In this document: positions 1 through 64,000 of the stretch, in pieces
Layout of the letters: the number at the start of each line of letters is the position of its first letter
Numbering within the stretch: position 1 is the first letter of the stretch
Position numbers and translations under genes: made by a program
The notes under the pieces: generated by a model
Seen by the model: the letters and a program-made list of their open reading frames with translations, nothing else
Database searches by the model: none
Told to the model about the DNA's origin: nothing
DNA from: Iamia majanohamensis
GTDB lineage: Bacteria > Actinomycetota > Acidimicrobiia > Acidimicrobiales > Iamiaceae
Direction: 5' to 3'
DNA: 64,000 bases
NCBI RefSeq assembly: GCF_028532485.1
Contig: NZ_CP116942.1
Span: 496,001-560,000 of the forward strand

Positions 1-501
1 CTCGACGAGCAGGTCGCGGCCTACAGCGAGGCCGTCCGCGAGGACCTCCACGCCGCAGCCGAGGAGGGCGCCGCCTTCGAGGGCGCGGCCTTGCCCACCG
101 GGTCCTCGATCGTCGGCGTCGCCGACGAGCTGGCCCGCTCCCTGGCTGCGGTGGTGCGGCCCCGGCTCGAGCGGTGCTTCGCCGCCGGCGAGGACCCCGA
201 CGACACCTCCGACCGCCTGCGGGCCACCTACCGCGAGTGGAAGACCGACTCCCTCGTCGACGCCACCCGGCACCACGTGCTGGCCGCGTTCGGCGAGGGC
301 CAGGGGGCGGTCCGCCCCGCCGGGGCCGCGGTGCGCTGGGTGCCCGACCCCTCGACGCCGGCCTGCCCCGACTGCGAGGACGACGCCCTCGCCAGCGCCG
401 TCCCGTCGGGCGACGCCTTCCCCACCGGGCACTCCCACCCGCCGGCGCACCCCGGCTGCCGGTGCCTCGTCGTCACCGAGCGGGTGGGCGCACCGGCCTG
501 A
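1..501 (+). CDS. Partial protein with MuF-like Cys/His C-terminus
   Basis: This is the 3' part of a gene whose 5' end lies outside the window; the frame is open from base 1. It encodes 166 residues. The N-terminal half is acidic and Ala-rich, probably helical. The C-terminus carries CPDC, then a Gly/Pro loop, then HPGCRC. This CxxC...HPxCRC arrangement is typical of the C-terminal region of phage Mu F / SPP1 gp7 head-morphogenesis proteins and of some zinc-binding domains. No other phage gene lies nearby, so the protein may be a chromosomal relative. It ends 62 bases before the UPF0182 gene. Function unknown; the family link is inference from the motif only. Confidence 0.6.
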   Translation, partial: LDEQVAAYSEAVREDLHAAAEEGAAFEGAALPTGSSIVGVADELARSLAAVVRPRLERCFAAGEDPDDTSDRLRATYREWKTDSLVDATRHHVLAAFGEGQGAVRPAGAAVRWVPDPSTPACPDCEDDALASAVPSGDAFPTGHSHPPAHPGCRCLVVTERVGAPA

Positions 502-563
502 GCCGCGACGTCGATCGCCGCGACCCCTGGCGCCGTAGGGGGCGTCGGTAGGCTGCCGCCGGT

Positions 564-3500
564 ATGCGCCCCCCCTCGGACATGCCCCGCCGCTCGTCGG
601 GCAAGCGCCGCCTCCGCCTGCCGTCGGGCCGCGGGCGCGTCGTGCTCATCGTCGCCCTCGTCCTCCTGTTCGTCCTCGCCACCTCGCTGCGGGGCATCGC
701 CGGCTTCTACACCGACTACCTCTGGTTCGACTCGCTCGACCTGAGCAGCGTCTGGCGGGGCGTCCTCGGCGCCAAGGTGTCGCTCGTCGTCATCTTCACG
801 CTCGTCTTCTTCGCCCTGATGTGGGTGAACCTCACCCTCGCCGAGCGCCTCAGCGGGCGGACCGTGCGCTTCGGCGGCTCCAGCGAGGACGAGCTCGTCC
901 TCCGCTACCGCGAGCTGGTGGGCCGGCGGTCGCTGCTGATCCGCGGGGCCACCGCCGGCCTGCTGGCCATCATCGCCGGCAGCGGCACCTCGTCGCAGTG
1001 GAACAACTGGATCCTGTTCACCAACCACACCGACTTCGGCGCCGAGGACGCCACCTTCGGCGTCGACATCGGGTTCTACGTCTTCCAGCTCCCGTTCCTG
1101 CGCTTCGTGGCCAGCTGGTTCTTCTCCGCCCTCATCGTCGTGCTGGTGGCCACGGTGGTGGCCCACTACCTGAACGGCGGCATCCGGATGCAGGCCAGCC
1201 GCGACCGGGTCAGCTCCCAGGTCAAGGCGCACGTCTCGGTGCTGCTCGCCCTCCTCGCCCTGGTGCGCGCCGGGCAGTACCTGCTCGACCGCTACGAGCT
1301 GGTCTTCTCCGGCCGGGGCCCCGTCGACGGCGCCACCTACACCGACGTGAACGTGCAGGAGAGGGCGATCCTCCTGCTCATCATGATCAGCGTCTTCGCC
1401 ACGATCCTGTTTATCGTCAACATCTGGCGGCGGGGCTGGGTGCTGCCGGCCATGGCGGTCGGGCTGTGGGCCCTGGTCGCGGTGCTCGCCGGCGAGGCCG
1501 TGCCCTCGTTCGTGCAGCGCTTCCGCGTCCCGCCCCAGGAGGCCGCCCTCGAGCGCCCGTACATCGAGAACAACATCGAGGCCACGCGCTTCGCCCTCGG
1601 CCTCGACCAGATCGACGAGCGCCCCCTCGAGGTGAACTACGACCTCACCGGCGAGGACCTGGTCGAGAACGCGGAGACGGTCAACAACATCCGGCTGTGG
1701 GACACGGCCCAGCTGCAGCGCACCTTCCAGCGCTTCCAGGCCGTGCGCGACTTCTACGACGTGCCCGACGTCGACGTCGACCGCTACGTGATCCAGGACG
1801 GACCCCAGGAGGGGTCGGTCCAGCAGGTGATGGTCGCCTCCCGCCAGATCGACGACGCCAACCTGCCCAGCGACACCTGGGAGGCGTCCCGCCTCGTCTA
1901 CACCGCCGGCTACGGCGTGATCATGGCGCCGGCCAACGCCAAGACCAGCAACGGCCAGCCCTCCCTCGTCGAGCGGGACATCCCGATCGAGACCGACGAG
2001 GGCTACCCGGTGGTCGAGCAGCCCGACCTCTACTTCGGCGAGGACCTCGAGGGCTACAAGATCGTCGACACCACCAGGGGCGAGCTGCGCATCGAGGAGG
2101 GCGGGCAGGAGACCACCGAGGCGAACTACGACGGCGCCGACGGCGTGCCCCTCGACAGCGCGTGGCGCCAGGCCGCCTACGCCCTGCGGTTCGGCGAGAT
2201 CGAGCCCCTGACCTCCGGCTCGATCACCGCGGACTCCAAGCTGCTGATGCGGCGCGACGTGCGCGAGCGGGTCGAGAGCCTGGCCCCCTTCCTCGCCTTC
2301 GACCACGACCCCTACCCCGTGGTCATCGACGGCCGGATCGTCTACGTCATCGACGGCTACACGACCACCGACCGCTACCCGAACGCCCAGACGGTCGACG
2401 CCGGGCGGGACATCCCCGAGGGCAGCGGCCTGGAGGGCCGGTCCTTCAACTACGCCCGGAACTCGATCAAGGCGGTGGTCGACGCCTACGAGGGCACCGT
2501 CGAGATGTACGTCAACGAGCCCGACGACCCGCTGATCCAGGCCTACCAGGACGCCTTCCCGGACCTCTTCACCCCGGTCGACGAGGCCCCCGCCGACCTC
2601 CAGTTCCACTTCCGGTACCCGGAGGACCTCTACCGGGTGCAGACCTCGATGTGGGGCCGCTACCACGTCAGCGACCCCACGGAGTTCCTGGAGGGCCAGA
2701 ACCGCTGGACGGTCGCCCCCGAGCCCGACACCGACGTGGCCGACACCACGACCACCACGTCGCCGCCCGCCACGGGCGCCGGCGCGGGCGAGGCCCCGCC
2801 CGTCCCCGAGGGCCAGGCCGGCATCGACCCCACCTACCAGCTGCTGAGCGAGCCCGGGACGGCCGACGCCGAGGAGCAGTTCGTCCTCGTCCGCCCCTTC
2901 ACGCGCGCCGATCGGCCGCAGCTGTCGGCCTACATGACGGCCACGCCCGAGGGTGAGCTGGTCAGCTACAACGTCGGCGGCGAGGACTCACCGCAGGGCC
3001 CCGGCGGCGCGGCCGACATCATGAACCAGAGCGACCGCGTCGGCCAGCTGCGCGTGATCTTCGGCCAGAGCGCGGAGATCAGCTTCGGCAACGTGCTGCT
3101 GGTCCCCATCGACGGCGCCATCATCTACGTGCGGCCCGTCTACGTGACCTCCAGCAACGATGCGCCGCTGATCAAGGCCGTCATCGTCTCCTACCAGGAC
3201 GGCCAGGACAGCACGCAGGTCGAGGTCCAGTCGACGTTGGCCGACGCCCTCGAGGCCTTGTTCCCGGGCTCGCCCGGCACGCTCGAGGCCGAGCCCGACC
3301 CCGAGGACGACCTCGACGCGCTGGACCCGGGCGTGGCCCCGGGCGCCGGCGACTCCGACCCGGAGCCCGACGACGGCGACGACCCGCCCGAGGACGATCC
3401 CGCCACCACCCAGGGCCTCGACGCCACCGACGCCGAGCTGCTGGCCCGGCTGGAGGAGGCCTTCGACGCGGCCGACGCCGCCCTGGCCGACGGGGACCCG

Positions 3501-3701
3501 GTGACCCACGCCGAGCGGCTCCAGGAGGCCGAGGAGATCGCCCGGGAGCTCATCGCCCGGACCGTCGACCCCGATGCCGCGGACGGCGAGGGCGGTGGCA
3601 CCCCCACGAGCACCGAGCCGGGCGGCTCCGGCGAGCCCGGCGCGGCGGGGCCGACCACCACCACCGAGCCGCCGACCACCACCACCGGCCCCTCGGCCTG
3701 A
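564..3701 (+). CDS. UPF0182 family integral membrane protein
   Basis: This 1045-residue protein matches the UPF0182 (COG1615) family, large actinobacterial membrane proteins of unknown function. The first ~330 residues hold several hydrophobic segments, beginning with one at about residues 23-45 followed by the family-typical FYTDYLWF. A long extracytoplasmic region follows, with the conserved stretches around PPQEAALERPYIENNIEATR and YVIDGYTTTDRYP. The last ~120 residues are low-complexity, acidic and Thr/Pro-rich (runs of TTTT), probably an exported tail. The ATG at 564 was chosen because a TAGGCT hexamer lies nine bases upstream and no Shine-Dalgarno is seen; ATG 582 is an alternative. Family assignment is firm; activity is unknown. 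Confidence 0.93.
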   Translation: MRPPSDMPRRSSGKRRLRLPSGRGRVVLIVALVLLFVLATSLRGIAGFYTDYLWFDSLDLSSVWRGVLGAKVSLVVIFTLVFFALMWVNLTLAERLSGRTVRFGGSSEDELVLRYRELVGRRSLLIRGATAGLLAIIAGSGTSSQWNNWILFTNHTDFGAEDATFGVDIGFYVFQLPFLRFVASWFFSALIVVLVATVVAHYLNGGIRMQASRDRVSSQVKAHVSVLLALLALVRAGQYLLDRYELVFSGRGPVDGATYTDVNVQERAILLLIMISVFATILFIVNIWRRGWVLPAMAVGLWALVAVLAGEAVPSFVQRFRVPPQEAALERPYIENNIEATRFALGLDQIDERPLEVNYDLTGEDLVENAETVNNIRLWDTAQLQRTFQRFQAVRDFYDVPDVDVDRYVIQDGPQEGSVQQVMVASRQIDDANLPSDTWEASRLVYTAGYGVIMAPANAKTSNGQPSLVERDIPIETDEGYPVVEQPDLYFGEDLEGYKIVDTTRGELRIEEGGQETTEANYDGADGVPLDSAWRQAAYALRFGEIEPLTSGSITADSKLLMRRDVRERVESLAPFLAFDHDPYPVVIDGRIVYVIDGYTTTDRYPNAQTVDAGRDIPEGSGLEGRSFNYARNSIKAVVDAYEGTVEMYVNEPDDPLIQAYQDAFPDLFTPVDEAPADLQFHFRYPEDLYRVQTSMWGRYHVSDPTEFLEGQNRWTVAPEPDTDVADTTTTTSPPATGAGAGEAPPVPEGQAGIDPTYQLLSEPGTADAEEQFVLVRPFTRADRPQLSAYMTATPEGELVSYNVGGEDSPQGPGGAADIMNQSDRVGQLRVIFGQSAEISFGNVLLVPIDGAIIYVRPVYVTSSNDAPLIKAVIVSYQDGQDSTQVEVQSTLADALEALFPGSPGTLEAEPDPEDDLDALDPGVAPGAGDSDPEPDDGDDPPEDDPATTQGLDATDAELLARLEEAFDAADAALADGDPVTHAERLQEAEEIARELIARTVDPDAADGEGGGTPTSTEPGGSGEPGAAGPTTTTEPPTTTTGPSA

Positions 3702-3717
3702 CCCCCCGGCCCGTCGT

Positions 3718-3741
3718 CCGGCCCGGTGCGCGCCGGGCCGG
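3718..3741 (+). terminator. GC hairpin after UPF0182 gene
   Basis: A perfect inverted repeat with 9-bp arms (CCGGCCCGG at 3718-3726 and CCGGGCCGG at 3733-3741) and a 6-base loop lies 17 bases after the UPF0182 stop codon. There is no T tract, as is common for actinobacterial hairpin terminators, so termination is probable rather than shown. Confidence 0.5.
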
Positions 3742-3764
3742 TCCCGCGTGCCAGGGTGCGGGCC

Positions 3765-4373
3765 ATGGCGTCGCCTGCCACCCGGCCCCTCTCGCTGCGC
3801 TTCGTGACCTCGGCCGACGCCCTGGCCCGCCTGCCCGCCACCCGGGCCGAGGTGGCCGTGGTCGGGCGGTCCAACGTGGGCAAGTCCTCGCTGCTCAACG
3901 CCCTGGCCAACCGCACCGGCCTCGCCCACGTGTCCAAGACGCCGGGGCGGACCCGCCTGCTCAACTGCTTCGCCTTCGAGGAGCCCGGCCTCGAGGACGC
4001 CACCCTGGTCGACTGCCCGGGCTACGGCTACGCCAAGGCCCCCCAGAAGATGCGGGCCGGGTGGCAGCAGATGATCGAGGGCTACCTGCTGGGGCGGGAG
4101 GAGCTGGAGACCATCCTGGTGCTGGTGGACGGGGCCGTCGGCCCCACCCCCCTCGACGTGCAGATGGTGGAGTGGCTGGAGCACCACGAGCGGCCCTTCA
4201 CGATCGTCGCCACCAAGCACGACAAGGTGAAGCCCTCGGGGCGCGACCGCCGCAAGCGGGACCTGGCCGCGGGGCTGGGCCTCGACCCCGGCGAGGTGCT
4301 CTGGACCAGCGCGTCCAAGGGCGTGAACGTCGACCGGGCCCGGGCCCTGGTCCGGGGCCTGGTCGCCCCCTGA
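3765..4373 (+). CDS. engB: Ribosome-biogenesis GTPase EngB (YihA/YsxC)
   Basis: The 202-residue product is a TRAFAC-class GTPase that acts in large-subunit ribosome assembly. The P-loop GRSNVGKSS, the G2 region around the TPGRT motif, G3 DCPGYGYAK, G4 TKHDK and a G5-like TSASKGV are all visible in the usual order and spacing. Length is normal for the family. The ATG at 3765 was preferred over the in-frame GTG at 3726 because the 13 extra residues are Arg/Pro-rich and overlap the upstream hairpin. No clear Shine-Dalgarno is seen; CAGGGT sits seven bases before the ATG and could be a weak -10 of a leaderless transcript. Identification is secure. Confidence 0.95.
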   Translation: MASPATRPLSLRFVTSADALARLPATRAEVAVVGRSNVGKSSLLNALANRTGLAHVSKTPGRTRLLNCFAFEEPGLEDATLVDCPGYGYAKAPQKMRAGWQQMIEGYLLGREELETILVLVDGAVGPTPLDVQMVEWLEHHERPFTIVATKHDKVKPSGRDRRKRDLAAGLGLDPGEVLWTSASKGVNVDRARALVRGLVAP

Positions 4374-4386
4374 CCCGGTCCGGGGA

Positions 4387-4403
4387 CGGCACCCCGGGTG
4401 CCG
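4387..4403 (+). terminator. Short hairpin after engB
   Basis: CGGCACC and GGTGCCG form a 7-bp stem with a 3-base loop, 13 bases after the engB stop. It has no T tract. It may end the engB transcript or simply separate it from the VOC gene. Confidence 0.35.
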
Positions 4404-4450
4404 GGCGGCCGCGGCTGCGGCATGCTGGCGGCCCCGACCCGGAGCCCGCC

Positions 4451-4843
4451 ATGCCCGCCTCTGCCGAACCGCTCTCCGTCACCGGCATCGACCACATCGT
4501 GATCCGGGTGCCCGACGTGGCCCCCGTCGCGGCCTGGTACCGCGACGAGCTGGGCCTGGTGCTCGACGGCCTCGACGAGGTGCTGGCCGGCACCCGCCTC
4601 TTCGCCACCCTGCGGGTCGACGCCACCACCATCATCGACCTGCTCCCGGGCGAGCGCACCGGCGAGAACGTCGACCACGTGGCCTTCGTGGTCGACGACG
4701 ACGTCGACGCCCTGGCCGCGTCGGGGCGCTTCGAGGTCGTCTCCGGCCCCGCCGACCTCTCCGGGGCCCGGGGCCAAGGGCGCGGCGTCTACGTCCGCGA
4801 CCCCGCCGGCAACCTCGTCGAGCTCCGCTCCTACCCCGGCTGA
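4451..4843 (+). CDS. VOC/glyoxalase-fold protein
   Basis: A 130-residue single-domain vicinal-oxygen-chelate protein. Two beta-alpha-beta-beta-beta halves can be traced: IDHIVIRVPDV opens the first, with the typical AAWYRDELGL helix; VDHVAFVVDD opens the second; LVELRSY closes it. The two His of IDH and VDH and the Glu of the final strand match the metal-ligand pattern of glyoxalase I and extradiol-type enzymes. Substrate cannot be told from sequence; relatives include glyoxalases, fosfomycin-type transferases and dioxygenases. ATG 4451 is preceded by CGGAG at a suitable distance and gives the expected N-terminus. Confidence 0.85.
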   Translation: MPASAEPLSVTGIDHIVIRVPDVAPVAAWYRDELGLVLDGLDEVLAGTRLFATLRVDATTIIDLLPGERTGENVDHVAFVVDDDVDALAASGRFEVVSGPADLSGARGQGRGVYVRDPAGNLVELRSYPG

Positions 4844-4861
4844 CGGGGCGGCGGCGCCGGC

Positions 4862-5386
4862 TCAGCCCCCGGCGTGGGCCAGGGGGCCGACCTCGACCAC
4901 CTCGGCGCGCGCCGCCCCGGGGGCGAGGTGGAGCCAGGCGACGGTGTGCACCGGCTGGCGGCGACGCTGGACCGGTGACCCGGGGTTGACCAGCAGGGGA
5001 CCGGCGCCCTCCCGCTCCACCAGGGGGGCGTGGCTGTGGCCGAACACCACCACCTCGGCCGTGGGGAACCGCCGGGCCAGCCGCCGGTGCCGTCCCGCGG
5101 TGGGGCCGGAGTCGTGGACCAGGGCCACGGCCACGCCGCCCAGGGCCAGCTCCCGCACCTCGGGGAGGTCGGGCAGGTCGTGGTCGTTGTTGCCCCGCAC
5201 GGCGTGGAGCGGGGCCCGCGCCGCGAGGGCGGTGAGGACCTCGGCGTCGAGGACGTCGCCGGCGTGCAGCACCACGTCGGCCTCCTCGGCCATGGCCCAC
5301 ACCTCGCCCGGCATCCGGTCGAGGTGGGCGCCGGTGAGGTGGGTGTCGGCCACGACGAGGGCGCGCACGGGGGGCGGGGGAGCCAC
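4862..5386 (-). CDS. YfcE-type metallophosphoesterase
   Basis: A 174-residue calcineurin-like phosphoesterase of the YfcE/MJ0936 class. The dimetal motifs appear in order: VADTH (D and H), HAGDV, GNND (N with the general-acid position) and GHSH near residue 125. Small proteins of this class hydrolyse phosphodiesters such as bis-pNPP or cyclic nucleotides in vitro; the physiological substrate is generally unknown. The gene converges on the VOC gene with an 18-base gap. GTG 5386 is the likely start: TACCCT lies six bases upstream and no Shine-Dalgarno is present, suggesting a leaderless message. Confidence 0.88.
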   Translation of the reverse strand: MAPPPPVRALVVADTHLTGAHLDRMPGEVWAMAEEADVVLHAGDVLDAEVLTALAARAPLHAVRGNNDHDLPDLPEVRELALGGVAVALVHDSGPTAGRHRRLARRFPTAEVVVFGHSHAPLVEREGAGPLLVNPGSPVQRRRQPVHTVAWLHLAPGAARAEVVEVGPLAHAGG

Positions 5387-5392
5387 GGGCCC

Positions 5393-5398
5393 AGGGTA
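5393..5398 (-). promoter_or_regulatory. -10 hexamer of leaderless phosphoesterase gene
   Basis: TACCCT on the minus strand ends six bases before GTG 5386, so transcription would begin at or within one or two bases of the start codon. Confidence 0.5.
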
Positions 5399-5475
5399 GG
5401 GCGAGGCCGTGGTGCTCGGTCAGCCCGAGGGTGAAAGGGTCCGTTCGACCGAGCCTCTTCCCTATGGTGATCTGG

Positions 5476-5481
5476 TAGGTT
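5476..5481 (+). promoter_or_regulatory. -10 hexamer of leaderless ATPase gene
   Basis: TAGGTT is seven bases before GTG 5489 with no Shine-Dalgarno between. This placement decides the start in favour of GTG 5489 over the in-frame TTG 5480, which overlaps the hexamer. Confidence 0.5.
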
Positions 5482-5488
5482 GTCGGCG

Positions 5489-6580
5489 GTGATCACCCGG
5501 AGCCCCTTCCCGTTCCAGGGGCCGTTGGCCCCCGAGCAGGTCACCGGGCGCGAGGAGCTGGGGCGCGACCTGGCCGAGCGCCTGCTCCAGCGCCGGGTCA
5601 CCGCCCTGCTGGGGCCGCGGCGCTACGGCAAGACCAGCCTGCTGAAGCGGGTCACCGCCGACTTGGCCCAGGTCGGGCCCGAGACGGTGTGGATCGACCT
5701 CTACGAGCTCAGCTCCATGGCCGACTTGGCCAGCGCGGTCGACCAGGGCCTGGCCTCGGTCACCAGCCCGCTGGCCCGCACCCTGCGCGACATCGCCGGC
5801 TCGCTCTCGCTCCGCCTCGGCGTGCTGGGCCTCGAGCTGGCCCGCAGCCGGCGCGACCGCCCCGACCCCGTGCTGTCGCTGCGGGCCCTGCTGCGGGTCC
5901 TCGTCCGCGCCGCCGAGCGCCAACCCCTCGTGGTGGTGTTCGACGAGTTCTCCGGGATCGGCGACGTGAAGAAGGCCCCCGGGGTGCTGCGGACCGAGCT
6001 CCAGCACCACTACCAGGACCTCTCGATCGTGTTCGCCGGCTCGCAGCCGTCGACCATGCGCGCCCTCTTCACCGACCAGGCCGAGCCCTTCTTCGCCCAG
6101 GCCGACCTGGTCGAGATCGGCCCGCTGGCCGACAACGCCGTGGCCGCGGTCGTCGAGGACGGCTTCGCCGGCACCGGCCGCGGCGCGGGCGGGGTGGTGC
6201 CCGACCTGGTGCACTTCGTCGACGGCCACCCGCAGCGGGCCATGCAGATGGCCGACGCCCTGTGGCGGCGCACCGACGAGGGGGCCACGGCGACGGCCGA
6301 GACCTGGGAGGCGGCGCTGGCCGACGTGCGGGCGTCGGTCGACGCCGGCTCGGAGCGGCTCTTCGCCCTGCTCCCGTCGGGCCAGCAGCGCACCCTCCGC
6401 GTGGTCGCCAACGGCGGCAGCGTGTTCGGGACCGCCGCCGACGTGGTGGACCTGGCCCCGGGCACGGCGCAGGCCGCGGTCGAGAGCCTGGTCGGCAACG
6501 GGTACCTGGCCCGGGGCGACCGCCTCCAGGTCGTCGACCCGCTCCTCGCCGACTGGCTCCGGCGCCGGTTCCCCTTCTGA
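5489..6580 (+). CDS. P-loop ATPase, archaeal-ATPase/STAND-like
   Basis: A 363-residue AAA+-type ATPase resembling the archaeal-ATPase-domain (PF01637/AAA_16) group. The family start FQGPLAPEQVTGRE is followed by the Walker A GPRRYGKTS near residue 43, a Walker B VVVFDEF near residue 150 and a sensor-1-like IVFAGSQPS. The last ~80 residues look like a winged-helix domain (QRTLRVVANGGSVFGTAADVV). Such proteins are often nucleotide-dependent switches or mobile-element/defence-linked ATPases, but no partner gene is adjacent here and no role can be assigned. Start discussed at 5476. It converges on the nitroreductase gene with a 22-base gap. Confidence 0.82.
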   Translation: MITRSPFPFQGPLAPEQVTGREELGRDLAERLLQRRVTALLGPRRYGKTSLLKRVTADLAQVGPETVWIDLYELSSMADLASAVDQGLASVTSPLARTLRDIAGSLSLRLGVLGLELARSRRDRPDPVLSLRALLRVLVRAAERQPLVVVFDEFSGIGDVKKAPGVLRTELQHHYQDLSIVFAGSQPSTMRALFTDQAEPFFAQADLVEIGPLADNAVAAVVEDGFAGTGRGAGGVVPDLVHFVDGHPQRAMQMADALWRRTDEGATATAETWEAALADVRASVDAGSERLFALLPSGQQRTLRVVANGGSVFGTAADVVDLAPGTAQAAVESLVGNGYLARGDRLQVVDPLLADWLRRRFPF

Positions 6581-6602
6581 CGGGCGGGCCGGGGCCGGCC
6601 GG

Positions 6603-7292
6603 TCAGCGGCGGGCGGGGGGCGGCCCGGCCGAGGTGAAGCGGGTGCCGGGCGGGTCCTCCACGTAGGGCGCGGGCTCGCCCCAGCGGTCGTCGAAGACCA
6701 GCTCGTCCACCGGCCGGCGGCGGACCGGTCCGTGGTGGCCGGCCGGGCGGCCCAGGCAGAGGGTGGCGGCCACCACCACGTCGTCGGGCAGGGTCAGGAC
6801 CCGGCGCAGGTCGTCCTCCACCGGGGCGTGCCACATGGTCATCACCCCGCCGTAGCCGAGGCCGCGCGCCGCCAGCAGCAGGTTCTGGCAGGCGGGGTAG
6901 ACCGACGCGCCCTCGGAGGGGTCGGCCGCCCGGTGGCGGCCGTAGCAGGCCAGGACGATGGCCGGGACCTCCTCCACGTGGTCGACGAAGTGCTGCATGG
7001 TCGCGGCCATGCGCGCCTTGGGCGTGTCGGGCCGGCTGCCCGACCCCTCGCCGTAGCCGTCGGCCCGGGCCTTGCTGCCCCACGCGGCCCGGAAGCCCTC
7101 GCCCAGGATCGCTCGGGCCTCCTGCGCCGCGGGCCCGTCGCGCAGCACGAGGAAGCGGAACGGCTGGCGGTTCGAGCCCGACGGGGCCCGGGTCGCGTGC
7201 CACAGGATCGCGCCCAGGTCGGCATCGGGGATGGGCTCGGGCCGGTAGCGGCGGATCGCCCGGGTGGTGGCCATCGCCTCGAGGAGGTCCAT
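6603..7292 (-). CDS. Nitroreductase-family FMN oxidoreductase
   Basis: A 229-residue nitroreductase-fold protein. The N-terminal TTRAIRRYRPEPIPDADL is the signature FMN-phosphate-binding segment, followed by RAPSGSNRQPFRFLVLRD and, later, GASVYPACQNLLLAARGLGYGGVMT, the dimer/FMN helix. Members reduce nitro groups, quinones or enones with NAD(P)H; the substrate is not predictable. The ATG at 7292 gives the canonical N-terminus. The C-terminal ~50 residues are Pro/Arg-rich and extend beyond the core. The gene lies back to back with the MBL-Rieske gene, with a 125-base shared upstream region. Confidence 0.9.
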   Translation of the reverse strand: MDLLEAMATTRAIRRYRPEPIPDADLGAILWHATRAPSGSNRQPFRFLVLRDGPAAQEARAILGEGFRAAWGSKARADGYGEGSGSRPDTPKARMAATMQHFVDHVEEVPAIVLACYGRHRAADPSEGASVYPACQNLLLAARGLGYGGVMTMWHAPVEDDLRRVLTLPDDVVVAATLCLGRPAGHHGPVRRRPVDELVFDDRWGEPAPYVEDPPGTRFTSAGPPPARR

Positions 7293-7404
7293 GGCCCCGG
7301 GCTACCAGACCGGGGCCCGCTCGACGCCTCGTCGGGGGGCCGCCCGGCGGCGGCGAGGAGCCCGGGCCGGACGGCGTGCCTTCGGGTCCCGGGCCCGCGC
7401 CTCG

Positions 7405-7410
7405 TACCCT
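7405..7410 (+). promoter_or_regulatory. -10 hexamer of leaderless MBL-Rieske gene
   Basis: TACCCT ends seven bases before ATG 7418 and there is no Shine-Dalgarno. It selects ATG 7418 over the in-frame upstream start at 7376, which would lie ahead of the promoter. Confidence 0.55.
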
Positions 7411-7417
7411 TGCGCCG

Positions 7418-9007
7418 ATGCGCGCCACGTCGATCGGCCACGCCGGGATCCTGGTCGAGACCCACGCCGGGTCGATCCTGTGCGACCCGTGGTTCGTGCC
7501 CGCCTTCCACGGCTCGTGGTTCCCCTTCCCCCGCAACGACCAGCTCTCCGACGACCTCCTGGCCCGCATCGAGGGCGCCGACTTCCTCTACGTGTCGCAC
7601 CTCCACGGCGACCACCACGACGAGCCCTGGCTGCGCCGGCACCTGCGCCGCGACATCCCGATCCTGCTCCCGGGCTTCCCGACCAAGGAGCAGCAGCGCA
7701 CCCTGGCCGCCCTCGGCTTCACCGAGTTCGTGCGCACCGTCGACACCGAGGAGCTGGAGATCGCCCCGGGGCTGACGGTGGCGATCCACATCGAGTCCTC
7801 GATCACCGACGGCCCCGGGGGCGACTCGGCCCTGGTCGTCTCCGACGGCGAGTCGATCCTGGTCGACCAGAACGACTGCCGGACCAACGACCTGGGCCAG
7901 CTGGGCGCCCACGGCCCCGTCGACCTCCAGTTCCTCCAGTTCTCCGGGGCGATCTGGTACCCGATGGTCTACGAGATGCCCGAGGAGGAGAAGGCCCGCC
8001 TGTGCCGGGCGAAGGTCGAGTCCCAGTTCTCCCGGGCCATGCGGTACGTGGAGAAGGTCGGGTCCCGCTACGTCGTCCCCTCCGCCGGGCCCCCCTGCTT
8101 CCTCGACGAGGACCTGTTCCCGTTCAACGTGGTCACCGGCGACGAGCCGTCGATCTTCCCGGACCAGACCGAGTTCCTGGCCCGCCTCGACGCGGCCGGG
8201 CACCAGGGCCTGCTCAACATCCCCGGCACCACCATCGAGGTGACCCCCGGCGGGGTCGAGGTCACCCACCCCCTGCCCGACGACGAGGTGGAGGCGATCT
8301 TCGCCGACAAGGGCGCCTACCTCCGTCGCTACCAGGCCGACTGGGCCCCGTGGCTGCACGACCTGAAGGCCGGGTGGGCCCGGCCCTCGACCGACCTCCT
8401 GGCCACCCTCCGGGAGTGGTGGGAGCCCCTGCTGGCCATGGCCCCCACGCTGCGCCAGCAGGTCGGGGCCAACATGCTGCTCCGGGCCGGCGACCTGGAC
8501 GTGCTGGTGGACTTCCCGGCCGGCGAGGTGCGGGCCTGGGACGGGGAGCCCTACGCCTTCCGCTTCGACATCGCCCGCGAGCTGGTCGAGACCGTCGTCG
8601 AGCAGCGGGCCGTCGACTGGTCGAACTCGCTGCTGCTGTCGCTGCGGTTCACCGCGTGGCGGGAGAGCGAGTTCAACGAGTACGTCTACAACTTCCTGAA
8701 GTCGCTGTCGCGGCTGCGGATGCGCCGGGCCGAGGCCGAGGTCGTCCGCAAGCTCACCCCCCAGAGCGAGCTGGAGGCGGCCCAGGAGCCCGACATCCGC
8801 ATCGGCGACCACGTCGTCCAGCGCCGCTGCCCCCACCGCAACGCGGACCTGGCCGCCTTCGGCGAGATCGACGGCTGCGAGCTGGTCTGCACCCTCCACG
8901 GGTGGCGCTTCGACCTCGACACCGGCCGTTGTCTGACCTCAGCGGACCACCCGCTCCGGGTCCGCCCCGCGGATGAGCCGGCCCCGTCGGCCGAGCACGC
9001 GACCTGA
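7418..9007 (+). CDS. MBL-fold hydrolase fused to C-terminal Rieske domain
   Basis: A 529-residue two-domain protein. Residues ~1-260 form a UlaG/CMAH-like metallo-beta-lactamase fold with the metal motif SHLHGDHHDE from residue 60 (HxHxDH). A middle region of ~200 residues is helical and unassigned. The C-terminus has a Rieske [2Fe-2S] motif: CPH at 471-473 and CTLH at 491-494, followed by GWRFDLDTGRC. The same two folds occur in reverse order in CMP-N-acetylneuraminate hydroxylase, where the Rieske domain is N-terminal. An oxidoreductase or hydroxylase role with electron delivery by the Rieske centre is inferred. No ferredoxin-reductase gene is adjacent. Start as at 7405. Confidence 0.85.
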   Translation: MRATSIGHAGILVETHAGSILCDPWFVPAFHGSWFPFPRNDQLSDDLLARIEGADFLYVSHLHGDHHDEPWLRRHLRRDIPILLPGFPTKEQQRTLAALGFTEFVRTVDTEELEIAPGLTVAIHIESSITDGPGGDSALVVSDGESILVDQNDCRTNDLGQLGAHGPVDLQFLQFSGAIWYPMVYEMPEEEKARLCRAKVESQFSRAMRYVEKVGSRYVVPSAGPPCFLDEDLFPFNVVTGDEPSIFPDQTEFLARLDAAGHQGLLNIPGTTIEVTPGGVEVTHPLPDDEVEAIFADKGAYLRRYQADWAPWLHDLKAGWARPSTDLLATLREWWEPLLAMAPTLRQQVGANMLLRAGDLDVLVDFPAGEVRAWDGEPYAFRFDIARELVETVVEQRAVDWSNSLLLSLRFTAWRESEFNEYVYNFLKSLSRLRMRRAEAEVVRKLTPQSELEAAQEPDIRIGDHVVQRRCPHRNADLAAFGEIDGCELVCTLHGWRFDLDTGRCLTSADHPLRVRPADEPAPSAEHAT

Positions 9008-9218
9008 GACCGCGACCACCTCGGCGTCCGCGCTGATCGCATCCGCTCGCCCCACGTCGGCGCCCGGAGCCCCTCGACCCCACGACGTCGTGCAGGGCAC
9101 GGGTCCCGACGCCCGTCCGTGCCGGACACGAGACGCCGACGTCACCGTGCTGCGGGCTCGGTGCGAACCGCACCACCGTGTCCGGTCCGGAGGGGCACGC
9201 CGTGGCAGCATCGAGGCG

Positions 9219-9788
9219 ATGAGCCCGCCCCGACCGTCCGAGCCCCGCATCGCCCCCCTCGCGGCGGAGGACATGGACGACCGCCAGCGCCAGCTCATGG
9301 AGCAGGTCGGCCTGGGCGGGCCCACCGTCAACATCTTCGCCACGCTCGTCCGCCACCCGGGGCTCTTCCGCCACTGGCTCCCGTTCGGCGGCAAGCTCCT
9401 CGCCGGCCGCCTCCCGGCCCGCGACCGCGAGCTGCTGGTGCTCCGCACCGGCTGGCGCTGCCGGTCCGAGTACGAGTGGGCCCAGCACGTCGTGGTCGGG
9501 CGCCAGGCCGGGCTCTCCGACGAGGAGATCGCCCGGGTGGCCGAGGGGCCCGACGCCGACGGCTGGGACGAGGGCGACCGGCTCCTGCTGGTCGCGGCGG
9601 ACGAGCTCCACGACGACGCCTGCATCACCGACGCCACCTGGGCCGCCCTGGCGGCGCGCTACGACGAGCACCAGCTGGTCGAGGTGCCCATGGTCGTGGG
9701 CCACTACCACCTGGTGTCGTTCACCCTGAACAGCCTGGGCGTCCCCCTCGAGGACGGCGCCGAGCGGTTCCCGGACGGCGGGGCCTGA
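9219..9788 (+). CDS. Carboxymuconolactone decarboxylase-family protein
   Basis: A 189-residue CMD/AhpD-fold protein. NIFATLVRHPGLFRHWLPFGGKLLAGRLPARDRELLVLRTGWRCRSEYEW-type sequence is the hallmark of this helical family. The AhpD redox CxxC is absent: the position reads RCRSEYEW with one Cys. A gamma-carboxymuconolactone decarboxylase-like or uncharacterised isomerase role is therefore more likely than peroxidase. ATG 9219 follows CGAGG closely; CAGCAT lies seven bases upstream. The 211 bases before it show no gene. The SDR gene starts two bases after the stop, so the two are almost certainly one operon, possibly degrading an aromatic or terpenoid compound (inference). Confidence 0.87.
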   Translation: MSPPRPSEPRIAPLAAEDMDDRQRQLMEQVGLGGPTVNIFATLVRHPGLFRHWLPFGGKLLAGRLPARDRELLVLRTGWRCRSEYEWAQHVVVGRQAGLSDEEIARVAEGPDADGWDEGDRLLLVAADELHDDACITDATWAALAARYDEHQLVEVPMVVGHYHLVSFTLNSLGVPLEDGAERFPDGGA

Positions 9789-9790
9789 TC

Positions 9791-10561
9791 GTGGCCGACC
9801 GCCTGGCTGGTCGCACCGTCCTGGTGGTGGGCGCCGGCACCCGTCCGTCGCCCGAGCCCGACGCCCCCCTCGGCAACGGCCGGGCGATCTCGGTCGCCTG
9901 CGCCCGCGAGGGGGCCACGGTCGTCTGTGCCGACCTCGACGGCGAGGCCGCCGAGGCCACCGCCGCCCTCGTCCGCGAGGCCGGGGGCGAGGCCGTGGTG
10001 GTGGAGGCCGACGTGACCGACGAGGACGACGTGGCCCGCATGGTGGCCGCCGCCCCCGGGCTCACCGGCGTGGTGGTGAACGCCGGCATCGGCCGGGGTG
10101 GGGGGCTGCGGCGCACCTCGGCGGACGACTGGGACGCCACCCTGGCCGTGAACCTCCGGGGCCCGTTCCTGGTGGCCCGGGCCGCCGTCGCGGCCATGGT
10201 CGAGGCCGAGCAGCCGGGGTCGCTCGTGCTCATCGGCTCCCTCGCCGGCCTCCAGCCCGGGAGCCGGCTTCCCGCCTACGACGCGTCGAAGGCGGGGCTC
10301 ATCGGCCTGTGCCGCCACGTGGCCCTGGAGGGCGCCCGGCGGGGCATCCGGGCCAACGTCGTCGCGCCCGGCCTCATCGACACGCCCCTCGGCCGGGCCG
10401 CCACCGCCGGGCGCCCGTCCCGGGGAGAGACGCCCGTGCCCCTCGGCCGCCAGGGCGACGCCACCGAGGTGGCGGCCGCCGTCGTCTTCCTCCTCTCCGA
10501 CGAGGCGTCCTACATCACCGGCACCACCCTCCCCGTCGACGGCGGCCTGGCCCTCATCTGA
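9791..10561 (+). CDS. Short-chain dehydrogenase/reductase
   Basis: A 256-residue classical SDR. The N-terminal cofactor strand reads VLVVGAGTRP, a modified TGxxxGxG motif, with a ten-residue insertion before GRAISVACAREGA. NAG of VVVNAGIG, the catalytic Ser in LIGSLAG, YDASK (Tyr and Lys) and the C-terminal ITGTTLPVDGGLAL are all present. It is probably an NAD(P)-dependent alcohol or 3-oxoacyl-type oxidoreductase. The start is GTG 9791, two bases after the CMD stop, implying co-transcription and reinitiation. The substrate is unknown; the pairing with CMD suggests a catabolic pair. Confidence 0.9.
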   Translation: MADRLAGRTVLVVGAGTRPSPEPDAPLGNGRAISVACAREGATVVCADLDGEAAEATAALVREAGGEAVVVEADVTDEDDVARMVAAAPGLTGVVVNAGIGRGGGLRRTSADDWDATLAVNLRGPFLVARAAVAAMVEAEQPGSLVLIGSLAGLQPGSRLPAYDASKAGLIGLCRHVALEGARRGIRANVVAPGLIDTPLGRAATAGRPSRGETPVPLGRQGDATEVAAAVVFLLSDEASYITGTTLPVDGGLALI

Positions 10562-10641
10562 GGTCCCGCCCCGACGGGGGCACCGATGAGCCGGGGGTGC
10601 GGCCGTCGTCTCCCTCTCGCCCGCGACGCAGGAGGACGACG

Positions 10642-11244
10642 ATGGCACCGACGAGGGTGGCCGACATCTCGATGAGCCTCGACGGCTACGTGACCGGGCC
10701 CGCCCCCGGTCCGGCCGCCGGCCTGGGCGAGGGGGGCGAGCCCCTCCACACCTGGGCCATGGCCAGCGACGACGCCACCGACGCCGAGGTACTGGCCTCG
10801 GCGACCGAGGCCACCGGAGCGGTGGTGATGGGTCGTCGCCTGTTCGACGTCGTCGACGGACCGCAGGGCTGGGACGACGAGGTGGGCTACGGCGCAGCCC
10901 ACGCGGCGACGCCCCCGGTGGTGGTGGTGACCCACGACCCCCCGAGCACGTGGCGGCTGGGCGACCGCATCACCTTCGCCCCCGACGGCGTGGCCGCAGC
11001 CCTCGACCAGGCGGAGGCCCGCATGGGCGACGGCGACGGCGAGGTCGTCGTCATGGGCGGCGGCGAGGTCGTGCGCCAGGCCGTCGAGCACGGGCTCGTC
11101 GCACAGCTGCGCATCCACCTGGCCCCGATCGTCCTGGGGGGTGGCACCTCGCTGTTCCCGGCCGGCACGGCCCGGCGGGCCCTGCTGCCGGTCGAGGTCC
11201 GTCCCACCCCCCACGCCACCCACATCACCTACGAGCTGCGCTGA
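10642..11244 (+). CDS. DHFR-like (RibD C-terminal) reductase
   Basis: A 200-residue protein of the dihydrofolate-reductase/RibD C-terminal family. It begins RVADISMSLDGYVTGP, continues with VVMGRRLFDVV and has VVVMGGGEVVRQAVEHGLV, the NADPH-binding glycine turn, and LHLAPIVLGGGTSLF-like sequence near the end. Members are NADPH reductases related to riboflavin biosynthesis enzymes but mostly uncharacterised. ATG 10642 has a strong AGGAGG at 10630-10635. It lies 80 bases after the SDR stop and could share its transcript. Confidence 0.9.
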   Translation: MAPTRVADISMSLDGYVTGPAPGPAAGLGEGGEPLHTWAMASDDATDAEVLASATEATGAVVMGRRLFDVVDGPQGWDDEVGYGAAHAATPPVVVVTHDPPSTWRLGDRITFAPDGVAAALDQAEARMGDGDGEVVVMGGGEVVRQAVEHGLVAQLRIHLAPIVLGGGTSLFPAGTARRALLPVEVRPTPHATHITYELR

Positions 11245-11625
11245 CCGAGGCCGCACGGCTGTCGACGCGTGGACCGGAGGCAGGCTCGGGACCGTCGAGA
11301 CCCGCGCCGACGTCGCATCGGCGACGCCACGGCGCGAGCCGTCGTCCGGGGCGATGGGGCTGGTGCCTGCCCGGGATCAGTCGCAGAGCGGGCCGGGTCG
11401 GCGGCAGGTCCCGTCGACCATCCGCGCGACGACCGGCGTCGGCCCCGGCCGAGCCCCGTGGGGGTGCGCGCCCGGCGCTGCACCCGGAGCCAGCGCTGGG
11501 CTCCGCGGGCCGAGTCCGCGACGCGGCCCGACTCGCCGGCCCCTCGCTGAGGTCGGGCTGCCTCGCGGCACTCGCGCCCGGGGACCGCGAGCGGTCGTCG
11601 TCTGGGCGCCGGCGCTCGTCGGTGC
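11245..11625. other. Gene-free stretch of 381 bases
   Basis: Between the DHFR-like gene and the convergent DUF222/HNH gene. Open frames occur in several registers because of base composition, but all are Arg/Pro/Ala-rich with no recognisable motif. I see no convincing hairpin, repeat or RNA gene here. Confidence 0.5.
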
Positions 11626-13086
11626 TCAGGCCACGGGCGGGGCGCGGGCGCCGTCGGGCCGGTCGCCGGTGGGGCGCCCGGTGTGGCGGCACCGGTCGTG
11701 GCGGCGGTGCGACGGGGGATCGCCGGCGTCGCCCTCGGGGTCGGGATCGGTGCCTCGCGGAGGTGGGGTGGGGGTGAAGAAGACGGCGTCGGGGTCGAGG
11801 CGTTCGCCGGTGGGGCCCTGGTAGGCGGCCACGGTGGGCATGTCGGCGGGCCTGGGTGGTCGGGCGCGGGTGGCGCCGGCCATGGGCCGGCCGGTCTCGT
11901 CGGTGAAGACCACCCCGTCCGGGTCATCCGCGTTGCCGGTGATGCCGAGGTGACCCTTGTGGTGGAGCCGATGGTGCCGGGAGCACAGGCAGATGAGGTT
12001 CCAGGTGACCGTCTCGCCGTCGTCTTCCCAGTGGACGATGTGGTGGATCTGCAGCCACCAGGTCTGGTCGCAGCCCGGGACGCGGCAGCCGCGGTCGCGG
12101 TGCTCGATGAGGCGCCGGATCCGGCGGGGGACGATGTGCTTGGTGCGCCCCAGGTTCACCGGGGCCCCATCGGCCTCCCAGACGACCTCGGCGTCCGCGT
12201 CGCAGGTCAGGTACCGGCGCAGCTCATCGGGCACAACGCCGGCCATGTGCGCGGAGGCCATCCACCCGTCCCCGGAGCGGGTGCCCTCGAGGTGGACCAG
12301 GATCCGGGCCCTCGACGCCACACCCGCCCCGGCCGCGCCGCCGGAGAGCACCGAGTGGGCCATCCCGACCACCGCGTCGGCCCAGGACGGCACCGGCACC
12401 TTCAGTCCCTTGGTGGAGCGGCCCTCGGCGATCGCAGCGGTCTTGGCTGCCTGGCGGGCGTCGTCGTGGAGCCGGTCGCGGACCGCCTTGAGCGCCCCCT
12501 CGACCGCGAGGCCCTCATCGAGTGGCAGGCGCAGGCGGGCCCACCACTGGCCGGACTCCTCGGTGCCGAAGGACATGTCTCGGTCCGCCTCCGGGTCCTT
12601 GGGGACCTCGGGCTCGGAGGGGGTCGGCTCGGGGACATCCGAGGGTCTCGCCTGGGCGTCGAAGCCGTAGTCCCGCGTGGCGGTGGCGATCTGGGCCACC
12701 GTCGCATCCTCGGCCAACGAGGCGACCGACGCCTCGAACTCCGCCGGGGTGTAGCGGGCCACACAGGCGGCCTGGTCGAACGACAACCGGCCCTCGGCGA
12801 ACATGGCCATCGTCACCGGCAGCACCGGCGCCCGCCGGGCCAACGCCACCACCCGCTGCGCCGTCGGCCGCGCGACACCCGCCCGCCACATCAGCCACTG
12901 CACCGGCGTGTGCACCCGGTGCCCCTGCCACGACCCATCCGCCAACGCCCGCACCACCAGGTCCACCAGCCGGGCCTCCGCCGCGTTCCGCACCCCCGCC
13001 ACCACCGCCAGCTCGGCCTCGAACACGTCCAGCGCCGCACCCGCAGCCGCCACCCTCTCCGCCTCGGGAGTCGCCGTCATCGCCAT
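11626..13086 (-). CDS. DUF222 / HNH endonuclease-domain protein
   Basis: A 486-residue protein of the 13E12-repeat/DUF222 family, often multicopy in actinobacteria. The N-terminal ~300 residues are the helical DUF222 region (VQWLMWRAGVARPTAQRVV, LSFDQAACVARYTP). The C-terminal HNH nuclease motif is clear: CRVPGCD, IHHIVHWEDDGET, NLICLCSRHHRLHHKG. A nicking or homing-type nuclease activity is expected; the biological role is unknown, and many relatives are thought to be mobile. The tail after the HNH domain is Pro/Arg-rich. ATG 13086 was chosen over an upstream extension because GGGGGG immediately precedes it; ATG 13080 is a close alternative. Confidence 0.9.
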   Translation of the reverse strand: MAMTATPEAERVAAAGAALDVFEAELAVVAGVRNAAEARLVDLVVRALADGSWQGHRVHTPVQWLMWRAGVARPTAQRVVALARRAPVLPVTMAMFAEGRLSFDQAACVARYTPAEFEASVASLAEDATVAQIATATRDYGFDAQARPSDVPEPTPSEPEVPKDPEADRDMSFGTEESGQWWARLRLPLDEGLAVEGALKAVRDRLHDDARQAAKTAAIAEGRSTKGLKVPVPSWADAVVGMAHSVLSGGAAGAGVASRARILVHLEGTRSGDGWMASAHMAGVVPDELRRYLTCDADAEVVWEADGAPVNLGRTKHIVPRRIRRLIEHRDRGCRVPGCDQTWWLQIHHIVHWEDDGETVTWNLICLCSRHHRLHHKGHLGITGNADDPDGVVFTDETGRPMAGATRARPPRPADMPTVAAYQGPTGERLDPDAVFFTPTPPPRGTDPDPEGDAGDPPSHRRHDRCRHTGRPTGDRPDGARAPPVA

Positions 13087-13263
13087 CCCCCCACAGTACG
13101 AAGGGGGTGTGACAGCGAGGCGGCGACGGGATCGGCCGGGCTGCCGTGGCTCGACGCGTCCAGCTCGGTCCACGTCGCTCCACCTCCGCCGTCACTGGAT
13201 GCAGGGATGGCGTGGCCGCCTCCATCTGGCCGCGCTCGGAGCCCGGTGCGCCATGATCTCGCC

Positions 13264-13515
13264 GTGGTTCGCGACCTTCCGTGGGACATCCTCGTCACGA
13301 CCTGCGAACGTCTCGGCCGGCGCTACGACCCTGCGCGTGTGTCCGTCGCGACGCGGCGGCGGGGTCTTTGGATGGTGGCAGGGATCGAGGCACCGCAGTT
13401 CGGCGTCTTCGAACCGGTCATGCGCCGAAGGATGTTCACTCGGCGATGGGAGGAGATCACGCCGATCCAAGACGCCGCGCGCCGAGCGGCCGAGGTGCTG
13501 CGCCAGGGGACGTAG
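13264..13515 (+). CDS. Small hypothetical protein
   Basis: An 83-residue basic protein, not recognised. It begins VVRDLPWDILVTTCERLG and ends in an amphipathic helix (IQDAARRAAEVLRQ). GTG 13264 was preferred because CATGAT lies six bases upstream; ATG 13207 would add 19 Pro/Arg-rich residues. Balanced composition and a central hydrophobic segment (GLWMVAGIEAPQFGVF) make it look like a real small gene rather than a shadow. It lies between the divergent HNH gene and the GNAT gene. Confidence 0.5.
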   Translation: MVRDLPWDILVTTCERLGRRYDPARVSVATRRRGLWMVAGIEAPQFGVFEPVMRRRMFTRRWEEITPIQDAARRAAEVLRQGT

Positions 13516-13605
13516 ACGTCGGTTCGCCACACCCTGGGAATCGAGGCCCCTTCGGCGGCGGGACGGGGAGCGGCGCGATGCCGGCCCGGGAGGCAACCTG
13601 GACGC

Positions 13606-14157
13606 GTGGTCAGCCGGTCCAGCCCGAGCCCGGGTGCACGCTTCGTGCGAGGGGCCACGACCGCCGACGGCCCGTCGATCGGGATCGTCCACGCCGCCGC
13701 CTGGGAGGAGGGCTTCGGCCACATGCTCGACGCCGACTTCCTCGCGCGCGCCTGTGCCGGTCGACGCGAGGGGTGGGGGGAGACCATCGCCGTCATCCTC
13801 GACCTGCAGAACCTGGTCCTGGTGGCCGGGCAGAGGGCGGACGTCTGGGCCTACTCGCAGAGCGGTGAGCCCGACGATGGCGAGGGTCTGGAGATCTTTG
13901 CCTTCTACTGCCACCCGGCCGCCTGGGGCACCGGCCTGGCTGGTGCGCTGATGCACGAGACGTGCGGCGTGCTGTCGCTGCGTGCGTCGCGAGCCGTGCT
14001 CTGGACACCGGTGGAGGCGCGTCGGGCCCAGCGCTTCTACGAGCGCTGCGGGTTCGCCCCGACCGGGCGCCAGCGGCGCGAGACCCTCGGCGACTGGCAA
14101 CCCGTCACCACAGCGCGGGAGGTGGGCGCGATCGAGTACGCCCGGCCTCTCGGGTGA
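13606..14157 (+). CDS. GNAT-family N-acetyltransferase
   Basis: A 183-residue GNAT protein. The strand beta4/motif A region reads LEIFAFYCHPAAWGTGLAGALM, matching the acetyl-CoA pyrophosphate loop (R/Q-x-x-G-x-G/A, here AWGTGLA). LWTPVEARRAQRFYERCGF is the typical motif B with the conserved Tyr/Phe-Gly ending. The acceptor is unknown; small amines, antibiotics or protein N-termini are all possible. Start GTG 13606 gives a normal N-terminus and CAACCT lies six bases upstream. Confidence 0.85.
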   Translation: MVSRSSPSPGARFVRGATTADGPSIGIVHAAAWEEGFGHMLDADFLARACAGRREGWGETIAVILDLQNLVLVAGQRADVWAYSQSGEPDDGEGLEIFAFYCHPAAWGTGLAGALMHETCGVLSLRASRAVLWTPVEARRAQRFYERCGFAPTGRQRRETLGDWQPVTTAREVGAIEYARPLG

Positions 14158-14324
14158 TGGCGACCGGCCCGGGTCGCACGAGGGCCGCACGTCGCCTTCG
14201 GGTGGTGGGACGGCGCCCCTGACCTGGGACGACGGCGGTACCCGGCGCCTCACCCGACGTGGTGGGACGCCGCCCGCACCCCTCGGACGGGTGCGCAGGG
14301 TGAGGATTCTCACGCGGAGGGTGG

Positions 14325-14351
14325 TTGTCTCACCACTCTCAGGGGTACTGT
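14325..14351 (+). promoter_or_regulatory. Possible promoter of the secreted-protein gene
   Basis: TTGTCT at 14325-14330 and TACTGT at 14346-14351 are separated by 15 bases, short of the preferred 17. They sit about 35 bases before ATG 14384. A weak prediction. Confidence 0.25.
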
Positions 14352-14383
14352 TGGCAGGACCTGCCAGCTGTCGGACCGGGACC

Positions 14384-15865
14384 ATGGCCCTGCCGCACCC
14401 CTCTCCAGCCGAGATGAGCGAGGCCCCCTCGGCCGCGGCGCGGCTCGTGCGACGGGTGCTCCTGGTCCTCGGCCTCGGCCTGGCCGCCGCCCTCCTGCAG
14501 GCTGCGGCCGCCGGTGCCGCCCCGGCCTCGCCGTCGCCGACCCCGGCGGCCGGGCGCGGCCCGGTGACCGGGCTGGTCGACCGGCTGACCGGTGCGGTGG
14601 GCGAGCTGGGCGGGTCCCGCCCCGCCCCCCCGTCGGCCCGGCCCACCCCGACCCCGCCGCGTCCGGCTCCCACCCCGACCCCGCCGCGCCCGGCTCCTGC
14701 GCCGGCCCCGGCTCCTGCGTCCGCTCCAGCCCCCGCCCCCGCTCCGGCTCCCGCCCCCGCTCCCGTTGCGGCCCCGACCGTCGCTCCGCCACCCCCTGCG
14801 CCGGCGGCTCCGGCGGCATCTCCGGACGCGGGCCCGGCTCCGACTGCGGGCCCGGCCGGAGGCCCCGCAGCCGCCCCCGCCGCCGGCTCGGCCCCGACCG
14901 CCGACCCTGCGCCGGCACCGCCCAGCCCCGCCCCTCCGGCCCTCGCGCCGGGCCTGGCCGGCCTGGCGCCGGTCGCCGCGGTGGCCGGTGAGGCGACGGC
15001 GACGATCGGCACCGTCGTGGACGGGACCACCGACCTCGTGAGGCCGCTGACCGACGCGGTCGACCCGCTGACGGGCCCCCTGCTCGTGACGGCCGGCGAC
15101 CTCACCGGCACCGACCCGGCGCAGCTCGTCGGCACCACCCTCGACGGGGTCCTCGACCACACCGACGAGCTCACCGGGCCCCTCGGGGTCACCCTGCGCC
15201 CGGCCCTCGGCGACCTGGTCCCCACCGTCGACGACGTGCTCCGCCCGGCGCCGGGCACCCCTCCGCTCCTGCCTCCGCTGCCGGGCGCGGGTCCCGGCGT
15301 CGTGCTCCCCGGCCTGCCGTCGCTGCCCCTGCCACTGCCGCCGAGCACCCCCGCCCCCGACGGTCCCGGCCCGGCCCCGCCGCCCCCGGCGGGTCCCGCC
15401 GTGGGCGACCCGGGCGGCGTCCTCCCCCCGACCGCCCACGACCCGACCGGCGCGCCGGGCCCCGCCCCGGTCGCCGCCGGCTCGGCCGTCCCCCTCGCCA
15501 CCGGGGCGACGGCTGCGACCCCGGTCGCACCGGGCCCCGTCGCCGCCCTCCCGGCCGTCGGCGCCACCCCGTCGACCGGTCGGTCCGGCACGGCCCCCGC
15601 ACCCTCGCCCGCCGGGGCCGTCCCCGCCGGGTGGGTGGCCGACGCCCTGGGCCTGCCGGCGCCGAGCGCACCCGGGGCCCCCGGCTCGCCCTCCGCCCCG
15701 GCCGGCGCATCCGACGCCCCGTCCTCACCCTCCTCGGCCGGCACCCCGCTGGCCGTCCTCGGCCAGGGCGGCACCGCCGCCCCGGCCGACCAGCTCGCCC
15801 CCGCCGCCGCAGCGGTGGACGCAGCCTCGGCCCTCCCCGGCCGTCCCGGGTTCTCCCCGGACTGA
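14384..15865 (+). CDS. Secreted Pro/Ala-rich low-complexity protein
   Basis: A 493-residue exported protein. A basic n-region (RLVRR) and hydrophobic stretch LLVLGLGLAAALLQAAAAGAA end in a likely signal-peptidase site near AGAAPA. The mature part starts with ~120 residues of PAPAPTPTPP-type repeats. A middle section of about 120 residues repeats the pattern of two leucine-valine turns (VDRLTGAVGE, VDGTTDLVRPLTDAVDPLTGPLL, LDGVLDHTDELTGPLGV), reminiscent of beta-solenoid or adhesin-like short repeats. A Pro/Gly/Ala-rich tail follows. There is no sortase or lipid anchor. It sits directly before the chaplin-like gene and may be a partner surface or extracellular matrix protein; function unknown. 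Confidence 0.7.
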   Translation: MALPHPSPAEMSEAPSAAARLVRRVLLVLGLGLAAALLQAAAAGAAPASPSPTPAAGRGPVTGLVDRLTGAVGELGGSRPAPPSARPTPTPPRPAPTPTPPRPAPAPAPAPASAPAPAPAPAPAPAPVAAPTVAPPPPAPAAPAASPDAGPAPTAGPAGGPAAAPAAGSAPTADPAPAPPSPAPPALAPGLAGLAPVAAVAGEATATIGTVVDGTTDLVRPLTDAVDPLTGPLLVTAGDLTGTDPAQLVGTTLDGVLDHTDELTGPLGVTLRPALGDLVPTVDDVLRPAPGTPPLLPPLPGAGPGVVLPGLPSLPLPLPPSTPAPDGPGPAPPPPAGPAVGDPGGVLPPTAHDPTGAPGPAPVAAGSAVPLATGATAATPVAPGPVAALPAVGATPSTGRSGTAPAPSPAGAVPAGWVADALGLPAPSAPGAPGSPSAPAGASDAPSSPSSAGTPLAVLGQGGTAAPADQLAPAAAAVDAASALPGRPGFSPD

Positions 15866-15912
15866 GCGGACCCCCGCCGACCCCGTCCACCGGGGACCCG
15901 GCCACGTGTCCC

Positions 15913-15929
15913 GCCGCCCGCCGGGCGGC
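15913..15929 (+). terminator. Hairpin between the two surface-protein genes
   Basis: GCCGCCC and GGGCGGC form a 7-bp stem with a 3-base loop, 47 bases after the first gene and 29 before the second. It could terminate partially or protect the downstream transcript. No T tract. Confidence 0.35.
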
Positions 15930-15958
15930 ATCCGCTCAGATCTGATTGGAGAACCGCG

Positions 15959-17767
15959 ATGAAGACCGCACTCCGCGTCGCCCTGCGCGTCGCACTCCTG
16001 GCCCTGGGGCTGCTGCTCCTGGGGTCCAAGGCGGCCTCGGCCGCCGACCACGTCCCCCTGGCCTCCTCCCTCCTCGGGGACGAGACCACCACCTCCGACC
16101 GGGACCTCGTCGACGTCGACGTCGACGCCCCGGTGTCGGTGTGCGGGGTGGACGTCGCCGTGATCGGTGACGCCACCTCGGACTGCACCGACAGCACGAC
16201 CACGTCCCCCGAGGCTCCTGACCCGGAGCCCGCCCTCGTCGACGTCGATGTCGACGTGCCGGTGTCGGTGTGCGGGGTGGACGTCGCCGTGCTGGGTGAC
16301 AGCTCCTCGAGCTGCGCTGGTGCGACCACCAGCGAGCCGGCACCGGAGCCGGCTCCGGCTCCTGCGCCGGCCCCGGTCCCCGCTCCGGTCGACGTCGATG
16401 TCGATGTGCCGGTGTCGGTGTGCGGGGTGGACGTCGCCGTGCTGGGTGACAGCTCCTCGAGCTGCGCTGGTGCGACCACCAGCGAGCCGGCACCGGAGCC
16501 CCCTCCGGCTCCTGCGCCGGCCCCGGTCCCCGCTCCGGTCGACGTCGACGTCGATGTCGATGTGCCGGTGTCGGTGTGCGGGGTGGACGTCGCCGTGCTC
16601 GGCGACAGCACCTCGGACTGCGCTCCGACCACGTCGACCGGCGGCGACGCCGGTGTCGCCGAGGCTCCTGGCGGGGCCCTGGCGGACGTGGATGTCCCGG
16701 TGAGCGTGTGCGGTGTGGGTGTGGGCGTGCTGGGCGACAGCACGTCGGACTGCGCTCCGACCACCTCGACCGGCGGCGACGCCGGTGACCCGGCCGATGC
16801 CGGTGAGGGCGTGGCGGACGTGGATGCCCCCGTGAGCGTGTGCGGTGTCGGTGTCGGTGTCCTCGGTGACGTGGACTCGACCTGCACCCCCACCACCACG
16901 ACCGGTGGCGACACCGGTGGGTCCCTGGCCGACGTGGACGCCCCCGTGGGCGTCTGCGGTGTGGGTGTGGGCGTGCTGGGCGACAGCACGTCGGAGTGCG
17001 CCCCGACCACCTCGACCGGTGGCGATGCCGGCGAGGGCGTGGCGGACGTGGATGCCCCGGTGTCGGTGTGCGGTGTCGGTGTCGGTGTCCTCGGTGACGT
17101 GGACTCGACCTGCACCCCCACCACCACGACCGGTGGCGACACCGGCGGTGGCCTGGTCGACGTGGAGCTGCCCGTCGACGTGTGCGGCATCGGTGTCGGC
17201 GTCCTCGGCGACGTCGACTCGACGTGTGACCCGACCACGTCCACCGGGGGAGGCGACGACGATCCGCTGATCGACATCGAGATCCCGATCGACGTGTGCG
17301 GCGTCGGCGTCGGCCTCCTGGGCGACGTCTCCACCGACTGCGGGCCCGCCCCCACGGACCCGACGGACCCCACGGACCCCACGGACCCGACGGATCCCAC
17401 GGACCCGACGGACCCGACGGACCCGACGGACCCGACGGACCCGACGGACCCGACGGACCCGACGGACCCGACGGACCCGACGGACCCGACGGACCCGACG
17501 GACCCCACGGACCCGACCGATCCGACGGACCCGGGCACGCCCCTCACCCCCGAGCTGGTCGTGCTCGGCGGCTCGGGCGGCCCCGGGGCCTCCGGCCCTG
17601 ACGGCTCCTCCACCGTGGTGGAGGGGGCCACCGGCGTCCGACTCGACGGCACCGCCGGCGGCCTGGCCCGCACCGGCGCCGACCTCACCCTCACCTGGTG
17701 GGGCCTGCTCCTCCTGCTGGCCGGTCTGGCCCTGCGCCGCGCCCGGCGCACCACCCTGGCCGGCTGA
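15959..17767 (+). CDS. Chaplin-like repeat protein with LAxTG sorting signal
   Basis: A 602-residue cell-surface protein. Residues 1-28 form a signal peptide (basic start, [15 protein letters not shown]). Ten repeats follow with the core (V/A)DV-(A/V)PVSVCG-V-V-V-LGD-C. Each has two cysteines 14 residues apart and alternating Val/Asp strands, close to the chaplin domain of Streptomyces (VPVxVCGN...VxVxG...C) but shorter. Linkers are Pro/Ala- or Thr/Gly-rich. Next come twenty PTD units. The C-terminus has LARTG at 569-573, a ~20-residue hydrophobic helix and RRARR, a sorting signal of the LAxTG type used by class E sortases and by long chaplins. A GGAG Shine-Dalgarno precedes ATG 15959. Surface amyloid or adhesin is inferred. 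Confidence 0.8.
16109..17341 (+). repeat. Ten tandem chaplin-like coding repeats
   Basis: Ten in-frame units, each with two Cys codons. Units 2 and 3 are almost identical at DNA level with a 150-bp period (for example GCTGGGTGACAGCTCCTCGA at 16291 and again at 16441). Units 6 and 8 share a long block about 240 bp apart. Units 9 and 10 are more diverged, suggesting that the central units were amplified most recently. Confidence 0.85.
17351..17530 (+). repeat. 9-bp minisatellite, 20 units, encoding (PTD)20
   Basis: Twenty consecutive 9-base units, mostly CCGACGGAC with some CCCACGGAC or a GAT codon, keep the reading frame and encode Pro-Thr-Asp repeats. This acidic, Pro-rich stalk separates the chaplin-like repeats from the wall-sorting signal. 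Copy number is likely to vary between strains through slippage. Confidence 0.9.
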
Positions 17768-17785
17768 CGCCGGCCCGACCTGCTC

Positions 17786-17818
17786 CCGCCCCCGGCGCCC
17801 CCCCGGCGCCGGGGGCGG
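17786..17818 (+). terminator. Strong terminator hairpin
   Basis: A perfect 14-bp stem (CCGCCCCCGGCGCC at 17786-17799 and its complement at 17805-17818) with a 5-base loop, 18 bases after the chaplin-like gene's stop. It is the most stable hairpin noticed in the window and marks the boundary to the lower-GC gene. No T tract follows. Confidence 0.7.
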
Positions 17819-17921
17819 TGGCGCGCCCCATCAGGTGCCTCGAACAGATGGGGCATCCCGCCACTTGATCATCCCGAGCGCTACGTTCACCGTGCTCATC
17901 GGCGGCTCGGGGAGGGTCACG

Positions 17922-19064
17922 TTGATACGGCATAGCCTCGTTTGGCTTGCTGCCTTGATCTGCATCCTGGCTGTCGCTGGTTGCGGGCAAACGCAGGACA
18001 TTGATTCCTCGACTGCCGACCTACTCTATGAGGAGTCGCCTTCGGGCGACCTCGTGAGAAACACCGTTGCAGGTTGTGTTGACCTGACAGGTGAACGCCC
18101 CTTAATGACCTGGGACACGTCTCGATCTGCTGGCGGGATTAGCGCTTTTGCCGGAGTCGTTACAAGTGTTGTGTTTACTGGCGTTGTGCTGAGACTGCAG
18201 GGGAATCGTAGGAGGGGCCATCACTCCTCGCGAGAGGTTGCCCTAATTTGGCTCTCTAGTTCGCTTGTGTCCGGGATCGTTTCTACGTTTCTATATGCTC
18301 AGCTTGCAGGCGAGGGAGAGTGCACTGTCAGGACTGCGCTCTTGCCGGGGGCAGCACTGCCGCTGATGGGCCTTGTGCTCGGGCTGCTCATATCAATGGC
18401 ATGGCTCCTGTATGACATGGATATTGTGGAGGCTCGCCACACGGCAGTCACCTTGTACTGGTTGGGAGGTACGGGTGTCGCCATCTACATCGCGCTGTCC
18501 GCATCCAACTTCGTGAGTTGGCCGAGCTACGAGTCGCTAGAGATTGGTACCGTGTTGCTGTTCTTGTCGATCACACTCGGTGGTCTGGTTGCCGGAATCG
18601 TGTGCAATGCCCGGGTGTATCGATTGAAGCTGTCGCTTGCGGGGTGTCGAAACGATCCCGTAGAGGCAGAGGAGGGTCTGCAGACTCCGCCCCGAGTGTC
18701 TCGGTGGCTGGCCGCCTCTCTTCCTATTGCTACGGCGATCGGGCTAGCCGTGTCGACATTGGCGAGTGCTCTCCCGGAGACCGCGCTCGCGCGTTTTCAC
18801 GGATTTTGGCACGGCCTCGCCTACTGCTTAGTAGGTGGCGCACTTCTTGGATTTGCTTCGGCAGGTCTGCCTCCATGGAGTCTCCATCCAGGGGTGGGCG
18901 GTCGATATTTGGAAGCGGAGACCATGAGTGCAGGGCGAGAACGTGCCTTGCGAGAGAGCGATGTCGTGGTCGATTTGCGCACGAGCTCGAGCGACGAGAG
19001 CGTAGAGACACTTGCTGCCTCTGAGGCTTCGCTCGACACCGAGCCGAGCCGAACTGAGCCCTAG
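17922..19064 (+). CDS. Low-GC multi-pass lipoprotein of unknown function
   Basis: A 380-residue protein. From TTG 17922, preceded by GGAGGG at 17911-17916, it begins MIRHSLVWLAALICILAVAGC, a lipoprotein signal with a good lipobox (VAGC). About 30 hydrophilic residues follow, then around seven hydrophobic segments spread over residues ~55-330, and a polar, Ser/Glu-rich C-terminal tail. A lipobox in front of a multi-pass domain is unusual. Base composition and codon choice (many A/T-ending codons such as ATA, TTA, AGT) differ sharply from all neighbours, implying recent acquisition. I do not recognise the family. An upstream in-frame start at 17835 lacks a Shine-Dalgarno and lies inside an inverted repeat. 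Confidence 0.7.
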   Translation: MIRHSLVWLAALICILAVAGCGQTQDIDSSTADLLYEESPSGDLVRNTVAGCVDLTGERPLMTWDTSRSAGGISAFAGVVTSVVFTGVVLRLQGNRRRGHHSSREVALIWLSSSLVSGIVSTFLYAQLAGEGECTVRTALLPGAALPLMGLVLGLLISMAWLLYDMDIVEARHTAVTLYWLGGTGVAIYIALSASNFVSWPSYESLEIGTVLLFLSITLGGLVAGIVCNARVYRLKLSLAGCRNDPVEAEEGLQTPPRVSRWLAASLPIATAIGLAVSTLASALPETALARFHGFWHGLAYCLVGGALLGFASAGLPPWSLHPGVGGRYLEAETMSAGRERALRESDVVVDLRTSSSDESVETLAASEASLDTEPSRTEP

Positions 19065-19072
19065 CCCTGCCC

Positions 19073-19861
19073 TCAGCGACGGTCGGGGAGGAAGCGGAAC
19101 CGCTCCCGCACCTCGCGCACCCGGGCGGCGGACACGTCGGCCAGCAGGATGGTCTCGCCCATCGCGGCGGTGGCCAGCAGCTCGCCCGAGGGGTCGACGA
19201 TGCGGCTGTCGCCGCTGTAGCGGAGGCCCCCGCCCTCGCCCACCCGGTTCACGCCGACGACGTAGGCCTGGTTCTCGATGGCCCGGGCCTGGAGCAGCAC
19301 CTCCCAGTGGAGGCGGCGGCTCTCGGGCCAGTTGGCCGGGAACAGGTACACGTCGGTGTCGGGGGCCAGCCCCCACATCTCGTCGGCGAAGCGCAGGTCG
19401 TAGCAGACGAACGGGCTCACCCGGAGGCCCTCGATGTCCACCGTCGTCAGGTCGGTGCCGGCCCGGAACCACCGCTCCTCGCCGGCGTGGGTGAAGGGGT
19501 GGACCTTGCGGTACCGGTGCTCGGTGCCGTCGGGTCCGACCAGCACGAAGGAGTTGGAGGGGCGCTGGTCGTCGGCGGGGGCGTCGGGCGGCACCTCGGG
19601 GCACGACCCGCCCACCCACACCCCGTGCTCGGCGGCCTGGGCCCGGAGGAAGGTCGCCGACGGCCCGCCCTCGGGCTCGCCCAGGTCGGGGTCGTCGACG
19701 GCGAAGCCGGTGGAGAACGTCTCCGACAGCAGCACCAGGCCCGCCCCTGCCGCGGCGGCCCGGGCCACCATCGGGCCCAGCCGGGCGAAGTTCGCCTCCC
19801 GGTCGCTCCACACGATGTCGTGCTGGACGGCGGCGATGCGCAGGGTGGCCTGGTCGCTCAC
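19073..19861 (-). CDS. Carbon-nitrogen hydrolase, omega-amidase-like
   Basis: A 262-residue nitrilase-superfamily amidase. The catalytic triad is visible: Glu47 (LLSETFSTGF), Lys119 (YRKVHPF) and Cys153 (FVCYDLRFAD). The sequence around the Cys and the NWP motif (FPANWPESR) are typical of the Nit2/YafV omega-amidase branch, which hydrolyses alpha-ketoglutaramate or alpha-ketosuccinamate. Start GTG 19861 overlaps the aminotransferase stop by four bases (GTGA), so translation is coupled. This pairing matches the transaminase/omega-amidase pathway, in which a transamination with glutamine is made irreversible by the amidase, often in methionine salvage. Role inferred from family and context. Confidence 0.9.
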   Translation of the reverse strand: MSDQATLRIAAVQHDIVWSDREANFARLGPMVARAAAAGAGLVLLSETFSTGFAVDDPDLGEPEGGPSATFLRAQAAEHGVWVGGSCPEVPPDAPADDQRPSNSFVLVGPDGTEHRYRKVHPFTHAGEERWFRAGTDLTTVDIEGLRVSPFVCYDLRFADEMWGLAPDTDVYLFPANWPESRRLHWEVLLQARAIENQAYVVGVNRVGEGGGLRYSGDSRIVDPSGELLATAAMGETILLADVSAARVREVRERFRFLPDRR

Positions 19862-21036
19862 CGGGCCAACCCTGCCAGGCGCTCGGCGGCCTCGTCGAGC
19901 ACCTCGTCCCGCTTGCAGCAGGCGAAGCGCACCAGGTGGCGGCCGTGCTCGGGCCGCTCGTAGAACACGGCGTCGGGCACCGCCACCACGCCGCAGCGGT
20001 GGGGGAGGTCGCGGCAGAAGGCCTCGCCGTCGCCGTCGGGGCGCAGGGGGCGGATGTCGACGGTGGTGAAGTAGGTGCCCTCGGGGGGGTGGACGAGGAA
20101 GCCGGCGGCCTCCAGCCCCGCCACCAGGCGGTCCTTCTTGGCCGTGAGGTCGGCGGCCAGGCCGGCGTAGAAGGCGTCGTCGAGGCCCAGGCCCACGGCG
20201 ATGGCGGGCTGGAAGGGGGCGCCGTTGACGTAGGTGAGGAACTGCTTGGCCGCCCGGCACGCGGCCACCAGCGGCGCCGGTCCGCAGGCCCAGCCCGTCT
20301 TCCACCCCGTGGTGCTGAAGGTCTTGCCACCCGACGAGATGGTGAGGGTACGCTCGGCCATGCCCGGCAGGGTGGCGATGGGGACGTGGGCGGCGCCGGG
20401 GAACACCAGGTGCTCGTAGACCTCGTCGGTCACCACGACGAGGTCGGCCTCGGTGGCCACCGCCGCGACCTGGGCCAGCTCCTCGGCGTCGAACACCTTG
20501 CCCGTGGGGTTGTGGGGCGTGTTGAGGAGCAGGACCTTGGTGCGCTCGGTCACTGCGGCCCGCAGCTCGGCGGGGTCGAACCGGTAGCGGCCGTCGGGCG
20601 CGGGGGCGAGCAGGACCGGGACCACGCGGGCGCCGGCGAGGGCGACCGCCGCCGGGTAGCTGTCGAACACGGGCTCGAAGGCGACGACCTCGTCGCCGGG
20701 GTCGAGCATGCCCAGCAGGGCGCCGGCCAGGGCCTCGGTGGCGCCCGCGGTGACCAGCACCTCGGTCTCGGGGTCGTGGGCGAGGCCGTAGAAGCGGCGC
20801 TGGTGGTCGGCCACCGCCCGGCGCAGCACGGGCGTCCCGGGCCCCGGTGGGTACTGGTTCTCGCCGCTGCGGATCGCCGCCACGGCAGCGTCGAGCACCT
20901 CCGCCGGCCCGTCGGTGTCGGGGAACCCCTGGCCCAGGTTGATGGCACCCGTCTCGACGGCGAGGGCGGACATCTCGGCGAAGATCGACGTGCCGAAGCC
21001 GGCCAGCTTCGACGTCAGGGGATCCTCGGCGCGCAC
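19858..21036 (-). CDS. PLP aminotransferase, class I (KAT/MtnE/DapC-like)
   Basis: A 392-residue fold-type I aminotransferase. INLGQGFPDTDGP, NQYPPGPGTPVLRRAVADH, LNTPHNPTGKVF, DEVYEHLVF, the PLP lysine in SSGGKTFSTTGWKTGW (Lys238) and the C-terminal LVRFACCKRDE (substrate-carboxylate Arg) are in place. It resembles glutamine transaminase K, methionine aminotransferase YbdL and DapC-type enzymes. The coupled omega-amidase favours a glutamine- or asparagine-using 2-oxo-acid transaminase. Start GTG 21036 is supported by TACGCT seven bases upstream and the lack of a Shine-Dalgarno. Confidence 0.92.
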   Translation of the reverse strand: MRAEDPLTSKLAGFGTSIFAEMSALAVETGAINLGQGFPDTDGPAEVLDAAVAAIRSGENQYPPGPGTPVLRRAVADHQRRFYGLAHDPETEVLVTAGATEALAGALLGMLDPGDEVVAFEPVFDSYPAAVALAGARVVPVLLAPAPDGRYRFDPAELRAAVTERTKVLLLNTPHNPTGKVFDAEELAQVAAVATEADLVVVTDEVYEHLVFPGAAHVPIATLPGMAERTLTISSGGKTFSTTGWKTGWACGPAPLVAACRAAKQFLTYVNGAPFQPAIAVGLGLDDAFYAGLAADLTAKKDRLVAGLEAAGFLVHPPEGTYFTTVDIRPLRPDGDGEAFCRDLPHRCGVVAVPDAVFYERPEHGRHLVRFACCKRDEVLDEAAERLAGLAR

Positions 21037-21043
21037 GGCCCCG

Positions 21044-21049
21044 AGCGTA
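21044..21049 (-). promoter_or_regulatory. -10 hexamer of leaderless aminotransferase gene
   Basis: TACGCT on the minus strand, seven bases before GTG 21036. It drives the aminotransferase/omega-amidase operon without a 5' leader. Confidence 0.5.
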
Positions 21050-21146
21050 CGGGGCCGGCCCCGGCCACCGACCCTTCGCCCAGGCTTCACCGGCCCGTCG
21101 GGGCGGAGCGACCGACCGCTCACCTCGGTGGGCGATCCTGGGCGTC

Positions 21147-21848
21147 GTGGAGGCGACCACGGCCCCGGCCCCGACCCGGGAACCCGTGGCCGCCCTCCAC
21201 GGGGTCGCCCTCTTCGACCTCGACCGCACCCTCGTCCCCGGGTCGTCGCTCGTGCCCCTGGGGCGCGAGCTGGTGCGCCGGGGGATGCTCGACCGGCGCG
21301 TCGTGGCCGGCCGGGCCCTCAGCGCCGCGACCTTCCGACGCCGCGGCCTGGGCGACGAGCGCGTCGAGGCGCTCGTCGGCGGGCTGCTCGCGCTGCTCGC
21401 GGGCCGCGAGGTCGTGCCCCTCGCCGAGGTCGCCCGCCACGTCGGGTCGGGCCTGGCCGCGGAGGCCTACCCGGCCGCCCTGTGGCTGCTCCAGCGCCAT
21501 CTGGCCATGGGCGACTTCTGCGTGGTGCTGACCGCCGCCCCCCAGCCGCTGGCCGACGCCCTGGCCCACGCCATCGGTGCCCACCGGGCCATCGGCACCC
21601 GCCTGGAGGTGGCCGACGGGCGCTTCACCGGCCGGATCGACGGGGTGCTCTGCCACGGGCCCGGGAAGGTGCGCCGCCTGGGCGAGGAGCTGGGCGACCT
21701 GGGCTCCAGCCGGGCCACCGGGTACGGCGACTCCGCCTCCGACGTGGCCGTCCTCGAGCGCTGCGGGGACCCGGTGGCGGTCAACCCCGACCGGGGGCTG
21801 GCCGCGGTGGCCCGGGACCGGGGCTGGCCCGTCCTCCGGCTGGGCTGA
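21147..21848 (+). CDS. HAD-IB phosphatase (SerB-like)
   Basis: A 233-residue haloacid-dehalogenase phosphatase, subfamily IB. Motif I FDLDRTLVPGSS, motif II VVLTAAPQ, motif III Lys in GPGKVRRLGE and motif IV GYGDSASDVAVLE are all present. The helical cap lies between motifs I and II. This set is seen in phosphoserine phosphatase-like and lysophosphatidate/glycerol-phosphate phosphatases (PlsC-linked). Substrate unknown. Start GTG 21147; the first ~15 residues are Ala/Thr-rich. It is divergent from the aminotransferase operon with a 110-base shared region. Confidence 0.9.
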   Translation: MEATTAPAPTREPVAALHGVALFDLDRTLVPGSSLVPLGRELVRRGMLDRRVVAGRALSAATFRRRGLGDERVEALVGGLLALLAGREVVPLAEVARHVGSGLAAEAYPAALWLLQRHLAMGDFCVVLTAAPQPLADALAHAIGAHRAIGTRLEVADGRFTGRIDGVLCHGPGKVRRLGEELGDLGSSRATGYGDSASDVAVLERCGDPVAVNPDRGLAAVARDRGWPVLRLG

Positions 21849-21872
21849 GCCGGGCGACGTCGACCCCCGGGA

Positions 21873-22556
21873 TCAGGGCCGGGAGAAGTGGAGCGGCTTG
21901 CTGTAGGAGCCGCCCCGCTCCTGGCGGCCGGTGCGGCTCGTCCACCGCCACTGCACCGACAGGCGGGGGCCGACCCGGTGGGTGAGCTTGGGCACCGAGT
22001 GCTCCCACCCCGCCTGGCAGCCCCCGCCCATCACCAGCAGGTCGCCGTCACCGGGGGCGAGGTCGACGGTGGCGCCGTGGTCGGGCAGCTCGTGGGCGTG
22101 GCGGTGGGCCCGGGGGCGGACCAGGAAGGGGCGGCGGGCGCCCACCACGAGCAGGGCGATGCGGGTGTCGTCGAGCCACTGCATGTCGCGGTCGCGGTGG
22201 AAGGCGACGCTGTCGCGCTCGTCGCGGTACCAGGCCACGCTGGGCGCGGCGAAGCGCACGCCGTAGCGGTGCTGGAGGGCGCGGTGGACCTCGTGGAGCA
22301 CCGGGTGGGGCGGGCGGTCGAGGGGGTAGCCGGACCCCAGCCGGGGGACGTCGACCCAGTGGTCGTAGCGGAACACCCGGCCGCCGTCCCCGTCCCAGGC
22401 CAGGCCGTCGATGAGGGCCTCGGCCACGCGGTCGGCGCCGGTCACCGCGCCCCGGGCCACGTCGACCCAGGAGCGGCGGTCGAGCCAGGTGCGGGCGAAG
22501 GTGACCGACGGCGACAGCCCCGCCTCCTGGGTCGCGCGGTCGTCGTCGGCAGCCAC
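21873..22556 (-). CDS. AlkB-like 2-oxoglutarate/Fe(II) dioxygenase
   Basis: A 227-residue protein of the AlkB family. The iron facial triad is His120, Asp122 (FHRDRD) and His186 (WEHSVPK), followed by Arg residues in GPRLSVQWRW that would bind 2-oxoglutarate. The N-terminal nucleotide-recognition lid and APSVAWYRDERDSVAFH agree with ALKBH2/AlkB-type repair proteins. It probably removes alkyl damage from DNA or RNA bases. Start GTG 22556 is preferred over a longer Arg/Pro-rich extension because TACGCT lies seven bases upstream. It converges on the HAD gene with a 24-base gap. Confidence 0.9.
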   Translation of the reverse strand: MAADDDRATQEAGLSPSVTFARTWLDRRSWVDVARGAVTGADRVAEALIDGLAWDGDGGRVFRYDHWVDVPRLGSGYPLDRPPHPVLHEVHRALQHRYGVRFAAPSVAWYRDERDSVAFHRDRDMQWLDDTRIALLVVGARRPFLVRPRAHRHAHELPDHGATVDLAPGDGDLLVMGGGCQAGWEHSVPKLTHRVGPRLSVQWRWTSRTGRQERGGSYSKPLHFSRP

Positions 22557-22563
22557 GCCCGCG

Positions 22564-22569
22564 AGCGTA
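22564..22569 (-). promoter_or_regulatory. -10 hexamer of leaderless alkB-like gene
   Basis: TACGCT on the minus strand, seven bases before GTG 22556, with the same hexamer and spacing as the aminotransferase gene. Confidence 0.5.
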
Positions 22570-22663
22570 CCGAGGCGGTCCCGTCGGCGGCCCCGACGGC
22601 CCTGCCCGGGCCGGCCCGGCCCCGGTAGTCTCGGCCGTCCCACGAACGCAGGGGGGTCAGATC

Positions 22664-24121
22664 TTGCGCCGCATGGGAGGGGCCGACGCCGGCTTCCTGT
22701 ACGCCGAGACCGCGGAGCAGCCGTCGACGACGCCGTTCATCGTCGAGCTGCGCCCGGCCCCCGGACCCGACGGCGTGGTCCGGCCGCTGACCGTCGACGA
22801 CCTCCGGGCCCACGTCGAGGCCCGCCTCGACGTCCTGCCCTCGTTCCGCTGGCGGGTGGAGCGGGTGCCCTTCGGCCTCCACCACCCCGTGCTGGTCGAC
22901 GACCCGGACCTCGACCTGGGCCACCACGTCCGCCACGTCGCCCTCGACGACACCTCCGACGCCGGGATCGAGGCCTACGTCGCCGGGCTGGCCACCGAGC
23001 GCCTCGACCGGCGCCACCCGCTGTGGCGCCTCGTGCTCGTCGACGGGGTCCACGACGGCCGCCAGGTCCTCGTCCTGCTGCTGCACCACGCCATCATCGA
23101 CGGCACCGCCTGTCGCACGATCCTGCGGCGGCTCCTCACCGACCTCGACCCCGCCGAGGCCGCAGCCGTCCGCGCCGCCGAGCCCTTCCGGCCTGCGCCG
23201 GTCCGTCGGTGGCCGCTCCTCGTCGACGGCGTCCGGGCCCTGCTCGCGTCGCTCGCCCTGCTGCCCGGCCTGCTGTGGCGGGCCCGGCGCCGCGCCGCCG
23301 CCGCCGACGCCCGGCGGGCCCAGGCCCCCGTCCGCGTCCCCCGGCAGGCCGACACCCCGGTCACGCGGCTCAACGACGCCTTCTCCGACCGCCGCCGCCT
23401 GGCCCGGCGGCAGGTGCCGCTGGCCGCCGTGCGGCAGGTGAAGGACGCGGCCGGGGCCACCGTCAACGAGGTGTTCCTGGCCATGGCCGCCGGCGGCCTG
23501 CGGGAGCGCCTGGCCGCCACCGGCGACCTGCCGGCGGCCCCCCTCACCGTCAACGTGCCGGTGGCGGCCGAGCCCCCGCACCCCCCCGGCACCCCCGACC
23601 GGCAGTGGGGGAACCACTTCTCCAACTACCTCTCGTCCCTCGCCACCGACGTGGCTGACCCCGTGGACCGGCTGCGGACCATCGGCGAGGTCGCCCGCGA
23701 GGGTCGGGCCCAGCTCGACGTGCTCGAGCCCACCACCGTGGTGGGCCTGCTCGACCAGCTGCCGGGCTTCGTGGCCGAGCCGGGCGCCCGGTGGCTGGCG
23801 GCCCAGACCCGGGAGCACCGCGCCGAGCAGGCCGACCACTCCGTCCTGCTCTCCAACGTCCGTGGCAGCGATGAGCGCTTCGCCTTCACCGGCCCCCACG
23901 GCCGGGTGGAGGTCCCCCGGCTCACCGTGTTCGGCATCACCTTCGCGGGCACCGGGCTCACCCTCGTGGCCTGGACCTACGGCGACGCGGTCGAGCTCAG
24001 CGCCCTCAGCCACGCCGAGGCCGAACCCGACCCCGCCGCCGTGCTGGCCGGGATGGAGGCGGCGCTGGTCGAGCTGGGCGCCGCCCTCGGGGTGGAGGTG
24101 GCGGAGGGGGTGGGGGCATGA
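22664..24121 (+). CDS. WS/DGAT wax ester/triacylglycerol synthase 1
   Basis: A 485-residue wax-ester synthase/acyl-CoA:diacylglycerol acyltransferase. The catalytic HHxxxDG motif is LHHAIIDGTA from about residue 141. The second conserved block, VNVPVAAEPP, and the PLW-type motif (RRHPLWRLVLVDG) are visible. It would esterify diacylglycerol or a fatty alcohol with acyl-CoA on the membrane or lipid droplet. TTG 22664, with GGGGGG at 22651-22656, is chosen over ATG 22673 because the resulting MRRMGGADAGF aligns with MRRLNGEDDGF of the next gene. Its stop overlaps the start of the second WS/DGAT by four bases. Confidence 0.93.
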   Translation: MRRMGGADAGFLYAETAEQPSTTPFIVELRPAPGPDGVVRPLTVDDLRAHVEARLDVLPSFRWRVERVPFGLHHPVLVDDPDLDLGHHVRHVALDDTSDAGIEAYVAGLATERLDRRHPLWRLVLVDGVHDGRQVLVLLLHHAIIDGTACRTILRRLLTDLDPAEAAAVRAAEPFRPAPVRRWPLLVDGVRALLASLALLPGLLWRARRRAAAADARRAQAPVRVPRQADTPVTRLNDAFSDRRRLARRQVPLAAVRQVKDAAGATVNEVFLAMAAGGLRERLAATGDLPAAPLTVNVPVAAEPPHPPGTPDRQWGNHFSNYLSSLATDVADPVDRLRTIGEVAREGRAQLDVLEPTTVVGLLDQLPGFVAEPGARWLAAQTREHRAEQADHSVLLSNVRGSDERFAFTGPHGRVEVPRLTVFGITFAGTGLTLVAWTYGDAVELSALSHAEAEPDPAAVLAGMEAALVELGAALGVEVAEGVGA

Positions 24122-25578
24122 GGCGGCTCAACGGCGAGGACGACGGGTTCTTCCACATGGACCTGCCCAACCAGCCCATGACCACGATCAGCGTGGCCAC
24201 CCTCCGCCCCCCGTCCGGGCCCGACGGCTCCCCGCGGCCCATGGCGCTGGCCGACCTGCGGGCCCACGTGGCCGCCCGCCTCGACGAGCTGCCCTCGTTC
24301 CGCTGGCGGGTGCTCCCCGTGCCGGGCCAGCTCCACCACCCCGTGGCCGTGCGCGACCCCGAGTTCGACCTCGACTTCCACCTGCGGGAGCTGACCCTGC
24401 CCGCCCCCGGCACCGAGGCCGAGCTCGACGCCGTGGTCTGCGACCTGGCCTCCCGCCGCCTCGACCGCCGCCACCCGCTCTGGCAGCTCCACCTCGTCCA
24501 CGGCCTCGCCGACGGCCGCCAGGCCCTGGTGACCCGCACCCACCACCTGCTCATGGACGGCACCGCCGCCCTCTTCACCTTCTCCCGGCTCTACTCCGCG
24601 ACCGACCACGAGGTGGTGGTCCCCGAGGAGGTCGAGGGGCCCTGGGCCCCCGAGGCCCTGCCCCGACCCCGGCGCCTGGTGGCCGACGCCCTGCGCGACC
24701 AGGGCCGCGACCTCCGGCGGCTCCCCGGGCTGGTGCGCCGCAGCTGGCGGGGCTTCCGGGCCGTCGACGAACGGGCCCAGACCTCCGACGTGGAGGTCCC
24801 GGCCCCGGTGAGCGGCACCGAGGCGTGCTCGCTCAACGACGCCTTCACCGCGGCGCGGGCCTGGACGCCCGTGGCCCTGCCGCTGGCCGACGTGAAGCGG
24901 GTGAAGGACGCGGCCGGCGCCAGCCTCAACGACGTCGTCCTGGCCGTCGTCGCGGGGGCGTTCCGCGGCTACCTGCTGGCCCGCGACGACCTCCCCGGCC
25001 GCCCCCTCACCTGCAGCGTCCCGGTCGGCATGGAGCCGCCCGACGCCCCGCCCCGCCAGACCGGCAACTGGTTCGGGAGCCTCACCACCTCGCTGGCCAC
25101 CGACGTGGCCGACCCCTGGGCCCGGCTGGCCGAGATCAGCCGGGTGACGGCCGAGGCCAAGGTGCGCCACGAGCTGCTGGGCGAGTCGCTCCTGCCGGAG
25201 TGGCTCGACATCATCCCGCCGTTCGTCACCGCCTGGGGGGTCCTCGGCCACAACCGGGGCCGCGCCGCGAACCGGGACCAGGCCGACGTCAACGTGCTGG
25301 TGTCCAACCTGCGCGGTCCCCGCGAGCGCTGGCACCTCGGCGACGCGCTGGTCGAGGACCTCTACCTGAGCGGCCCGCCCAGCAACGGCGTGGGCTCCAA
25401 CGTGATGGTCTGGAGCTACGGCGACCGGCTCATGTTCGGCATCCGCTCCTTCGCCGACTCCCTCGACGCGCCCGACGAGCTCCGACGCCGCCTGCACGAG
25501 GCCCTCGCCGAGCTGGTGGCACGCGCCGCCGAGGCCGAGGTGGAGGCGGAGGCCGCCTCGGTCGACGCCCCCGTCTGA
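24118..25578 (+). CDS. WS/DGAT wax ester/triacylglycerol synthase 2
   Basis: A 486-residue paralogue of the preceding protein. The motif here is THHLLMDGTA with the first His near residue 142. RRHPLWQLHLVHG, SLNDVVLAVVAGAFR and VSNLRGPRE are conserved family blocks. ATG 24118 overlaps the previous stop (ATGA), so the two are translationally coupled and may act together or differ in acyl preference. The pair lies 0.9 kb from a convergent lipid-megasynthase operon, and its products or substrates could be linked to that pathway (inference). Confidence 0.93.
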   Translation: MRRLNGEDDGFFHMDLPNQPMTTISVATLRPPSGPDGSPRPMALADLRAHVAARLDELPSFRWRVLPVPGQLHHPVAVRDPEFDLDFHLRELTLPAPGTEAELDAVVCDLASRRLDRRHPLWQLHLVHGLADGRQALVTRTHHLLMDGTAALFTFSRLYSATDHEVVVPEEVEGPWAPEALPRPRRLVADALRDQGRDLRRLPGLVRRSWRGFRAVDERAQTSDVEVPAPVSGTEACSLNDAFTAARAWTPVALPLADVKRVKDAAGASLNDVVLAVVAGAFRGYLLARDDLPGRPLTCSVPVGMEPPDAPPRQTGNWFGSLTTSLATDVADPWARLAEISRVTAEAKVRHELLGESLLPEWLDIIPPFVTAWGVLGHNRGRAANRDQADVNVLVSNLRGPRERWHLGDALVEDLYLSGPPSNGVGSNVMVWSYGDRLMFGIRSFADSLDAPDELRRRLHEALAELVARAAEAEVEAEAASVDAPV

Positions 25579-25739
25579 GGACCGTCCCACCCGGTCCTCG
25601 GGACCGCGGGAGCCGGACCGGGCGTGGTCGGCCCCCGGGAACGGGCCGCGGCTGCTGACCGACGGGGTGGGCCAGGCACACCTCGTCGGTCGGTCGCCCG
25701 GGGCCGGCGGGGGAGGGGGGCGCACGGCAGGATGGCGGG

Positions 25740-26501
25740 GTGGGATGGCTCGAGCGGCTGGCGGGGCGGGTGGGGTCGGTGGGCCAGCGGACGAGCGGGC
25801 GGCCGACCTCGTCGAACCGGGCCTCGTCGTCCCACCTGGCCTGGGTGTGGGACGGCCCCGAGCCCGACCTGGTCGCGGTGGCCGCCACCCTCACGGTGGT
25901 CGAGCCGCCCTCGGTGGACGCCCTCCACTTCTGGGCCCTCCAGGCGTCGTTCCTCGAGGGCCCGGCGCCGGGTCGGCGCCACGGCGGCGGCCACACCGGC
26001 CTCCAGTGGCACCCCGGCCACCCGGGCGGCACCGCGGTGAACTGGGGCGGCTACGGCGCCGACGGCCGCGAGCTGGACGGGACGACGAGCCCGCTGCCGT
26101 CGGCCACCGGCAACGCCAACACCCGGGACCTGGCCTGGGCGCCGGGGCGTCCCCACCGCCTGGCGATCCACCGGGGACGGGAGGGGTGGGCGGCCTCGGT
26201 CGACGGGACGCCGATCCGTGAGCTGCACGTCGGCGGGGACCGCCTCGGCTCGGTGCTGGTCTGGTCCGAGGTCTTCGCCCGCTGCGACGACCCGTCCTCC
26301 GCGGTGCGCTGGAGCGACCTGGAGGGCACGACCCGGGGCGGGGCGACGGTCCGGCCCGTGGCCGTGGCGACCCGCTACCAGTCCGTCCCCGACGGCGGCT
26401 GCTCCAACACCAGCTCCGACGCCGACGGCACCGGCGGTGTGGTGCAGCGCACCAACGTGGGTCGCACCACCCGTCCCGGGACCCGCCTTCCCCTGCGGTA
26501 G
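25740..26501 (+). CDS. Hypothetical protein, possible jelly-roll fold
   Basis: A 253-residue soluble protein, not firmly recognised. It is rich in Gly, Trp and aromatic residues in a beta-strand rhythm (FWALQASFLEGP, GLQWHPGHPGGTAVNWGGYG, HRLAIHRGREGWAASVDG, VRWSDLEG). This resembles ConA/LamG-like beta-sandwich proteins, perhaps DUF3472-like, but the match is not certain. There is no signal peptide. GTG 25740 is the only practical start; no Shine-Dalgarno is clear. It converges on the COQ7-like gene with a 9-base gap. Confidence 0.6.
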   Translation: MGWLERLAGRVGSVGQRTSGRPTSSNRASSSHLAWVWDGPEPDLVAVAATLTVVEPPSVDALHFWALQASFLEGPAPGRRHGGGHTGLQWHPGHPGGTAVNWGGYGADGRELDGTTSPLPSATGNANTRDLAWAPGRPHRLAIHRGREGWAASVDGTPIRELHVGGDRLGSVLVWSEVFARCDDPSSAVRWSDLEGTTRGGATVRPVAVATRYQSVPDGGCSNTSSDADGTGGVVQRTNVGRTTRPGTRLPLR

Positions 26502-26510
26502 GGGACGGGC

Positions 26511-27023
26511 TCAGGCGGCGGGCGGCGGTCGCCAGCCGAGCACGCGGGCGGCGACGGGCAGCAGCGGGTGGTGGACGATGAGGCTGCCGAAGTAGCGCTC
26601 GTGGCGGGCCTCGGTGGCGACCATCTCCTCCAGCTGGGGCACGTAGCGCCCGAGCCCGGCCCGGGCGGCGTGGTGGGCCGCCTGCTCGTACTGGCCCACG
26701 TTGGCCGCCTCCAGCCGCCCGGCGGCGTAGACCGGCCCGAACCAGCCGCCGACGAAGCAGAGGCCCCCGAAGAACCGGCCGATGCTCCACATCAGCGCCT
26801 CCCGCCACCGCTGCGGGCCGTGGCCCAGCTCGGCCAGGATCTCCCCGACCATGCGTCGGTGGTGCCACTCCTCGGCCTCGATGCGGCGGATCTCGGCCCG
26901 GGCGTCGGCCCGCCGGGAGCGCCACAGCGAGCGCCAGTGGCCCCGGTAGGCGTGGGCCGCGGCCAGCTCGCCCGAGTAGGCGGCCTGGAGGACGGCGACG
27001 ACGAAGGCCCGGTCGGTGGCCAC
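26511..27023 (-). CDS. COQ7/ferritin-like diiron protein
   Basis: A 170-residue four-helix protein. Carboxylate/His positions typical of a diiron site appear in order: Glu19 in SGELAAAHAY, EAEEWHH at 49-55 (ExxH), a Glu in the third helix (QYEQAAHH) and VATEARHERYF (ExxH) in the fourth. The helix FGGLCFVGGWFGPVYAAGRLEA is hydrophobic, as in membrane-associated COQ7. COQ7 hydroxylates demethoxyubiquinone, but actinobacteria generally use menaquinone, so another substrate is likely. It follows the glycosyltransferase by 152 bases in the same direction and could hydroxylate the lipid made by that operon (inference). Start is GTG 27023; no better start exists upstream. Confidence 0.75.
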   Translation of the reverse strand: MATDRAFVVAVLQAAYSGELAAAHAYRGHWRSLWRSRRADARAEIRRIEAEEWHHRRMVGEILAELGHGPQRWREALMWSIGRFFGGLCFVGGWFGPVYAAGRLEAANVGQYEQAAHHAARAGLGRYVPQLEEMVATEARHERYFGSLIVHHPLLPVAARVLGWRPPPAA

Positions 27024-27175
27024 GTCGGTGGCGTCGGGCGGGGCCAGGTCGGCGGCGTCGGCGATGGGCCCATCCTCGCACCTGGTCCAGGCGCGGCCCG
27101 GGCCGGGGCGTCACCGGCCGAGCGGCGCCACCTGGCCCCTCCGGTCGGCGCAGGCCGGCGGACCCCCCCGGGTCC

Positions 27176-28351
27176 TCAGCCCGCGGCCAGGTCCTCGACC
27201 AGCGCCGCCGCCTCGGGGGTGCCCCCGGCGGCGGCGAACGACGCCGCCACCCGCTCGGCGCCGGCCCGCAGGTCGGGCTCGGTGAGCGCCCGCTCCACCG
27301 CAGCGCGCAGCCCGTCGGGGCGGACCCGGCCGAACTTGATGCGCACGCCGGCGCCGGCCTGCACCACCTGGTCGGCGATGATCGGCTGGTCGTCGCGGAT
27401 GGGCGCCAGGACCATGGGCCGTCCCGCCGCCAGCGACTCGCACACGGTGTTGTGCCCGCCGTGGGACACCGCCGCGTCGACCCGCTCGAGCAGGGCCAGC
27501 TGCGGCACCCGCGGGCGGACCAGGACGTTGGGCGGCGGGTCGGGCACCAGCTCCGGCGGGGCGACGAGCACGGCCCGGGCGTCGAGGGTGGCGAAGGCCT
27601 CGGAGGCGGCGGCCCAGAACCGGGCCCCGGCGTCGGCGTTCACCGTGCCCAGCGACACCAGCACCCCCGGGGCGTCGCCGGCCAGGTGGTCCCACGGGAA
27701 GCCGTCGACGTCCTCCACCCGGTCGGCCACCGACGGGCCCACGAAGCGGACCTGGGGCGGGAAGGGGCCGTACGGCCCGACCAGGGCCTCGGTGGTGAAG
27801 GCGAGCACCAGCTGCGGCGACACCACCAGGTCGTGGCCCCGGGCCGTGGCCTCGTCGATGCCGGCCTCCACCTGCAGGGCGACCAGGCGCTCGTCGAGCC
27901 ACCGCTTCACCTGGGGCAGGGCGTCGAGGGGGCGGGTGAGCTGGGCCGAGGTCGTGGCCGAGGTGGCCCACCGGCGTCCCTGGCGGAGGGCGACCACCGC
28001 ACCGGCCAGGGCCTGCTGGTCGCTCACCACCACGTCGGGGTCGAGGACGTCGACGACCTCCTCGAGGCCGGGGCGCATGTGCGACGCGAGGGGCAGGAGC
28101 ACGTCCTCCCAGAGGAACCTGAGGGCGGCCGCGCCCCGGACCCCGTGGCCCCGCTCGGTGACCTCCTCGACGGTGCCGCCCATGTCGCCGGTGCAGGGGG
28201 CGAAGGGCGTCCCCGGGGGGAGCAGGGGGGCCACGGCGGGCACGCCGGTCCAGGTCACGTCGTGGCCCCGCCGTCGCAGCTCGGCGCCGAGGGCGACGGT
28301 GGGGTTCACGTGCCCGGTCAGCGGGGGCACCACCACCAGCACCCGGCTCAC
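27176..28351 (-). CDS. MGT-family (GT1) glycosyltransferase
   Basis: A 391-residue GT-B glycosyltransferase. The N-terminus VLVVVPPLTGHVNPTVALGAELRRRGHDV contains the His used as catalytic base in UGT/OleD-type enzymes (GHVNP). The C-terminal sugar-nucleotide domain has VLVSLGTVN, VDAAVSHGGHNTVCESLAAGRPMVLAP (the PSPG-like HGG motif) and DDQPIIADQV. It should transfer a hexose from UDP- or dTDP-sugar to a hydroxyl of a small lipophilic acceptor. GTG 28351 overlaps the hydrolase stop by four bases, so it is translated with the megasynthase operon and probably glycosylates its product. Confidence 0.93.
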   Translation of the reverse strand: MSRVLVVVPPLTGHVNPTVALGAELRRRGHDVTWTGVPAVAPLLPPGTPFAPCTGDMGGTVEEVTERGHGVRGAAALRFLWEDVLLPLASHMRPGLEEVVDVLDPDVVVSDQQALAGAVVALRQGRRWATSATTSAQLTRPLDALPQVKRWLDERLVALQVEAGIDEATARGHDLVVSPQLVLAFTTEALVGPYGPFPPQVRFVGPSVADRVEDVDGFPWDHLAGDAPGVLVSLGTVNADAGARFWAAASEAFATLDARAVLVAPPELVPDPPPNVLVRPRVPQLALLERVDAAVSHGGHNTVCESLAAGRPMVLAPIRDDQPIIADQVVQAGAGVRIKFGRVRPDGLRAAVERALTEPDLRAGAERVAASFAAAGGTPEAAALVEDLAAG

Positions 28352-29181
28352 GTCGGGAGCCCGCCGTGGTCCCGGAGCCACGCCACCAGCTCGGTGCGCA
28401 GGCGGGCGGTCTCCTCGGTGAGCAGCGAGTGGGTGCGGTCCGCGACGATGCGCAGCTCGCAGCCGGGCACGTGGCGGGCCAGGGCCTCGCCCCGGTCGAG
28501 GACGTCGGACTCGCTGCCGTAGAGGGCGACGGTGGGGCAGGTGATGGCCTCCAGCCACGCCGTGGGGGTGATGGCCTCGGACTCCAGGTCGGCGATGAGG
28601 CTGGTGCGCAGGAACAGGTGCTCGCTGTGGCGGGCCAGGCGGTTGACCCGGCGCCCGCCCTGCTCGGCCAGCCACTCCTGGACCACGTCGCGGTCGAGGC
28701 CGAAGGCGGCGAAGGCGAGGCTGGCGGCCATGTGGTCGCCCCACCCCTCGGTGGCGAAGTGGGCCTCGACGAGGAACAGGCTGGCCACCCGCTCGGGGTG
28801 GTGGTGGGCCAGGTGGAGGGCGAGCAGGCAGCCGTAGCTGTTGCCCACCAGGTGCACCGGTCGGTCCAGGCCCCAGTGGTCGAGCAGGGCCACCAGGTCG
28901 GCCAGGTTGTCGCCGACCGTGTAGCCCTCGTCGGGCGTCTCGGACCGGCCGTGGCCGCGCATGTCGTAGAGGAAGACGTCGGCGCCGGCCTGGGCCACGG
29001 GGGCGGCGAGGGTCATGTACCAGCTCGACAGGTTGTCGATGATGAGCCCGTGCAGCATCACCACGGCGGGGCGCGGCCCGTCCGCCGGCGGGTCGCCCCT
29101 GCCCCGCAGCACCGAGGTGTTGAGCCGCACCCCGTCGACCACGACCTCAGGCACGGCGGTGCTCCCGGGCGCGCCGGCCAC
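28348..29181 (-). CDS. Alpha/beta hydrolase, probable chain-release thioesterase
   Basis: A 277-residue alpha/beta hydrolase. The oxyanion segment VVMLHGLIIDNLS, nucleophile elbow GNSYG (Ser115), acid GSESD and DRTHSLL (His) form a complete triad. LYDMRGHGRSETPDEGYTV is typical of esterases and thioesterases. It lies five bases after the ACP gene and four bases overlap with the glycosyltransferase, in an operon whose synthases carry no thioesterase domain. Releasing the finished acyl chain is therefore a reasonable role, though ester hydrolysis or transacylation is also possible. Start GTG 29181. Confidence 0.88.
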   Translation of the reverse strand: MAGAPGSTAVPEVVVDGVRLNTSVLRGRGDPPADGPRPAVVMLHGLIIDNLSSWYMTLAAPVAQAGADVFLYDMRGHGRSETPDEGYTVGDNLADLVALLDHWGLDRPVHLVGNSYGCLLALHLAHHHPERVASLFLVEAHFATEGWGDHMAASLAFAAFGLDRDVVQEWLAEQGGRRVNRLARHSEHLFLRTSLIADLESEAITPTAWLEAITCPTVALYGSESDVLDRGEALARHVPGCELRIVADRTHSLLTEETARLRTELVAWLRDHGGLPT

Positions 29182-29186
29182 CGGCC

Positions 29187-29483
29187 CTAGGGCTGGACAC
29201 CGGAGCGCTCCAGGAAGGCCACCACCTCGCCCACGGTGAGGGTGATGAGGTCGTCGAGCTCCATCTCGGCCAGCCAGCCGATGAGGTCGACGTCCTCGCC
29301 GTGGCGCTCGGTGATCTTCTCGGCCAGGGCCACGAACTCGATGCTCTCGAGCTCGATGTCCTCGGCCAGCGAGGAGTCCAGCTCGACGTCGATCCCGATC
29401 ATCTCGTCCTCGCCGATGATCTCGGTCAGCATCGCCCGGACCTCGTCCAGGAGGGCGGTGGTGCGGTCAGAGGGTCCAGGCAA
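29187..29483 (-). CDS. Free acyl carrier protein
   Basis: A 98-residue acidic ACP. The phosphopantetheine Ser47 lies in DIELESIEFVALAEKITERHG, where the usual DSL is replaced by ESI. That substitution resembles discrete ACPs and the DSI of PUFA-synthase ACPs rather than the FAS AcpP. TTG 29483 lies inside the end of the upstream synthase gene (17-base overlap), so coupled translation is likely; ATG 29432 would start too late. It could accept the chain from the second synthase or serve the hydrolase step. Confidence 0.88.
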   Translation of the reverse strand: MPGPSDRTTALLDEVRAMLTEIIGEDEMIGIDVELDSSLAEDIELESIEFVALAEKITERHGEDVDLIGWLAEMELDDLITLTVGEVVAFLERSGVQP

Positions 29484-32400
29484 CGACGTGCTCCTTGGGG
29501 TCGTGTCCGGGGGCGGCGAGCGCCACCCGGTCGGTCGCGACGAGGCGGTCGCCGATGCGGAGGACGGGGGCCCGGGGGGCGCCCAGGCCCTCCGGGGCCG
29601 AGCCGTCGACCACCACCTCGGTGACCTCGAAGTCCTGCGGACGGCCCTGGAGCCCGGTGCCGGCGGCCTTGGCCGCGGCCTCCTTGGCCGCCCACACGGT
29701 GGTGAGGAACTGGTCGCGGTCGCCGTCGAAGGCGGTCGCGAAGGCGGCCTCGGCCGGGGTCAGGGCGGTGGTCTCGAAGGAGGCCGAGCGGGCCTCCACC
29801 ACCTCCACGTCGATGCCGACGTCGACGCCCTCGCGCACGAGGGCCACGCCGATCCCGGTGGTGTGGGCGATCGACACCCGCAGGTCGGCCGGGTCGGGAC
29901 CGGTCACGAGGGGCCGTCCGGCCTCGTCGTTGGCCACCTGGACCTCGATGGGGAAGGTGGGCCCGTGGCCCTGGTCGCGCCGCCAGGCGCGCACCGCGTC
30001 CTTGGCCGCCACCCGCCCCAGCAGCCAGCGGCGCTGGGCGTTCGGGTTGCGCGCCTCGTACTGCACCCGCTCGTCGCGCCCGAGGAAGCGGCGCATCACC
30101 ACGTCGCGGGTGGCCGTGTCGACCCATCCCTCCCGCACCAGCACCCAGCCCCCGGGCATGGGCTCGGCCAGCAGCTCGTGCTGGGGTCGCCGCAGCATGA
30201 GGAACAGGTGGTCGTCGGTGGTGAAGCGGCGGTCCTCCCACTCCCTGATGGTGCACCACACCCGGCCGTCGACGGTGAGCTCCAGGTCGGCCCGCACGGT
30301 CTTGTCGTCGATGTGGGTGAGGTTCACCACGCAGTCGACGAGGGTGCCGGGTGGGGGGAGCGGGCCGTGGAGGGCGATGCGCTGGAGGGAGGTGGGCAGG
30401 ACCAGGCGGTCCCCGTCGACCCGCCAGGCGGCCCAGAACCCGAACAGCTGGCCGGCGTTGTCGAGCAGGGCGCCGGGTGCGGACTGGCTGACGAGGACCC
30501 CGGCGACGCCGTCGGCGGCGGAGCGGGTGAACTCCTTGACGCCCTGGTAGGCGGGGCCGTGGAAGAGGTGGCGCTCCCGGTAGAGGCCCTCGGCGTCGGC
30601 CGGCAGGTGGACCTCGCCGTGGAGCGGGCGGGCGGCCGGGGCGGGCGGGTCCGGGTAGTCGGGGGCCACCACGACCACCGCGCTGGTGTGGCCGTCGACG
30701 CCCGCCTTGACCAGGGTGGCGCCGTCGCGCTCGCCCACGACCGTGGCCCGGATGGTGGCCGTCACCGGAGGGGCGACCGCCAGCCAGCGGAAGGCCCGGA
30801 TGTCCTCGATGGCGATGGCGACGGTGCCGGGCACCAGCCGGCAGGCGGCGTCGGTGAGCATCTCGACGATGCCGGTCATGGGCACGAGGGGGAACAGGTC
30901 GGTGGTGTCGGCCCACCCCGGGGGCTGCTCGAAGAACGCGTGGTCGAGCCAGTGGGGCTGGTCCTCGACCGAGAGGTGCACCTCCTCCACCAGGGTGGGC
31001 GGGCCCTCGGGCGCGCCAGCGGCCGGGGCGGGCTCGGTGGTGGCCGGCGGGGCGGTGGGCCCCGGCGGGGGCGGGCCGGGGTCGGTGGCCGCCGCCGGCG
31101 CCGCCGGCCGTCGGCCCCGCGCCGAGCCGGGTCCGAGGGCCTCCAGCACGGTGCGCGCCGCGGTGGCGCTCTCGGCCACCGCGGTGCGGTACTCGTCGAC
31201 CAGGGGCGCGGGGGTGCCGTCGCCGGCCAGCTCGGCCAGGGCGCGGTCGAGGTCGTCGCCCCGGCCCGCGTCGACGGTGGCGCGGTCGAGCGGCTCGAGG
31301 CCCCGGACCAGCCGGGTGCCGAGGGCGAGGCGGAGGCCGGGGCGGTGGGCCGCGGCGGCGGCCCGGGCCGGGCGGGGGAGGGGACGGAGGCGGACGGGGT
31401 CGACCGCCGCGCCCTCGGCCCACAGGGCGGCCGCCACCCGGCGCAGCTGGTCCATGCCCCGGTGCTTGGGCGACGCCGCGGCCAGGGCCACGTAGGGCTC
31501 GTCGCGCAGGGTGTCGTCGACGAACCCGGTGAGGCTCCCCACCCCCATCTGGACGAACACCCGCACGTCGGCGTCGTGGAGCACGCCGACGAGGGTCCGG
31601 AACCGCACCGGCTCCAGGAGGTGGCGCACCGACAGGGCCCGCACCTCGTCGGGGTCGTCGGGGTAGGGGGCGCCGGTGGTGGCCGACCACATCGGGGTGT
31701 GGGGGGTGCGCAGGGGGAGGTCGCCGAAGTCGCGGGCCAGGCCCGGCACGTAGGGCTCGAAGAGGGGGGAGTGGAACCCGGACCGGAAGGGCAGCTCCTG
31801 GGCCAGGACCTTGCGCTCCTGGGCCCGCCCGGCCACCACCGAGGCGGCCTCGACCGTGCCGCACACGATCGACTGGTGGGGGCAGTTGTCGTGGGACAGG
31901 TGGGCGTCGTCGAGACCGTCGACGAGCTCCTCGGCCACCTCGGCGCCGGCCCCGAGGGCGAGGTACGTGACGCCGGGGACCTCGACCGACCCCGGGCGCA
32001 GGCGGTCGAGGAAGGCGTCGACCTCGGCGTCGGGGATCATCCCGGAGGCGATCTGGCCGGTCCACTCGCCCAGGCTGTGGCCGGCCATCACGTCGGCCGG
32101 GGCGCCGAGGGCGGCCACCGCGTCGCTGAGCAGGCGCCCCACCGCGAAGATCCCGCGGCTCTGGGCCTCGAGCGGGGTGGCCCCCCGGGGGGTCTCGGGC
32201 AGGGTGCGGCCCAGGTGGGCGGCCACGTCGTCGACGCGCGGGTCGAAGGCGACCTCGACGCCGGGGAACAGGTAGGCGAGGCGCCCGCCGCCGGTGAGGA
32301 GCCCCTCGGGGGCGAACCAGACGTCGCTGCGCCCGTGGAACGGGCGGCCGCCCTCGAGCACCCGCCGGGCCAGGGCGACCTTGCGCTCGGTGGGCTCGAC

Positions 32401-33993
32401 GATCGCCAGGCGGCACGGGCCCTCGCCCTCGACGGCGGGGGCGGCGGTGGGGTCCCACGCCTCGAGCCGGGCGCGCACGTCGGCCGGGTCGCGGCCGGCC
32501 AGGGCCAGCACCGACCCGGGTGCGGGACCACCCGTCCCCGTGCCGACCACGGCCCCGCGGGCGGTGCCCGACGACGGACCGGCCGGCACCGGGTCCGGGC
32601 GCGACGACGGGTGCTCCTCGAGCACCAGGTGGGCGTTGATCCCGCCGAAGCCGAAGGCGTCGACGCCGGCCACCCGCAGGCGGCCGTCGGGGACCTCCCA
32701 GGGCTCGACCTCGCCGATGGTGCGGAAGCGGGTGGTGGCCAGGTCGGGGTGCGGGTCCTCGACGTGGAGGGTGGGGGGCAGCACGCCGTCGTGGAGGGCC
32801 ATGGCCGTCTTGGCCAGCCCGGCGGCGCCCGCCGCGGCCATGGCGTGGCCGATCATCGACTTCACCGAGCCCAGCCCGGCGCGGGGCCCGTCGCCGGCGG
32901 GGCCGAAGACCTGCGCCAGGGTCGCCAGCTCGACGCCGTCGCCGGTGGGGGTGGCCGTCCCGTGGGCCTCGACCAGACCGACGGAGGCCGGATCGAGGCC
33001 GCTCTCCCGCCAGGCCTGCTCCAGGGCTGCGACCTGGCCGGAGACGTCGGGGCTCATGAGCGTGGCCGACCGGCCGTCGCTGGCCACGCCGGTGCCCCGG
33101 ATCACCGCGTAGATGTGGTCGCCGTCGCGCTCGGCGTCGGAGAGGCGCCGCAGGGCGAACACGCCAGTGCCCTCGCCGATGAGGATGCCGTCGGCGGCCC
33201 GGTCGAAGGGGCGGATGGCCTCGGCGCGGCTGAGGGCCCCCAGCTGGGTGAAGACGCTCCACAGGGTGACGTCGTCGCAGTGGTGGGTCCCGCCCGCGAG
33301 CACCAGGTCGCAGCGCCCGGCGCGCAGCTCGTCGCAGGCCCGGCCCACCGCGATGTGGGCGCTGGAGCAGGCTGCGTCGACGGTGTAGGCCGGGCCCCGC
33401 AGGTCGAGGCGGTTGGCCACCCGGCTGGCGGCCAGGTTGGGCACCAGGCCGATGGAGGTCTCGGGGTGCTCGGGGCCGAGGCGGTCGAGGAACCCCTCGC
33501 GCACCCGGGCCAGGTCGTCGGGGCCGAGGTCGGGCAGCAGCTCGGCCAGCGAGGTGACCAGCTGGTTGGCGGTGCGCACCCGCTGGTCGAGGCGGGCCCC
33601 TGCCGGGTTCAGGTAGCCGCCCTTCCCCAGGACCACGCCGATGCGGGTCGGGGCCAGCCGCTCGTGGGGGTCGCCGGCGTCGGCCAGGGCGGCGGCGGCC
33701 GCGGCGAGGGCGAGGAGCTGGTCGGGCTCGGCGTCGGCCGCGGCCACGGGCATGATGCCGAACGCGGTGGGGTCGACCTCGGCCACGTCGTCCACGAAGC
33801 CGCCCCGCCGGCAGTAGAAGGCGTCGGCGCCGCTGCGGTCGGGGTCGAAGTAGAGGTCGTCCCACCGGGTGGGCGGCACCGTGCTGGTCGCATCGACCCC
33901 GGCCCGGACGTTGCGCCAGAACGCGTCGATGGTCGGCGCCCCCGGGAACAGGCCCCCCATGCCGACGATGGCGATGCCCTCGGCGCCGCTCAC
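29467..33993 (-). CDS. PUFA-synthase-like PKS: KS-AT-DH-PPTase
   Basis: A 1508-residue iterative type I synthase. KS (1-450): AIVGMGGLFPG, Cys209 in VDAACSSA, EAHGTATPTGD, SMIGHAMAAAG. AT (~545-830): YLFPGVEVAFD and Ser640 in AGHSLGEW. After a Pro/Ala linker comes a dehydratase-like double hotdog (~980-1290): HWLDHAFFEQP with His1018 and FPLVPMTGIVEML. The C-terminus (~1330-1508) is an Sfp-type phosphopantetheinyl transferase: VGIDVEVVEA and WAAKEAAAKA. This resembles PfaB/PfaC-type parts of PUFA synthases with the PfaE transferase fused on. GTG 33993 is preceded by GAGGGA six bases upstream. It lies 76 bases after the first synthase gene. Confidence 0.92.
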   Translation of the reverse strand: MSGAEGIAIVGMGGLFPGAPTIDAFWRNVRAGVDATSTVPPTRWDDLYFDPDRSGADAFYCRRGGFVDDVAEVDPTAFGIMPVAAADAEPDQLLALAAAAAALADAGDPHERLAPTRIGVVLGKGGYLNPAGARLDQRVRTANQLVTSLAELLPDLGPDDLARVREGFLDRLGPEHPETSIGLVPNLAASRVANRLDLRGPAYTVDAACSSAHIAVGRACDELRAGRCDLVLAGGTHHCDDVTLWSVFTQLGALSRAEAIRPFDRAADGILIGEGTGVFALRRLSDAERDGDHIYAVIRGTGVASDGRSATLMSPDVSGQVAALEQAWRESGLDPASVGLVEAHGTATPTGDGVELATLAQVFGPAGDGPRAGLGSVKSMIGHAMAAAGAAGLAKTAMALHDGVLPPTLHVEDPHPDLATTRFRTIGEVEPWEVPDGRLRVAGVDAFGFGGINAHLVLEEHPSSRPDPVPAGPSSGTARGAVVGTGTGGPAPGSVLALAGRDPADVRARLEAWDPTAAPAVEGEGPCRLAIVEPTERKVALARRVLEGGRPFHGRSDVWFAPEGLLTGGGRLAYLFPGVEVAFDPRVDDVAAHLGRTLPETPRGATPLEAQSRGIFAVGRLLSDAVAALGAPADVMAGHSLGEWTGQIASGMIPDAEVDAFLDRLRPGSVEVPGVTYLALGAGAEVAEELVDGLDDAHLSHDNCPHQSIVCGTVEAASVVAGRAQERKVLAQELPFRSGFHSPLFEPYVPGLARDFGDLPLRTPHTPMWSATTGAPYPDDPDEVRALSVRHLLEPVRFRTLVGVLHDADVRVFVQMGVGSLTGFVDDTLRDEPYVALAAASPKHRGMDQLRRVAAALWAEGAAVDPVRLRPLPRPARAAAAAHRPGLRLALGTRLVRGLEPLDRATVDAGRGDDLDRALAELAGDGTPAPLVDEYRTAVAESATAARTVLEALGPGSARGRRPAAPAAATDPGPPPPGPTAPPATTEPAPAAGAPEGPPTLVEEVHLSVEDQPHWLDHAFFEQPPGWADTTDLFPLVPMTGIVEMLTDAACRLVPGTVAIAIEDIRAFRWLAVAPPVTATIRATVVGERDGATLVKAGVDGHTSAVVVVAPDYPDPPAPAARPLHGEVHLPADAEGLYRERHLFHGPAYQGVKEFTRSAADGVAGVLVSQSAPGALLDNAGQLFGFWAAWRVDGDRLVLPTSLQRIALHGPLPPPGTLVDCVVNLTHIDDKTVRADLELTVDGRVWCTIREWEDRRFTTDDHLFLMLRRPQHELLAEPMPGGWVLVREGWVDTATRDVVMRRFLGRDERVQYEARNPNAQRRWLLGRVAAKDAVRAWRRDQGHGPTFPIEVQVANDEAGRPLVTGPDPADLRVSIAHTTGIGVALVREGVDVGIDVEVVEARSASFETTALTPAEAAFATAFDGDRDQFLTTVWAAKEAAAKAAGTGLQGRPQDFEVTEVVVDGSAPEGLGAPRAPVLRIGDRLVATDRVALAAPGHDPKEHVVAWTL

Positions 33994-34069
33994 CCGTCGT
34001 CCCTCGCAGCGTCGCACGGACCCCGCCGCATGGGGCGGGGACGCGTCCGACGTCGGTGGGGGTGCACGG

Positions 34070-37000
34070 TCAGGCGCCGGCGACGGGGAGGCCGGCGGCG
34101 GCGAGGGCGGCGGCCCCGTCGGGGTCGAGGGCCTCGGGGGTGGAGCGCATCACCACCACCTGGGGCGCACCGTCGCCCGCGGCCAGCTCGGCCAGCAGGG
34201 CGGCCACGCCCTCGGAGGGGTCGACGAGGCCGATGCCCCGGCGGGCGTACTCCCGCTCCAGCTCCGGCGACACCATGCCGCCGCCGGCCCAGGGGCCCCA
34301 GTCGACGGCCACGACCCGCCGGCCCGCCCGGTTGGCCCCCTCGGCCAGGCGGTCGAGGGCGTCGTTGGCCGCGCCGTAGTCGGTCTGGCCCCGGTTGCCG
34401 AACACGCCGCTGATGCTGCCGAACAGCACCACGAAGCGCGTGCTGTCGGGGGCGGCGGCGAGCAGGGCCCGGGCCGGGTCGACCTTGGTGGCGAACACCC
34501 GGGCGAAGGCCTCCGGGTCCTTGTCCGCCAGCAGGTGGTCGTCGAGGATCCCGGCCCCGTGGACGATGCCGTCGAGGCGGCCGTGGCGCGCCACCACCTC
34601 GGCCACGAGGGCGGTGAGCCCGGCCCCGTCGCGGACGTCGAGGCTGTGGTACTCGACCTCGACGCCTGCCTCGGCCAGCCCGGCCAGGGTGGCCCGGATC
34701 TGGCGGTCGGCGAGGGTGCGGCGCACGGCGGCCTCCACCTCCGGCAGGGAGGTGACCTCGCCCAGGCCCACGATCGCCTGGCGCAGGGCCGGGGCGTCGG
34801 CGGCCTCCGCGAGCCGCGGGTCCTCGGGTCCGGGCAGCGGCGAGGACCCCACGAGGACGAGGCGGCAGCCCGTGGCCGCCCCCAGGGCGGTCGCCACCGA
34901 GGCGGTGATGCCGCGGGCCCCGCCGGTCACCAGGACCACGGCCCCGTCGCCGAGCGAGAGCCCGTCGCCGTCGCCCTCGCCGTCGAGGTCGCGGGCGACG
35001 ACGCGCCGGGCCCGCCGGCGCCCGTCGCGCCACACCACCTCGACCGGTCCCCGGTCGTCGGCCAGCTCGGCCACCAGGGCGGCGGTGAGGTCGTCGGGGT
35101 CGACCGGCCAGGTGTCGGGATCGACCTCCACGGCGCGGACCCGCGTGGCGGGCGCCTCGCGGTGCACGGCCTTGAGCAGCCCGGCGAGGCCGGTGGCCCC
35201 GCCCGACCGCACGACGCCGAGGAGCCGGCGGGGGGCGCCGAGGGCGGCGGCGGCCACCGCGGCGAAGGCGTCCCGGGCGTCGGTGCCGGGGTCGAGGTCG
35301 GTGAGCACCACGACGGCGTCGACCGCGCCGAGGGCGGCGTGGGCGGCCTCGGCGTCGTCGGCGGCCACCTCCACGACCTCGGGGCGGGCACCGCGCCCGG
35401 CCAGGGCGGTCTCCAGCAGCCCGGCCAGGGTGGCCGGTCCCCGGTCGCGGTCGGGCCCGGCCGGGACCACGAGCGCCACCCGCTGGCCCCCCAGGTCTGC
35501 CGGGTCGGCCACGGGGCCCAGGTCCACCAGCTCGACCTCGTGGCGCAGGGCGCCGGGCGGCACCGGCGGTCCGTCGGGCGCGCCCTCGTCGTCGGCGGCG
35601 GGGGCCGCTTCCGGCGCCTCCCCGGCGCCGGGGTCGTCGGCGGAGGCGTCGATCCAGGTGACGATGGCGCGGAGGCTCTTGAGGGCGGCCAGCTCCTCGA
35701 CGACGGACTCGTCGATGGCGTTGCCGGCGGCGCCGAGGCCGATGGCCTCGGCCAGCTCGCCGATGATCTCGATGCGCTTGATGGAGTCGATGGAGAGGTC
35801 GGCCTCGAGGTCGAGGTCGGGGTCGAGCATGTCGACGGGGTAGCCGGTGCGGTCGCTGACCAGCTCGAGCACGACGGTCAGCAGGGCGTCGCCGGTCGGC
35901 CGGGCGGCGGCGGAGGCCGGGGGGGCCGGCACCGCGTCGGGGGCGCCGAGCAGGTCGGCGGAGGCGTCGATCCAGGTGACGATGGCGCGGAGGCTCTTGA
36001 GGGCGGCCAGCTCCTCGACGACGGACTCGTCGATGGCGTCGCCGGCGGCGCCGAGGCCGATGGCCTCGGCCAGCTCGCCGATGATCTCGATGCGCTTGAT
36101 GGAGTCGATGGAGAGGTCGGCCTCGAGGTCGAGGTCGGGGTCGAGCATGTCGACGGGGTAGCCGGTGCGGTCGCTGACCAGCTCGAGCACGACGGTCAGC
36201 AGGGCGTCGCCGGTCGGCCGGGCGGCGCGGGTCGGGGCTGCCCCCTGGTCGTCGGCCGCCGGGGTGGCGGTGGCCACCAGCGCCGCCGGAGACGCCCCCT
36301 CGACCGGCCCCAGGGACGGGCTGGCCGTCACGGGGGCGCCGAGGTAGCCGAGCATCACGTCGCGCTCGGCCGCCACCAGCTCGCGCACGCTGCGGAGGTA
36401 CTCGAGCACCGCCTGGTCGGCGCCGGCCGAGGGCGGGGCCCCGCCGAGGGCGCCGAGGGAGAGGGTCGGCATGGTGTCGGCGGGCTGGAGCCCACCGGCC
36501 ACCGGTCGACCGTCGGCGGTGCGGGTGAGCATGCCGTCGACCTCCCACCCCGGGGTGGGCGCGGGCAGGGCGCGGGTGCTGAGCAGGCGGGCCCGCCCTG
36601 CGAACAGCGGGGAGGCGTCGACGGGCACACCCAGGGCGGCCAGCTCGGCCAGGGCGAGCAGGAACCGTGGCAGCCCCGCCTCGCCGGCCACGTCGGTGGC
36701 GACCATGTGGTGGGGGCGGTCGCCCAGGACGTCGGCCACCTGCTGGGTGAGCACCCGGCCGGGCCCGGCCTCGACGAAGACGCGCGCGCCTGCCTCGTAC
36801 ATGGCCTCGACCTGGTCGACGAAGCGGACGCCCTCGGCGACCTGGCGGCCCAGCAGGTCCGGCACCTCCGACGCGTCGCGGTACGGGGCCGCGGTGACGT
36901 TCGACCACACCGGGAAGGCCAGCTCGCCCACCTCGGCGCGGTGCACCGCGTCGCGGAGCTGGGAGCCGGCCGAGGCGACCAGCGGGCTGTGGAAGGCGCA

Positions 37001-40000
37001 GGCCACGGGCAGGAGCTTGGCCTTGGTGCCCTCGGCGGTCAGGGCCTCGACGGCGGCCTCGACCGCTGCGGTGGGCCCGGAGAGGACGGCCTGGGTCGGT
37101 CCGTTGTGGTTGGCCACCACCACGCCGGGCCAGGCGTCGAGCCGGCCCTCCAGCGCGGCGCGGTCGAGCCGCACCGCGGCCATGGCGCCGGCATCTCCGC
37201 CGCTCGCCGCGATGGCCTCGGTGATGGCCTCGCCCCGGGTCCGGCTCAGGTCGAGGAGGGTGGCGTCGTCGAACGCCCCGGCCGCGGCCAGGGCGGCGAG
37301 CTCGCCGTAGCTGTGCCCGCCGGCCATCGCCGGTGCCACGCCGACCTGGCCGAGGAGGCGGGTCATCGCCAGCGCGGCCATGCCCAGGGTGGGCTGGGCC
37401 ACCTGGGTGGCGGTCAGGGCCTCGCGCTGGGCGGCCCGGGCCTCCTTGCCGAAGGCGGCGGGGGGCAGCATGAGTTCGACCCACCGACGCCCCGTGCGGA
37501 GCACGTCGCGCAGCTGCGGGAAGGCGACGAAGAGGTCCCCCAGCATCCCCGGGCGCTGGCTCCCCTGGCCCGGGTAGAGGAAGGCGACGGTGGGCGGCGC
37601 GGCCTCGTCGACCTCGGGGCCGGCGACGAAGACGCCCGGGCGGTCGGTGCCGGCGAGGGCGGCGCGCAGGCCGGCGGCCAGGTCGGCCAGGTCGGAGGCG
37701 ACCACCGCGGTGCGGACGGGCCCCTCGCCGGCGGCGCACGCGGTGCGGGCCACGTCGCGCAGCCGGTGGCGCTGGCCCCGGGGGTCGGCCTCGACGATGC
37801 GGTCGACCAGGTCGGCCAGCTCCGCGGTGCGGGTGCGGGCCTCCTCCGCGGAGGCGCCCCGGACGAGGACCAGCTCCGCCGGCCACCGGTCGAGGCCGTG
37901 CGGTGCCACCTCCGCCTCCGCGGCGGACACGATGGCGTGGAAGTTGGTGCCGCCGAAGCCGAAGGCGCTCACCGCGGCCCGGCGCTCGTCGTCGAGCCAG
38001 GGCCGGGCGGTGTCGAGCAGGCGGAAGGGGCTGGTGGCCGGGTCCCAGTAGGGGTTGGGGTCGACCACGTTGAGGGTGGGCGGCAGGACGCCGTGGTGCA
38101 CGGCGCGCACCGCCTTGATGAGCCCGGCCAGGCCGGCGGCGCACTTGGTGTGGCCGATCTGGCTCTTCACCGAGCCGACCACGGCGGAGCCGGGGGCCGA
38201 CCCCTCGGCCGCGTAGAGCTCGGTGAGGGTGGCCAGCTCGGTCCGGTCGCCCACGACGGTGCCGGTGCCGTGCGCCTCGACCAGGCCGATCTCCGCGGCC
38301 GAGCGCCCCGACCGGGCCAGGGCCCGGGTCACGGCCCGCTGCTGGCCCTCCTTGCGGGGGGCGGTGAGGCCGAGGTGGCGGCCGTCGCTCGACCCTGCGA
38401 CGGCGTCGAGCACGGCGTAGATGCGGTCGCCGTCGCGCTCGGCGTCGGCGCGGCGCTTGAGGATGACCGCGGCGATGCCCTCGCCCAGGGCGATGCCGTC
38501 GGCGTCGCGGTCGAAGGTCCGGCACTGGCCGGTGGGCGAGAGGGCGTGCACCGACGCGAAGAGGAGGTAGTCGTTGAGCCCGTTGTGGAGGTCGGCGCCG
38601 CCGCAGACCACCAGGTCGCTGCTGCCGCTGACGAGCTCCTTGGCCGCGGCGTCGACGGCGGCGAGCGACGAGGCGCAGGCCGCGTCGAGGGTGTAGTTCA
38701 CCCCGCCCAGGTCGAGGCGGTTGGCGATGCGCCCGGCGATGACGTTGGTGAGGACGCCGGGGAAGGAGTCCTCGGTGTAGGCGGGGAGGTGCGCGTCCAG
38801 CTCGGGCGGGAGGTCGCCCAGGACGGAGGGGAAGTAGGCCCGGAACCCGTAGGCCCCGGCCAGGTCGTTGCCGCTCTCGGCGCCGAAGACCACCGACGCC
38901 CGGTCGCGGTCGAACTCCCGGGTGGCGTAGCCGGCGTCGGCCAGGGCCCGGGCGGCCACCTCGAGGCTGAGCAGCTGCACCGGCTCGACCGCGGCCAGCG
39001 ACGCCGGGGGGATGCCGTAGGCGAGGGGGTCGAAGCCGATGCGGTCGAGGAACCCGCCCCAGCGCGACGGGGTCTTGCGACCGGCGTCCCGCGTGACCGC
39101 CTCGGGGTCGTAGTAGGTGTCGACGTCCCAGCGCTCGGCCGGGACCTCGGTGATGCTGTTGACGCCGCCGACCACGTTGGCCCAGAAGGCGTCGGCGTCG
39201 GGGGCGCCGGGGAAGAACGACGCCATCCCGACGACGGCCACGTCGAGGGGGGCGGGGCCCTCCGGGCGGTCGACGGCGCGCACGGGAGCGGTGCCGGCCA
39301 CCGCCTCGACGACGTCGACGCTGCCCTCGGACACCGAGCGGTGCAGCTGCTCGACCGAGGAGACCTCGCAGTGGACCGTGGCCACCTCGCCGATCATGAA
39401 CATGCCGTCGCGGCGCTGGGCCGCGTCGTCCAGCTCGACCAGGTGGTCGCCGTCGCGGGTGAGGCCCTTGGACGCCATCCGGAGCCGGCCCAGGTTGAGC
39501 GTCTCCAGCTCGGCCCAGCGGGCCTGGGCCTCGACGCCCTCGGCCTCCAGATCGTCGCGACGGGCGCGGAAGGCGCGCACGTAGTCGGTCTCGACGCAGC
39601 GGGTGGCGTGGCCGGGGGCGGTCTCGAGCAGCACCGTGCGGGTGCAGCCCACCGCCACCTCCTGGAAGGTGGGGGTGATGGCGCCGCCGGCGACGGCCTC
39701 GGGGGTGAACAGGTAGGCGGTCCCCATGAGGGCCCCCACGTGGGCGCCGCGGGCGGCGAGGGGGGCCGCCGCGGTGGCGGCCATGGCGCCGGAGCGGGCG
39801 TCGTGGATGCCGCCGGCGAGCAGCACGTGGAGCGAGGACGGGTCGTCGTCGGCCAGCAGGCGCTCGATCTGCGCGTCCCACAGGGAGAAGCTCGACCGGG
39901 GCCCGACGTGGCCGCCGCACTCGCGCCCCTCGAAGACGAAGCGACGGGCGCCGTCCTTCAGGAAGCGGTCGAGGAGGCCGGGGGAGGGCACGTGGAGGTA

Positions 40001-41278
40001 GGTCGCGATGCCGGCGTCCTCGAGGGGCCGGGCCTGCGACGGCCGGCCCCCGGCGATGAGGGCGACGGGCGGGGCCACGTCGTGGACCGCCTCCAGCTGG
40101 GCCTCGCGCACCTCCGGGGGGACGAAGCCGAGGATGCCGACGCCCCACGGGCGGTCGCCCAGGCGCTCGGCCGTCTCGGTCAGCAGGTCCCGCACCTCGG
40201 ACCCGCCCATGAGGGCCAGGGCGAGGAACGGGAGGGCGCCGCCCTCGGCCACCGAGGCGGCGAAGGCGGCCCGGTCGCTGACCCGGGTCATGGGGCCCTG
40301 GGCGAGCGGGTGGCGGGTGCCGTGGCTGGCGGCCACGCCGTGGCCGGAGGCCAGCGGCTGGTGGGTGCGGGCCGCCTCCAGGTGGGACCGGACGGCGGTG
40401 GTGACCGCCTGCACCACGCCGCCGACGGTGCCGAAGCGGCGGGCGAAGGACTCGGCCGCGGCCCCGTCGGCGCCGATCGGCAGGAGGTCGTCCCGGAGGT
40501 CGGGGCCGACGCGGGCGGCGACCTCCTCCGGCGTGGTGGTGTCGGGGAGGGTCGCCACCTCCAGGTCGGGCCGGGTGAACAGGCGGTGCCCGCCGACGAC
40601 CCGGGTCTCGCTGCCGTCCATGGCCGCGACCGCGGCGCGGGCCTCGTCGCCGAGGGCCGACTCCCGCACCAGCGCGAGCTGGCCGTCGAGCACCACCCCG
40701 GCGGCCCCGCCGGCGACGGCTGCGGCGGCCGAGTGGAGGCCGATGCCGCCCCAGGCCCAGACCGGCACCGCGGGGTCGAGGTCGGCGCGGAGCTGCTGGA
40801 GCAGGATCGACGACTCCACCTCGCCGATGCGCCCACCGGCCTCGGACCCCACGCCGAGCACGCCGGTGGCCCCGGCCTCCACGGCGGCGACTGCAGCCGT
40901 GCGGTCGGTGACCTCGGCCAGCACCTCGCGGCCATCGGCCGCGGCGACGACGGCGGCGATGCCGGCGCGGACCTCGTCGAGCGCGGCAGCGCGCGCCGCG
41001 ACGACGACGGGCCCGCGCGCCTCGGGGACGGTCGTCAGCCCGTCGGTCAGCCCGTCGACGTCGCCCAGGCCGATGCGGAGCCCGACCAGAGCGGGGTCGG
41101 CCCGCCGCACGGCATCGCCCCCGCCGGGCCCGGGGGGGCCGGACCGGAGGTCGAGGAGCCCGACGGCCCCGGCGCGGGTGGCCGCGACGACGAGGTCGGG
41201 GTTGGCCCGGCCGACGGGGTCGGATGCGATGACCAGGGCCGGTGCGGCCTCGGGGCGGGTGGTGTGCGACGTCCCCAT
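34070..41278 (-). CDS. PUFA-synthase-like PKS: reductase-KS-AT-ACP-ACP-KR
   Basis: A 2402-residue megasynthase. Residues ~1-290 look like a TIM-barrel half (GGIGLHSAAAAVAGGAAGVVL); ~300-640 form a nitronate-monooxygenase/PfaD-like FMN reductase (PLAQGPMTRVSDRAAF, EGRECGGHVG near 450). KS ~678-1110: Cys868 in LDAACASS, EAHGTGT, SQIGHTKCAAG. AT ~1190-1500: FLYPGQGSQRPGM, Ser1323 in GGHSYGE. Two ACPs carry Ser1726 and Ser1832 in SIDSIKRIEI, the PUFA-synthase ACP signature. KR ~2110-2390: VTGGARGI, GSISG, QTDYGAAN (Tyr2301). In PUFA synthases the reductase is usually a separate PfaD; here it is N-terminal. GGGAGA precedes ATG 41278. Product unknown. Confidence 0.93.
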   Translation of the reverse strand: MGTSHTTRPEAAPALVIASDPVGRANPDLVVAATRAGAVGLLDLRSGPPGPGGGDAVRRADPALVGLRIGLGDVDGLTDGLTTVPEARGPVVVAARAAALDEVRAGIAAVVAAADGREVLAEVTDRTAAVAAVEAGATGVLGVGSEAGGRIGEVESSILLQQLRADLDPAVPVWAWGGIGLHSAAAAVAGGAAGVVLDGQLALVRESALGDEARAAVAAMDGSETRVVGGHRLFTRPDLEVATLPDTTTPEEVAARVGPDLRDDLLPIGADGAAAESFARRFGTVGGVVQAVTTAVRSHLEAARTHQPLASGHGVAASHGTRHPLAQGPMTRVSDRAAFAASVAEGGALPFLALALMGGSEVRDLLTETAERLGDRPWGVGILGFVPPEVREAQLEAVHDVAPPVALIAGGRPSQARPLEDAGIATYLHVPSPGLLDRFLKDGARRFVFEGRECGGHVGPRSSFSLWDAQIERLLADDDPSSLHVLLAGGIHDARSGAMAATAAAPLAARGAHVGALMGTAYLFTPEAVAGGAITPTFQEVAVGCTRTVLLETAPGHATRCVETDYVRAFRARRDDLEAEGVEAQARWAELETLNLGRLRMASKGLTRDGDHLVELDDAAQRRDGMFMIGEVATVHCEVSSVEQLHRSVSEGSVDVVEAVAGTAPVRAVDRPEGPAPLDVAVVGMASFFPGAPDADAFWANVVGGVNSITEVPAERWDVDTYYDPEAVTRDAGRKTPSRWGGFLDRIGFDPLAYGIPPASLAAVEPVQLLSLEVAARALADAGYATREFDRDRASVVFGAESGNDLAGAYGFRAYFPSVLGDLPPELDAHLPAYTEDSFPGVLTNVIAGRIANRLDLGGVNYTLDAACASSLAAVDAAAKELVSGSSDLVVCGGADLHNGLNDYLLFASVHALSPTGQCRTFDRDADGIALGEGIAAVILKRRADAERDGDRIYAVLDAVAGSSDGRHLGLTAPRKEGQQRAVTRALARSGRSAAEIGLVEAHGTGTVVGDRTELATLTELYAAEGSAPGSAVVGSVKSQIGHTKCAAGLAGLIKAVRAVHHGVLPPTLNVVDPNPYWDPATSPFRLLDTARPWLDDERRAAVSAFGFGGTNFHAIVSAAEAEVAPHGLDRWPAELVLVRGASAEEARTRTAELADLVDRIVEADPRGQRHRLRDVARTACAAGEGPVRTAVVASDLADLAAGLRAALAGTDRPGVFVAGPEVDEAAPPTVAFLYPGQGSQRPGMLGDLFVAFPQLRDVLRTGRRWVELMLPPAAFGKEARAAQREALTATQVAQPTLGMAALAMTRLLGQVGVAPAMAGGHSYGELAALAAAGAFDDATLLDLSRTRGEAITEAIAASGGDAGAMAAVRLDRAALEGRLDAWPGVVVANHNGPTQAVLSGPTAAVEAAVEALTAEGTKAKLLPVACAFHSPLVASAGSQLRDAVHRAEVGELAFPVWSNVTAAPYRDASEVPDLLGRQVAEGVRFVDQVEAMYEAGARVFVEAGPGRVLTQQVADVLGDRPHHMVATDVAGEAGLPRFLLALAELAALGVPVDASPLFAGRARLLSTRALPAPTPGWEVDGMLTRTADGRPVAGGLQPADTMPTLSLGALGGAPPSAGADQAVLEYLRSVRELVAAERDVMLGYLGAPVTASPSLGPVEGASPAALVATATPAADDQGAAPTRAARPTGDALLTVVLELVSDRTGYPVDMLDPDLDLEADLSIDSIKRIEIIGELAEAIGLGAAGDAIDESVVEELAALKSLRAIVTWIDASADLLGAPDAVPAPPASAAARPTGDALLTVVLELVSDRTGYPVDMLDPDLDLEADLSIDSIKRIEIIGELAEAIGLGAAGNAIDESVVEELAALKSLRAIVTWIDASADDPGAGEAPEAAPAADDEGAPDGPPVPPGALRHEVELVDLGPVADPADLGGQRVALVVPAGPDRDRGPATLAGLLETALAGRGARPEVVEVAADDAEAAHAALGAVDAVVVLTDLDPGTDARDAFAAVAAAALGAPRRLLGVVRSGGATGLAGLLKAVHREAPATRVRAVEVDPDTWPVDPDDLTAALVAELADDRGPVEVVWRDGRRRARRVVARDLDGEGDGDGLSLGDGAVVLVTGGARGITASVATALGAATGCRLVLVGSSPLPGPEDPRLAEAADAPALRQAIVGLGEVTSLPEVEAAVRRTLADRQIRATLAGLAEAGVEVEYHSLDVRDGAGLTALVAEVVARHGRLDGIVHGAGILDDHLLADKDPEAFARVFATKVDPARALLAAAPDSTRFVVLFGSISGVFGNRGQTDYGAANDALDRLAEGANRAGRRVVAVDWGPWAGGGMVSPELEREYARRGIGLVDPSEGVAALLAELAAGDGAPQVVVMRSTPEALDPDGAAALAAAGLPVAGA
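35637..36227 (-). repeat. Near-identical tandem ACP-coding repeat
   Basis: Two direct copies, 35637-35909 and 35955-36227, with a 318-bp (106-codon) period. By eye they differ at one base: T at 35722 versus C at 36040, changing Asp (GDAIDES) to Asn (GNAIDES). Only the short linkers flanking them diverge. This is far closer than independent ACP evolution would give and implies very recent duplication or ongoing gene conversion. Confidence 0.92.
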
Positions 41279-41658
41279 CGGGATCTCCCGGAGAAGAGTG
41301 GTGCGACGGGGGAACCCGAGCGCAGTCGTCGCGCGACGGCTGCACTCCCCCCGGTGGTCACCCTAGGCGCGGCCCCATGGCTCCGAGAAGTGCGGGCGCG
41401 GCCACGGAAGGTGAACTTCCGGCGGCGCCCGGTGGTCGCCGGGCGAGGGAGCGACACCGGCCGGGAGCGGGGGAGGGGTGGTGCCCCCGGCCGGTGCCGC
41501 CGAGGTGCCGGCCGGAGCCGGGCGAGCGGCCCGCCCGCGCCGGTGGCGGGGGCGGAGGGTGGTGTGCTGGCGCGCACTGTAGGGGGCGTCGTCGCCGGGC
41601 GGACACTTCGACACCCGCTGCCACGACGGCCGCCGGGCGATGTGCGGTAGCGTCTCGG
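41279..41658. other. Upstream region of the megasynthase operon
   Basis: 380 bases without a gene between the divergent megasynthase and Mn-riboswitch transcripts. On the minus strand TAGGGT at 41360-41365 is a candidate -10, giving a leader of roughly 75 bases, with TTCTCG 18 bases upstream as a weak -35. On the plus strand TAGCGT at 41648-41653 could be the -10 of the riboswitch transcript, but no good -35 is visible. No protein-coding signal is seen. Confidence 0.4.
41322..41343. promoter_or_regulatory. 22-bp near-perfect palindrome in operon leader
   Basis: GCAGTCGTCGCG at 41322-41333 is followed by CGACGGCTGC at 41334-41343. The outer 10-base arms are complementary except for one position. 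It lies 44 bases before the megasynthase start, inside the predicted leader, and could be a regulator operator or an RNA hairpin. Confidence 0.4.
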
Positions 41659-41757
41659 GTGGCGAAGGGGAGTAGCCCCCCGACCACGGATCGACACGCT
41701 GGGTGATGAGCCCCGGTCCGCGGGCCCGTTCCGGCGGGTGGGCGAGACCTTCGGCCG
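41659..41757 (+). promoter_or_regulatory. yybP-ykoY manganese riboswitch
   Basis: The conserved cores are present: GGGGAGTAGC at 41667-41676 and GCGAGACC at 41742-41749. The closing helix P1 pairs CGAAGG at 41663-41668 with CCTTCG at 41748-41753. This matches the yybP-ykoY consensus (AAGGGGAGUAGC ... GCAAGACCUU), which senses Mn2+ through the two loops. It sits 74 bases before the GTG of a UPF0016/GDT1 transporter, a known target family. Mn2+ binding normally turns expression on. The last part before the gene, GGTGCGGAGGAG, holds the Shine-Dalgarno. Confidence 0.88.
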
Positions 41758-41830
41758 GCACCATCGGACGACGGTGCCCGGTCGAGGACCCCCGTCGGTT
41801 CCCTCCTCCGGGTGCGGAGGAGACAGACAC

Positions 41831-42397
41831 GTGGACGCCTTCCTGGTCAGCCTCGGGGTGATCTTCGTCGCCGAGCTGGGCGACAAGAGCCAGCTCATGG
41901 CCCTCGCCTTCGCCACCCGGTACCGGACGGTGCCGGTGCTGGTCGGCATCACCGTGGCCACCGCCCTGGTCCACGGCGTGTCGGTGGTGGTGGGGGCCGT
42001 GGTCGGGGCCCAGCTGCCCACCGATGCCATCAACGTGGTGGCGGGGCTGGCCTTCCTCGGGTTCGCCTGGTGGACCTGGCGGGGCGACGAGCTGTCCGAG
42101 GACGAGGAGGCCCGGGCCGGGCGGACCGGGCGGTCCACCGTGCTCGCCGTGGGCACGGCGTTCTTCCTGGCCGAGCTGGGGGACAAGACCATGCTCGCCA
42201 CCATCACCCTCGCCACCCGCGACGGGCTGGTGGGGGTGTGGGTCGGCTCGACCGTCGGCATGGTCGCGGCCGACGCCCTCGCCATCGTGGTGGGGCGGGC
42301 CCTCGGCGCCCGGCTGCCCGAGCGGGCGATCCGCATCGGGGCCACCGTCGCCTTCGTCCTCTTCGGCCTGCTCCTCCTGGTGGAGGGGCTGGCCTGA
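41831..42397 (+). CDS. GDT1/UPF0016 (TMEM165-like) Mn2+ exporter
   Basis: A 188-residue, probably six-helix membrane protein of the UPF0016 family. The two family signatures E-x-G-D-K-S/T are [19 protein letters not shown] (residues ~13-31) and [19 protein letters not shown] in the second half, reflecting the internal duplication. A charged loop ([12 protein letters not shown]) separates the halves. Bacterial members (MneA in Vibrio) export manganese; eukaryotic ones move Mn2+/Ca2+. The yybP-ykoY riboswitch in its leader supports Mn2+ export. GTG 41831 is chosen because GGAGGAG lies just upstream. Confidence 0.92.
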
Positions 42398-42429
42398 GCG
42401 GCGCCCGGGCTGGCGGCGGGTTGGCACCG

Positions 42430-42446
42430 ATACCCCTAGGGGGTAT
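42430..42446 (+). promoter_or_regulatory. CsoR-type copper operator
   Basis: ATACCCCTAGGGGGTAT, an inverted repeat of ATACCCC with one extra G in the right arm. It matches the A/T-flanked G-tract palindrome bound by CsoR copper repressors. It lies 29 bases before the copper ATPase start and 33 bases after the GDT1 gene, so it should control a copper-inducible promoter here. No csoR gene is in the window. Confidence 0.75.
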
Positions 42447-42474
42447 GTTGGCGAGGTCGACCGAGGAGGTCCCC

Positions 42475-44742
42475 GTGACCCACACCACCGTGCCCTCGCT
42501 GCGAGCCGTGGACGACGCACCCACCGTCGACCTCGCCATCACCGGCATGACCTGCGCCTCGTGCGCGGCGCGGATCGAGGACCGCCTCAACCGCGTGGAC
42601 GGCGTGACCGCCACCGTCAACTTCGCCACCGCCCGGGCCACCGCCCGCACCGCGGGGGACGTCTCGGCCGACGACCTGGTCGCCGAGGTCGAGGCCGTGG
42701 GGTACGGGGCCGCGGTCGACGACCCCGACGCCGAGGTCGGGGACCCCGACGCCGAGGAGGCACGCGGCTACCGCACCCGCCTCGTCGTCTCCGCCCTCCT
42801 GACGGTGCCCGTGGTCCTCATGGCCATGGTCCCGGCCCTGCAGGTCGACGGCTGGCAGTGGATCTCCCTCGCCCTGGCCACCCCGGTCGTCACGTGGGGG
42901 GCCTGGCCCTTCCACCGGGCGACCCTCACCAACCTCCGCCACGGCGCCGCCACCATGGACACCCTCGTGTCGATGGGCGTGCTGGCCGCCTACGGGTGGT
43001 CGCTCTACGCCCTGCTCCTGGGCGACGCCGGCACCATCGGGCTCACCCACGGGGTCAGCCTCCGCCCCGAGCGGGGCATGGCCTCCCAGCAGATCTACCT
43101 CGAGGTGGCGGCGGGCGTGTCCACCTTCCTGCTGGCCGGCCGCACGGCCGAGGCCCGGGCGCGCAGCCGCTCCGGCGCCGCCCTCCGGGCGCTGATGGAG
43201 ATGGGCGCCCGCGACGTGGCCGTCCTCCGCGACGGCGAGGAGGTGCGGCTCCCCGTCGAGCAGCTCGGCGTCGGCGACCGCTTCGTCGTCCGCCCGGGGG
43301 AGAAGGTGGCGACCGACGGCACCGTGGTCGACGGCACCTCGGCGGTCGACGAGTCCATGCTCACCGGCGAGCCCGTGCCCGTCGAGGTGGGCCCGGGCGA
43401 CGAGGTCACCGGGGCCACCGTCAACGCCGGTGGGCGCCTGGTGGTCGAGGCCACGCGCGTCGGCTCCGACACCGCGCTGGCCCAGATCGCCCGCCTGGTC
43501 CGCGACGCCCAGTCGGGCAAGGCCCGGGTCCAGCGCCTGGCCGACCGGGTGTCGGCCGTGTTCGTGCCCGCCGTGCTGGTGATCGCCCTGCTCACCCTGA
43601 CGGGGTGGCTGCTGCTGGCCCCCGACGAGCCCGCCACCGCGGCCTTCACCGCCGCCGTCGCCGTCCTGATCATCGCCTGCCCCTGCGCCCTGGGCCTGGC
43701 CACACCGACCGCACTGATGGTCGGCACCGGCCGGGGCGCCCAGCTGGGCATCCTCATCAAGGGCCCCGAGGTCCTGGAGTCGACCCGTGCGGTGGACACC
43801 GTGGTGCTCGACAAGACCGGCACCGTCACCACCGGGGAGATGGAGCTGGCGCGGGTCGTCGCCGACGAGGACGTCGACGAGGCCGAGGCCCTGCGCCGGG
43901 CCGGGTCCCTGGAGGATGCCTCCGAGCACCCCATCGCCCGGGCCGTGGCGGCCGGGGCCCGGGCGCGCGGCGTCGCCCTCGCCCCCGTCGAGGGCTTCGC
44001 CAACGCCTCGGGCCTCGGGGTCACCGGCGCCGTCGACGGCGTCGAGGTCGTCGTCGGTCGCCAGCGCTTCCTCGCCGACCGGGGCCTGGACGTCTCCGGC
44101 GCCCTGGAGGCCGCCCGCGAGGACGCCGAGTCCGCCGGGGCCACTCCCGTGCTCGTCGGGTGGGACGGCGCGGCCCGGGCCGTGCTGGTCGTGGCCGACA
44201 CCGTGAAGCCGACGTCGGCCGAGGCCGTCGCCGGCCTGCGGGAGCTGGGCCTGCGCCCCGTGTTGCTCACCGGCGACAACGCGCGGGCCGGCCGGGCCGT
44301 CGCCGCCGAGGTCGGCATCGACGAGGTGGTGGCCGAGGTGCTGCCGGCCGAGAAGGTCGACGCCGTCCGTCGCCTCCAGGACGAGGGCCGGGTCGTGGCC
44401 GTGGTCGGTGACGGGGTCAACGACGCCGCCGCCCTGGCCCAGGCCGACCTGGGGCTGGCCATGGGCACCGGCACCGACGTGGCCATGGAGGCCAGCGACC
44501 TCACCCTGGTGCGGGGCGACCTGCGGGCCGCGGTCGACGCCATCCGCCTGGCCCGCCGCACCCTGTCGACGATCAAGGGCAACCTGTTCTGGGCCTTCGC
44601 CTACAACGTGGCCGCCCTGCCCCTGGCCGCCCTCGGCCTGCTCAACCCCATGATCGCCGGGGCGGCCATGGCCGCCAGCAGCGTCCTGGTGGTCACCAAC
44701 AGCCTCCGTCTCCGCCGCTTCCGGTCGTCCTCGACCGGTTGA
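42475..44742 (+). CDS. copA: Copper-exporting P1B-1 ATPase CopA
   Basis: A 755-residue Cu(I) P-type ATPase. One N-terminal heavy-metal-associated domain has GMTCASC; the actuator domain has [16 protein letters not shown]-type sequence (TGE); the transmembrane CPC is in [18 protein letters not shown]; the phosphorylated Asp is in [10 protein letters not shown]; the nucleotide domain shows SEHPIARA (HP motif) and [14 protein letters not shown]. The final helices contain YNVAALP and [16 protein letters not shown], the remaining P1B-1 copper ligands. It exports cytoplasmic Cu+. GTG 42475 follows GAGGAGGT. The CsoR-type operator upstream indicates copper induction. Identification is secure. Confidence 0.96.
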
Positions 44743-44764
44743 GGCGGGGCGTCGGCCCGGCGCG

Positions 44765-44818
44765 GCCGTCGAGCTCGACGGCGGCGCCGTCACCTGCCCG
44801 GTCGCGACCCGACCGGGC
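44765..44818 (+). terminator. Paired hairpins after copA
   Basis: GCCGTCGAGCTCGACGGC at 44765-44782 is a perfect 18-base palindrome. It is followed by a 9-bp stem, GCCCGGTCG at 44796-44804 with CGACCGGGC at 44810-44818, and a 5-base loop. Their position 23 and 54 bases after the copA stop fits transcription termination. Confidence 0.5.
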
Positions 44819-44985
44819 GACGGCCCCGACGCCGGGCCCCCGTCGCTGATCCACGGCATCGAGCCGTGCGTGGCGGCCTGACCGGCACCGGTCCGCAGCC
44901 CTGCAGCGGAGGCTGCACCCTCCTAGGTTGACGGCGTCCTGTGGTGCGCGGGACCCACCCGGACGGCACCCATCCGGAGGTCCCC

Positions 44986-45834
44986 ATGTCCGACGCCCCC
45001 CTGACCACGGTGCCCTACGGCCGGCTCGACGCGGACATGGTCGCCCGCTGGGCCGCGCTGGCGCCGGAGGACGACGGCCCGGTGTGGATGGTCAACCTCA
45101 TGAGCTACCGGGAGCGGGCCGCCTACGCCGACGGGCGGGAGACCGACCTCACCGGCCGCGAGGCCGACGACCGCTACGCCCCGCTGGAGGTGCTGGCCGA
45201 CATCGGGGCCGAGATCGTGCTCGTGGCCGACGTCGAGGACCAGCTCCTCGGGCCCGAGCCCCGCTGGGACCGCGTCGCCGTCGTCCGGTACCCGAGCCGG
45301 CGCGCCTTCGCCGAGATGGCGACCCGCGCCGACTACCGGGAGCGCCACGTCCACAAGGAGGCGGGGATGGAGGCCACGATCATCACCTGCGCGGTGCCCA
45401 TCGGCTCACCCGCCGACGCCATGGACCCCGACGCCCTCGTGGACTGGGGCGAGGTCCCGCACCCGCCCACCGACGAGGACGGCCCCGTCGAGGTGCTCCA
45501 CCTCATCCGGTTCCACCCGGGCCGGGCCGACGACGAGATGGTGCGCTACCAGGACGACGCCGCCCTCGTCGCCGTCCCCCACGGCGTCCGCATCGCCGGC
45601 TGGTTCGGCATCGAGGGCACGGTCATCGGCGACGGCCGGGGGTGGGACCAGGTGCGGTTCAACACCTTCCCCAGCCGGGAGGCGTTCATGGCCGTGGTGT
45701 TCGACCCCCAGCGCCTGGAGGCGCAGCGCTCGCACCGCGAGGTGGCCATCGCCGACACCTACACCCTGGTGCTGCGGCCGGTCATCGACCGGTTGGGGGC
45801 GTCGGTGGCCGAGGCCCGCGCCGACGGTGGCTGA
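44986..45834 (+). CDS. Two-domain DUF1330-like ferredoxin-fold protein
   Basis: A 282-residue protein with two dimeric alpha/beta-barrel (DUF1330/EthD-like) halves. The first contains VWMVNLMSYRERAAYADG, RYAPLEVLADIGAEIVLVADV and the typical VVRYPSRRAFAEMATRADYRE. The second contains VEVLHLIRFHPG and FNTFPSREAFMAVVFDP. The duplication within one chain is less usual than the single-domain form. Function is unknown; relatives bind small metabolites. ATG 44986 has CGGAGG at 44975-44980. TAGGTT at 44924-44929 is a possible -10. Its stop lies 8 bases inside the ligase gene, so the two are co-translated. Confidence 0.78.
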   Translation: MSDAPLTTVPYGRLDADMVARWAALAPEDDGPVWMVNLMSYRERAAYADGRETDLTGREADDRYAPLEVLADIGAEIVLVADVEDQLLGPEPRWDRVAVVRYPSRRAFAEMATRADYRERHVHKEAGMEATIITCAVPIGSPADAMDPDALVDWGEVPHPPTDEDGPVEVLHLIRFHPGRADDEMVRYQDDAALVAVPHGVRIAGWFGIEGTVIGDGRGWDQVRFNTFPSREAFMAVVFDPQRLEAQRSHREVAIADTYTLVLRPVIDRLGASVAEARADGG

Positions 45835-46807
45835 GGAGCCCGCCCCGGGCGAGGACGGTCCGCCCCGCTGGCTCGACCCCATGGCGGCCACCCTGGCCCG
45901 CCCGGACGAGTCGCCGTCGGGCGACTGGCGCTTCGAACGCAAGCTCGACGGTGTCCGCGTCGTCGCCTACTGCGACGGGGACCACGTGCGCCTGCTGTCG
46001 CGCAACCGGATCCGCCAGGAGGACGTCTACCCCGAGGTCGTCGACGCGCTGCGGGACGGCCTGGCCCTCCCCGCCGTCGTCGACGGGGAGGTGGTCGCCT
46101 TCGCCGGCGACGTCACCTCCTTCGAGCTGCTCCAGCAGCGGATGCACGTCCACGACGAGGCCCGCTCCCGGCGGTCGTCGGTGCCGGTCACCTACCTGGC
46201 CTTCGACCTCCTCTGGCTGGCCGGGCGCGACGTGCGGTCGCTGCCGTGGCGGGACCGGCGGACGCTGCTCGAGCAGGTGCTCGAGGTCGACGAGGCGGTC
46301 CGGTTGACCGAGGTGCTGGAGGGCGATCCCGACGTCCTGCGCGCCCGGGCCCGGACCGAGGGCTGGGAGGGCCTCATCGCCAAGCGGGCCGACAGCACCT
46401 ACCAGGGGCGGCGCAGCAGGGACTGGCTCAAGCTCAAGGTCGTGCGGGAGCAGGAGATGGTCGTCGTCGGCTTCACCGAGCCGTCGGGAGGCCGCCTCCA
46501 CCTCGGCGCGCTGCTGCTCGGCTACCACGACGGCGACCGGCTCCGCTTCGGCGGCAAGGTCGGCACCGGCTTCACGGCCGCGGTGCTGAAGGACCTGCGG
46601 GCCCGGCTCGACCCCCTCGAGGTCGCCGTCCCCCCGGTCGACGACCCGCCCCGCGAGCCCACCGCCCACTGGGTCCGCCCCGAGCTGGTGACCCAGGTCG
46701 GCTTCGGCGAGTGGAGCGCCGCCGGCCGCCTCCGCCACCCCCGCTACAAGGGACTCCGGGAGGACACGGACCCCGCCGCCGTCGTCCGCGAGGAGCCCCC
46801 GGCCTGA
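45827..46807 (+). CDS. ATP-dependent DNA ligase, LigD/LigC type
   Basis: A 326-residue ATP-dependent ligase. Adenylated Lys39 is in FERKLDGVRV (KxDG). VVDGEVVAF (motif III-like), YLAFDLLWL, EGWEGLIAKRADSTYQ (motif IV) and DWLKLKVVR (motif V) follow, then a C-terminal OB-fold (FGGKVGTGFTAAVL). This is the stand-alone ligase domain of the LigD/LigC group that works in Ku-dependent end joining or base-excision repair. No Ku, polymerase or nuclease domain gene is in the window. GTG 45827 overlaps the upstream gene by eight bases. Confidence 0.93.
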   Translation: MAEEPAPGEDGPPRWLDPMAATLARPDESPSGDWRFERKLDGVRVVAYCDGDHVRLLSRNRIRQEDVYPEVVDALRDGLALPAVVDGEVVAFAGDVTSFELLQQRMHVHDEARSRRSSVPVTYLAFDLLWLAGRDVRSLPWRDRRTLLEQVLEVDEAVRLTEVLEGDPDVLRARARTEGWEGLIAKRADSTYQGRRSRDWLKLKVVREQEMVVVGFTEPSGGRLHLGALLLGYHDGDRLRFGGKVGTGFTAAVLKDLRARLDPLEVAVPPVDDPPREPTAHWVRPELVTQVGFGEWSAAGRLRHPRYKGLREDTDPAAVVREEPPA

Positions 46808-46934
46808 TCCCGCCCGGCCGGCCCCCCGCCGAACCAGCGACCGTGCGCGTGGCCCGGGCAACGCGTCTGGTCGCTGCTTCGGGGGGTGGGGCCGAACCGG
46901 TGGCCCGGGGCCCGACGGGTGGGACGGGCGGCGG

Positions 46935-46940
46935 TACCGT
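46935..46940 (+). promoter_or_regulatory. -10 hexamer of leaderless marR gene
   Basis: TACCGT ends six bases before GTG 46947, with no Shine-Dalgarno. Confidence 0.5.
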
Positions 46941-46946
46941 GCCGCG

Positions 46947-47429
46947 GTGGCCGACGACCCGGCGTTCGACCCGATCGAGGAGGCCCAGCGCCAGTGGCGG
47001 GCCCACGGCTGGGACGACGCCGCGCCGGGCATGGGCGTGGTCACCTCGATCATGCGGGCCCAGCAGCTGCTCCTGGCCCGGGCCGACGCCGTGCTGGGCG
47101 ACCACGACCTGACCTTCGCGCGGTTCGAGGTGCTGACCCTGCTCTCCTTCACCCGGGAGGGCCGCCTGCCCATGGGGAAGCTGGGCGCCCGCCTCCAGGT
47201 CCACCCGGCCAGCGTCACCAGCGCGGTCGACCGCCTGGAGCGCCAGGGGTTCGTCCGACGCGAGCCGCACCCCACCGACGGCCGGACCACCCTCGCCGCG
47301 CTCACCGAGTCGGGTCGGGCCGTGGCGGCCACCGCCGGCGCCCGTCTCAACGCCGAGGTCTTCGAGGCCCTCGACCTGACCGACGCCGAGGCCGAGGCCC
47401 TGGTCGCCCTCCTCGCCCGGCTCCGCTGA
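46947..47429 (+). CDS. MarR-family transcriptional regulator
   Basis: A 160-residue winged-helix regulator. The MarR core is clear: LTFARFEVLTLLSFTREGRLPMGKLGARLQVHPASVTSAVDRLERQGFVRREPHPTDGRTTLAALTESGR, with the recognition helix at VHPASVTSAVDRLE and the wing DGRTTLAAL. Such proteins usually repress an adjacent efflux or catabolic gene in response to phenolic ligands. The convergent neighbour is an alcohol dehydrogenase that has its own TetR, so the target is unclear. Start GTG 46947 is supported by the -10 placement. Confidence 0.93.
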   Translation: MADDPAFDPIEEAQRQWRAHGWDDAAPGMGVVTSIMRAQQLLLARADAVLGDHDLTFARFEVLTLLSFTREGRLPMGKLGARLQVHPASVTSAVDRLERQGFVRREPHPTDGRTTLAALTESGRAVAATAGARLNAEVFEALDLTDAEAEALVALLARLR

Positions 47430-47453
47430 GCACCGCGCTGCCGGACCCCTCGG

Positions 47454-48530
47454 TCAGGTGGTGAGGACGACCTTGCCGCAGGCGCGCCCCGCCTCGAGGT
47501 GGGCGATGGCCGCGGCCGCCTCCTCGAGGGGGAAGGTGCGATCGACGAGCGGGGTGACCTGCCCGGCGTCGACCATGGCGTCGAGGTCGGCCAGGCGTGC
47601 GCCGTCCTCGCCGGCGATGAAGGTCCGCAGGCGCGGGCCGACGAAGGGCGACAGCAGCAGGGCCCGGGCCTGGCGGTCGACGCCGCCCAGGACCCGCCCG
47701 CCGCCCTCGCCGCCGACGATCACCAGCGTGCCGTCGTCGGCCAGGGCCCGACGGAGGTGCGAGAGGCTGCGGTTGCCGCCGATGTCGAGGATGACGTCGT
47801 AGCGGACGCCGGCGTCGGTGATTTCGCTCGTCCTGTGGTCGACCACGTGGTCGGCGCCGAGGGCGCGCACCGCGTCCACCTTCGGGGTGCTGCAGACGCC
47901 GGTGACCTCGGCCCCGAGGGCCTTGCCCACCTGCACGGCGAAGCTGCCCACCCCGCCCGAGGCGCCGACGACGAGGAGGTGCTGGCCCGGCTGCAGGCCA
48001 CCGACCTCCCGGAGGCCCTGGAGCGCGGTGATGCCGGAGATGGGGACGGCCGCGGCCTCGACGTCGCTGAGGCCCTCGGGAGTGGGGGCCAGGCGGTCCT
48101 CCGCCGTCGTCACGTACTCGGCGAAGGTGCCCCGGCCGATGCCGTGCACCCGGTCGCCGGGGCGGAAGCGGGTCACGTCGCGCCCGACGGCCTCGACCCG
48201 TCCGGCCAGGTCGGCGCCGAGCACCGGCTCCTTCGGTCGACGGACGCCGTAGCCGGCGAGCCGCACGAGGTGGGGCAGGCCCGCCATGAGGTGCCAGGCG
48301 CCCCGGTCGACCCCGGCGGCCGCGACCCGGACCAGCACCTCGTCCGGTCCCGGTTCGGGGCGGGGTCGGTCGAGGGTCCCGACGACGTCGACCGACCCGT
48401 AGACCTCGCGACCCGCGGCCCGCATCCGGGCGGGGAGGGGCGGGTCGGGCGCGACCGCCGGTCGCCGGGTCGCGTCCCCGTCGGGGGTGGACATGTCCGC
48501 GGGGGTGGTGGCGGTGGTGGACGGGGTCAT
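47454..48530 (-). CDS. Quinone oxidoreductase-like MDR-family dehydrogenase
   Basis: A 358-residue medium-chain dehydrogenase/reductase. The GroES-like domain has GPDEVLVRVAAAGVDRGAWHLMAGLPH and PVLGADLAGRVEAVG; the Rossmann domain has LLVVGASGGVGSFAVQVGKALGA (AxxGxxG) and the C-terminal IAHLEAGRACGKVVLT. Structural zinc cysteines are absent, so it belongs to the zinc-free NADPH quinone-reductase/reticulon-4-interacting type. It would reduce quinones or enals. ATG 48530 follows GAGAGGA; a much longer in-frame extension crosses the promoter and is rejected. It is divergent from a TetR gene, with repeat operators overlapping its promoter. Confidence 0.93.
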   Translation of the reverse strand: MTPSTTATTPADMSTPDGDATRRPAVAPDPPLPARMRAAGREVYGSVDVVGTLDRPRPEPGPDEVLVRVAAAGVDRGAWHLMAGLPHLVRLAGYGVRRPKEPVLGADLAGRVEAVGRDVTRFRPGDRVHGIGRGTFAEYVTTAEDRLAPTPEGLSDVEAAAVPISGITALQGLREVGGLQPGQHLLVVGASGGVGSFAVQVGKALGAEVTGVCSTPKVDAVRALGADHVVDHRTSEITDAGVRYDVILDIGGNRSLSHLRRALADDGTLVIVGGEGGGRVLGGVDRQARALLLSPFVGPRLRTFIAGEDGARLADLDAMVDAGQVTPLVDRTFPLEEAAAAIAHLEAGRACGKVVLTT

Positions 48531-48573
48531 GGCGGGTCCTCTCGGGGCCGGGGTCGGGTCGGCCGATCGGCCG

Positions 48574-48610
48574 TACGCTGTAAGGTAGCCATACGCTGTA
48601 AGGTCGTCAA
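48574..48610 (-). promoter_or_regulatory. MDR promoter with two TetR-type operator repeats
   Basis: On the minus strand TTGACG (48605-48610) and TACCTT (48582-48587) are separated by 17 bases, a good promoter for the dehydrogenase. Two direct copies of TACGCTGTAAGGT (48574-48586 and 48592-48604, 18-base spacing) overlap its -10 and spacer. Each contains the small inverted repeat TAC-GCT-GTA. On the plus strand TACGCT within each copy could also serve the tetR gene. Repression of both genes by the adjacent TetR is the likely meaning. Confidence 0.7.
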
Positions 48611-48642
48611 GGCCCCGATCGACGACGGCACGAGGAGGCCAG

Positions 48643-49326
48643 GTGGCTGCGACCGACGAGGACGGCGAGGGAGGGCCGGCGACCCGCCCGCCCCTGACCC
48701 GGGAGCGGGTGCTGGGCGCCGCCGTGGCCCTGGCCGACGAGGAGGGGATCGGCGCGGTCACCATGCGGGCCCTCGCCCGGCGGCTCGGGGTCGAGGCGAT
48801 GTCGCTGTACCACCACGTCGCCGGCAAGGAGCAGATCCTGGACGGGATGGTGGACCTCGTCTTCGGCGAGGTGGACCTGCCCCGCGTCGGCGCGCCCTGG
48901 CGCCCGGCCATGCGCGCCCGGGCGGCGTCGGCCCGCGACGTCCTGGGCCGCCACCCCTGGGCCACACCCCTGCTCGACTCCCGCACCGCACCCGGCCCGG
49001 CCACCCTGCTCCACCACGACCGGGTGCTCGGCTGCCTGCGCGCCGACGGCTTCTCGCTCGTCATGGCCGCCCACGCCGTCGCCCTGCTCGACAGCTACGT
49101 CTACGGGTTCGCCACCCAGGAGGCCGCCCTCCCCGGCGCCGACGACGACGGCCTGGCGGAGGCCGCGGCGGAGATCACCGGTGGCCTCGACCCCGACACC
49201 TACCCGCACCTCGTCGAGATGGCCGCGGACCACGTCCTCCGGCCCGGCTACTCCTTCGGCGACGAGTTCGCCTTCGGGCTCGAGCTCGTCCTCGAGGGCC
49301 TCGAGCGGGCCCTCGACGCGGGCTGA
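48643..49326 (+). CDS. TetR-family repressor with TetR_C domain
   Basis: A 227-residue regulator. The N-terminal helix-turn-helix reads LTRERVLGAAVALADEEGIGAVTMRALARRLGVEAMSLYHHVAGKEQILDGMVD, where MSLYHHVAGK is the recognition helix and its end. The C-terminal domain (DEFAFGLELVLEGLERAL, DSYVYGFATQE) matches the TetR class D-like effector domain. GTG 48643 is preceded by GAGGAGG. It is divergent from the MDR dehydrogenase and almost certainly controls it through the two repeats between them. Confidence 0.94.
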   Translation: MAATDEDGEGGPATRPPLTRERVLGAAVALADEEGIGAVTMRALARRLGVEAMSLYHHVAGKEQILDGMVDLVFGEVDLPRVGAPWRPAMRARAASARDVLGRHPWATPLLDSRTAPGPATLLHHDRVLGCLRADGFSLVMAAHAVALLDSYVYGFATQEAALPGADDDGLAEAAAEITGGLDPDTYPHLVEMAADHVLRPGYSFGDEFAFGLELVLEGLERALDAG

Positions 49327-49426
49327 CCCGCCCACGCCCTGCTGGCGCCGACCGCCGCGGCCCGACGGTCGACAGGTCTTTGGACGTCCAAGTACCCTGG
49401 CGGCAGCGACACCAGGAGCGCCCTGC

Positions 49427-52400
49427 ATGAGCCAGCCCGACCTGCACCGCCCGGTCCACCCGGTGCGGTTCGTCACCGCCGCCAGCCTGTTCGACGGCCA
49501 CGACGCGTCGATCAACATCATGCGGCGGATCCTCCAGGGCCAGGGCGCCGAGGTCATCCACCTGGGCCACAACCGCTCGGTCGACGAGGTGGTCACCGCC
49601 GCGGTGCAGGAGGACGTGCAGGGCGTGGCCGTGAGCTCCTACCAGGGCGGCCACGTCGAGTACTTCGGCTACCTGCTCCAGCGGCTCCGCGACCGGGGGG
49701 CCGGCCACGTGCAGGTGTTCGGCGGCGGGGGCGGCACCATCACCCAGGCCGAGATCGACGGGCTCCACGCCCAGGGCGTCACCCGCATCTTCTCGCCCCA
49801 CGACGGCCAGGCGCTCGGCCTGCCGGTGATGATCAACACCATGGTCGCGGCGTGCGACGTCGACCTGGCGACCGAGCTGCCCGCCTCCCTCGAGCCGCTC
49901 CTCACCGGTGACGCCGCCACCCTCGCCCGGGTGATCACCGCCCTGGAGACCGATGCCCTGCCCCAGGTGCAGCGGGCCGAGCTGCGCGCCGCGGCGGGGT
50001 CCCGGCCCGTGCCCGTCCTCGGCATCACCGGCACCGGCGGCAGCGGCAAGTCGTCGCTCACCGACGAGCTGGTGCGCCGCCTGCGCCTCGACCACGAGGA
50101 CAAGCTGCGGGTCGCGGTGCTCGCCATCGACCCCACCCGCCGCAAGGGGGGCGGCGCCCTGCTGGGCGACCGCATCCGCATGAACGCCATCGACCCCGGC
50201 ACCGTGTTCTTCCGCAGCCTGGCCACCCGCACCGCCGGTGCGGTCGTGCCCGAGGCGCTCGACGATGTCGTGGCCGCGACCAAGGCGTGGGGCGCCGACG
50301 TGGTGATCGTGGAGACGCCCGGCATCGGCCAGGGCGACGCCGCCATCGTCGACCACACCGACGTCTCCCTCTACGTGATGACCCCCGAGTTCGGGGCGGC
50401 CAGCCAGCTGGAGAAGATCGACATGCTCGACTTCGCCGACGTGGTGGCCATCAACAAGTTCGACCGCCGGGGCGGGGCCGACGCCCTCCGCGACGTCAGC
50501 CGCCAGGTCGTCCGGGCCCGGGAGGCGTTCGGCTCCCCGCCCGACGACATGCCGGTGTTCGGCACCGTGGCCAGCCGCTTCAACGACGACGGCGTCACCG
50601 CCCTCTACCAGGAGCTGCTCCGCCTCCTCGTCGACCGGGGCCTCGCCGTGCCCGCCGGCGGTGGTGCCCTGGCCCGGGTCGAGGGCAAGGTCTCGACCGC
50701 CGACACCGCGGTCGTGCCCCCCGCCCGCTCCCGGTACCTGGCCGAGGTGGCCGAGGCCGTCCGCAGCCACCACGCCAGGGTCGACGCGCAGGCTGCGATC
50801 GCCCGGCGCCGCCAGCAGCTCCGCGAGGTGCGCGCCCTGGTGGCCGAGGCCGGGGGCGACGAGGACGCGGCCGGCCTGCCCGCCCTGGCCGCGCGCGCCG
50901 AGGAGGCCCTCGACCCGGAGGCCCGGGCCCTGCTGGAGGACTGGCCCGCCACCGTCGAGGCCTACTCGGGCGAGAGCCACACCGTCACCATCCGGGACCG
51001 GGAGATCACCACCGAGCTCACCAAGGAGTCCCTGTCGGGGTCGAAGGTCCGGCGGGTGGCCCTGCCCCGCACCACCGACGAGGGCGACCTCCTCCGCTTC
51101 CTGATGGAGGAGAACCTCCCCGGGCGCTACCCGTTCACCGGCGGGGTCTTCCCCTTCAAGCGCGACGGCGAGCGCCCGGCCCGCATGTTCGCCGGCGAGG
51201 GCGACCCCTTCCGCACCAACCGCCGCTTCCACCTCCTGGCCGAGGGCCAGCCCGCCACCCGCCTGTCGACCGCCTTCGACTCGGTCACCCTCTACGGCTT
51301 CGACCCCGACCCCCGGCCCGACATCTACGGCAAGGTGGGCAACTCGGGCGTGTCGGTGGCGACCCTCGACGACATGAAGGTCCTCTTCGACGGGTTCGAC
51401 CTGTGCGACCCGACCACCTCGGTGTCGATGACCATCAACGGCCCGGCGCCCACGATCCTGGCCATGTACCTGACCACCGCGATCGACCAGCGCCTCGACG
51501 CCTTCGCGGCCGAGCACGGCCGGCCCCCGAGCGACGACGAGGCGGCCGAGCTGCGGGCCTTCGTGCTCGCCAACGTCCGGGGCACGGTGCAGGCGGACAT
51601 CCTGAAGGAGGACCAGGGCCAGAACACCTGCATCTTCTCGACCGAGTTCGCCCTCGGGATGATGGCCGACATCCAGGAGTGGTTCGTGGCCGAGAGGGTC
51701 AGGAACTTCTACAGCGTCTCCATCTCCGGCTACCACATCGCCGAGGCGGGCGCGAACCCCATCAGCCAGCTGGCCTTCACCCTGGCCAACGGCCTCACCT
51801 ACGTCGAGGCCTACCTGGCCCGAGGCATGGACGTCGACGAGTTCGCCCCCAACCTCTCGTTCTTCTTCTCCAACGGGATGGACCCCGAGTACACGGTGCT
51901 CGGCCGGGTCGCCCGGCGCATCTGGGCCGTCGCCATGCGCGACCGCTACGGCGCGAACGAGCGCAGCCAGAAGCTCAAGTACCACGTGCAGACCTCAGGG
52001 CGGTCGCTGCACGCCCAGGAGATGGCGTTCAACGACATCCGCACCACCCTCCAGGCCCTCATCGCCATCTACGACAACTGCAACAGCCTCCACACCAACG
52101 CCTACGACGAGGCCGTCACCACGCCCACGCCCGAGTCGGTGCGCCGGGCCCTCGCCATCCAGCTGGTGATCAACGAGGAGTGGGGCCTAGCCATGAACGA
52201 GAACCCCAACCAGGGTTCCTTCGTCGTCGACGAGCTCACCGACCTGGTGGAGGCCGCGGTGCTCGACGAGTTCGACCGCATCGCCGAGCGGGGCGGCGTG
52301 CTCGGCGCCATGGAGACCGGCTACCAGCGGGGCCGCATCCAGGACGAGTCGCTGCTCTACGAGACCCGCAAGCACGACGGCACGCTGCCCCTCATCGGGG

Positions 52401-52690
52401 TCAACACCTTCCTGCCGACGCCGTCGGAGGCCCAGGACGACGCCGAGTCGGTGGAGATCGCCCTCCAGCGCTCGTCCGAGGAGGAGAAGCAGGGCCAGCT
52501 GGCCCGCCTGGCCGACTTCCAGTCCCGCCACGCGGAGGAGCGTGAGGCCGCCCTGGCCCGCCTGCGCGACGCCGCCCTGGCCGGCGACAACCTCTTCGCC
52601 GTGCTCATGGACGCGGTGCGCTGCTGCACCCTCGGCGAGATCACCCACGCCGTCTTCGAGGTCGGGGGCCGCTACCGCCGCAACGTCTGA
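49427..52690 (+). CDS. icmF: Fused isobutyryl-CoA mutase IcmF
   Basis: A 1087-residue adenosylcobalamin-dependent acyl-CoA mutase. Domains in order: B12-binding domain (~1-140) with the base-off motif DGHDASIN and SSYQGGHVEYF; MeaI-type G-protein chaperone (~190-420) with P-loop GITGTGGSGKSS from residue 199, ETPGIGQGD and NKFD; linker; mutase large subunit (~500-1087) with the substrate TIM barrel (PFTGGVFPFKRDGERPARMFAGEG, SGYHIAEAG, TSGRSLHAQE, YDNCNSLHTNAYDEA). It interconverts isobutyryl-CoA and n-butyryl-CoA, and some members act on pivalyl- or isovaleryl-CoA. The fused chaperone guards cofactor loading. Length matches the family. AGGAG precedes ATG 49427. Confidence 0.97.
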   Translation: MSQPDLHRPVHPVRFVTAASLFDGHDASINIMRRILQGQGAEVIHLGHNRSVDEVVTAAVQEDVQGVAVSSYQGGHVEYFGYLLQRLRDRGAGHVQVFGGGGGTITQAEIDGLHAQGVTRIFSPHDGQALGLPVMINTMVAACDVDLATELPASLEPLLTGDAATLARVITALETDALPQVQRAELRAAAGSRPVPVLGITGTGGSGKSSLTDELVRRLRLDHEDKLRVAVLAIDPTRRKGGGALLGDRIRMNAIDPGTVFFRSLATRTAGAVVPEALDDVVAATKAWGADVVIVETPGIGQGDAAIVDHTDVSLYVMTPEFGAASQLEKIDMLDFADVVAINKFDRRGGADALRDVSRQVVRAREAFGSPPDDMPVFGTVASRFNDDGVTALYQELLRLLVDRGLAVPAGGGALARVEGKVSTADTAVVPPARSRYLAEVAEAVRSHHARVDAQAAIARRRQQLREVRALVAEAGGDEDAAGLPALAARAEEALDPEARALLEDWPATVEAYSGESHTVTIRDREITTELTKESLSGSKVRRVALPRTTDEGDLLRFLMEENLPGRYPFTGGVFPFKRDGERPARMFAGEGDPFRTNRRFHLLAEGQPATRLSTAFDSVTLYGFDPDPRPDIYGKVGNSGVSVATLDDMKVLFDGFDLCDPTTSVSMTINGPAPTILAMYLTTAIDQRLDAFAAEHGRPPSDDEAAELRAFVLANVRGTVQADILKEDQGQNTCIFSTEFALGMMADIQEWFVAERVRNFYSVSISGYHIAEAGANPISQLAFTLANGLTYVEAYLARGMDVDEFAPNLSFFFSNGMDPEYTVLGRVARRIWAVAMRDRYGANERSQKLKYHVQTSGRSLHAQEMAFNDIRTTLQALIAIYDNCNSLHTNAYDEAVTTPTPESVRRALAIQLVINEEWGLAMNENPNQGSFVVDELTDLVEAAVLDEFDRIAERGGVLGAMETGYQRGRIQDESLLYETRKHDGTLPLIGVNTFLPTPSEAQDDAESVEIALQRSSEEEKQGQLARLADFQSRHAEEREAALARLRDAALAGDNLFAVLMDAVRCCTLGEITHAVFEVGGRYRRNV

Positions 52691-52730
52691 GTGCTCGTCG
52701 CCGTCGCTCGGTCGCTTCGCTCCCTCGGTG

Positions 52731-53132
52731 TCAGCCGGGGAGGAAGCTGAGGCGCACGGTCCGGTCGGGGTTGTCGCCGTTGGTGTCGACCAGCACCACG
52801 CTCTGCCAGGTGCCGAGCGCGGGCCGTCCGTCGAGCACGGGGACCGAGAGCGAGGGGCTGATCAGTGCCGGGAGGACGTGGTCGGCCCCGTGGCCGGGCG
52901 ATCCGTGGCGGTGGCGCCAGCGGTCGTCGCGGGGGAGCAGGTCGCCCAGCGCGGCGACCAGGTCGTCGTCGCTGCCGGCACCGGTCTCCAGGAGGGCGAG
53001 CCCGGCCGTGGCGTGGGGGGCGAACACGTGCACCAGGCCGTCGCCCCGCCCGGCGCAGAAGTCGGTCACCTCGGCGGTCAGGTCGGTCACCGCCCGGGAC
53101 CCGGTGTGCACGGCCAGCTCGGTGGTCTCCAC
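52731..53132 (-). CDS. YjbQ/UPF0047 family protein
   Basis: A 133-residue YjbQ-family protein. VHVFAPHATAGLALLETG, HGSPGHGADHVLPALISPSLSVPV and LGTWQSVVLVD are the conserved blocks; the His residues of PHATAG and GHGADH and the Glu form the putative metal or active site. Family members show weak thiamine-phosphate synthase activity, but the natural role is unclear. It converges on icmF with a 40-base gap. Start GTG 53132 is supported by TACCGT seven bases upstream. Confidence 0.92.
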   Translation of the reverse strand: METTELAVHTGSRAVTDLTAEVTDFCAGRGDGLVHVFAPHATAGLALLETGAGSDDDLVAALGDLLPRDDRWRHRHGSPGHGADHVLPALISPSLSVPVLDGRPALGTWQSVVLVDTNGDNPDRTVRLSFLPG

Positions 53133-53139
53133 CGCGTCG

Positions 53140-53145
53140 ACGGTA
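53140..53145 (-). promoter_or_regulatory. -10 hexamer of leaderless yjbQ gene
   Basis: TACCGT on the minus strand, seven bases before GTG 53132, without a Shine-Dalgarno. Confidence 0.5.
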
Positions 53146-53190
53146 CCGCCGCGTCCCCCGCCCGCGGTGAGGGGCCGCGGTGGGAGTCAG

Positions 53191-53763
53191 TCAGGCCTCG
53201 ACGGCCACGCGCTCCTCGGCCTCGTGCGCCTCGGGCGCCGGCGTGGCCGCCTCGTCGGCGGGGCCCTCCGTCGCGTCCGCAGCCGCCCGCCGCCCGGCGG
53301 CCACCAGGCGGGCGATGGACACTGCGGCCAGGGTGCCGCCCACCGCGGCGGCCGCCCGGGCCAGGGCGCGCGGGGCGGCCGGTCCGGCCGAGAGCTCGCC
53401 TGGTCCGGTCGCGGCCAGGGCGAGGGCCAGGGCGCCGTAGGTGAGGGGGAGCTCGTAGCCGCCCTTGGCCGCCAGGGGGCCGGCCTGGCGGTGCACCGCG
53501 GCCGCCACGGCCATGGTGGAGGCGACGGTGATGGGCCCGACGGGGTCGGCCACGCCGGCCGCGGTGAGGGCACCGCCGGCGACCTCGGAGGCCCCGGCCA
53601 GGGCCGCCATCTCCCGCCCGGGGGTGAGTCCCATGGCCTCGAAGCCCTGCCCGGCGGCGTCGAGGCCGGGCCCGTCGAAGGCGCCGACCAGCTTCTGGGC
53701 CCCGTGGGCGGCGACGTAGCCGCCGAGGACGAGGCGGGCGGCGAGAAGGGCGCTGGAGCGCAT
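53191..53763 (-). CDS. DoxX-family membrane protein
   Basis: A 190-residue membrane protein. The first ~125 residues contain four hydrophobic segments with LLAARLVLGGYVAAHGAQKLVGAFDGPGL, the DoxX signature including the His-Gly-x-x-K turn. The C-terminal ~40 residues are acidic and Ala-rich (PADEAATPAPEAHEAEERV), probably cytoplasmic. DoxX proteins are linked to thiosulfate or quinone oxidation or to redox protection, often uncharacterised. GGAGG precedes ATG 53763. It is divergent from an HxlR gene, a common arrangement. Confidence 0.88.
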   Translation of the reverse strand: MRSSALLAARLVLGGYVAAHGAQKLVGAFDGPGLDAAGQGFEAMGLTPGREMAALAGASEVAGGALTAAGVADPVGPITVASTMAVAAAVHRQAGPLAAKGGYELPLTYGALALALAATGPGELSAGPAAPRALARAAAAVGGTLAAVSIARLVAAGRRAAADATEGPADEAATPAPEAHEAEERVAVEA

Positions 53764-53794
53764 GGGGACCTCCGGTGGTCGGTGTGCTGACGTG

Positions 53795-53839
53795 ATGCTA
53801 GGGGCTTCTGTTTCGTAAGCAACGTGGCCCCGGTAGGTT
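53795..53839. promoter_or_regulatory. Divergent doxX / hxlR promoters
   Basis: Minus strand: TTGCTT (-35, 53817-53822) and TAGCAT (-10, 53795-53800) with a 16-base spacer drive doxX. Plus strand: TAGGTT (53834-53839) lies seven bases before ATG 53847 and would give a leaderless hxlR message. The AT-rich patch GTTTCGTAAGCAAC at 53810-53823, with GTT and AAC ends, sits over the doxX -35 and upstream of hxlR, and is a good place for the HxlR operator. Confidence 0.6.
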
Positions 53840-53846
53840 TCTCCCC

Positions 53847-54185
53847 ATGGCCGAGGTCACCCGCGACGAGGTCACCCACGACGAGGCGACGTGCACCGCC
53901 CTCACCGGCGTGTTCGCCCTCCTGGGCAAGCGGTGGTCCGGCGTGATCATCGGGACCCTCCTCGCCGGCCCGGCCCGGTTCTCCGAGCTGGCCCGCCGGG
54001 TGCCCGGGGTGAGCGAGCGCATGCTGTCGGAGCGCCTGACCGAGCTGGGCGGGGCCGGGCTCGTGGCCCGCGAGGTCGACCCGGGGCCCCCGGTCAGCGT
54101 CACCTACCGCCTCACCCCCCGCGGCGAGGCCCTCGGCCCGGCCCTGGGCGCGCTCGAGGAGTGGGCCGCCGAGCACCTCGGCTGA
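53847..54185 (+). CDS. HxlR-family redox-type regulator
   Basis: A 112-residue HxlR winged-helix protein. It starts with an early Cys (ATCTALTGVFALLGKRWSGVIIGTLLAGPARFSELARRVPGVSERMLSERLTELGGAGLV), and the DPGPPVSVTYRLTPRGEAL wing is canonical. Members with the N-terminal Cys (HypR, YodB, QorR-like) sense quinones or disulfide stress. Control of the divergent doxX is likely. ATG 53847 is leaderless by the -10 placement. Confidence 0.93.
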   Translation: MAEVTRDEVTHDEATCTALTGVFALLGKRWSGVIIGTLLAGPARFSELARRVPGVSERMLSERLTELGGAGLVAREVDPGPPVSVTYRLTPRGEALGPALGALEEWAAEHLG

Positions 54186-54210
54186 GCCGGCGCCGCCGAC
54201 GTCCGTCGGC

Positions 54211-54372
54211 CTAGCCGACCACCTCGCCGTAGGACTCGCAGTCCGCGTTGTCGCACACGAAGGGCGTGTCGAGCACGTTGGCCGGCTCGCCCGGGAGGGC
54301 GGTCACCCCGCAGGCCGGGCAGATCGGCGCCCGGTCCTCGTCCTCGTCGGGTGCGTCCCAGCCGCCGACCAC
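54211..54372 (-). CDS. 53-residue zinc-ribbon protein
   Basis: A short frame starting GTG 54372 and ending TAG at 54211 encodes an acidic protein with CPACG (Cys18, Cys21) and CDNADC (Cys40, Cys45), the four ligands of a zinc ribbon. It begins four bases after the stop of the F420 oxidoreductase gene upstream, so it would be translated from the same mRNA. Conserved Cys spacing, a balanced composition and the operon position argue for a real gene. Function unknown; such mini-ribbons often bind nucleic acid or partner proteins. Confidence 0.6.
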   Translation of the reverse strand: MVGGWDAPDEDEDRAPICPACGVTALPGEPANVLDTPFVCDNADCESYGEVVG

Positions 54373-54376
54373 GGCG

Positions 54377-55267
54377 TCAGCCGGCCAGGCCGAGGGCGGA
54401 GGAGATGTCGCGCCAGGCCTGGTCGGGCACGTCGGTGCCCCCGTCGACGACCTGGAGGCACACGTGGTCGGCGCCGGCGTCGTGGTGGGCCTGCACCCGG
54501 GCCAGCACGGTGTCCATGTCGCCCCAGGCGACGATGGTGTCGACCAGGCGGTCGCTGCCGCCGCCGGCGAAGTCGTCCTCGGCCAGGTCGGGCAGGAGCC
54601 GCCGGAGGTTGCCGGCGTAGTTGGGCAGCCCGGTGTAGATCGAGGTGTGCGTGCGGGCCTTCTCGCGGGCCGAGGTGGGGTCGGTGTCGAGCACCACGGC
54701 CTGCTCCACCGCCAGCAGGGGGCCGTCGCCCAGCGCCTCGCGGGCGACGGCGGTGTGCTCGGGGGGCACGAAGTACGGGTGGGCGCCGGCCGCCCGGTCG
54801 CGGGCCAGCCCCAGCATCCGGGGGCCGAGGGCGGCCAGCACCCGCCGGGGCTCGGTGGTGGGCGGCGAGGCCATGAACAGCCCGGCGTCCATGCCGTCGA
54901 GGTAGGTGCGCATGGCCGAGAACGGCTTGGAGTAGTCGTGGCCCCGGATGCCCTCCACCATCGGGCCGTGGCTGACGCCCAGCCCGAGCAGGAAGCGGTC
55001 CGGGTAGGCCTCGGTGAGGGTCTGGTGGGCGGCGCCGGCGGCCATGGCGTCGCGGGCCCAGATCGAGGCGATGCCGGTGGCGATGGTGATGTCGGTGCCG
55101 CCGCGGAGCAGCAGGGCGGCGTTGGTGAAGGCCTCGCGGCCCACGGCCTCGGGCACCCACACCGCCCCGAAGCCGAGCTCGTCGAGCTCGTCGACGTGCT
55201 CGACCGAGCGGGCCGAGGGCACGAGGTCGAGCTGGAAGGTCCAGATGCCGTAGCGACCGATGTCCAT
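54377..55267 (-). CDS. LLM-class F420-dependent oxidoreductase
   Basis: A 296-residue luciferase-like monooxygenase-fold (TIM barrel) protein. RSVEHVDELDELGFGAVWVPEAVGREAFTNAALLLRGGTDITIATGIASIWARDA and YPDRFLLGLGVSHGP are typical of the F420-using branch (MSMEG_4141-like subgroup). It would transfer hydride between F420 and an unknown substrate. TAGGTT six bases before ATG 55267 suggests a leaderless message. It shares direction with a second LLM gene 44 bases upstream, so they may be related in function. Confidence 0.9.
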   Translation of the reverse strand: MDIGRYGIWTFQLDLVPSARSVEHVDELDELGFGAVWVPEAVGREAFTNAALLLRGGTDITIATGIASIWARDAMAAGAAHQTLTEAYPDRFLLGLGVSHGPMVEGIRGHDYSKPFSAMRTYLDGMDAGLFMASPPTTEPRRVLAALGPRMLGLARDRAAGAHPYFVPPEHTAVAREALGDGPLLAVEQAVVLDTDPTSAREKARTHTSIYTGLPNYAGNLRRLLPDLAEDDFAGGGSDRLVDTIVAWGDMDTVLARVQAHHDAGADHVCLQVVDGGTDVPDQAWRDISSALGLAG

Positions 55268-55273
55268 GGGCCG

Positions 55274-55279
55274 AACCTA
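55274..55279 (-). promoter_or_regulatory. -10 hexamer of leaderless LLM oxidoreductase gene
   Basis: TAGGTT on the minus strand, six bases before ATG 55267. It lies between two same-strand genes, giving the downstream gene its own promoter. Confidence 0.5.
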
Positions 55280-55311
55280 CCGGCGGGGTCGCGCCGCGCT
55301 GCGGGGAGGGC

Positions 55312-56268
55312 TCACAGCGCGGGCGCCACCTCGTCGCGCCAGAAGCGCAGGGTGCCCTCCACGTCGTCGCCGACCGGGATGATGCTGACGTGGGCGAAGC
55401 CGGCGTCGGTGAAGGAGCGCACGGCCTCGACGTAGGCCGCGGGGTCGGGCCCGTGGGGGATCTGCTCGGCCACGTCTTCGGGCCGGACCAGGTCGGTGGC
55501 GGCGCCGAAGTTCACCGGGTTGGGCAGCTCGGACATCACCTTCCAGCCCGGGAGGGCGAAGCGCATGCGCTCGTGGGCCAGGCGCAGGCCCTCCTCCTCG
55601 GTGGGGGCCCAGGCGAAGGGGACCTCGGTCCAGGTCGCCGCCCGGTCGCCGTCGCGGTCGGCCCACCCGTCGACCAGGTCGGCGTCGGGCTCGACCGCCA
55701 TGATGCCGTCGGCGCCGGTGCGCTGGGCCAGGTCGAGCGAGGCGGGGCCGCTCACCCCGACGACCAGCTCGATCGGGCGCTCGGGCAGGTCGTAGATGCG
55801 GGCGTCCTCCACGTCGAAGTGGTCGCCCCGCTGCGTCACCCACCCGCCCTCCCACAGCTCGCGGATGGCGACGATGGCCTCCTCCAGCATCTCGTGGCGG
55901 ACGTCGACGGCGGGGAAGCCGTCGCCGGTCACGTGCTCGTTGAGGCGCTCGCCGGCGCCCACCGCGAGGGTGACCTGGCGGTCGGTGAGGGTGGCCACGG
56001 TGGCGGCCGCGTGGGCCACGATGATCGGGTGGTAGCGCCCGATGGGGCAGGTGAGCCCGGTGGCCAGGTCGAGCCCGGAGGTCGCCTGGGCCACGGCGCC
56101 GAGCATCGACCAGGCGAAGGGGCTGTGGTCGTGCTCGGGCAGCCAGGGGTGGATGTGGTCCGAGATGCAGGCGAAGGCGAGCCCGTGGTCCTCCGCCGCC
56201 CGGGCGTGGTCCACCAGCTCCCGCGCGCTGCGGAGCTCGGACATCAGCTTGATCCCGTAGCGGGCCAC
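55312..56268 (-). CDS. F420-dependent glucose-6-phosphate-dehydrogenase-like oxidoreductase
   Basis: A 318-residue LLM-class protein close to the F420-dependent G6PDH (Fgd)-related group. KLMSELRSARELVDHARAAEDHGLAFACISDHIHPWLPEHDHSPFAWSMLGAVAQAT is characteristic, with the SDHIHPW segment holding the Fgd-type substrate His. LTDRQVTLAVGAGERLNEHVTGDGFP matches the F420-binding loop. Whether it uses glucose-6-phosphate or another alcohol is uncertain; many relatives do not oxidise G6P. GTG 56268 has AGGAGGT upstream. Confidence 0.9.
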   Translation of the reverse strand: MARYGIKLMSELRSARELVDHARAAEDHGLAFACISDHIHPWLPEHDHSPFAWSMLGAVAQATSGLDLATGLTCPIGRYHPIIVAHAAATVATLTDRQVTLAVGAGERLNEHVTGDGFPAVDVRHEMLEEAIVAIRELWEGGWVTQRGDHFDVEDARIYDLPERPIELVVGVSGPASLDLAQRTGADGIMAVEPDADLVDGWADRDGDRAATWTEVPFAWAPTEEEGLRLAHERMRFALPGWKVMSELPNPVNFGAATDLVRPEDVAEQIPHGPDPAAYVEAVRSFTDAGFAHVSIIPVGDDVEGTLRFWRDEVAPAL

Positions 56269-56390
56269 GGGGCACCTCCTGTCGTCGTCGGGCGCGCTCC
56301 GCTACCCGGTCCGGGGCCCGGGAACCACGCGCCGTCAAGGTCGCCGTCAGACCGGGCCGGGGCGGGGCGGACCTGTGCCACCATCGGTCG

Positions 56391-59114
56391 ATGACGCCCC
56401 CGGAGCGGACCGAGGCCGACGGCCTGCGCGACGACATCCGCCGCCTCGGCGCCCAGCTGGGCGACACCCTGCGGCGCCAGGAGGGGCCGGGGTTCCTCGA
56501 CCTGGTCGAGGAGGTGCGGGCCGCGTCGAAGGCGCTCCGCGCCGGCGACGGGCCGACCGACGGGCTGCGCCGGCGCCTGGCCGACGTGGACCTGCCGACG
56601 GCCATCCGGCTGGCCCGGGCCTTCTCGTCCTACTTCCACCTGGCCAACCTGGCCGAGCAGGTGCACCGGGAGGGGGCGTCGGTCCCCTCCGGCCCGCCCG
56701 GCCTGCCGTTCGTCCCCCCGCCGGTGCCCGCGCCCCCGGCCCCCGACGAGCTGGCCGCGGCCGTGGGGCGCCTCGACGTGCGCCCCGTGTTCACCGCCCA
56801 CCCCACCGAGGCGTCGCGCCGCTCGGTCACCTACAAGCGCCGCCAGGTCGCCGAGCTGCTCGTGGCCCGGGCCGACCCCCGGGCGTCGGAGGCCGACGCG
56901 GCCCGCATCGACCGCCAGATCAGCGAGGTCATCGAGCTGCTGTGGCAGACCGACGAGCTGCGCCGGCGCCGGCCCACGCCGGTCGACGAGGCCAGCGGCG
57001 TGCTCGACGTCCTCGACGAGGTGGCCGAGGTGCTGGGCCCCCTCCTCGAGGCCTTCGCCGAGCGGCTGGGCGCCGGAGACGTCGAGGCCCCGCCCACCCT
57101 GCGGCCCCTCCGGTTCGGCACCTGGGTCGGCGGCGACCGCGACGGCAACCCCAACGTGACCCCCGAGATCACCCGCGAGGTGCTGGTCCGCCAGCGGCGC
57201 CGAGGCCTCGAGCACGCCCGCGACGCCCTCGACGTCCTCGTCCGCGAGCTGTCGGTGTCGGACCGGGTGGTCGGCCACGACGCCGAGCTCGACGCCCTGC
57301 TGGCCCGCCACGCCGAGGAGCTCCCCGACGTCCACCGGCGCCTCGGCGGGCTCGACGCCGAGGAGCCGTACCGCCTGGCCCTCTCCGGTATGCGGGCCCG
57401 CGTGGTGGCCGCGCTGGAGGGGGAGGACGGGCGGGCCTACGCCCGCTCCGGCGAGCTGGTGGACGACCTGCTGGTGCTGCGGCGGTCCCTGCTCGCCCAC
57501 CGGGGCGAGGTCATCGCCACCGGGCCGCTCGACCGGGTGCTGCGGCCCCTCGTCGCCCTCGGCTTCACCATGGCGACCATGGACATCCGGGAGGACGCCG
57601 GGGTCCACCACGCCGTCGTCGGCGCCCTGCTCGACCGGCGGCCCGACGGCGAGGGTCCCCGCTACGCCGACCTCGACCGCCCGGCCCGCCTCGCGCGCCT
57701 GGGGGACCTGCTGGCCGAGGGCCGCCCGCTGGCCCCGCCGGGGGTGGACCTCGAACCCCGCCTGGCGTCGGCGCGCGAGCTGTTCTCGGTGATCCGAGAG
57801 GCGGTGGACCGCGACGGCCCCGAGGCCATCGAGAGCTACATCGTCTCGATGGCCGACGACGCCGACGACGTCCTGGCCCCCGCCGTGCTGGCTGCCGACG
57901 TCGGCCTCGTCGACCTCCCGGGCGGGGTGGCCCGCCTCGGCTTCGTGCCCCTGCTGGAGACGGTCGACTCCCTGCGGCGGGCCGGGGAGGTGCTCGACCG
58001 GCTCCTGTCGGTGCCGGCCTACCGGCACCTGGTGGCCCTGCGGGGCGACGAGCAGGAGGTGATGCTCGGCTACTCCGACTCGAACAAGGTCGGCGGCACC
58101 GCCACGTCGCGCTGGGAGATCCACCGGGCCATGCGGGCGCTCCGCGACGTGGCCGCCCGCCACGGCGTCCGCCTCACCCTGTTCCACGGGCGGGGCGGCA
58201 CGGTCGGCCGCGGCGGCGGGCCCACGGCCGAGGCCATCCGGTCCGAGCCCTACGGGGTCCTCCAGGGCGCCATCAAGATCACCGAGCAGGGCGAGGTGAT
58301 CTCCGACAAGTACGCCACCCGCGGCATCGCCGACCGCAACCTGCGCCTCACCCTGGGCGCCGTGCTCACCGCCTCGCTGTTCCACACCGAGGCCACCCTC
58401 GCCCCCGACGTGCTCGAGGGCTGGGACGAGGTCATGGGGATGGTGTCGGGGGAGGCCCACGGGGCCTACCGCGCGCTGGTCGACCACCCCTCGCTGGTGC
58501 CGTACTTCCTCGCCGCCACCCCGGTCGACGAGCTGGGGGCGCTCAACATCGGGTCCCGCCCGGCGCGCCGGGGCGGCGGGGGCGCGGCCGGCGCCGACCT
58601 CTCGGACCTCCGGGCCATCCCCTGGGTGTTCGGCTGGACCCAGACGCGCCAGAACGTGCCCGGCTGGTTCGGCGTGGGCTCCGGGCTGGCCGCGGCCCGG
58701 GCCGCCGGGCACGGCGACGCCCTGGCCGCCATGGCGAGGGGCTGGCCCTTCTTCGCCGACGTCCTCTCCAACGTCGAGATGGTGCTGGTGAAGACCGACC
58801 TGGCCATCGCCGAGCAGTACGTCGACCGCCTCGTGCCCGAGGCCCACCGCGGCCCCTTCGAGGTGATCCGCGCCGAGCTCGACCGCACCCGGGCCGAGGT
58901 CCTCGCCACCCTGGGCACCGACGTGCTGCTCGAGCGCCAGCCCGGGCTGCGCCGCACCCTGGAGGTCCGCGACACCTACCTCGACCCGCTGCACGTGCTG
59001 CAGGTCGAGCTGCTGGCCCGGCTGCGCGACGTCGAGGAGCCGACGCCCACCCTCCAGCGGGCCCTGCTGCTCACCATCAACGGCATCGCCAACGGCCTGC
59101 GCAACACCGGCTGA
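56391..59114 (+). CDS. ppc: Phosphoenolpyruvate carboxylase
   Basis: A 907-residue PEP carboxylase making oxaloacetate from PEP and bicarbonate for anaplerosis. Catalytic blocks are intact: VFTAHPTEASRRS (His), FGTWVGGDRDGNPNVT, LGYSDSNKVGGTATSRWEI, LFHGRGGTVGRGGGPT, FGWTQTRQNVPGW and the C-terminal ITINGIA-type sequence ending NTG. The N-terminal regulatory Ser of plant enzymes is absent, as is normal for bacteria. ATG 56391 has CACCAT six bases upstream and no Shine-Dalgarno. Confidence 0.97.
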   Translation: MTPPERTEADGLRDDIRRLGAQLGDTLRRQEGPGFLDLVEEVRAASKALRAGDGPTDGLRRRLADVDLPTAIRLARAFSSYFHLANLAEQVHREGASVPSGPPGLPFVPPPVPAPPAPDELAAAVGRLDVRPVFTAHPTEASRRSVTYKRRQVAELLVARADPRASEADAARIDRQISEVIELLWQTDELRRRRPTPVDEASGVLDVLDEVAEVLGPLLEAFAERLGAGDVEAPPTLRPLRFGTWVGGDRDGNPNVTPEITREVLVRQRRRGLEHARDALDVLVRELSVSDRVVGHDAELDALLARHAEELPDVHRRLGGLDAEEPYRLALSGMRARVVAALEGEDGRAYARSGELVDDLLVLRRSLLAHRGEVIATGPLDRVLRPLVALGFTMATMDIREDAGVHHAVVGALLDRRPDGEGPRYADLDRPARLARLGDLLAEGRPLAPPGVDLEPRLASARELFSVIREAVDRDGPEAIESYIVSMADDADDVLAPAVLAADVGLVDLPGGVARLGFVPLLETVDSLRRAGEVLDRLLSVPAYRHLVALRGDEQEVMLGYSDSNKVGGTATSRWEIHRAMRALRDVAARHGVRLTLFHGRGGTVGRGGGPTAEAIRSEPYGVLQGAIKITEQGEVISDKYATRGIADRNLRLTLGAVLTASLFHTEATLAPDVLEGWDEVMGMVSGEAHGAYRALVDHPSLVPYFLAATPVDELGALNIGSRPARRGGGGAAGADLSDLRAIPWVFGWTQTRQNVPGWFGVGSGLAAARAAGHGDALAAMARGWPFFADVLSNVEMVLVKTDLAIAEQYVDRLVPEAHRGPFEVIRAELDRTRAEVLATLGTDVLLERQPGLRRTLEVRDTYLDPLHVLQVELLARLRDVEEPTPTLQRALLLTINGIANGLRNTG

Positions 59115-59156
59115 CCGGCGGGGAAGGTCCGGCCACAGCCGGGCGTTCGCCCCGGC

Positions 59157-59573
59157 ATGGACACGACCGACGCCCTCGCCTACGCCCGCGACCGCCAGAA
59201 GGGGGTGCTGGTCACCCTCAAGGCCGACGGCCGGCCCCAGCTCTCGAACGTCCTCTACGCGGTGGGCGACGACGACGTGGTGCGGGTGTCGGTCACCGAC
59301 GACCGGGCCAAGACGGCCAACGCCCGGCGCGACCCCCGGGTCGCGCTGCACGTCACCTCCGAGGACTTCTGGTCCTACGTGGTGGTGGAGGGGCGGGCCG
59401 AGCTCACGCCGGTGGCGGCCGCGCCCGACGACGCGACCGTCGACGAGCTGGTCGCCCTCTACCGCAGCGTCCAGGGCGAGCACGACGACTGGGACGAGTA
59501 CCGGGCGTCGATGGTCGAGGGCGGCCGCCTCGTCCTCCGCCTCCACCCCGAGCACGCCTACGGCATGGCCTGA
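59157..59573 (+). CDS. PPOX-class F420-dependent oxidoreductase
   Basis: A 138-residue split-barrel flavin/deazaflavin reductase. It begins ALAYARDRQKGVLVTLKADGRPQLSNVLYAV; VRVSVTDDRAKTANARRDPRVALHVT matches the F420-binding subgroup (TIGR03618-like) of the pyridoxamine-phosphate-oxidase fold. FDOR-B members reduce quinones, biliverdin or xenobiotics with F420H2. It lies 42 bases after ppc but is probably unrelated to it. A weak GGGGAAGG lies well upstream of ATG 59157. Confidence 0.9.
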   Translation: MDTTDALAYARDRQKGVLVTLKADGRPQLSNVLYAVGDDDVVRVSVTDDRAKTANARRDPRVALHVTSEDFWSYVVVEGRAELTPVAAAPDDATVDELVALYRSVQGEHDDWDEYRASMVEGGRLVLRLHPEHAYGMA

Positions 59574-59607
59574 CGGCCCCGCCCGCACGGGCCGCCGGCG
59601 TGGGGCC

Positions 59608-59660
59608 TTGACCCCCTCGGCCGTGCGGCCTACGTTTTCCGATGTGCCTTCGGAAAACGT
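59608..59660 (+). promoter_or_regulatory. tetR promoter with operator spanning the start codon
   Basis: TTGACC (59608-59613) and TACGTT (59631-59636) are spaced by exactly 17 bases, a near-ideal promoter. ACGTTTTCCGA (59632-59642) and TCGGAAAACGT (59650-59660) form a perfect 11-bp inverted repeat around a 7-base centre containing the GTG at 59644. The operator thus covers the -10, the transcription start and the first codons, so the TetR protein should block its own leaderless transcript. Confidence 0.75.
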
Positions 59661-60408
59661 CGCCCCCACGGTCGAGCCCGATCGCCGCACCCGCAAGCGC
59701 CGGGCTCGCCGCGACGCCCTCCTCGCCCTGGCCGCCGACCTGGTGGACGAGCGCGGCCTCGAGGGCCTCACCATGGCCGCCCTGGCCGAGGCGGCCGACT
59801 ACGCCCCGGCCTCGCTCTACACCTACTTCCCGTCCCGCTCGGCCCTGCTCGCCGCCCTCCAGCAGCGGGCCCTCGGCGTGCTGGGGGAGGTGGCCGACGA
59901 CCACCGCCGGCGCTGGGACGAGGTCCTCGCCGGCGCCGCGCCCGCGCCGGGCGCCCTCGCCCGCCTCCTCGCCTTCTCCCGCCTGTTCCTCACCGCCCCC
60001 CAGCACCACACGCGGGAGTTCCGCCTCCAGCAGCGCCTGCTCGTCACCCCGGACGCGGAGGAGACGGCCGACGCGGCCGAGGTCGTCCCCGCAGCCATGG
60101 CCGTGCTGGACGTCCCCCGCCGCCTGCTGGCCGAGGCGGTCGCCGCCGGTGCGCTGGCCGCCGAGGCCGACGCCCCCGACCCGATCGACCGACCGCTCGA
60201 CGAGGCCGTCGTCCGCACGCTGGCCTGGGTCGTGGCCATGAACGGCGCCCTGCTCGCCGACGAGCTCACCACCGGGCTCCCCACCACCGGCGTGCACCTG
60301 GGCGAGCACCTCACCACCTCCCTCCTCCGGGGCTGGGGGGCCGACCCCGCCGACCTGGCCGCGGCCGCGGCCCTGGCCGCCGACCTGCCCCTCCCGCCCG
60401 TCCCCTGA
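59644..60408 (+). CDS. TetR-family autoregulator
   Basis: A 254-residue TetR regulator. The helix-turn-helix is KRRARRDALLALAADLVDERGLEGLTMAALAEAADYAPASLYTYFPSRSALLAALQQRAL, with recognition helix APASLYTYFPSRS. The long C-terminal ligand domain is Ala/Leu-rich and unassigned. GTG 59644 is set by the promoter, whose -10 ends seven bases earlier; an in-frame TTG at 59608 is itself the -35. The hydroxylase-like gene starts 25 bases downstream and is the likely co-regulated target. Confidence 0.93.
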   Translation: MPSENVAPTVEPDRRTRKRRARRDALLALAADLVDERGLEGLTMAALAEAADYAPASLYTYFPSRSALLAALQQRALGVLGEVADDHRRRWDEVLAGAAPAPGALARLLAFSRLFLTAPQHHTREFRLQQRLLVTPDAEETADAAEVVPAAMAVLDVPRRLLAEAVAAGALAAEADAPDPIDRPLDEAVVRTLAWVVAMNGALLADELTTGLPTTGVHLGEHLTTSLLRGWGADPADLAAAAALAADLPLPPVP

Positions 60409-60433
60409 CCCCGACCGACCCCAGGACCGCCCC

Positions 60434-61066
60434 ATGACCACCGCCGCGACCGTCGTCGCCGCCCTCGCCACCGGCTGGGCCCTCTGGACCCTCGCCGAGT
60501 ACCTGCTCCACCGCTTCGCCATGCACATGCTCCACGGCAGGGGGATCATGAGCCGGGAGCACCTCGAGCACCACGTCACCTCGGGGTGGTCCTTCGACGT
60601 GACCCACCTGATGAGCTGGGCCGGGATGCTGCTCGTCGGCGCCGTGGTGTGGGCCCCGCTGGGCGGGGTGCTGGTGGGGCCCGCCGCGGGCGTCGCCCTC
60701 GCCGTGGGCTGGGCGTTCGGCTACTTCTTCTACGAGTACCAGCACGCCGCCTCCCACCTGCGGGCCCCGCGCACCCGGTACCAGCGGCTCGTGCGGCGCC
60801 ACCACTTCCACCACCACTTCGGCGCCCCCATGGCCAACCACGGGGTGACGGCGCCGTTCTGGGACCACGTCTTCGGCACCCACCAGCGCCCCGAGCGGGT
60901 CCGGGTGCCGCGCCGCCTGGCGCTGCCCTGGCTGGTCGACGCCGACGGCGAGGTGCGCCCGGCCTTCGCCGACGACTACGTGCTGGTCGGGGCGGCGGAC
61001 CCCGACGCCCGCCTGCTGCAGCTGGACCGGGTCCGGGCCTTCGCCTCCGCCGCACCGGCCGACTAG
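60434..61066 (+). CDS. Fatty acid hydroxylase/sterol desaturase-family protein
   Basis: A 210-residue membrane diiron protein. Histidine boxes occur in order: EYLLHRFAMH, EHLEHH, YEYQHAASH, RRHHFHHHFG and NHGVTAPFWDHVFGT, matching the HxxxH / HxxHH pattern of the fatty-acid hydroxylase superfamily. Two to four hydrophobic helices flank them. Substrates may be long-chain fatty acids, carotenoids or alkylglycerols. The C-terminal 50 residues are soluble. AGGA precedes ATG 60434. It shares an operon with the TetR upstream and so is probably induced by a lipid-like ligand (inference). Confidence 0.9.
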   Translation: MTTAATVVAALATGWALWTLAEYLLHRFAMHMLHGRGIMSREHLEHHVTSGWSFDVTHLMSWAGMLLVGAVVWAPLGGVLVGPAAGVALAVGWAFGYFFYEYQHAASHLRAPRTRYQRLVRRHHFHHHFGAPMANHGVTAPFWDHVFGTHQRPERVRVPRRLALPWLVDADGEVRPAFADDYVLVGAADPDARLLQLDRVRAFASAAPAD

Positions 61067-61075
61067 ACACCTCGG

Positions 61076-62644
61076 GTGGCGACACCCGGTGACCAAGACG
61101 CCACAGGAAGTGGTCGGCCGTGGCAGGGGATGCCAGGGGAGCGGCGAACCCCCACCCCAGGTGCCTCTCCGGGCGGGGAGGCCGAGGACCCTCGGGAGGG
61201 AGCCGACGTGGGCCGGACGCAGGGACCGCAGCTGGACGGACCGCGGAGCTGGCCCACGCCGGGGGCGGTGGCCGAGGGCCTGGCCCAGGGGGTGGGCCGG
61301 GCCGTGTTCGAGGGCCTGGCCGACCTCGTGCTGGTGCTGGGGCCCGACCTCACCATCGAGTACGCCAACCCCGTCTGCGGTGACGTCCTGGGCTGGGGGA
61401 CGGGCGCGCTCCTCGGGCGGGCCATGGTCGACCTGGTCCACCCCGAGGACCTGGCCCGGGGCCTGACCGCGGTGCGCCGGGCCGGGTCGGGCCAGACCAC
61501 GAGGGCGGTGCCCGGCGCCTTCCGCCTCGGCCACGCCGACGGGTCCTGGCGGACCGTGGAGCTGAACGCCGGGCGGGTCGGGGAGCCGGGCGCCCAGCGC
61601 ACCGTGCTCATCGGGCGGACCAACCACGACCCCGCCATCTACGACCGCCTGGTGGGGGTGCTGGTCGACGGCGCGCCGCTGGCCGACGCCGTCGCCCTGA
61701 TCCCGTCGTTCGGGGCCTGGCGGCAGCCGCGGGTGCCCTTCGCCATCGCCTACGACGGCACCGGCATGGGCCGGGAGGTGGTGGGCTCCGAGGCCGGCGC
61801 CGCCCTCCTCCGGGCCCTGGTGGCCACCCAGCCGTGGGGGGTGCGGCCACCCGACGGCGCGACCCGCCGGGGCGTGGTCGCCGAGCTGCCGGCCACCGCC
61901 CTGGTGGTGGCGGCCGACCACGGCGTCACCCGCTGGGTGGCCGTCTCCCGCGCCGCCACGCCGGGTCGGACCGGCGCCCTGGTGGTCGGCTGGACCTGGC
62001 CCGACGGCCCGCCCCTCGACTCCGTCGAGCGGTCGGTGCGCCTGATGGCCCGGGCCCTCGACCTGGCGCTGGGCTGGCACGAGCAGCGCGCCGACTCCGA
62101 CGACGCCCGCGCCGTCGACGCCCTGACCGGGCTGGTCGATCGGCCCTCGTTCGTCCGGGACCTGGGGGAGCGGCTCCGTCGCCTCGGCGGCGACCCCGTC
62201 GGCGTGCTCGACGTGCACGTCGGCGGCGTCGGGGCCGTCAACCGTGCCGGCGGGTCCGCCGTCGGCGACGCCGTGCTGGCCGAGGTGGCCGACCGGCTCC
62301 GTGCCGGGGTGCGCACGGGCGACGTCCTGGCCCGCACCGGGGGCACCCGCTTCGCGGTGGCGTGCAGCGGCCTCGACGCCCCCGTGGCGGCCGAGGCCCT
62401 GGCCCACCGGGTGGTGGACGCCGTGGCCGAGCCGATCCTCCTGCCCGACGGGCCGGCGCACGTGGTCGCCCATGTGGGGGTCGCCCTCACCGCCCGCCAC
62501 CGGACGAGGCCGGCCACCGCCGACGCCCTGCTGGCGGGCGCCGAGGAGGCCCTGGAGGTGGCGCGCGGGGCCACCGGCGACGGCCGGGTGGTGGTGGCGC
62601 CCGGTGTCGGCGGGACCACCGGGGTCGGCGCCGGGCCGGGGTGA
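61076..62644 (+). CDS. PAS-degenerate GGDEF signalling protein
   Basis: A 522-residue protein. After ~75 low-complexity residues a PAS domain is clear (FEGLADLVLVLGPDLTIEYANPVCGDVLGWGTGALLGRAMVDLVHPEDLARG). A middle region (~190-330) is unassigned, possibly GAF-like. The C-terminal ~170 residues are a GGDEF fold: DALTGLVDRPSF matches DxLTGLxNR, but the active loop reads RTGGTRFAVA, so GGDEF has become GGTRF. With the two acidic metal-site residues lost, cyclase activity is unlikely; it may bind nucleotide or act as a sensor only. GTG 61076 lies nine bases after the hydroxylase stop. Confidence 0.82.
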   Translation: MATPGDQDATGSGRPWQGMPGERRTPTPGASPGGEAEDPREGADVGRTQGPQLDGPRSWPTPGAVAEGLAQGVGRAVFEGLADLVLVLGPDLTIEYANPVCGDVLGWGTGALLGRAMVDLVHPEDLARGLTAVRRAGSGQTTRAVPGAFRLGHADGSWRTVELNAGRVGEPGAQRTVLIGRTNHDPAIYDRLVGVLVDGAPLADAVALIPSFGAWRQPRVPFAIAYDGTGMGREVVGSEAGAALLRALVATQPWGVRPPDGATRRGVVAELPATALVVAADHGVTRWVAVSRAATPGRTGALVVGWTWPDGPPLDSVERSVRLMARALDLALGWHEQRADSDDARAVDALTGLVDRPSFVRDLGERLRRLGGDPVGVLDVHVGGVGAVNRAGGSAVGDAVLAEVADRLRAGVRTGDVLARTGGTRFAVACSGLDAPVAAEALAHRVVDAVAEPILLPDGPAHVVAHVGVALTARHRTRPATADALLAGAEEALEVARGATGDGRVVVAPGVGGTTGVGAGPG

Positions 62645-62660
62645 GCGGACCGGCGGACGG

Positions 62661-64000
<1,340 letters not shown>

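Follow-up and report, generated by a model that had tools for sequence, protein, structure and literature searches.

The window, the whole 64,000-nucleotide stretch of the Iamia majanohamensis genome analysed here (contig NZ_CP116942.1, positions 496,001 to 560,000), carries on its forward strand a gene for a protein built of ten cysteine-containing repeats, which we term the array protein. Directly upstream on the same strand, and separated from it by 93 bp, lies a second gene, whose product we term the companion. The features of the locus are listed below in window coordinates, with the basis of each assignment in brackets.

14384..15865, forward strand: companion, putatively secreted Ala/Pro-rich protein ending in RPGFSPD-COOH (ORF reading; upstream counterparts in relatives)
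15842..15865, forward strand: codons of the companion tail RPGFSPD and stop (DNA pattern search)
15959..17767, forward strand: array protein, ten chaplin-derived repeats, putatively LAxTG-anchored at the surface, 602 aa (ORF, Pfam, shuffles)
15959..16045, forward strand: signal peptide, 29 aa, putative cleavage site (read from the sequence, without a predictor)
16106..16186, forward strand: repeat 1 (translation script)
16235..16315, forward strand: repeat 2 (translation script)
16385..16465, forward strand: repeat 3, recently copied from repeat 2 (150-bp unit, 94% matches; script, Tandem Repeats Finder)
16541..16621, forward strand: repeat 4 (translation script)
16673..16753, forward strand: repeat 5 (translation script)
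16805..16885, forward strand: repeat 6 (translation script)
16919..16999, forward strand: repeat 7 (translation script)
17033..17113, forward strand: repeat 8 (translation script)
17147..17227, forward strand: repeat 9 (translation script)
17261..17341, forward strand: repeat 10 (translation script)
17351..17533, forward strand: (PTD)20 stalk (script, Tandem Repeats Finder)
17663..17677, forward strand: LARTG sorting motif (script; class E sortase elsewhere in the genome)
17678..17764, forward strand: remainder of the sorting signal, a hydrophobic helix with a basic tail (sequence)

The array reading frame starts with ATG. All 20 cysteines of the translation were located by script inside the ten repeats, with the first Cys of each at aa 62, 105, 155, 207, 251, 295, 333, 371, 409 and 447 and the second exactly 14 residues further on in ten of ten. 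An unbroken PTD run occupies aa 465-525, and LARTG at aa 569 is followed by a hydrophobic stretch and RRARR. The translation thus agrees in every detail with the sequence-only reading, which had described ten repeats with two cysteines 14 apart, a (PTD)20 run and a LARTG-helix-RRARR end. At the DNA level, Tandem Repeats Finder reported 114-, 132- and 150-bp arrays together with a 9-bp array of 20.4 copies; the 150-bp unit shared by repeats 2 and 3 indicates that the array has grown by duplication. Hydrophobic segments with a GRAVY of 1.6-1.8 occur in each repeat and Pro/Ala/Thr/Gly linkers between the repeats, while aa 47-464 carry a net charge of -72 with a single basic residue. AlphaFold2 modelled three repeats with a pLDDT of 49, a low confidence that supports no claim, and a PDB search by sequence returned low-complexity matches only. 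A scan for consensus promoters and terminators showed nothing, which is uninformative in DNA so GC-rich.

Depending on which of two ATG codons serves as its start, the companion comprises 493 aa (14384) or 483 aa (14414), in a frame open from 13982. Ala and Pro make up 47% of its residues; it has a signal-like N-terminus, no Cys and no C-terminal membrane anchor, and it matched no Pfam or NCBIfam model at E<=10. As for the surroundings, the gene 3' of the array (17835-19064) has a third-position GC of 0.62, against 0.87-0.99 in most neighbours, and is possibly a recent acquisition; its product has a lipoprotein-like N-terminal signal. The reverse-strand ORF at 11626-13173 presumably resembles actinobacterial DUF222/HNH endonucleases.

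Chaplin homology of the repeats

The Pfam profile PF03777 (ChpA-C) matched the array protein in nine stretches with 51.6 bits (cut-off 21, E 8.2e-14), the best of them spanning profile positions 26-46 of 57. Homologous arrays scored 112.9 bits in Aquihabitans sp. G128 (genome G016) and 24.6 bits in G001, a genome of the same genus as the window's; the weaker G028 array gave no PF03777 match. For the reciprocal search we built a 32-column model, A1, from 27 of the 35 repeats of the window, G001 and G016 arrays, and in a blind run it matched 7 of 397 genomes of the order, 3 of 296 of the class and 10 of 396 of the phylum. Five of the ten phylum genomes belong to a single genus (g315; genomes of 6-10 Mb), whose A1-matched loci, where inspected, encode Streptomyces-type chaplins, both short ones and long ones with LAxTG. 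A model of 11 Streptomyces-type chaplin domains scored 58.1 bits against the array protein. None of 2000 shuffled array proteins (1000 local, 1000 global) reached this value, the best scoring 11.9, so chance composition is ruled out as the source of the match.

The similarity between the array repeats and Streptomyces-type chaplins is therefore reciprocal and exceeds composition, and on this sequence evidence we regard the array repeats as homologues of the chaplin domain. The sequence-only reading, which had proposed a PF03777 search, had staked its chaplin assignment on such profile-level similarity and on a class E sortase in the genome, and both are present. Convergence from a Val-rich composition could be invoked for low-complexity repeats whose best PF03777 match covers only part of the profile, but it is extremely improbable in view of the shuffles, of the recovery of chaplins with the repeat model and of intermediate forms, namely Actinomadura domains combining GN motifs with a 14-residue loop and GN-less Blastococcus repeats with the same loop.

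Sorting signal and class E sortases

The array protein has the full layout of a class E sortase substrate, that is LAxTG (here LARTG), a hydrophobic helix and a basic tail, and the LAxTG sorting signal named in the sequence-only reading is borne out. Among the six sortase domains in the window's genome, L009 reached 162.9 bits with the class E model (cut-off 160). Class E was also the best family for L010, at 128.8 bits and so under the cut-off, and class F for L011-L014, two of which lie above and two below the class F cut-off. The Tyr of the H-Y motif is kept in L009 and L010; in alignment the HY of L009 falls on the HY of 5go5 and that of L010 on the HF of 4d70, which we take to be CpSrtD. 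In a published study the sortase Tyr is linked to Ala at P3, with a statement on F92 of CpSrtD (PMC5148588). By way of that F92 statement, the H-Y tyrosines of L009 and L010 would correspond to the Tyr229 position.

Departures from classical chaplins

The array protein contains no Asn among its 602 residues and hence none of the GN motifs, of which the chaplin domain has three (PMC13251363). A classical chaplin domain is about 40 aa long; the Cys loop measures 14 residues in all ten array repeats, compared with 18 in the Streptomyces-type domains to which they were compared. Classical chaplin domains are highly hydrophobic and of low charge, whereas the array repeats carry about -17 net charges per 100 residues at a GRAVY of 0.33; the values for two short chaplins were about -2 charges per 100 aa and 0.44-0.62. 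In the window's genome no other ORF exceeded the PF03777 cut-off and all ten A1 matches fell within the array frame, so that short chaplins seem to be missing and the classical coexistence of long and short forms is not seen. Given the lack of GN motifs, the 14-residue loop, the acidity and the lack of detected short chaplins, we call the protein chaplin-derived and not a classical chaplin.

The nearest known system is that of the Streptomyces long chaplins ChpA-C, which share with the array a homologous beta core with a Cys pair, a signal peptide, a Pro-rich stalk, an LAxTG signal and a class E sortase in the genome. In contrast to them, the window array has ten domains instead of two, cysteines 14 instead of 18 apart, acidic repeats devoid of GN motifs, a genome in which short chaplins were not found, and a conserved upstream companion with a PD tail. 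CwpA and CwpB of Actinoplanes missouriensis resemble the array in being hydrophobic wall proteins that depend on a class E sortase and combine disordered regions with beta clusters, but are without chaplin domains according to their authors (PMC13251363). Chaplin-like genes have already been reported in the non-sporulating Arthrobacter chlorophenolicus (PMC4255298).

Distribution of multi-domain arrays

The whole window protein found no match when searched against genome contigs, and whole-protein BLAST against 60 relatives was dominated by matches to the PTD stalk, which is why the repeat model A1 was used instead. PF03777 reached its cut-off in 3 of 24 genomes of the window's family, the Iamiaceae (Acidimicrobiales), to which NCBI also assigns Aquihabitans sp. 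G128. Repeat numbers in the same-family arrays were 12 in G001, 13 in Aquihabitans, four in G022 (at a contig end) and two in G012; by A1, the array is absent from G002 and G003, two of the four genomes of the window's genus. The Aquihabitans (L103) and G001 (L110) arrays have the architecture of the window's, with a PTD-like stalk and a companion upstream, and differ from it in repeat number, in the sorting motif (LPATG and LASTG, respectively, in place of LARTG) and in the companion tail (EPDVAPD and RRPGYSPD in place of RPGFSPD). At the end of the G022 array (L049 1321-1959), repeats 2-4 lack the second Cys and keep the hydrophobic core.

An alignment of three arrays used as query found seven loci. 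Seven domains each were counted in Actinomadura sp. K4S16 and A. spongiicola and five in Streptomyces shenzhenensis, and model A3, built mostly from domains with a 14-residue loop, counted five at each of three Blastococcus loci. In the class of Blastococcus, A3 matched 90 of 384 genomes at E<=1e-4, many of the frames being 600-800 aa long. Arrays of Actinomadura, Blastococcus and other Actinomycetes resemble that of the window in their tandem domains (5-8), their mostly 14-residue Cys loop and the PD-tail gene upstream. Unlike it, many have GN motifs and near-neutral charge, they have fewer domains, and some end in other sorting-like signals. One group of 4-8-domain chaplin proteins (L172-L185 and L187) has VRTAADDPSFSPD-type companions and C-termini of the type LMSAxQPxxxxGMN in place of LPxTG or LAxTG. 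Neither the K4S16 companion nor the Aquihabitans array had a match among plasmid records.

One or two domains per chaplin is a correct description of the Streptomyces proteins in print (PMC5618241 and PMC3079736) and does not extend to the many Actinomycetes with five to eight; the A3 matches in 90 genomes and the 5-8-domain arrays show it to be a view from Streptomyces. Ten domains in one chain had also been thought new. Uniqueness of this form is rejected, with 12 and 13 domains in relatives and 5-8-domain arrays common elsewhere, and by sequence comparison the ten-domain form is best described as a lineage expansion and not as a unique architecture. Searches among open-licence papers turned up none recognisable as reporting multi-domain chaplins or the companion gene.

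A conserved companion gene upstream of the arrays

Inspection of the ORFs revealed the companion. Unfiltered tblastn comparison of the neighbourhoods was swamped by low complexity, and the filtered comparison left no gene in common with the window; blastp of the window's gene calls against L103, L110 and L111 (SEG, composition correction) likewise gave no match, the companion bodies being of low complexity and allowing no reliable alignment between lineages. For seven companions from other genomes, nothing in Pfam or NCBIfam came near a cut-off. The C-terminal tail recurs: that of the window, RPGFSPD, has Pro at -6 and the last four residues in common with the commonest one, DDPSFSPD. As a DNA pattern, RPGFSPD-stop was found once in the window's genome and once in G001, at the array locus only, and its control had no match in 24 genomes. 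The shorter [FY][SA]PD-stop pattern ended in a real stop in the window's genome only at the companion, with two other matches ending in TGG.

Directly upstream of a chaplin-type gene, a PD-ending gene laid out like the companion was present in six of eight same-order genomes examined, namely the window's (G000), G001, G012 (PDATPD), G016, G022 (ERPEVAPD) and G162 (PPTTPD, preceding a three-domain protein). It was absent upstream of the arrays of G028 and G331, of the same order, and of the S. shenzhenensis array. In G028 and G331 (L255 1065-2855; L256, reverse strand) the product of the gene preceding the array terminates in an Asp/Thr/Gly-rich extension of some length and, judged by eye, begins like what we take to be an ECF sigma factor. 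A PD-ending gene also precedes both Actinomadura arrays (K4S16 and A. spongiicola) and those at the three Blastococcus loci.

We then picked 40 Actinomycetes chaplin loci (20 + 20) from the A3 matches, favouring long frames and taking short ones for comparison; G1193 gave two of them and one, L192, was cut by the contig end, leaving 39 assessable. A PD-ending gene stood upstream at 23 of the 39. It was found at all 18 loci with at least five A3 domains, several of which are close relatives and so not 18 independent events, and at five of 14 loci with 2-4 domains (L180, L184, L188, L189, L193); it was absent from nine 3-4-domain loci (L190, L191, L198-L201, L209-L211) and from all seven single-domain loci. 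PD ends are rare at baseline: five regions with 87 gene calls yielded two, both companions (that of L103 was uncalled by the script), and they occurred in 24 of 1058 ORFs of at least 90 aa in the 40 loci, 23 of which are companions. Among 34 companions, chosen for their PD end, 29 have Pro at -6 and 22 have Phe or Tyr at -4.

The longer DNA pattern D-[DE]-P-[ST]-[FY]-x-P-D-stop gave 43 matches in 33 of 384 genomes, and its reversed control gave none in 384. Thirty matches immediately precede chaplin-type domains (23 by reading the locus, 7 by the coordinates of A3 matches) and 12 lie upstream of another secreted-looking protein, a call made by eye from a hydrophobic N-terminus; downstream of the match at L248 no coding frame was seen. 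The non-chaplin neighbour is an LPKTG protein at L254, a low-complexity protein at each of ten loci (L242-L247, L250-L253) and a shorter protein at L249, and thus the companion is not specific to chaplins. The LPKTG-anchored protein of L254 has Lys/Glu/His-rich repeats, and many of the ten low-complexity proteins have a signal peptide of the type MFxTARTSARTLLVAA and LPLS-type repeats.

A -SPD-COOH-type tail is kept beside chaplin arrays across Actinomycetota. The upstream gene might nevertheless be an unrelated neighbour whose PD end is coincidental or a trait of Pro-rich proteins, since the bodies cannot be aligned, the tail is short and the 34 tails were selected for their ending. We consider this very improbable, given the low baseline, the presence of the companion at every locus with at least five domains, the further Pro at -6 and the longer pattern without control matches, of which 42 of 43 precede a secreted-looking or chaplin protein.

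A proposed two-gene surface-assembly module

From the gene linkage and the conservation of the tail we propose a two-gene surface-assembly module. Our main reading, to which we assign a probability of roughly 55%, is that the array protein is a wall-anchored surface protein of ten shortened chaplin domains with the companion as its dedicated assembly partner. Judged by its signal peptide, the array protein would be exported by the Sec system, and the motif and the enzyme suggest that a class E sortase cuts LARTG and links it to the wall. The (PTD)20 run may serve as a stiff stalk that takes the array through the wall. The hydrophobic beta segment of each repeat, PVxVCGxxVxVLGD, is short and would be displayed on a soluble, acidic linker, with a disulfide between the two cysteines drawing it into a small loop. 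Stacking of the ten segments on segments of adjacent molecules may build a surface layer or fibres. A single anchored molecule would in this way provide the multivalency for which Streptomyces relies on many secreted short chaplins. The companion, encoded by the first gene of the module, would be secreted but unanchored and expose its -SPD-COOH tail, and it may act as a nucleator, cap or matrix component whose free C-terminal tail is recognised.

The strongest competitor, though in our view unlikely, holds that the array is a non-amyloid adhesin or acidic matrix protein, a flexible negative brush that binds cations, surfaces or cells, its chaplin ancestry no longer implying self-assembly. The net charge of aa 47-464, the linkers and the low-confidence fold are consistent with a brush, and repeat number varies (10, 12, 13), as is common in adhesins. 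Chaplins are also involved in attachment (PMC4255298). On the other hand, conservation in the repeats centres on the hydrophobic core and the Cys pair, which would be needless in a mere spacer or brush, and the core is kept even in the G022 repeats without a second Cys.

Less probable again is a functional-amyloid coat as in Streptomyces, in line with the surface amyloid fibres suggested by the sequence-only reading: cross-beta fibres formed by the repeats would render the cell surface hydrophobic. The homology to the chaplin domain and the hydrophobic segment in each repeat favour such a coat, and reduction does not keep Streptomyces chaplins from forming cross-beta fibrils (PMC3079736); for this last reason the Cys pair alone speaks neither for nor against fibres. 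The strongly acidic flanks, the lack of Asn and hence of GN motifs and the lack of detected short chaplins make a poor fit, and the acidity and missing Asn in particular argue against a classical hydrophobic coat.

We retain the anchored array with its assembly partner as the preferred reading. The recurrence of the companion tail beside surface proteins points to an undescribed two-protein surface system. More tentatively, and with the odds somewhat against it, -[ST]-[FY]-[SA]-P-D-COOH could be an unrecognised extracellular C-terminal tag of Actinomycetota, carried by a secreted, otherwise disordered protein and recognised by or joined to the adjacently encoded surface protein; the window locus would then represent, for the Acidimicrobiia, a two-component surface-assembly module found throughout the phylum. 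Besides chaplin arrays, candidate partners of the tag would be an LPKTG protein and the secreted low-complexity proteins of a second class.

Our data extend chaplin-type surface proteins beyond their original study organisms, filamentous bacteria that sporulate, and indicate that multi-domain arrays are common alongside the known one- and two-domain chaplins. They also bring to light a conserved companion gene unmatched by Pfam and NCBIfam models; this module, absent from the sequence-only reading, is the part likeliest to surprise a specialist. If the companion is an assembly partner, the locus would offer a simple two-gene system in which to study the nucleation and tethering of chaplin-type layers, and a route to how a chaplin-type protein works without short chaplins.

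Follow-up and report, generated by a model that had tools for sequence, protein, structure and literature searches.

A five-gene cassette of Iamia majanohamensis, related to Type P synthases and predicted to make a glycosylated long-chain lipid

What is made by a gene unit in which two megasynthases are followed by a free ACP, a hydrolase and a glycosyltransferase? This question is raised by a locus of Iamia majanohamensis, whose complete genome measures 4.58 Mb. The locus lies in a window of 64,000 nucleotides, the whole stretch of DNA analysed here (contig NZ_CP116942.1, positions 496,001 to 560,000). An original prediction, made from the letters of the window alone, described it as a PUFA-synthase-like glycolipid gene cluster. 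In this study, we propose with moderate confidence that the locus is a self-contained glycolipid cassette, in which the two megasynthases, PKSA and PKSB, constitute a single Ars-type fatty-acid or polyketide synthase (type I, iterative, fully reducing), the chain of which is released and glycosylated.

ORFs, domains and spacings of the cassette were re-derived, and domain families were assigned with Pfam and NCBIfam (Table 1). The gene order, domains and spacings of the original prediction were reproduced, with 76 bases between PKSA and PKSB, -17 between PKSB and the free ACP, 5 between ACP and hydrolase and -4 between hydrolase and glycosyltransferase. The five-gene core covers approximately 14 kb of the minus strand (41278-27176), and no terminator-like site was seen between the five genes. 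A promoter scan of the cassette gave no sigma-70-like match, such a scan being uninformative at this G+C. A foreign base composition of the cassette was rejected, since G+C is even over the whole window. For PKSB, an alternative longer start at 34017 is possible. Concerning the domain list, PKSB also contains a KS-AT pair, the second of the cassette, and PKSA a further, degenerate FabK-like barrel; these were missing from the prediction. The ACP signature SIDSIKRIEI, formerly ascribed to both megasynthases, is present in two copies in PKSA and absent from PKSB.

Table 1. Genes and predicted domains of the cassette and the adjacent COQ7-like gene (positions in the window).
Feature	Position	Strand	Properties
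PKSA	41278-34070	-	2402 aa; FabK-like barrel 1 - FabK-like barrel 2 - KS1 - AT1 - ACP - ACP - KR
PKSA barrel 1	40589..41236	-	Complete FabK-fold TIM barrel; EAGGRIG, catalytic His missing; predicted inactive partner of barrel 2
PKSA barrel 2	39359..40327	-	Predicted FMN enoyl reductase, FabK-like; QGPM, ECGGHVG; His 36/36
KS1 (PKSA)	37799..39253	-	Cys-His-His 36/36
AT1 (PKSA)	36599..37594	-	Malonyl type; GHSYGE, conserved Arg, AFHS
ACP domain 1 (PKSA)	35984..36211	-	SIDSIK
ACP domain 2 (PKSA)	35666..35893	-	Near-identical to ACP domain 1
KR (PKSA)	34151..35191	-	Ser-Tyr-Asn; B-type-like L(D/E)D motif
PKSB	33993-29467	-	1508 aa; KS2 - AT2 - DH - PPTase
KS2 (PKSB)	32584..33981	-	Catalytic triad 33/33; not a chain-length factor
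AT2 (PKSB)	31354..32316	-	Catalytic Ser-His retained; malonyl-binding Arg lost
DH (PKSB)	30154..30996	-	PKS-type, PF14765; His and Asp conserved
PPTase (4'-phosphopantetheinyl transferase) fused in PKSB	29524..30006	-	GIDVE, WAAKEAAAK
Free ACP	29483-29187	-	98 aa
Alpha/beta hydrolase	29181-28348	-	Predicted release enzyme
Glycosyltransferase	28351-27176	-	GT1 (MGT-type)
COQ7-like protein	27023-26511		152 bases past the glycosyltransferase gene

A scan of 84,980 named genomes for PKSA yielded 57 relatives. All 29 loci with sequence over the five genes have them in identical order and on the same strand. Together with two Streptomyces plasmids and five more genomes from the window's order, these make up 36 other loci with the same order and strand, which argues that the cassette is not a chance assembly. 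The predicted co-directional, self-contained unit with fused PPTase and dedicated glycosyltransferase is thus upheld, and the comparison within related Acidimicrobiia, which rests on the five genomes of the same order, gives the same five-gene order. The hosts of the 29 loci are Streptomyces, Kitasatospora, Nocardioides, Kribbella, Kutzneria, Actinophytocola, Virgisporangium, Actinoplanes, uncultured actinobacteria and two Myxococcales MAGs. The distribution is patchy, with the cassette in 7 of 395 genomes of the class and in 9 of 396 sampled genomes of the phylum Actinomycetota, and it is absent from the single other member of the window's family sampled. The flanks of the loci are unrelated to one another, and both plasmids are linear, with IS3 transposases near the cassette. 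Several loci have a class I SAM methyltransferase beside the cassette, several have a second hydrolase, and in a few Streptomyces an ABC exporter is adjacent; in such relatives, the methyltransferase may tailor the product and the transporter may export it.

The COQ7-like diiron protein is indeed encoded downstream as originally described. It does not belong to the cluster, as its gene is found in none of the 29 complete loci; in the window's order it is rare (4 of 148 genomes), with homologues located away from the cassette. A WS/DGAT pair upstream (22664-25578) was likewise rejected as part of the core, because it adjoins the cassette in just one other complete locus (L009). In one more locus, such a pair lies 4.6 kb beyond the glycosyltransferase.

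Active-site conservation was scored over 36 PKSA and 33 PKSB sequences. Two barrels are contained in the N-terminal 660 residues of PKSA, and FabK (TIGR03151) is the sole reductase family to match there, with a match at residues 321-657 and a weak second one at 126-229. AlphaFold2 models this region as two complete eight-strand barrels (mean pLDDT 91.8). In structure comparisons, the pair is best matched by FabK (2z6i; Z 38.2, 312 aligned residues, 1.9 A), with PfaD at Z 33.3, and FabK is also the best match of barrel 1 modelled alone (pLDDT 93.7; Z 28.9, 264 aligned, 2.6 A). PfaD shares the superfamily and ranks under FabK in these comparisons. The matches of the PfaD model TIGR02814 in the genome do not include PKSA. 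The reductase, which had been called PfaD-like and in cis, is therefore in cis and FabK-like. The presumed catalytic His of ECGGHVG is retained by barrel 2 in every PKSA and replaced by R, P, V or A in barrel 1. This pairing of a dead barrel 1 with a live barrel 2 is present in every sequence checked, including the Type P synthase of Beijerinckia. Barrel 1 is probably a dead FabK copy which replaces the second subunit of the FabK dimer. The enoyl reductase of thraustochytrid PUFA synthases is a heterodimer (PMC13311796), and the barrel pair offers a test case for a degenerate enoyl-reductase copy as built-in dimer partner.

Even though the best NCBIfam match of PKSA is TIGR02813 (PfaA; 896 bits, under the cut-off of 1010) and its tandem ACP motif is of the PUFA type, a genuine PUFA synthase whose product bears a sugar is highly improbable. 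PfaD-family matches to the cassette are missing, and its dehydratase is covered by PF14765 only, with no FabA-like domain, whereas the Persicobacter control has two PF07977 stretches. PUFA synthases pair a KS with a CLF, an inactive second KS-like domain; KS2 retains Cys-His-His in 33 of 33 sequences and is followed by an AT. Four or more tandem ACPs are a further PUFA trait, and PKSA has two. Moreover, a clade of KS1 with the PUFA-type PfaA of Persicobacter, the single PUFA-type reference and assigned by its domains, was rejected (p-AU 1e-8). The term PUFA-synthase-like is accordingly justified for the broad Pfa-like class and not supported in the narrow sense, given the lack of TIGR02814, FabA-like DH and CLF and the rejected PfaA clade.

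Closer relatives were found by tblastn in named plasmids, namely the clusters of Beijerinckia indica pBIND02 and Methylosinus C49. According to Shulse and Allen (PMC3098273), B. indica is a Type P member, and in Azotobacter the Type P cluster provides phenolic lipids with their alkyl chain. The large Beijerinckia protein aligns with residues 3-1582 of PKSA (42%) and in addition with the ACP and KR regions, while a 633-aa Beijerinckia protein (PS-DH and ACPS) aligns with residues 973-1460 of PKSB and has the identical Pfam pair. In the KS1 tree, built without HglE and gammaproteobacterial PfaA, the cassette sequences form one clade (98/96) adjoining Type P (branch support 94/94); KS1 has this position in both trees calculated, and a joint clade of the two was not rejected (p-AU 0.36). 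Judged by sequence, Beijerinckia and Methylosinus have the nearest relatives of the cassette synthase, namely Type P (ars) synthases, the type by which Azotobacter-like bacteria make cyst lipids. ArsA produces C23-C25 acids, which are handed to type III PKSs for phenolic lipids, as stated in PMC4824345 citing Miyanaga 2008. Neither the whole genome of I. majanohamensis nor the five further cassette-bearing Acidimicrobiia genomes gave a match to type III PKS (PF00195). An alkylresorcinol product was rejected on these grounds, and the chain must go elsewhere. The hydrolase and the glycosyltransferase occupy the place where type III PKSs would act.

What distinguishes the cassette from Type P is the KS2-AT2 pair. 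In AT1, Ser, His and the malonyl-binding Arg are kept in all PKSA; the Ser-Tyr-Asn of KR is kept in nearly all PKSA, and GIDxE and KExxxK of the PPTase in most PKSB. AT2 retains Ser and His and has lost the malonyl-binding Arg in nearly all PKSB. In PfaB, a missing Gln-Arg pair accompanies specificity for long chains instead of malonyl (PMC12895367). By this analogy, and because the malonyl Arg is lost as in PfaB, AT2 is probably a chain-transfer domain. An assignment of AT2 to the PfaB family itself was rejected, as TIGR02816 gave no match at E 0.1 and the loss of Arg is the sole common trait. The state of its active site would also suit a terminal acyltransferase like PfaB, which acts on long chains and is also devoid of the Gln-Arg pair (PMC12895367). 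AT2 would then transfer the chain to an acceptor made elsewhere, on which the glycosyltransferase acts, and the hydrolase would serve for editing or self-resistance, in keeping with the two hydrolases at several loci. We regard this as unlikely in view of the missing TIGR02816 match, and every complete locus contains a free ACP and a hydrolase, which fits hydrolytic release. With release by AT2, the end product would again be a glycolipid, though of another kind than a glycosylated free fatty acid.

The smaller genes are conserved at their active sites as well: the Ser of LESIEF in the free ACP (19/19 aligned homologues), the nucleophile Ser (33/34) and the His (34/34) of the hydrolase, and the His of GHVNP and DDQ in the glycosyltransferase (21/21). 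The latter scores 159 bits with TIGR01426, under the cut-off of 260, and antibiotic and natural-product glycosyltransferases are nearest to it among solved structures. Enzymes of the GT1/MGT type glycosylate macrolides and aromatic polyketides, too. The product could thus be a glycosylated polyketide instead of a lipid, such as a lactone or a chain that is hydroxylated or in part unsaturated, reduced only in some rounds and decorated by a macrolide-type glycosyltransferase. The methyltransferase of several relatives and the patchy, at times plasmid-borne spread, typical of secondary metabolism, point in the same direction. Still, there is little probability in such a polyketide: the conserved unit lacks cyclase, P450 and sugar-biosynthesis genes, and the predicted active ER in all members and the kinship with Type P favour full reduction.

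In line with the original prediction of a glycosylated long-chain lipid or polyketide, the best support among product classes goes to a glycosylated long-chain lipid, by virtue of the Type P kinship, the fixed hydrolase and glycosyltransferase and a complete set of KS, AT, KR, DH, ER, ACP and PPTase domains with conserved catalytic residues (36 PKSA, 33 PKSB). From the observed gene order and its conservation, the domain identities, the catalytic residues and the Type P relationship we infer a sequence of reactions, and in the same conditional way chain length, sugar, glycosylation site and biological role. The C-terminal PPTase of PKSB would activate the ACPs, AT1 would load malonyl units, and KS1 (and KS2) would carry out iterative condensation. 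KR, DH and the FMN-dependent barrel 2 would reduce every new unit to give a long saturated chain, the final rounds perhaps being left as hydroxyls. By analogy with PfaB, AT2 would pass the long chain on, with the free ACP as the probable recipient. The hydrolase would free the chain from the free ACP or from the ACPs of PKSA, and the glycosyltransferase would then place a sugar on a hydroxyl or the carboxylate. ArsA as a model suggests a chain of about C20-C26.

Several observations weigh against this explanation. KS2 is fully active by its residues and without counterpart in Type P synthases, and for this reason the chain could be unlike those of Ars synthases. The MGT family also serves macrolides and aromatic polyketides. 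None of the cassette loci is linked to a known product. The adjacency to Type P is supported at 94/94 only, and chain length is not readable from sequence. A more specific view, which we put forward tentatively, is that of an unnamed glycolipid family made by a horizontally spread five-gene cassette, with a live and a dead FabK barrel as ER pseudo-dimer and with a second active KS-AT that diverts an Ars-type chain from phenolic lipid to glycolipid. The cassette would represent a complete glycolipid pathway in compact and movable form, which is infrequent among the sampled Actinomycetota and also occurs in Myxococcales. Having the genes for activation, elongation, release and glycosylation together in five genes, it could be transferred to a host for a direct readout.

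How does the cassette compare with known systems? A literature search, with most subscription papers outside it, yielded no named product and no characterised cluster of the same gene order. Actinobacterial Pfa-like clusters without product were catalogued in 2011 by Shulse and Allen (PMC3098273), who name Frankia, Actinosynnema, Renibacterium and S. avermitilis as Type M members. The cassette, likewise an actinobacterial Pfa-like cluster without known product, may equal Type M, which is known here by these member names rather than by domain layout. With Pfa Types A, B and D it shares the broad KS-AT-ACP-KR class, the tandem ACP motif, the TIM-barrel ER superfamily, DH and PPTase. It differs from them in its FabK-like ER in cis instead of PfaD, its PKS-type DH, two ACPs, separate KS1 clade and lack of a CLF. 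The heterocyst glycolipid (hgl, Type F) island similarly combines a type I synthase for a C26 chain with a dedicated glycosyltransferase. This likeness is one of logic, and hgl islands have 12-13 conserved genes (PMC11804610) as compared to five in the cassette. Type P / ars synthases (ArsA and ArsD; Azotobacter, Beijerinckia, Methylosinus) are most similar, having two FabK-like barrels, the first without His, fused to KS-AT-ACP-KR, a separate DH-PPTase protein and the nearest KS1 neighbours in trees. In Ars clusters, the two synthase genes flank type III PKSs, which are supplied with saturated C22-C26 chains, whereas the cassette-bearing genome is devoid of type III PKS; in contrast to Type P, the cassette has KS2-AT2 ahead of DH-PPTase and brings its own ACP, hydrolase and GT1 glycosyltransferase.

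The two tandem ACP domains of PKSA, the 2402-aa synthase of the cassette, are near-identical in DNA (window 35572-35871 versus 35890-36189; 300 bases aligned, 1 mismatch across the final 236), and this near-identity suggests that gene conversion or a duplication took place very recently. A single ACP seems to be the state in many relatives.

Among the genes beside the cassette (see table), the COQ7/ferritin-like gene is infrequent in the order, being present in 4 of 148 genomes, and no linkage of its homologues elsewhere to the cassette was found among these 148 genomes. An overlapping tandem pair of WS/DGAT acyltransferases adjoins the cassette, which in Nocardioides solisilvae (L009) is likewise flanked by a similar pair. 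The 253-aa ORF gave no match in Pfam. Further along, a large ORF reads by eye like a putative fusion protein of the IcmF type, comprising acyl-CoA mutase, B12-binding and G-protein chaperone parts.

Features of the window outside the cassette
Feature	Position	Strand
WS/DGAT acyltransferase pair	22664-25578	+
253-aa ORF between this pair and the COQ7-like gene	25740-26501	+
COQ7/ferritin-like protein, 170 aa	26511-27023	
Large ORF	49181-52690	+

The same genome carries a second pair of ketosynthase domains outside the cassette (G000:C1:257533-259253), spread over two open frames and only distantly akin to it.

On linear Streptomyces plasmids, IS3-family transposases lie near the cassettes (L088, 1140-2392 and 27497-28734; L096, 24984-26194), consistent with horizontal movement of the cassette. 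A plasmid of Rhodobacteraceae SC52 (L090, 11002-25621) encodes a related synthase with a live and a dead barrel as in PKSA. Its two synthase genes, however, unlike those of the cassette, are separated by a TauD-type dioxygenase and a methyltransferase; this cluster is a third variant of the double-barrel synthase layout.
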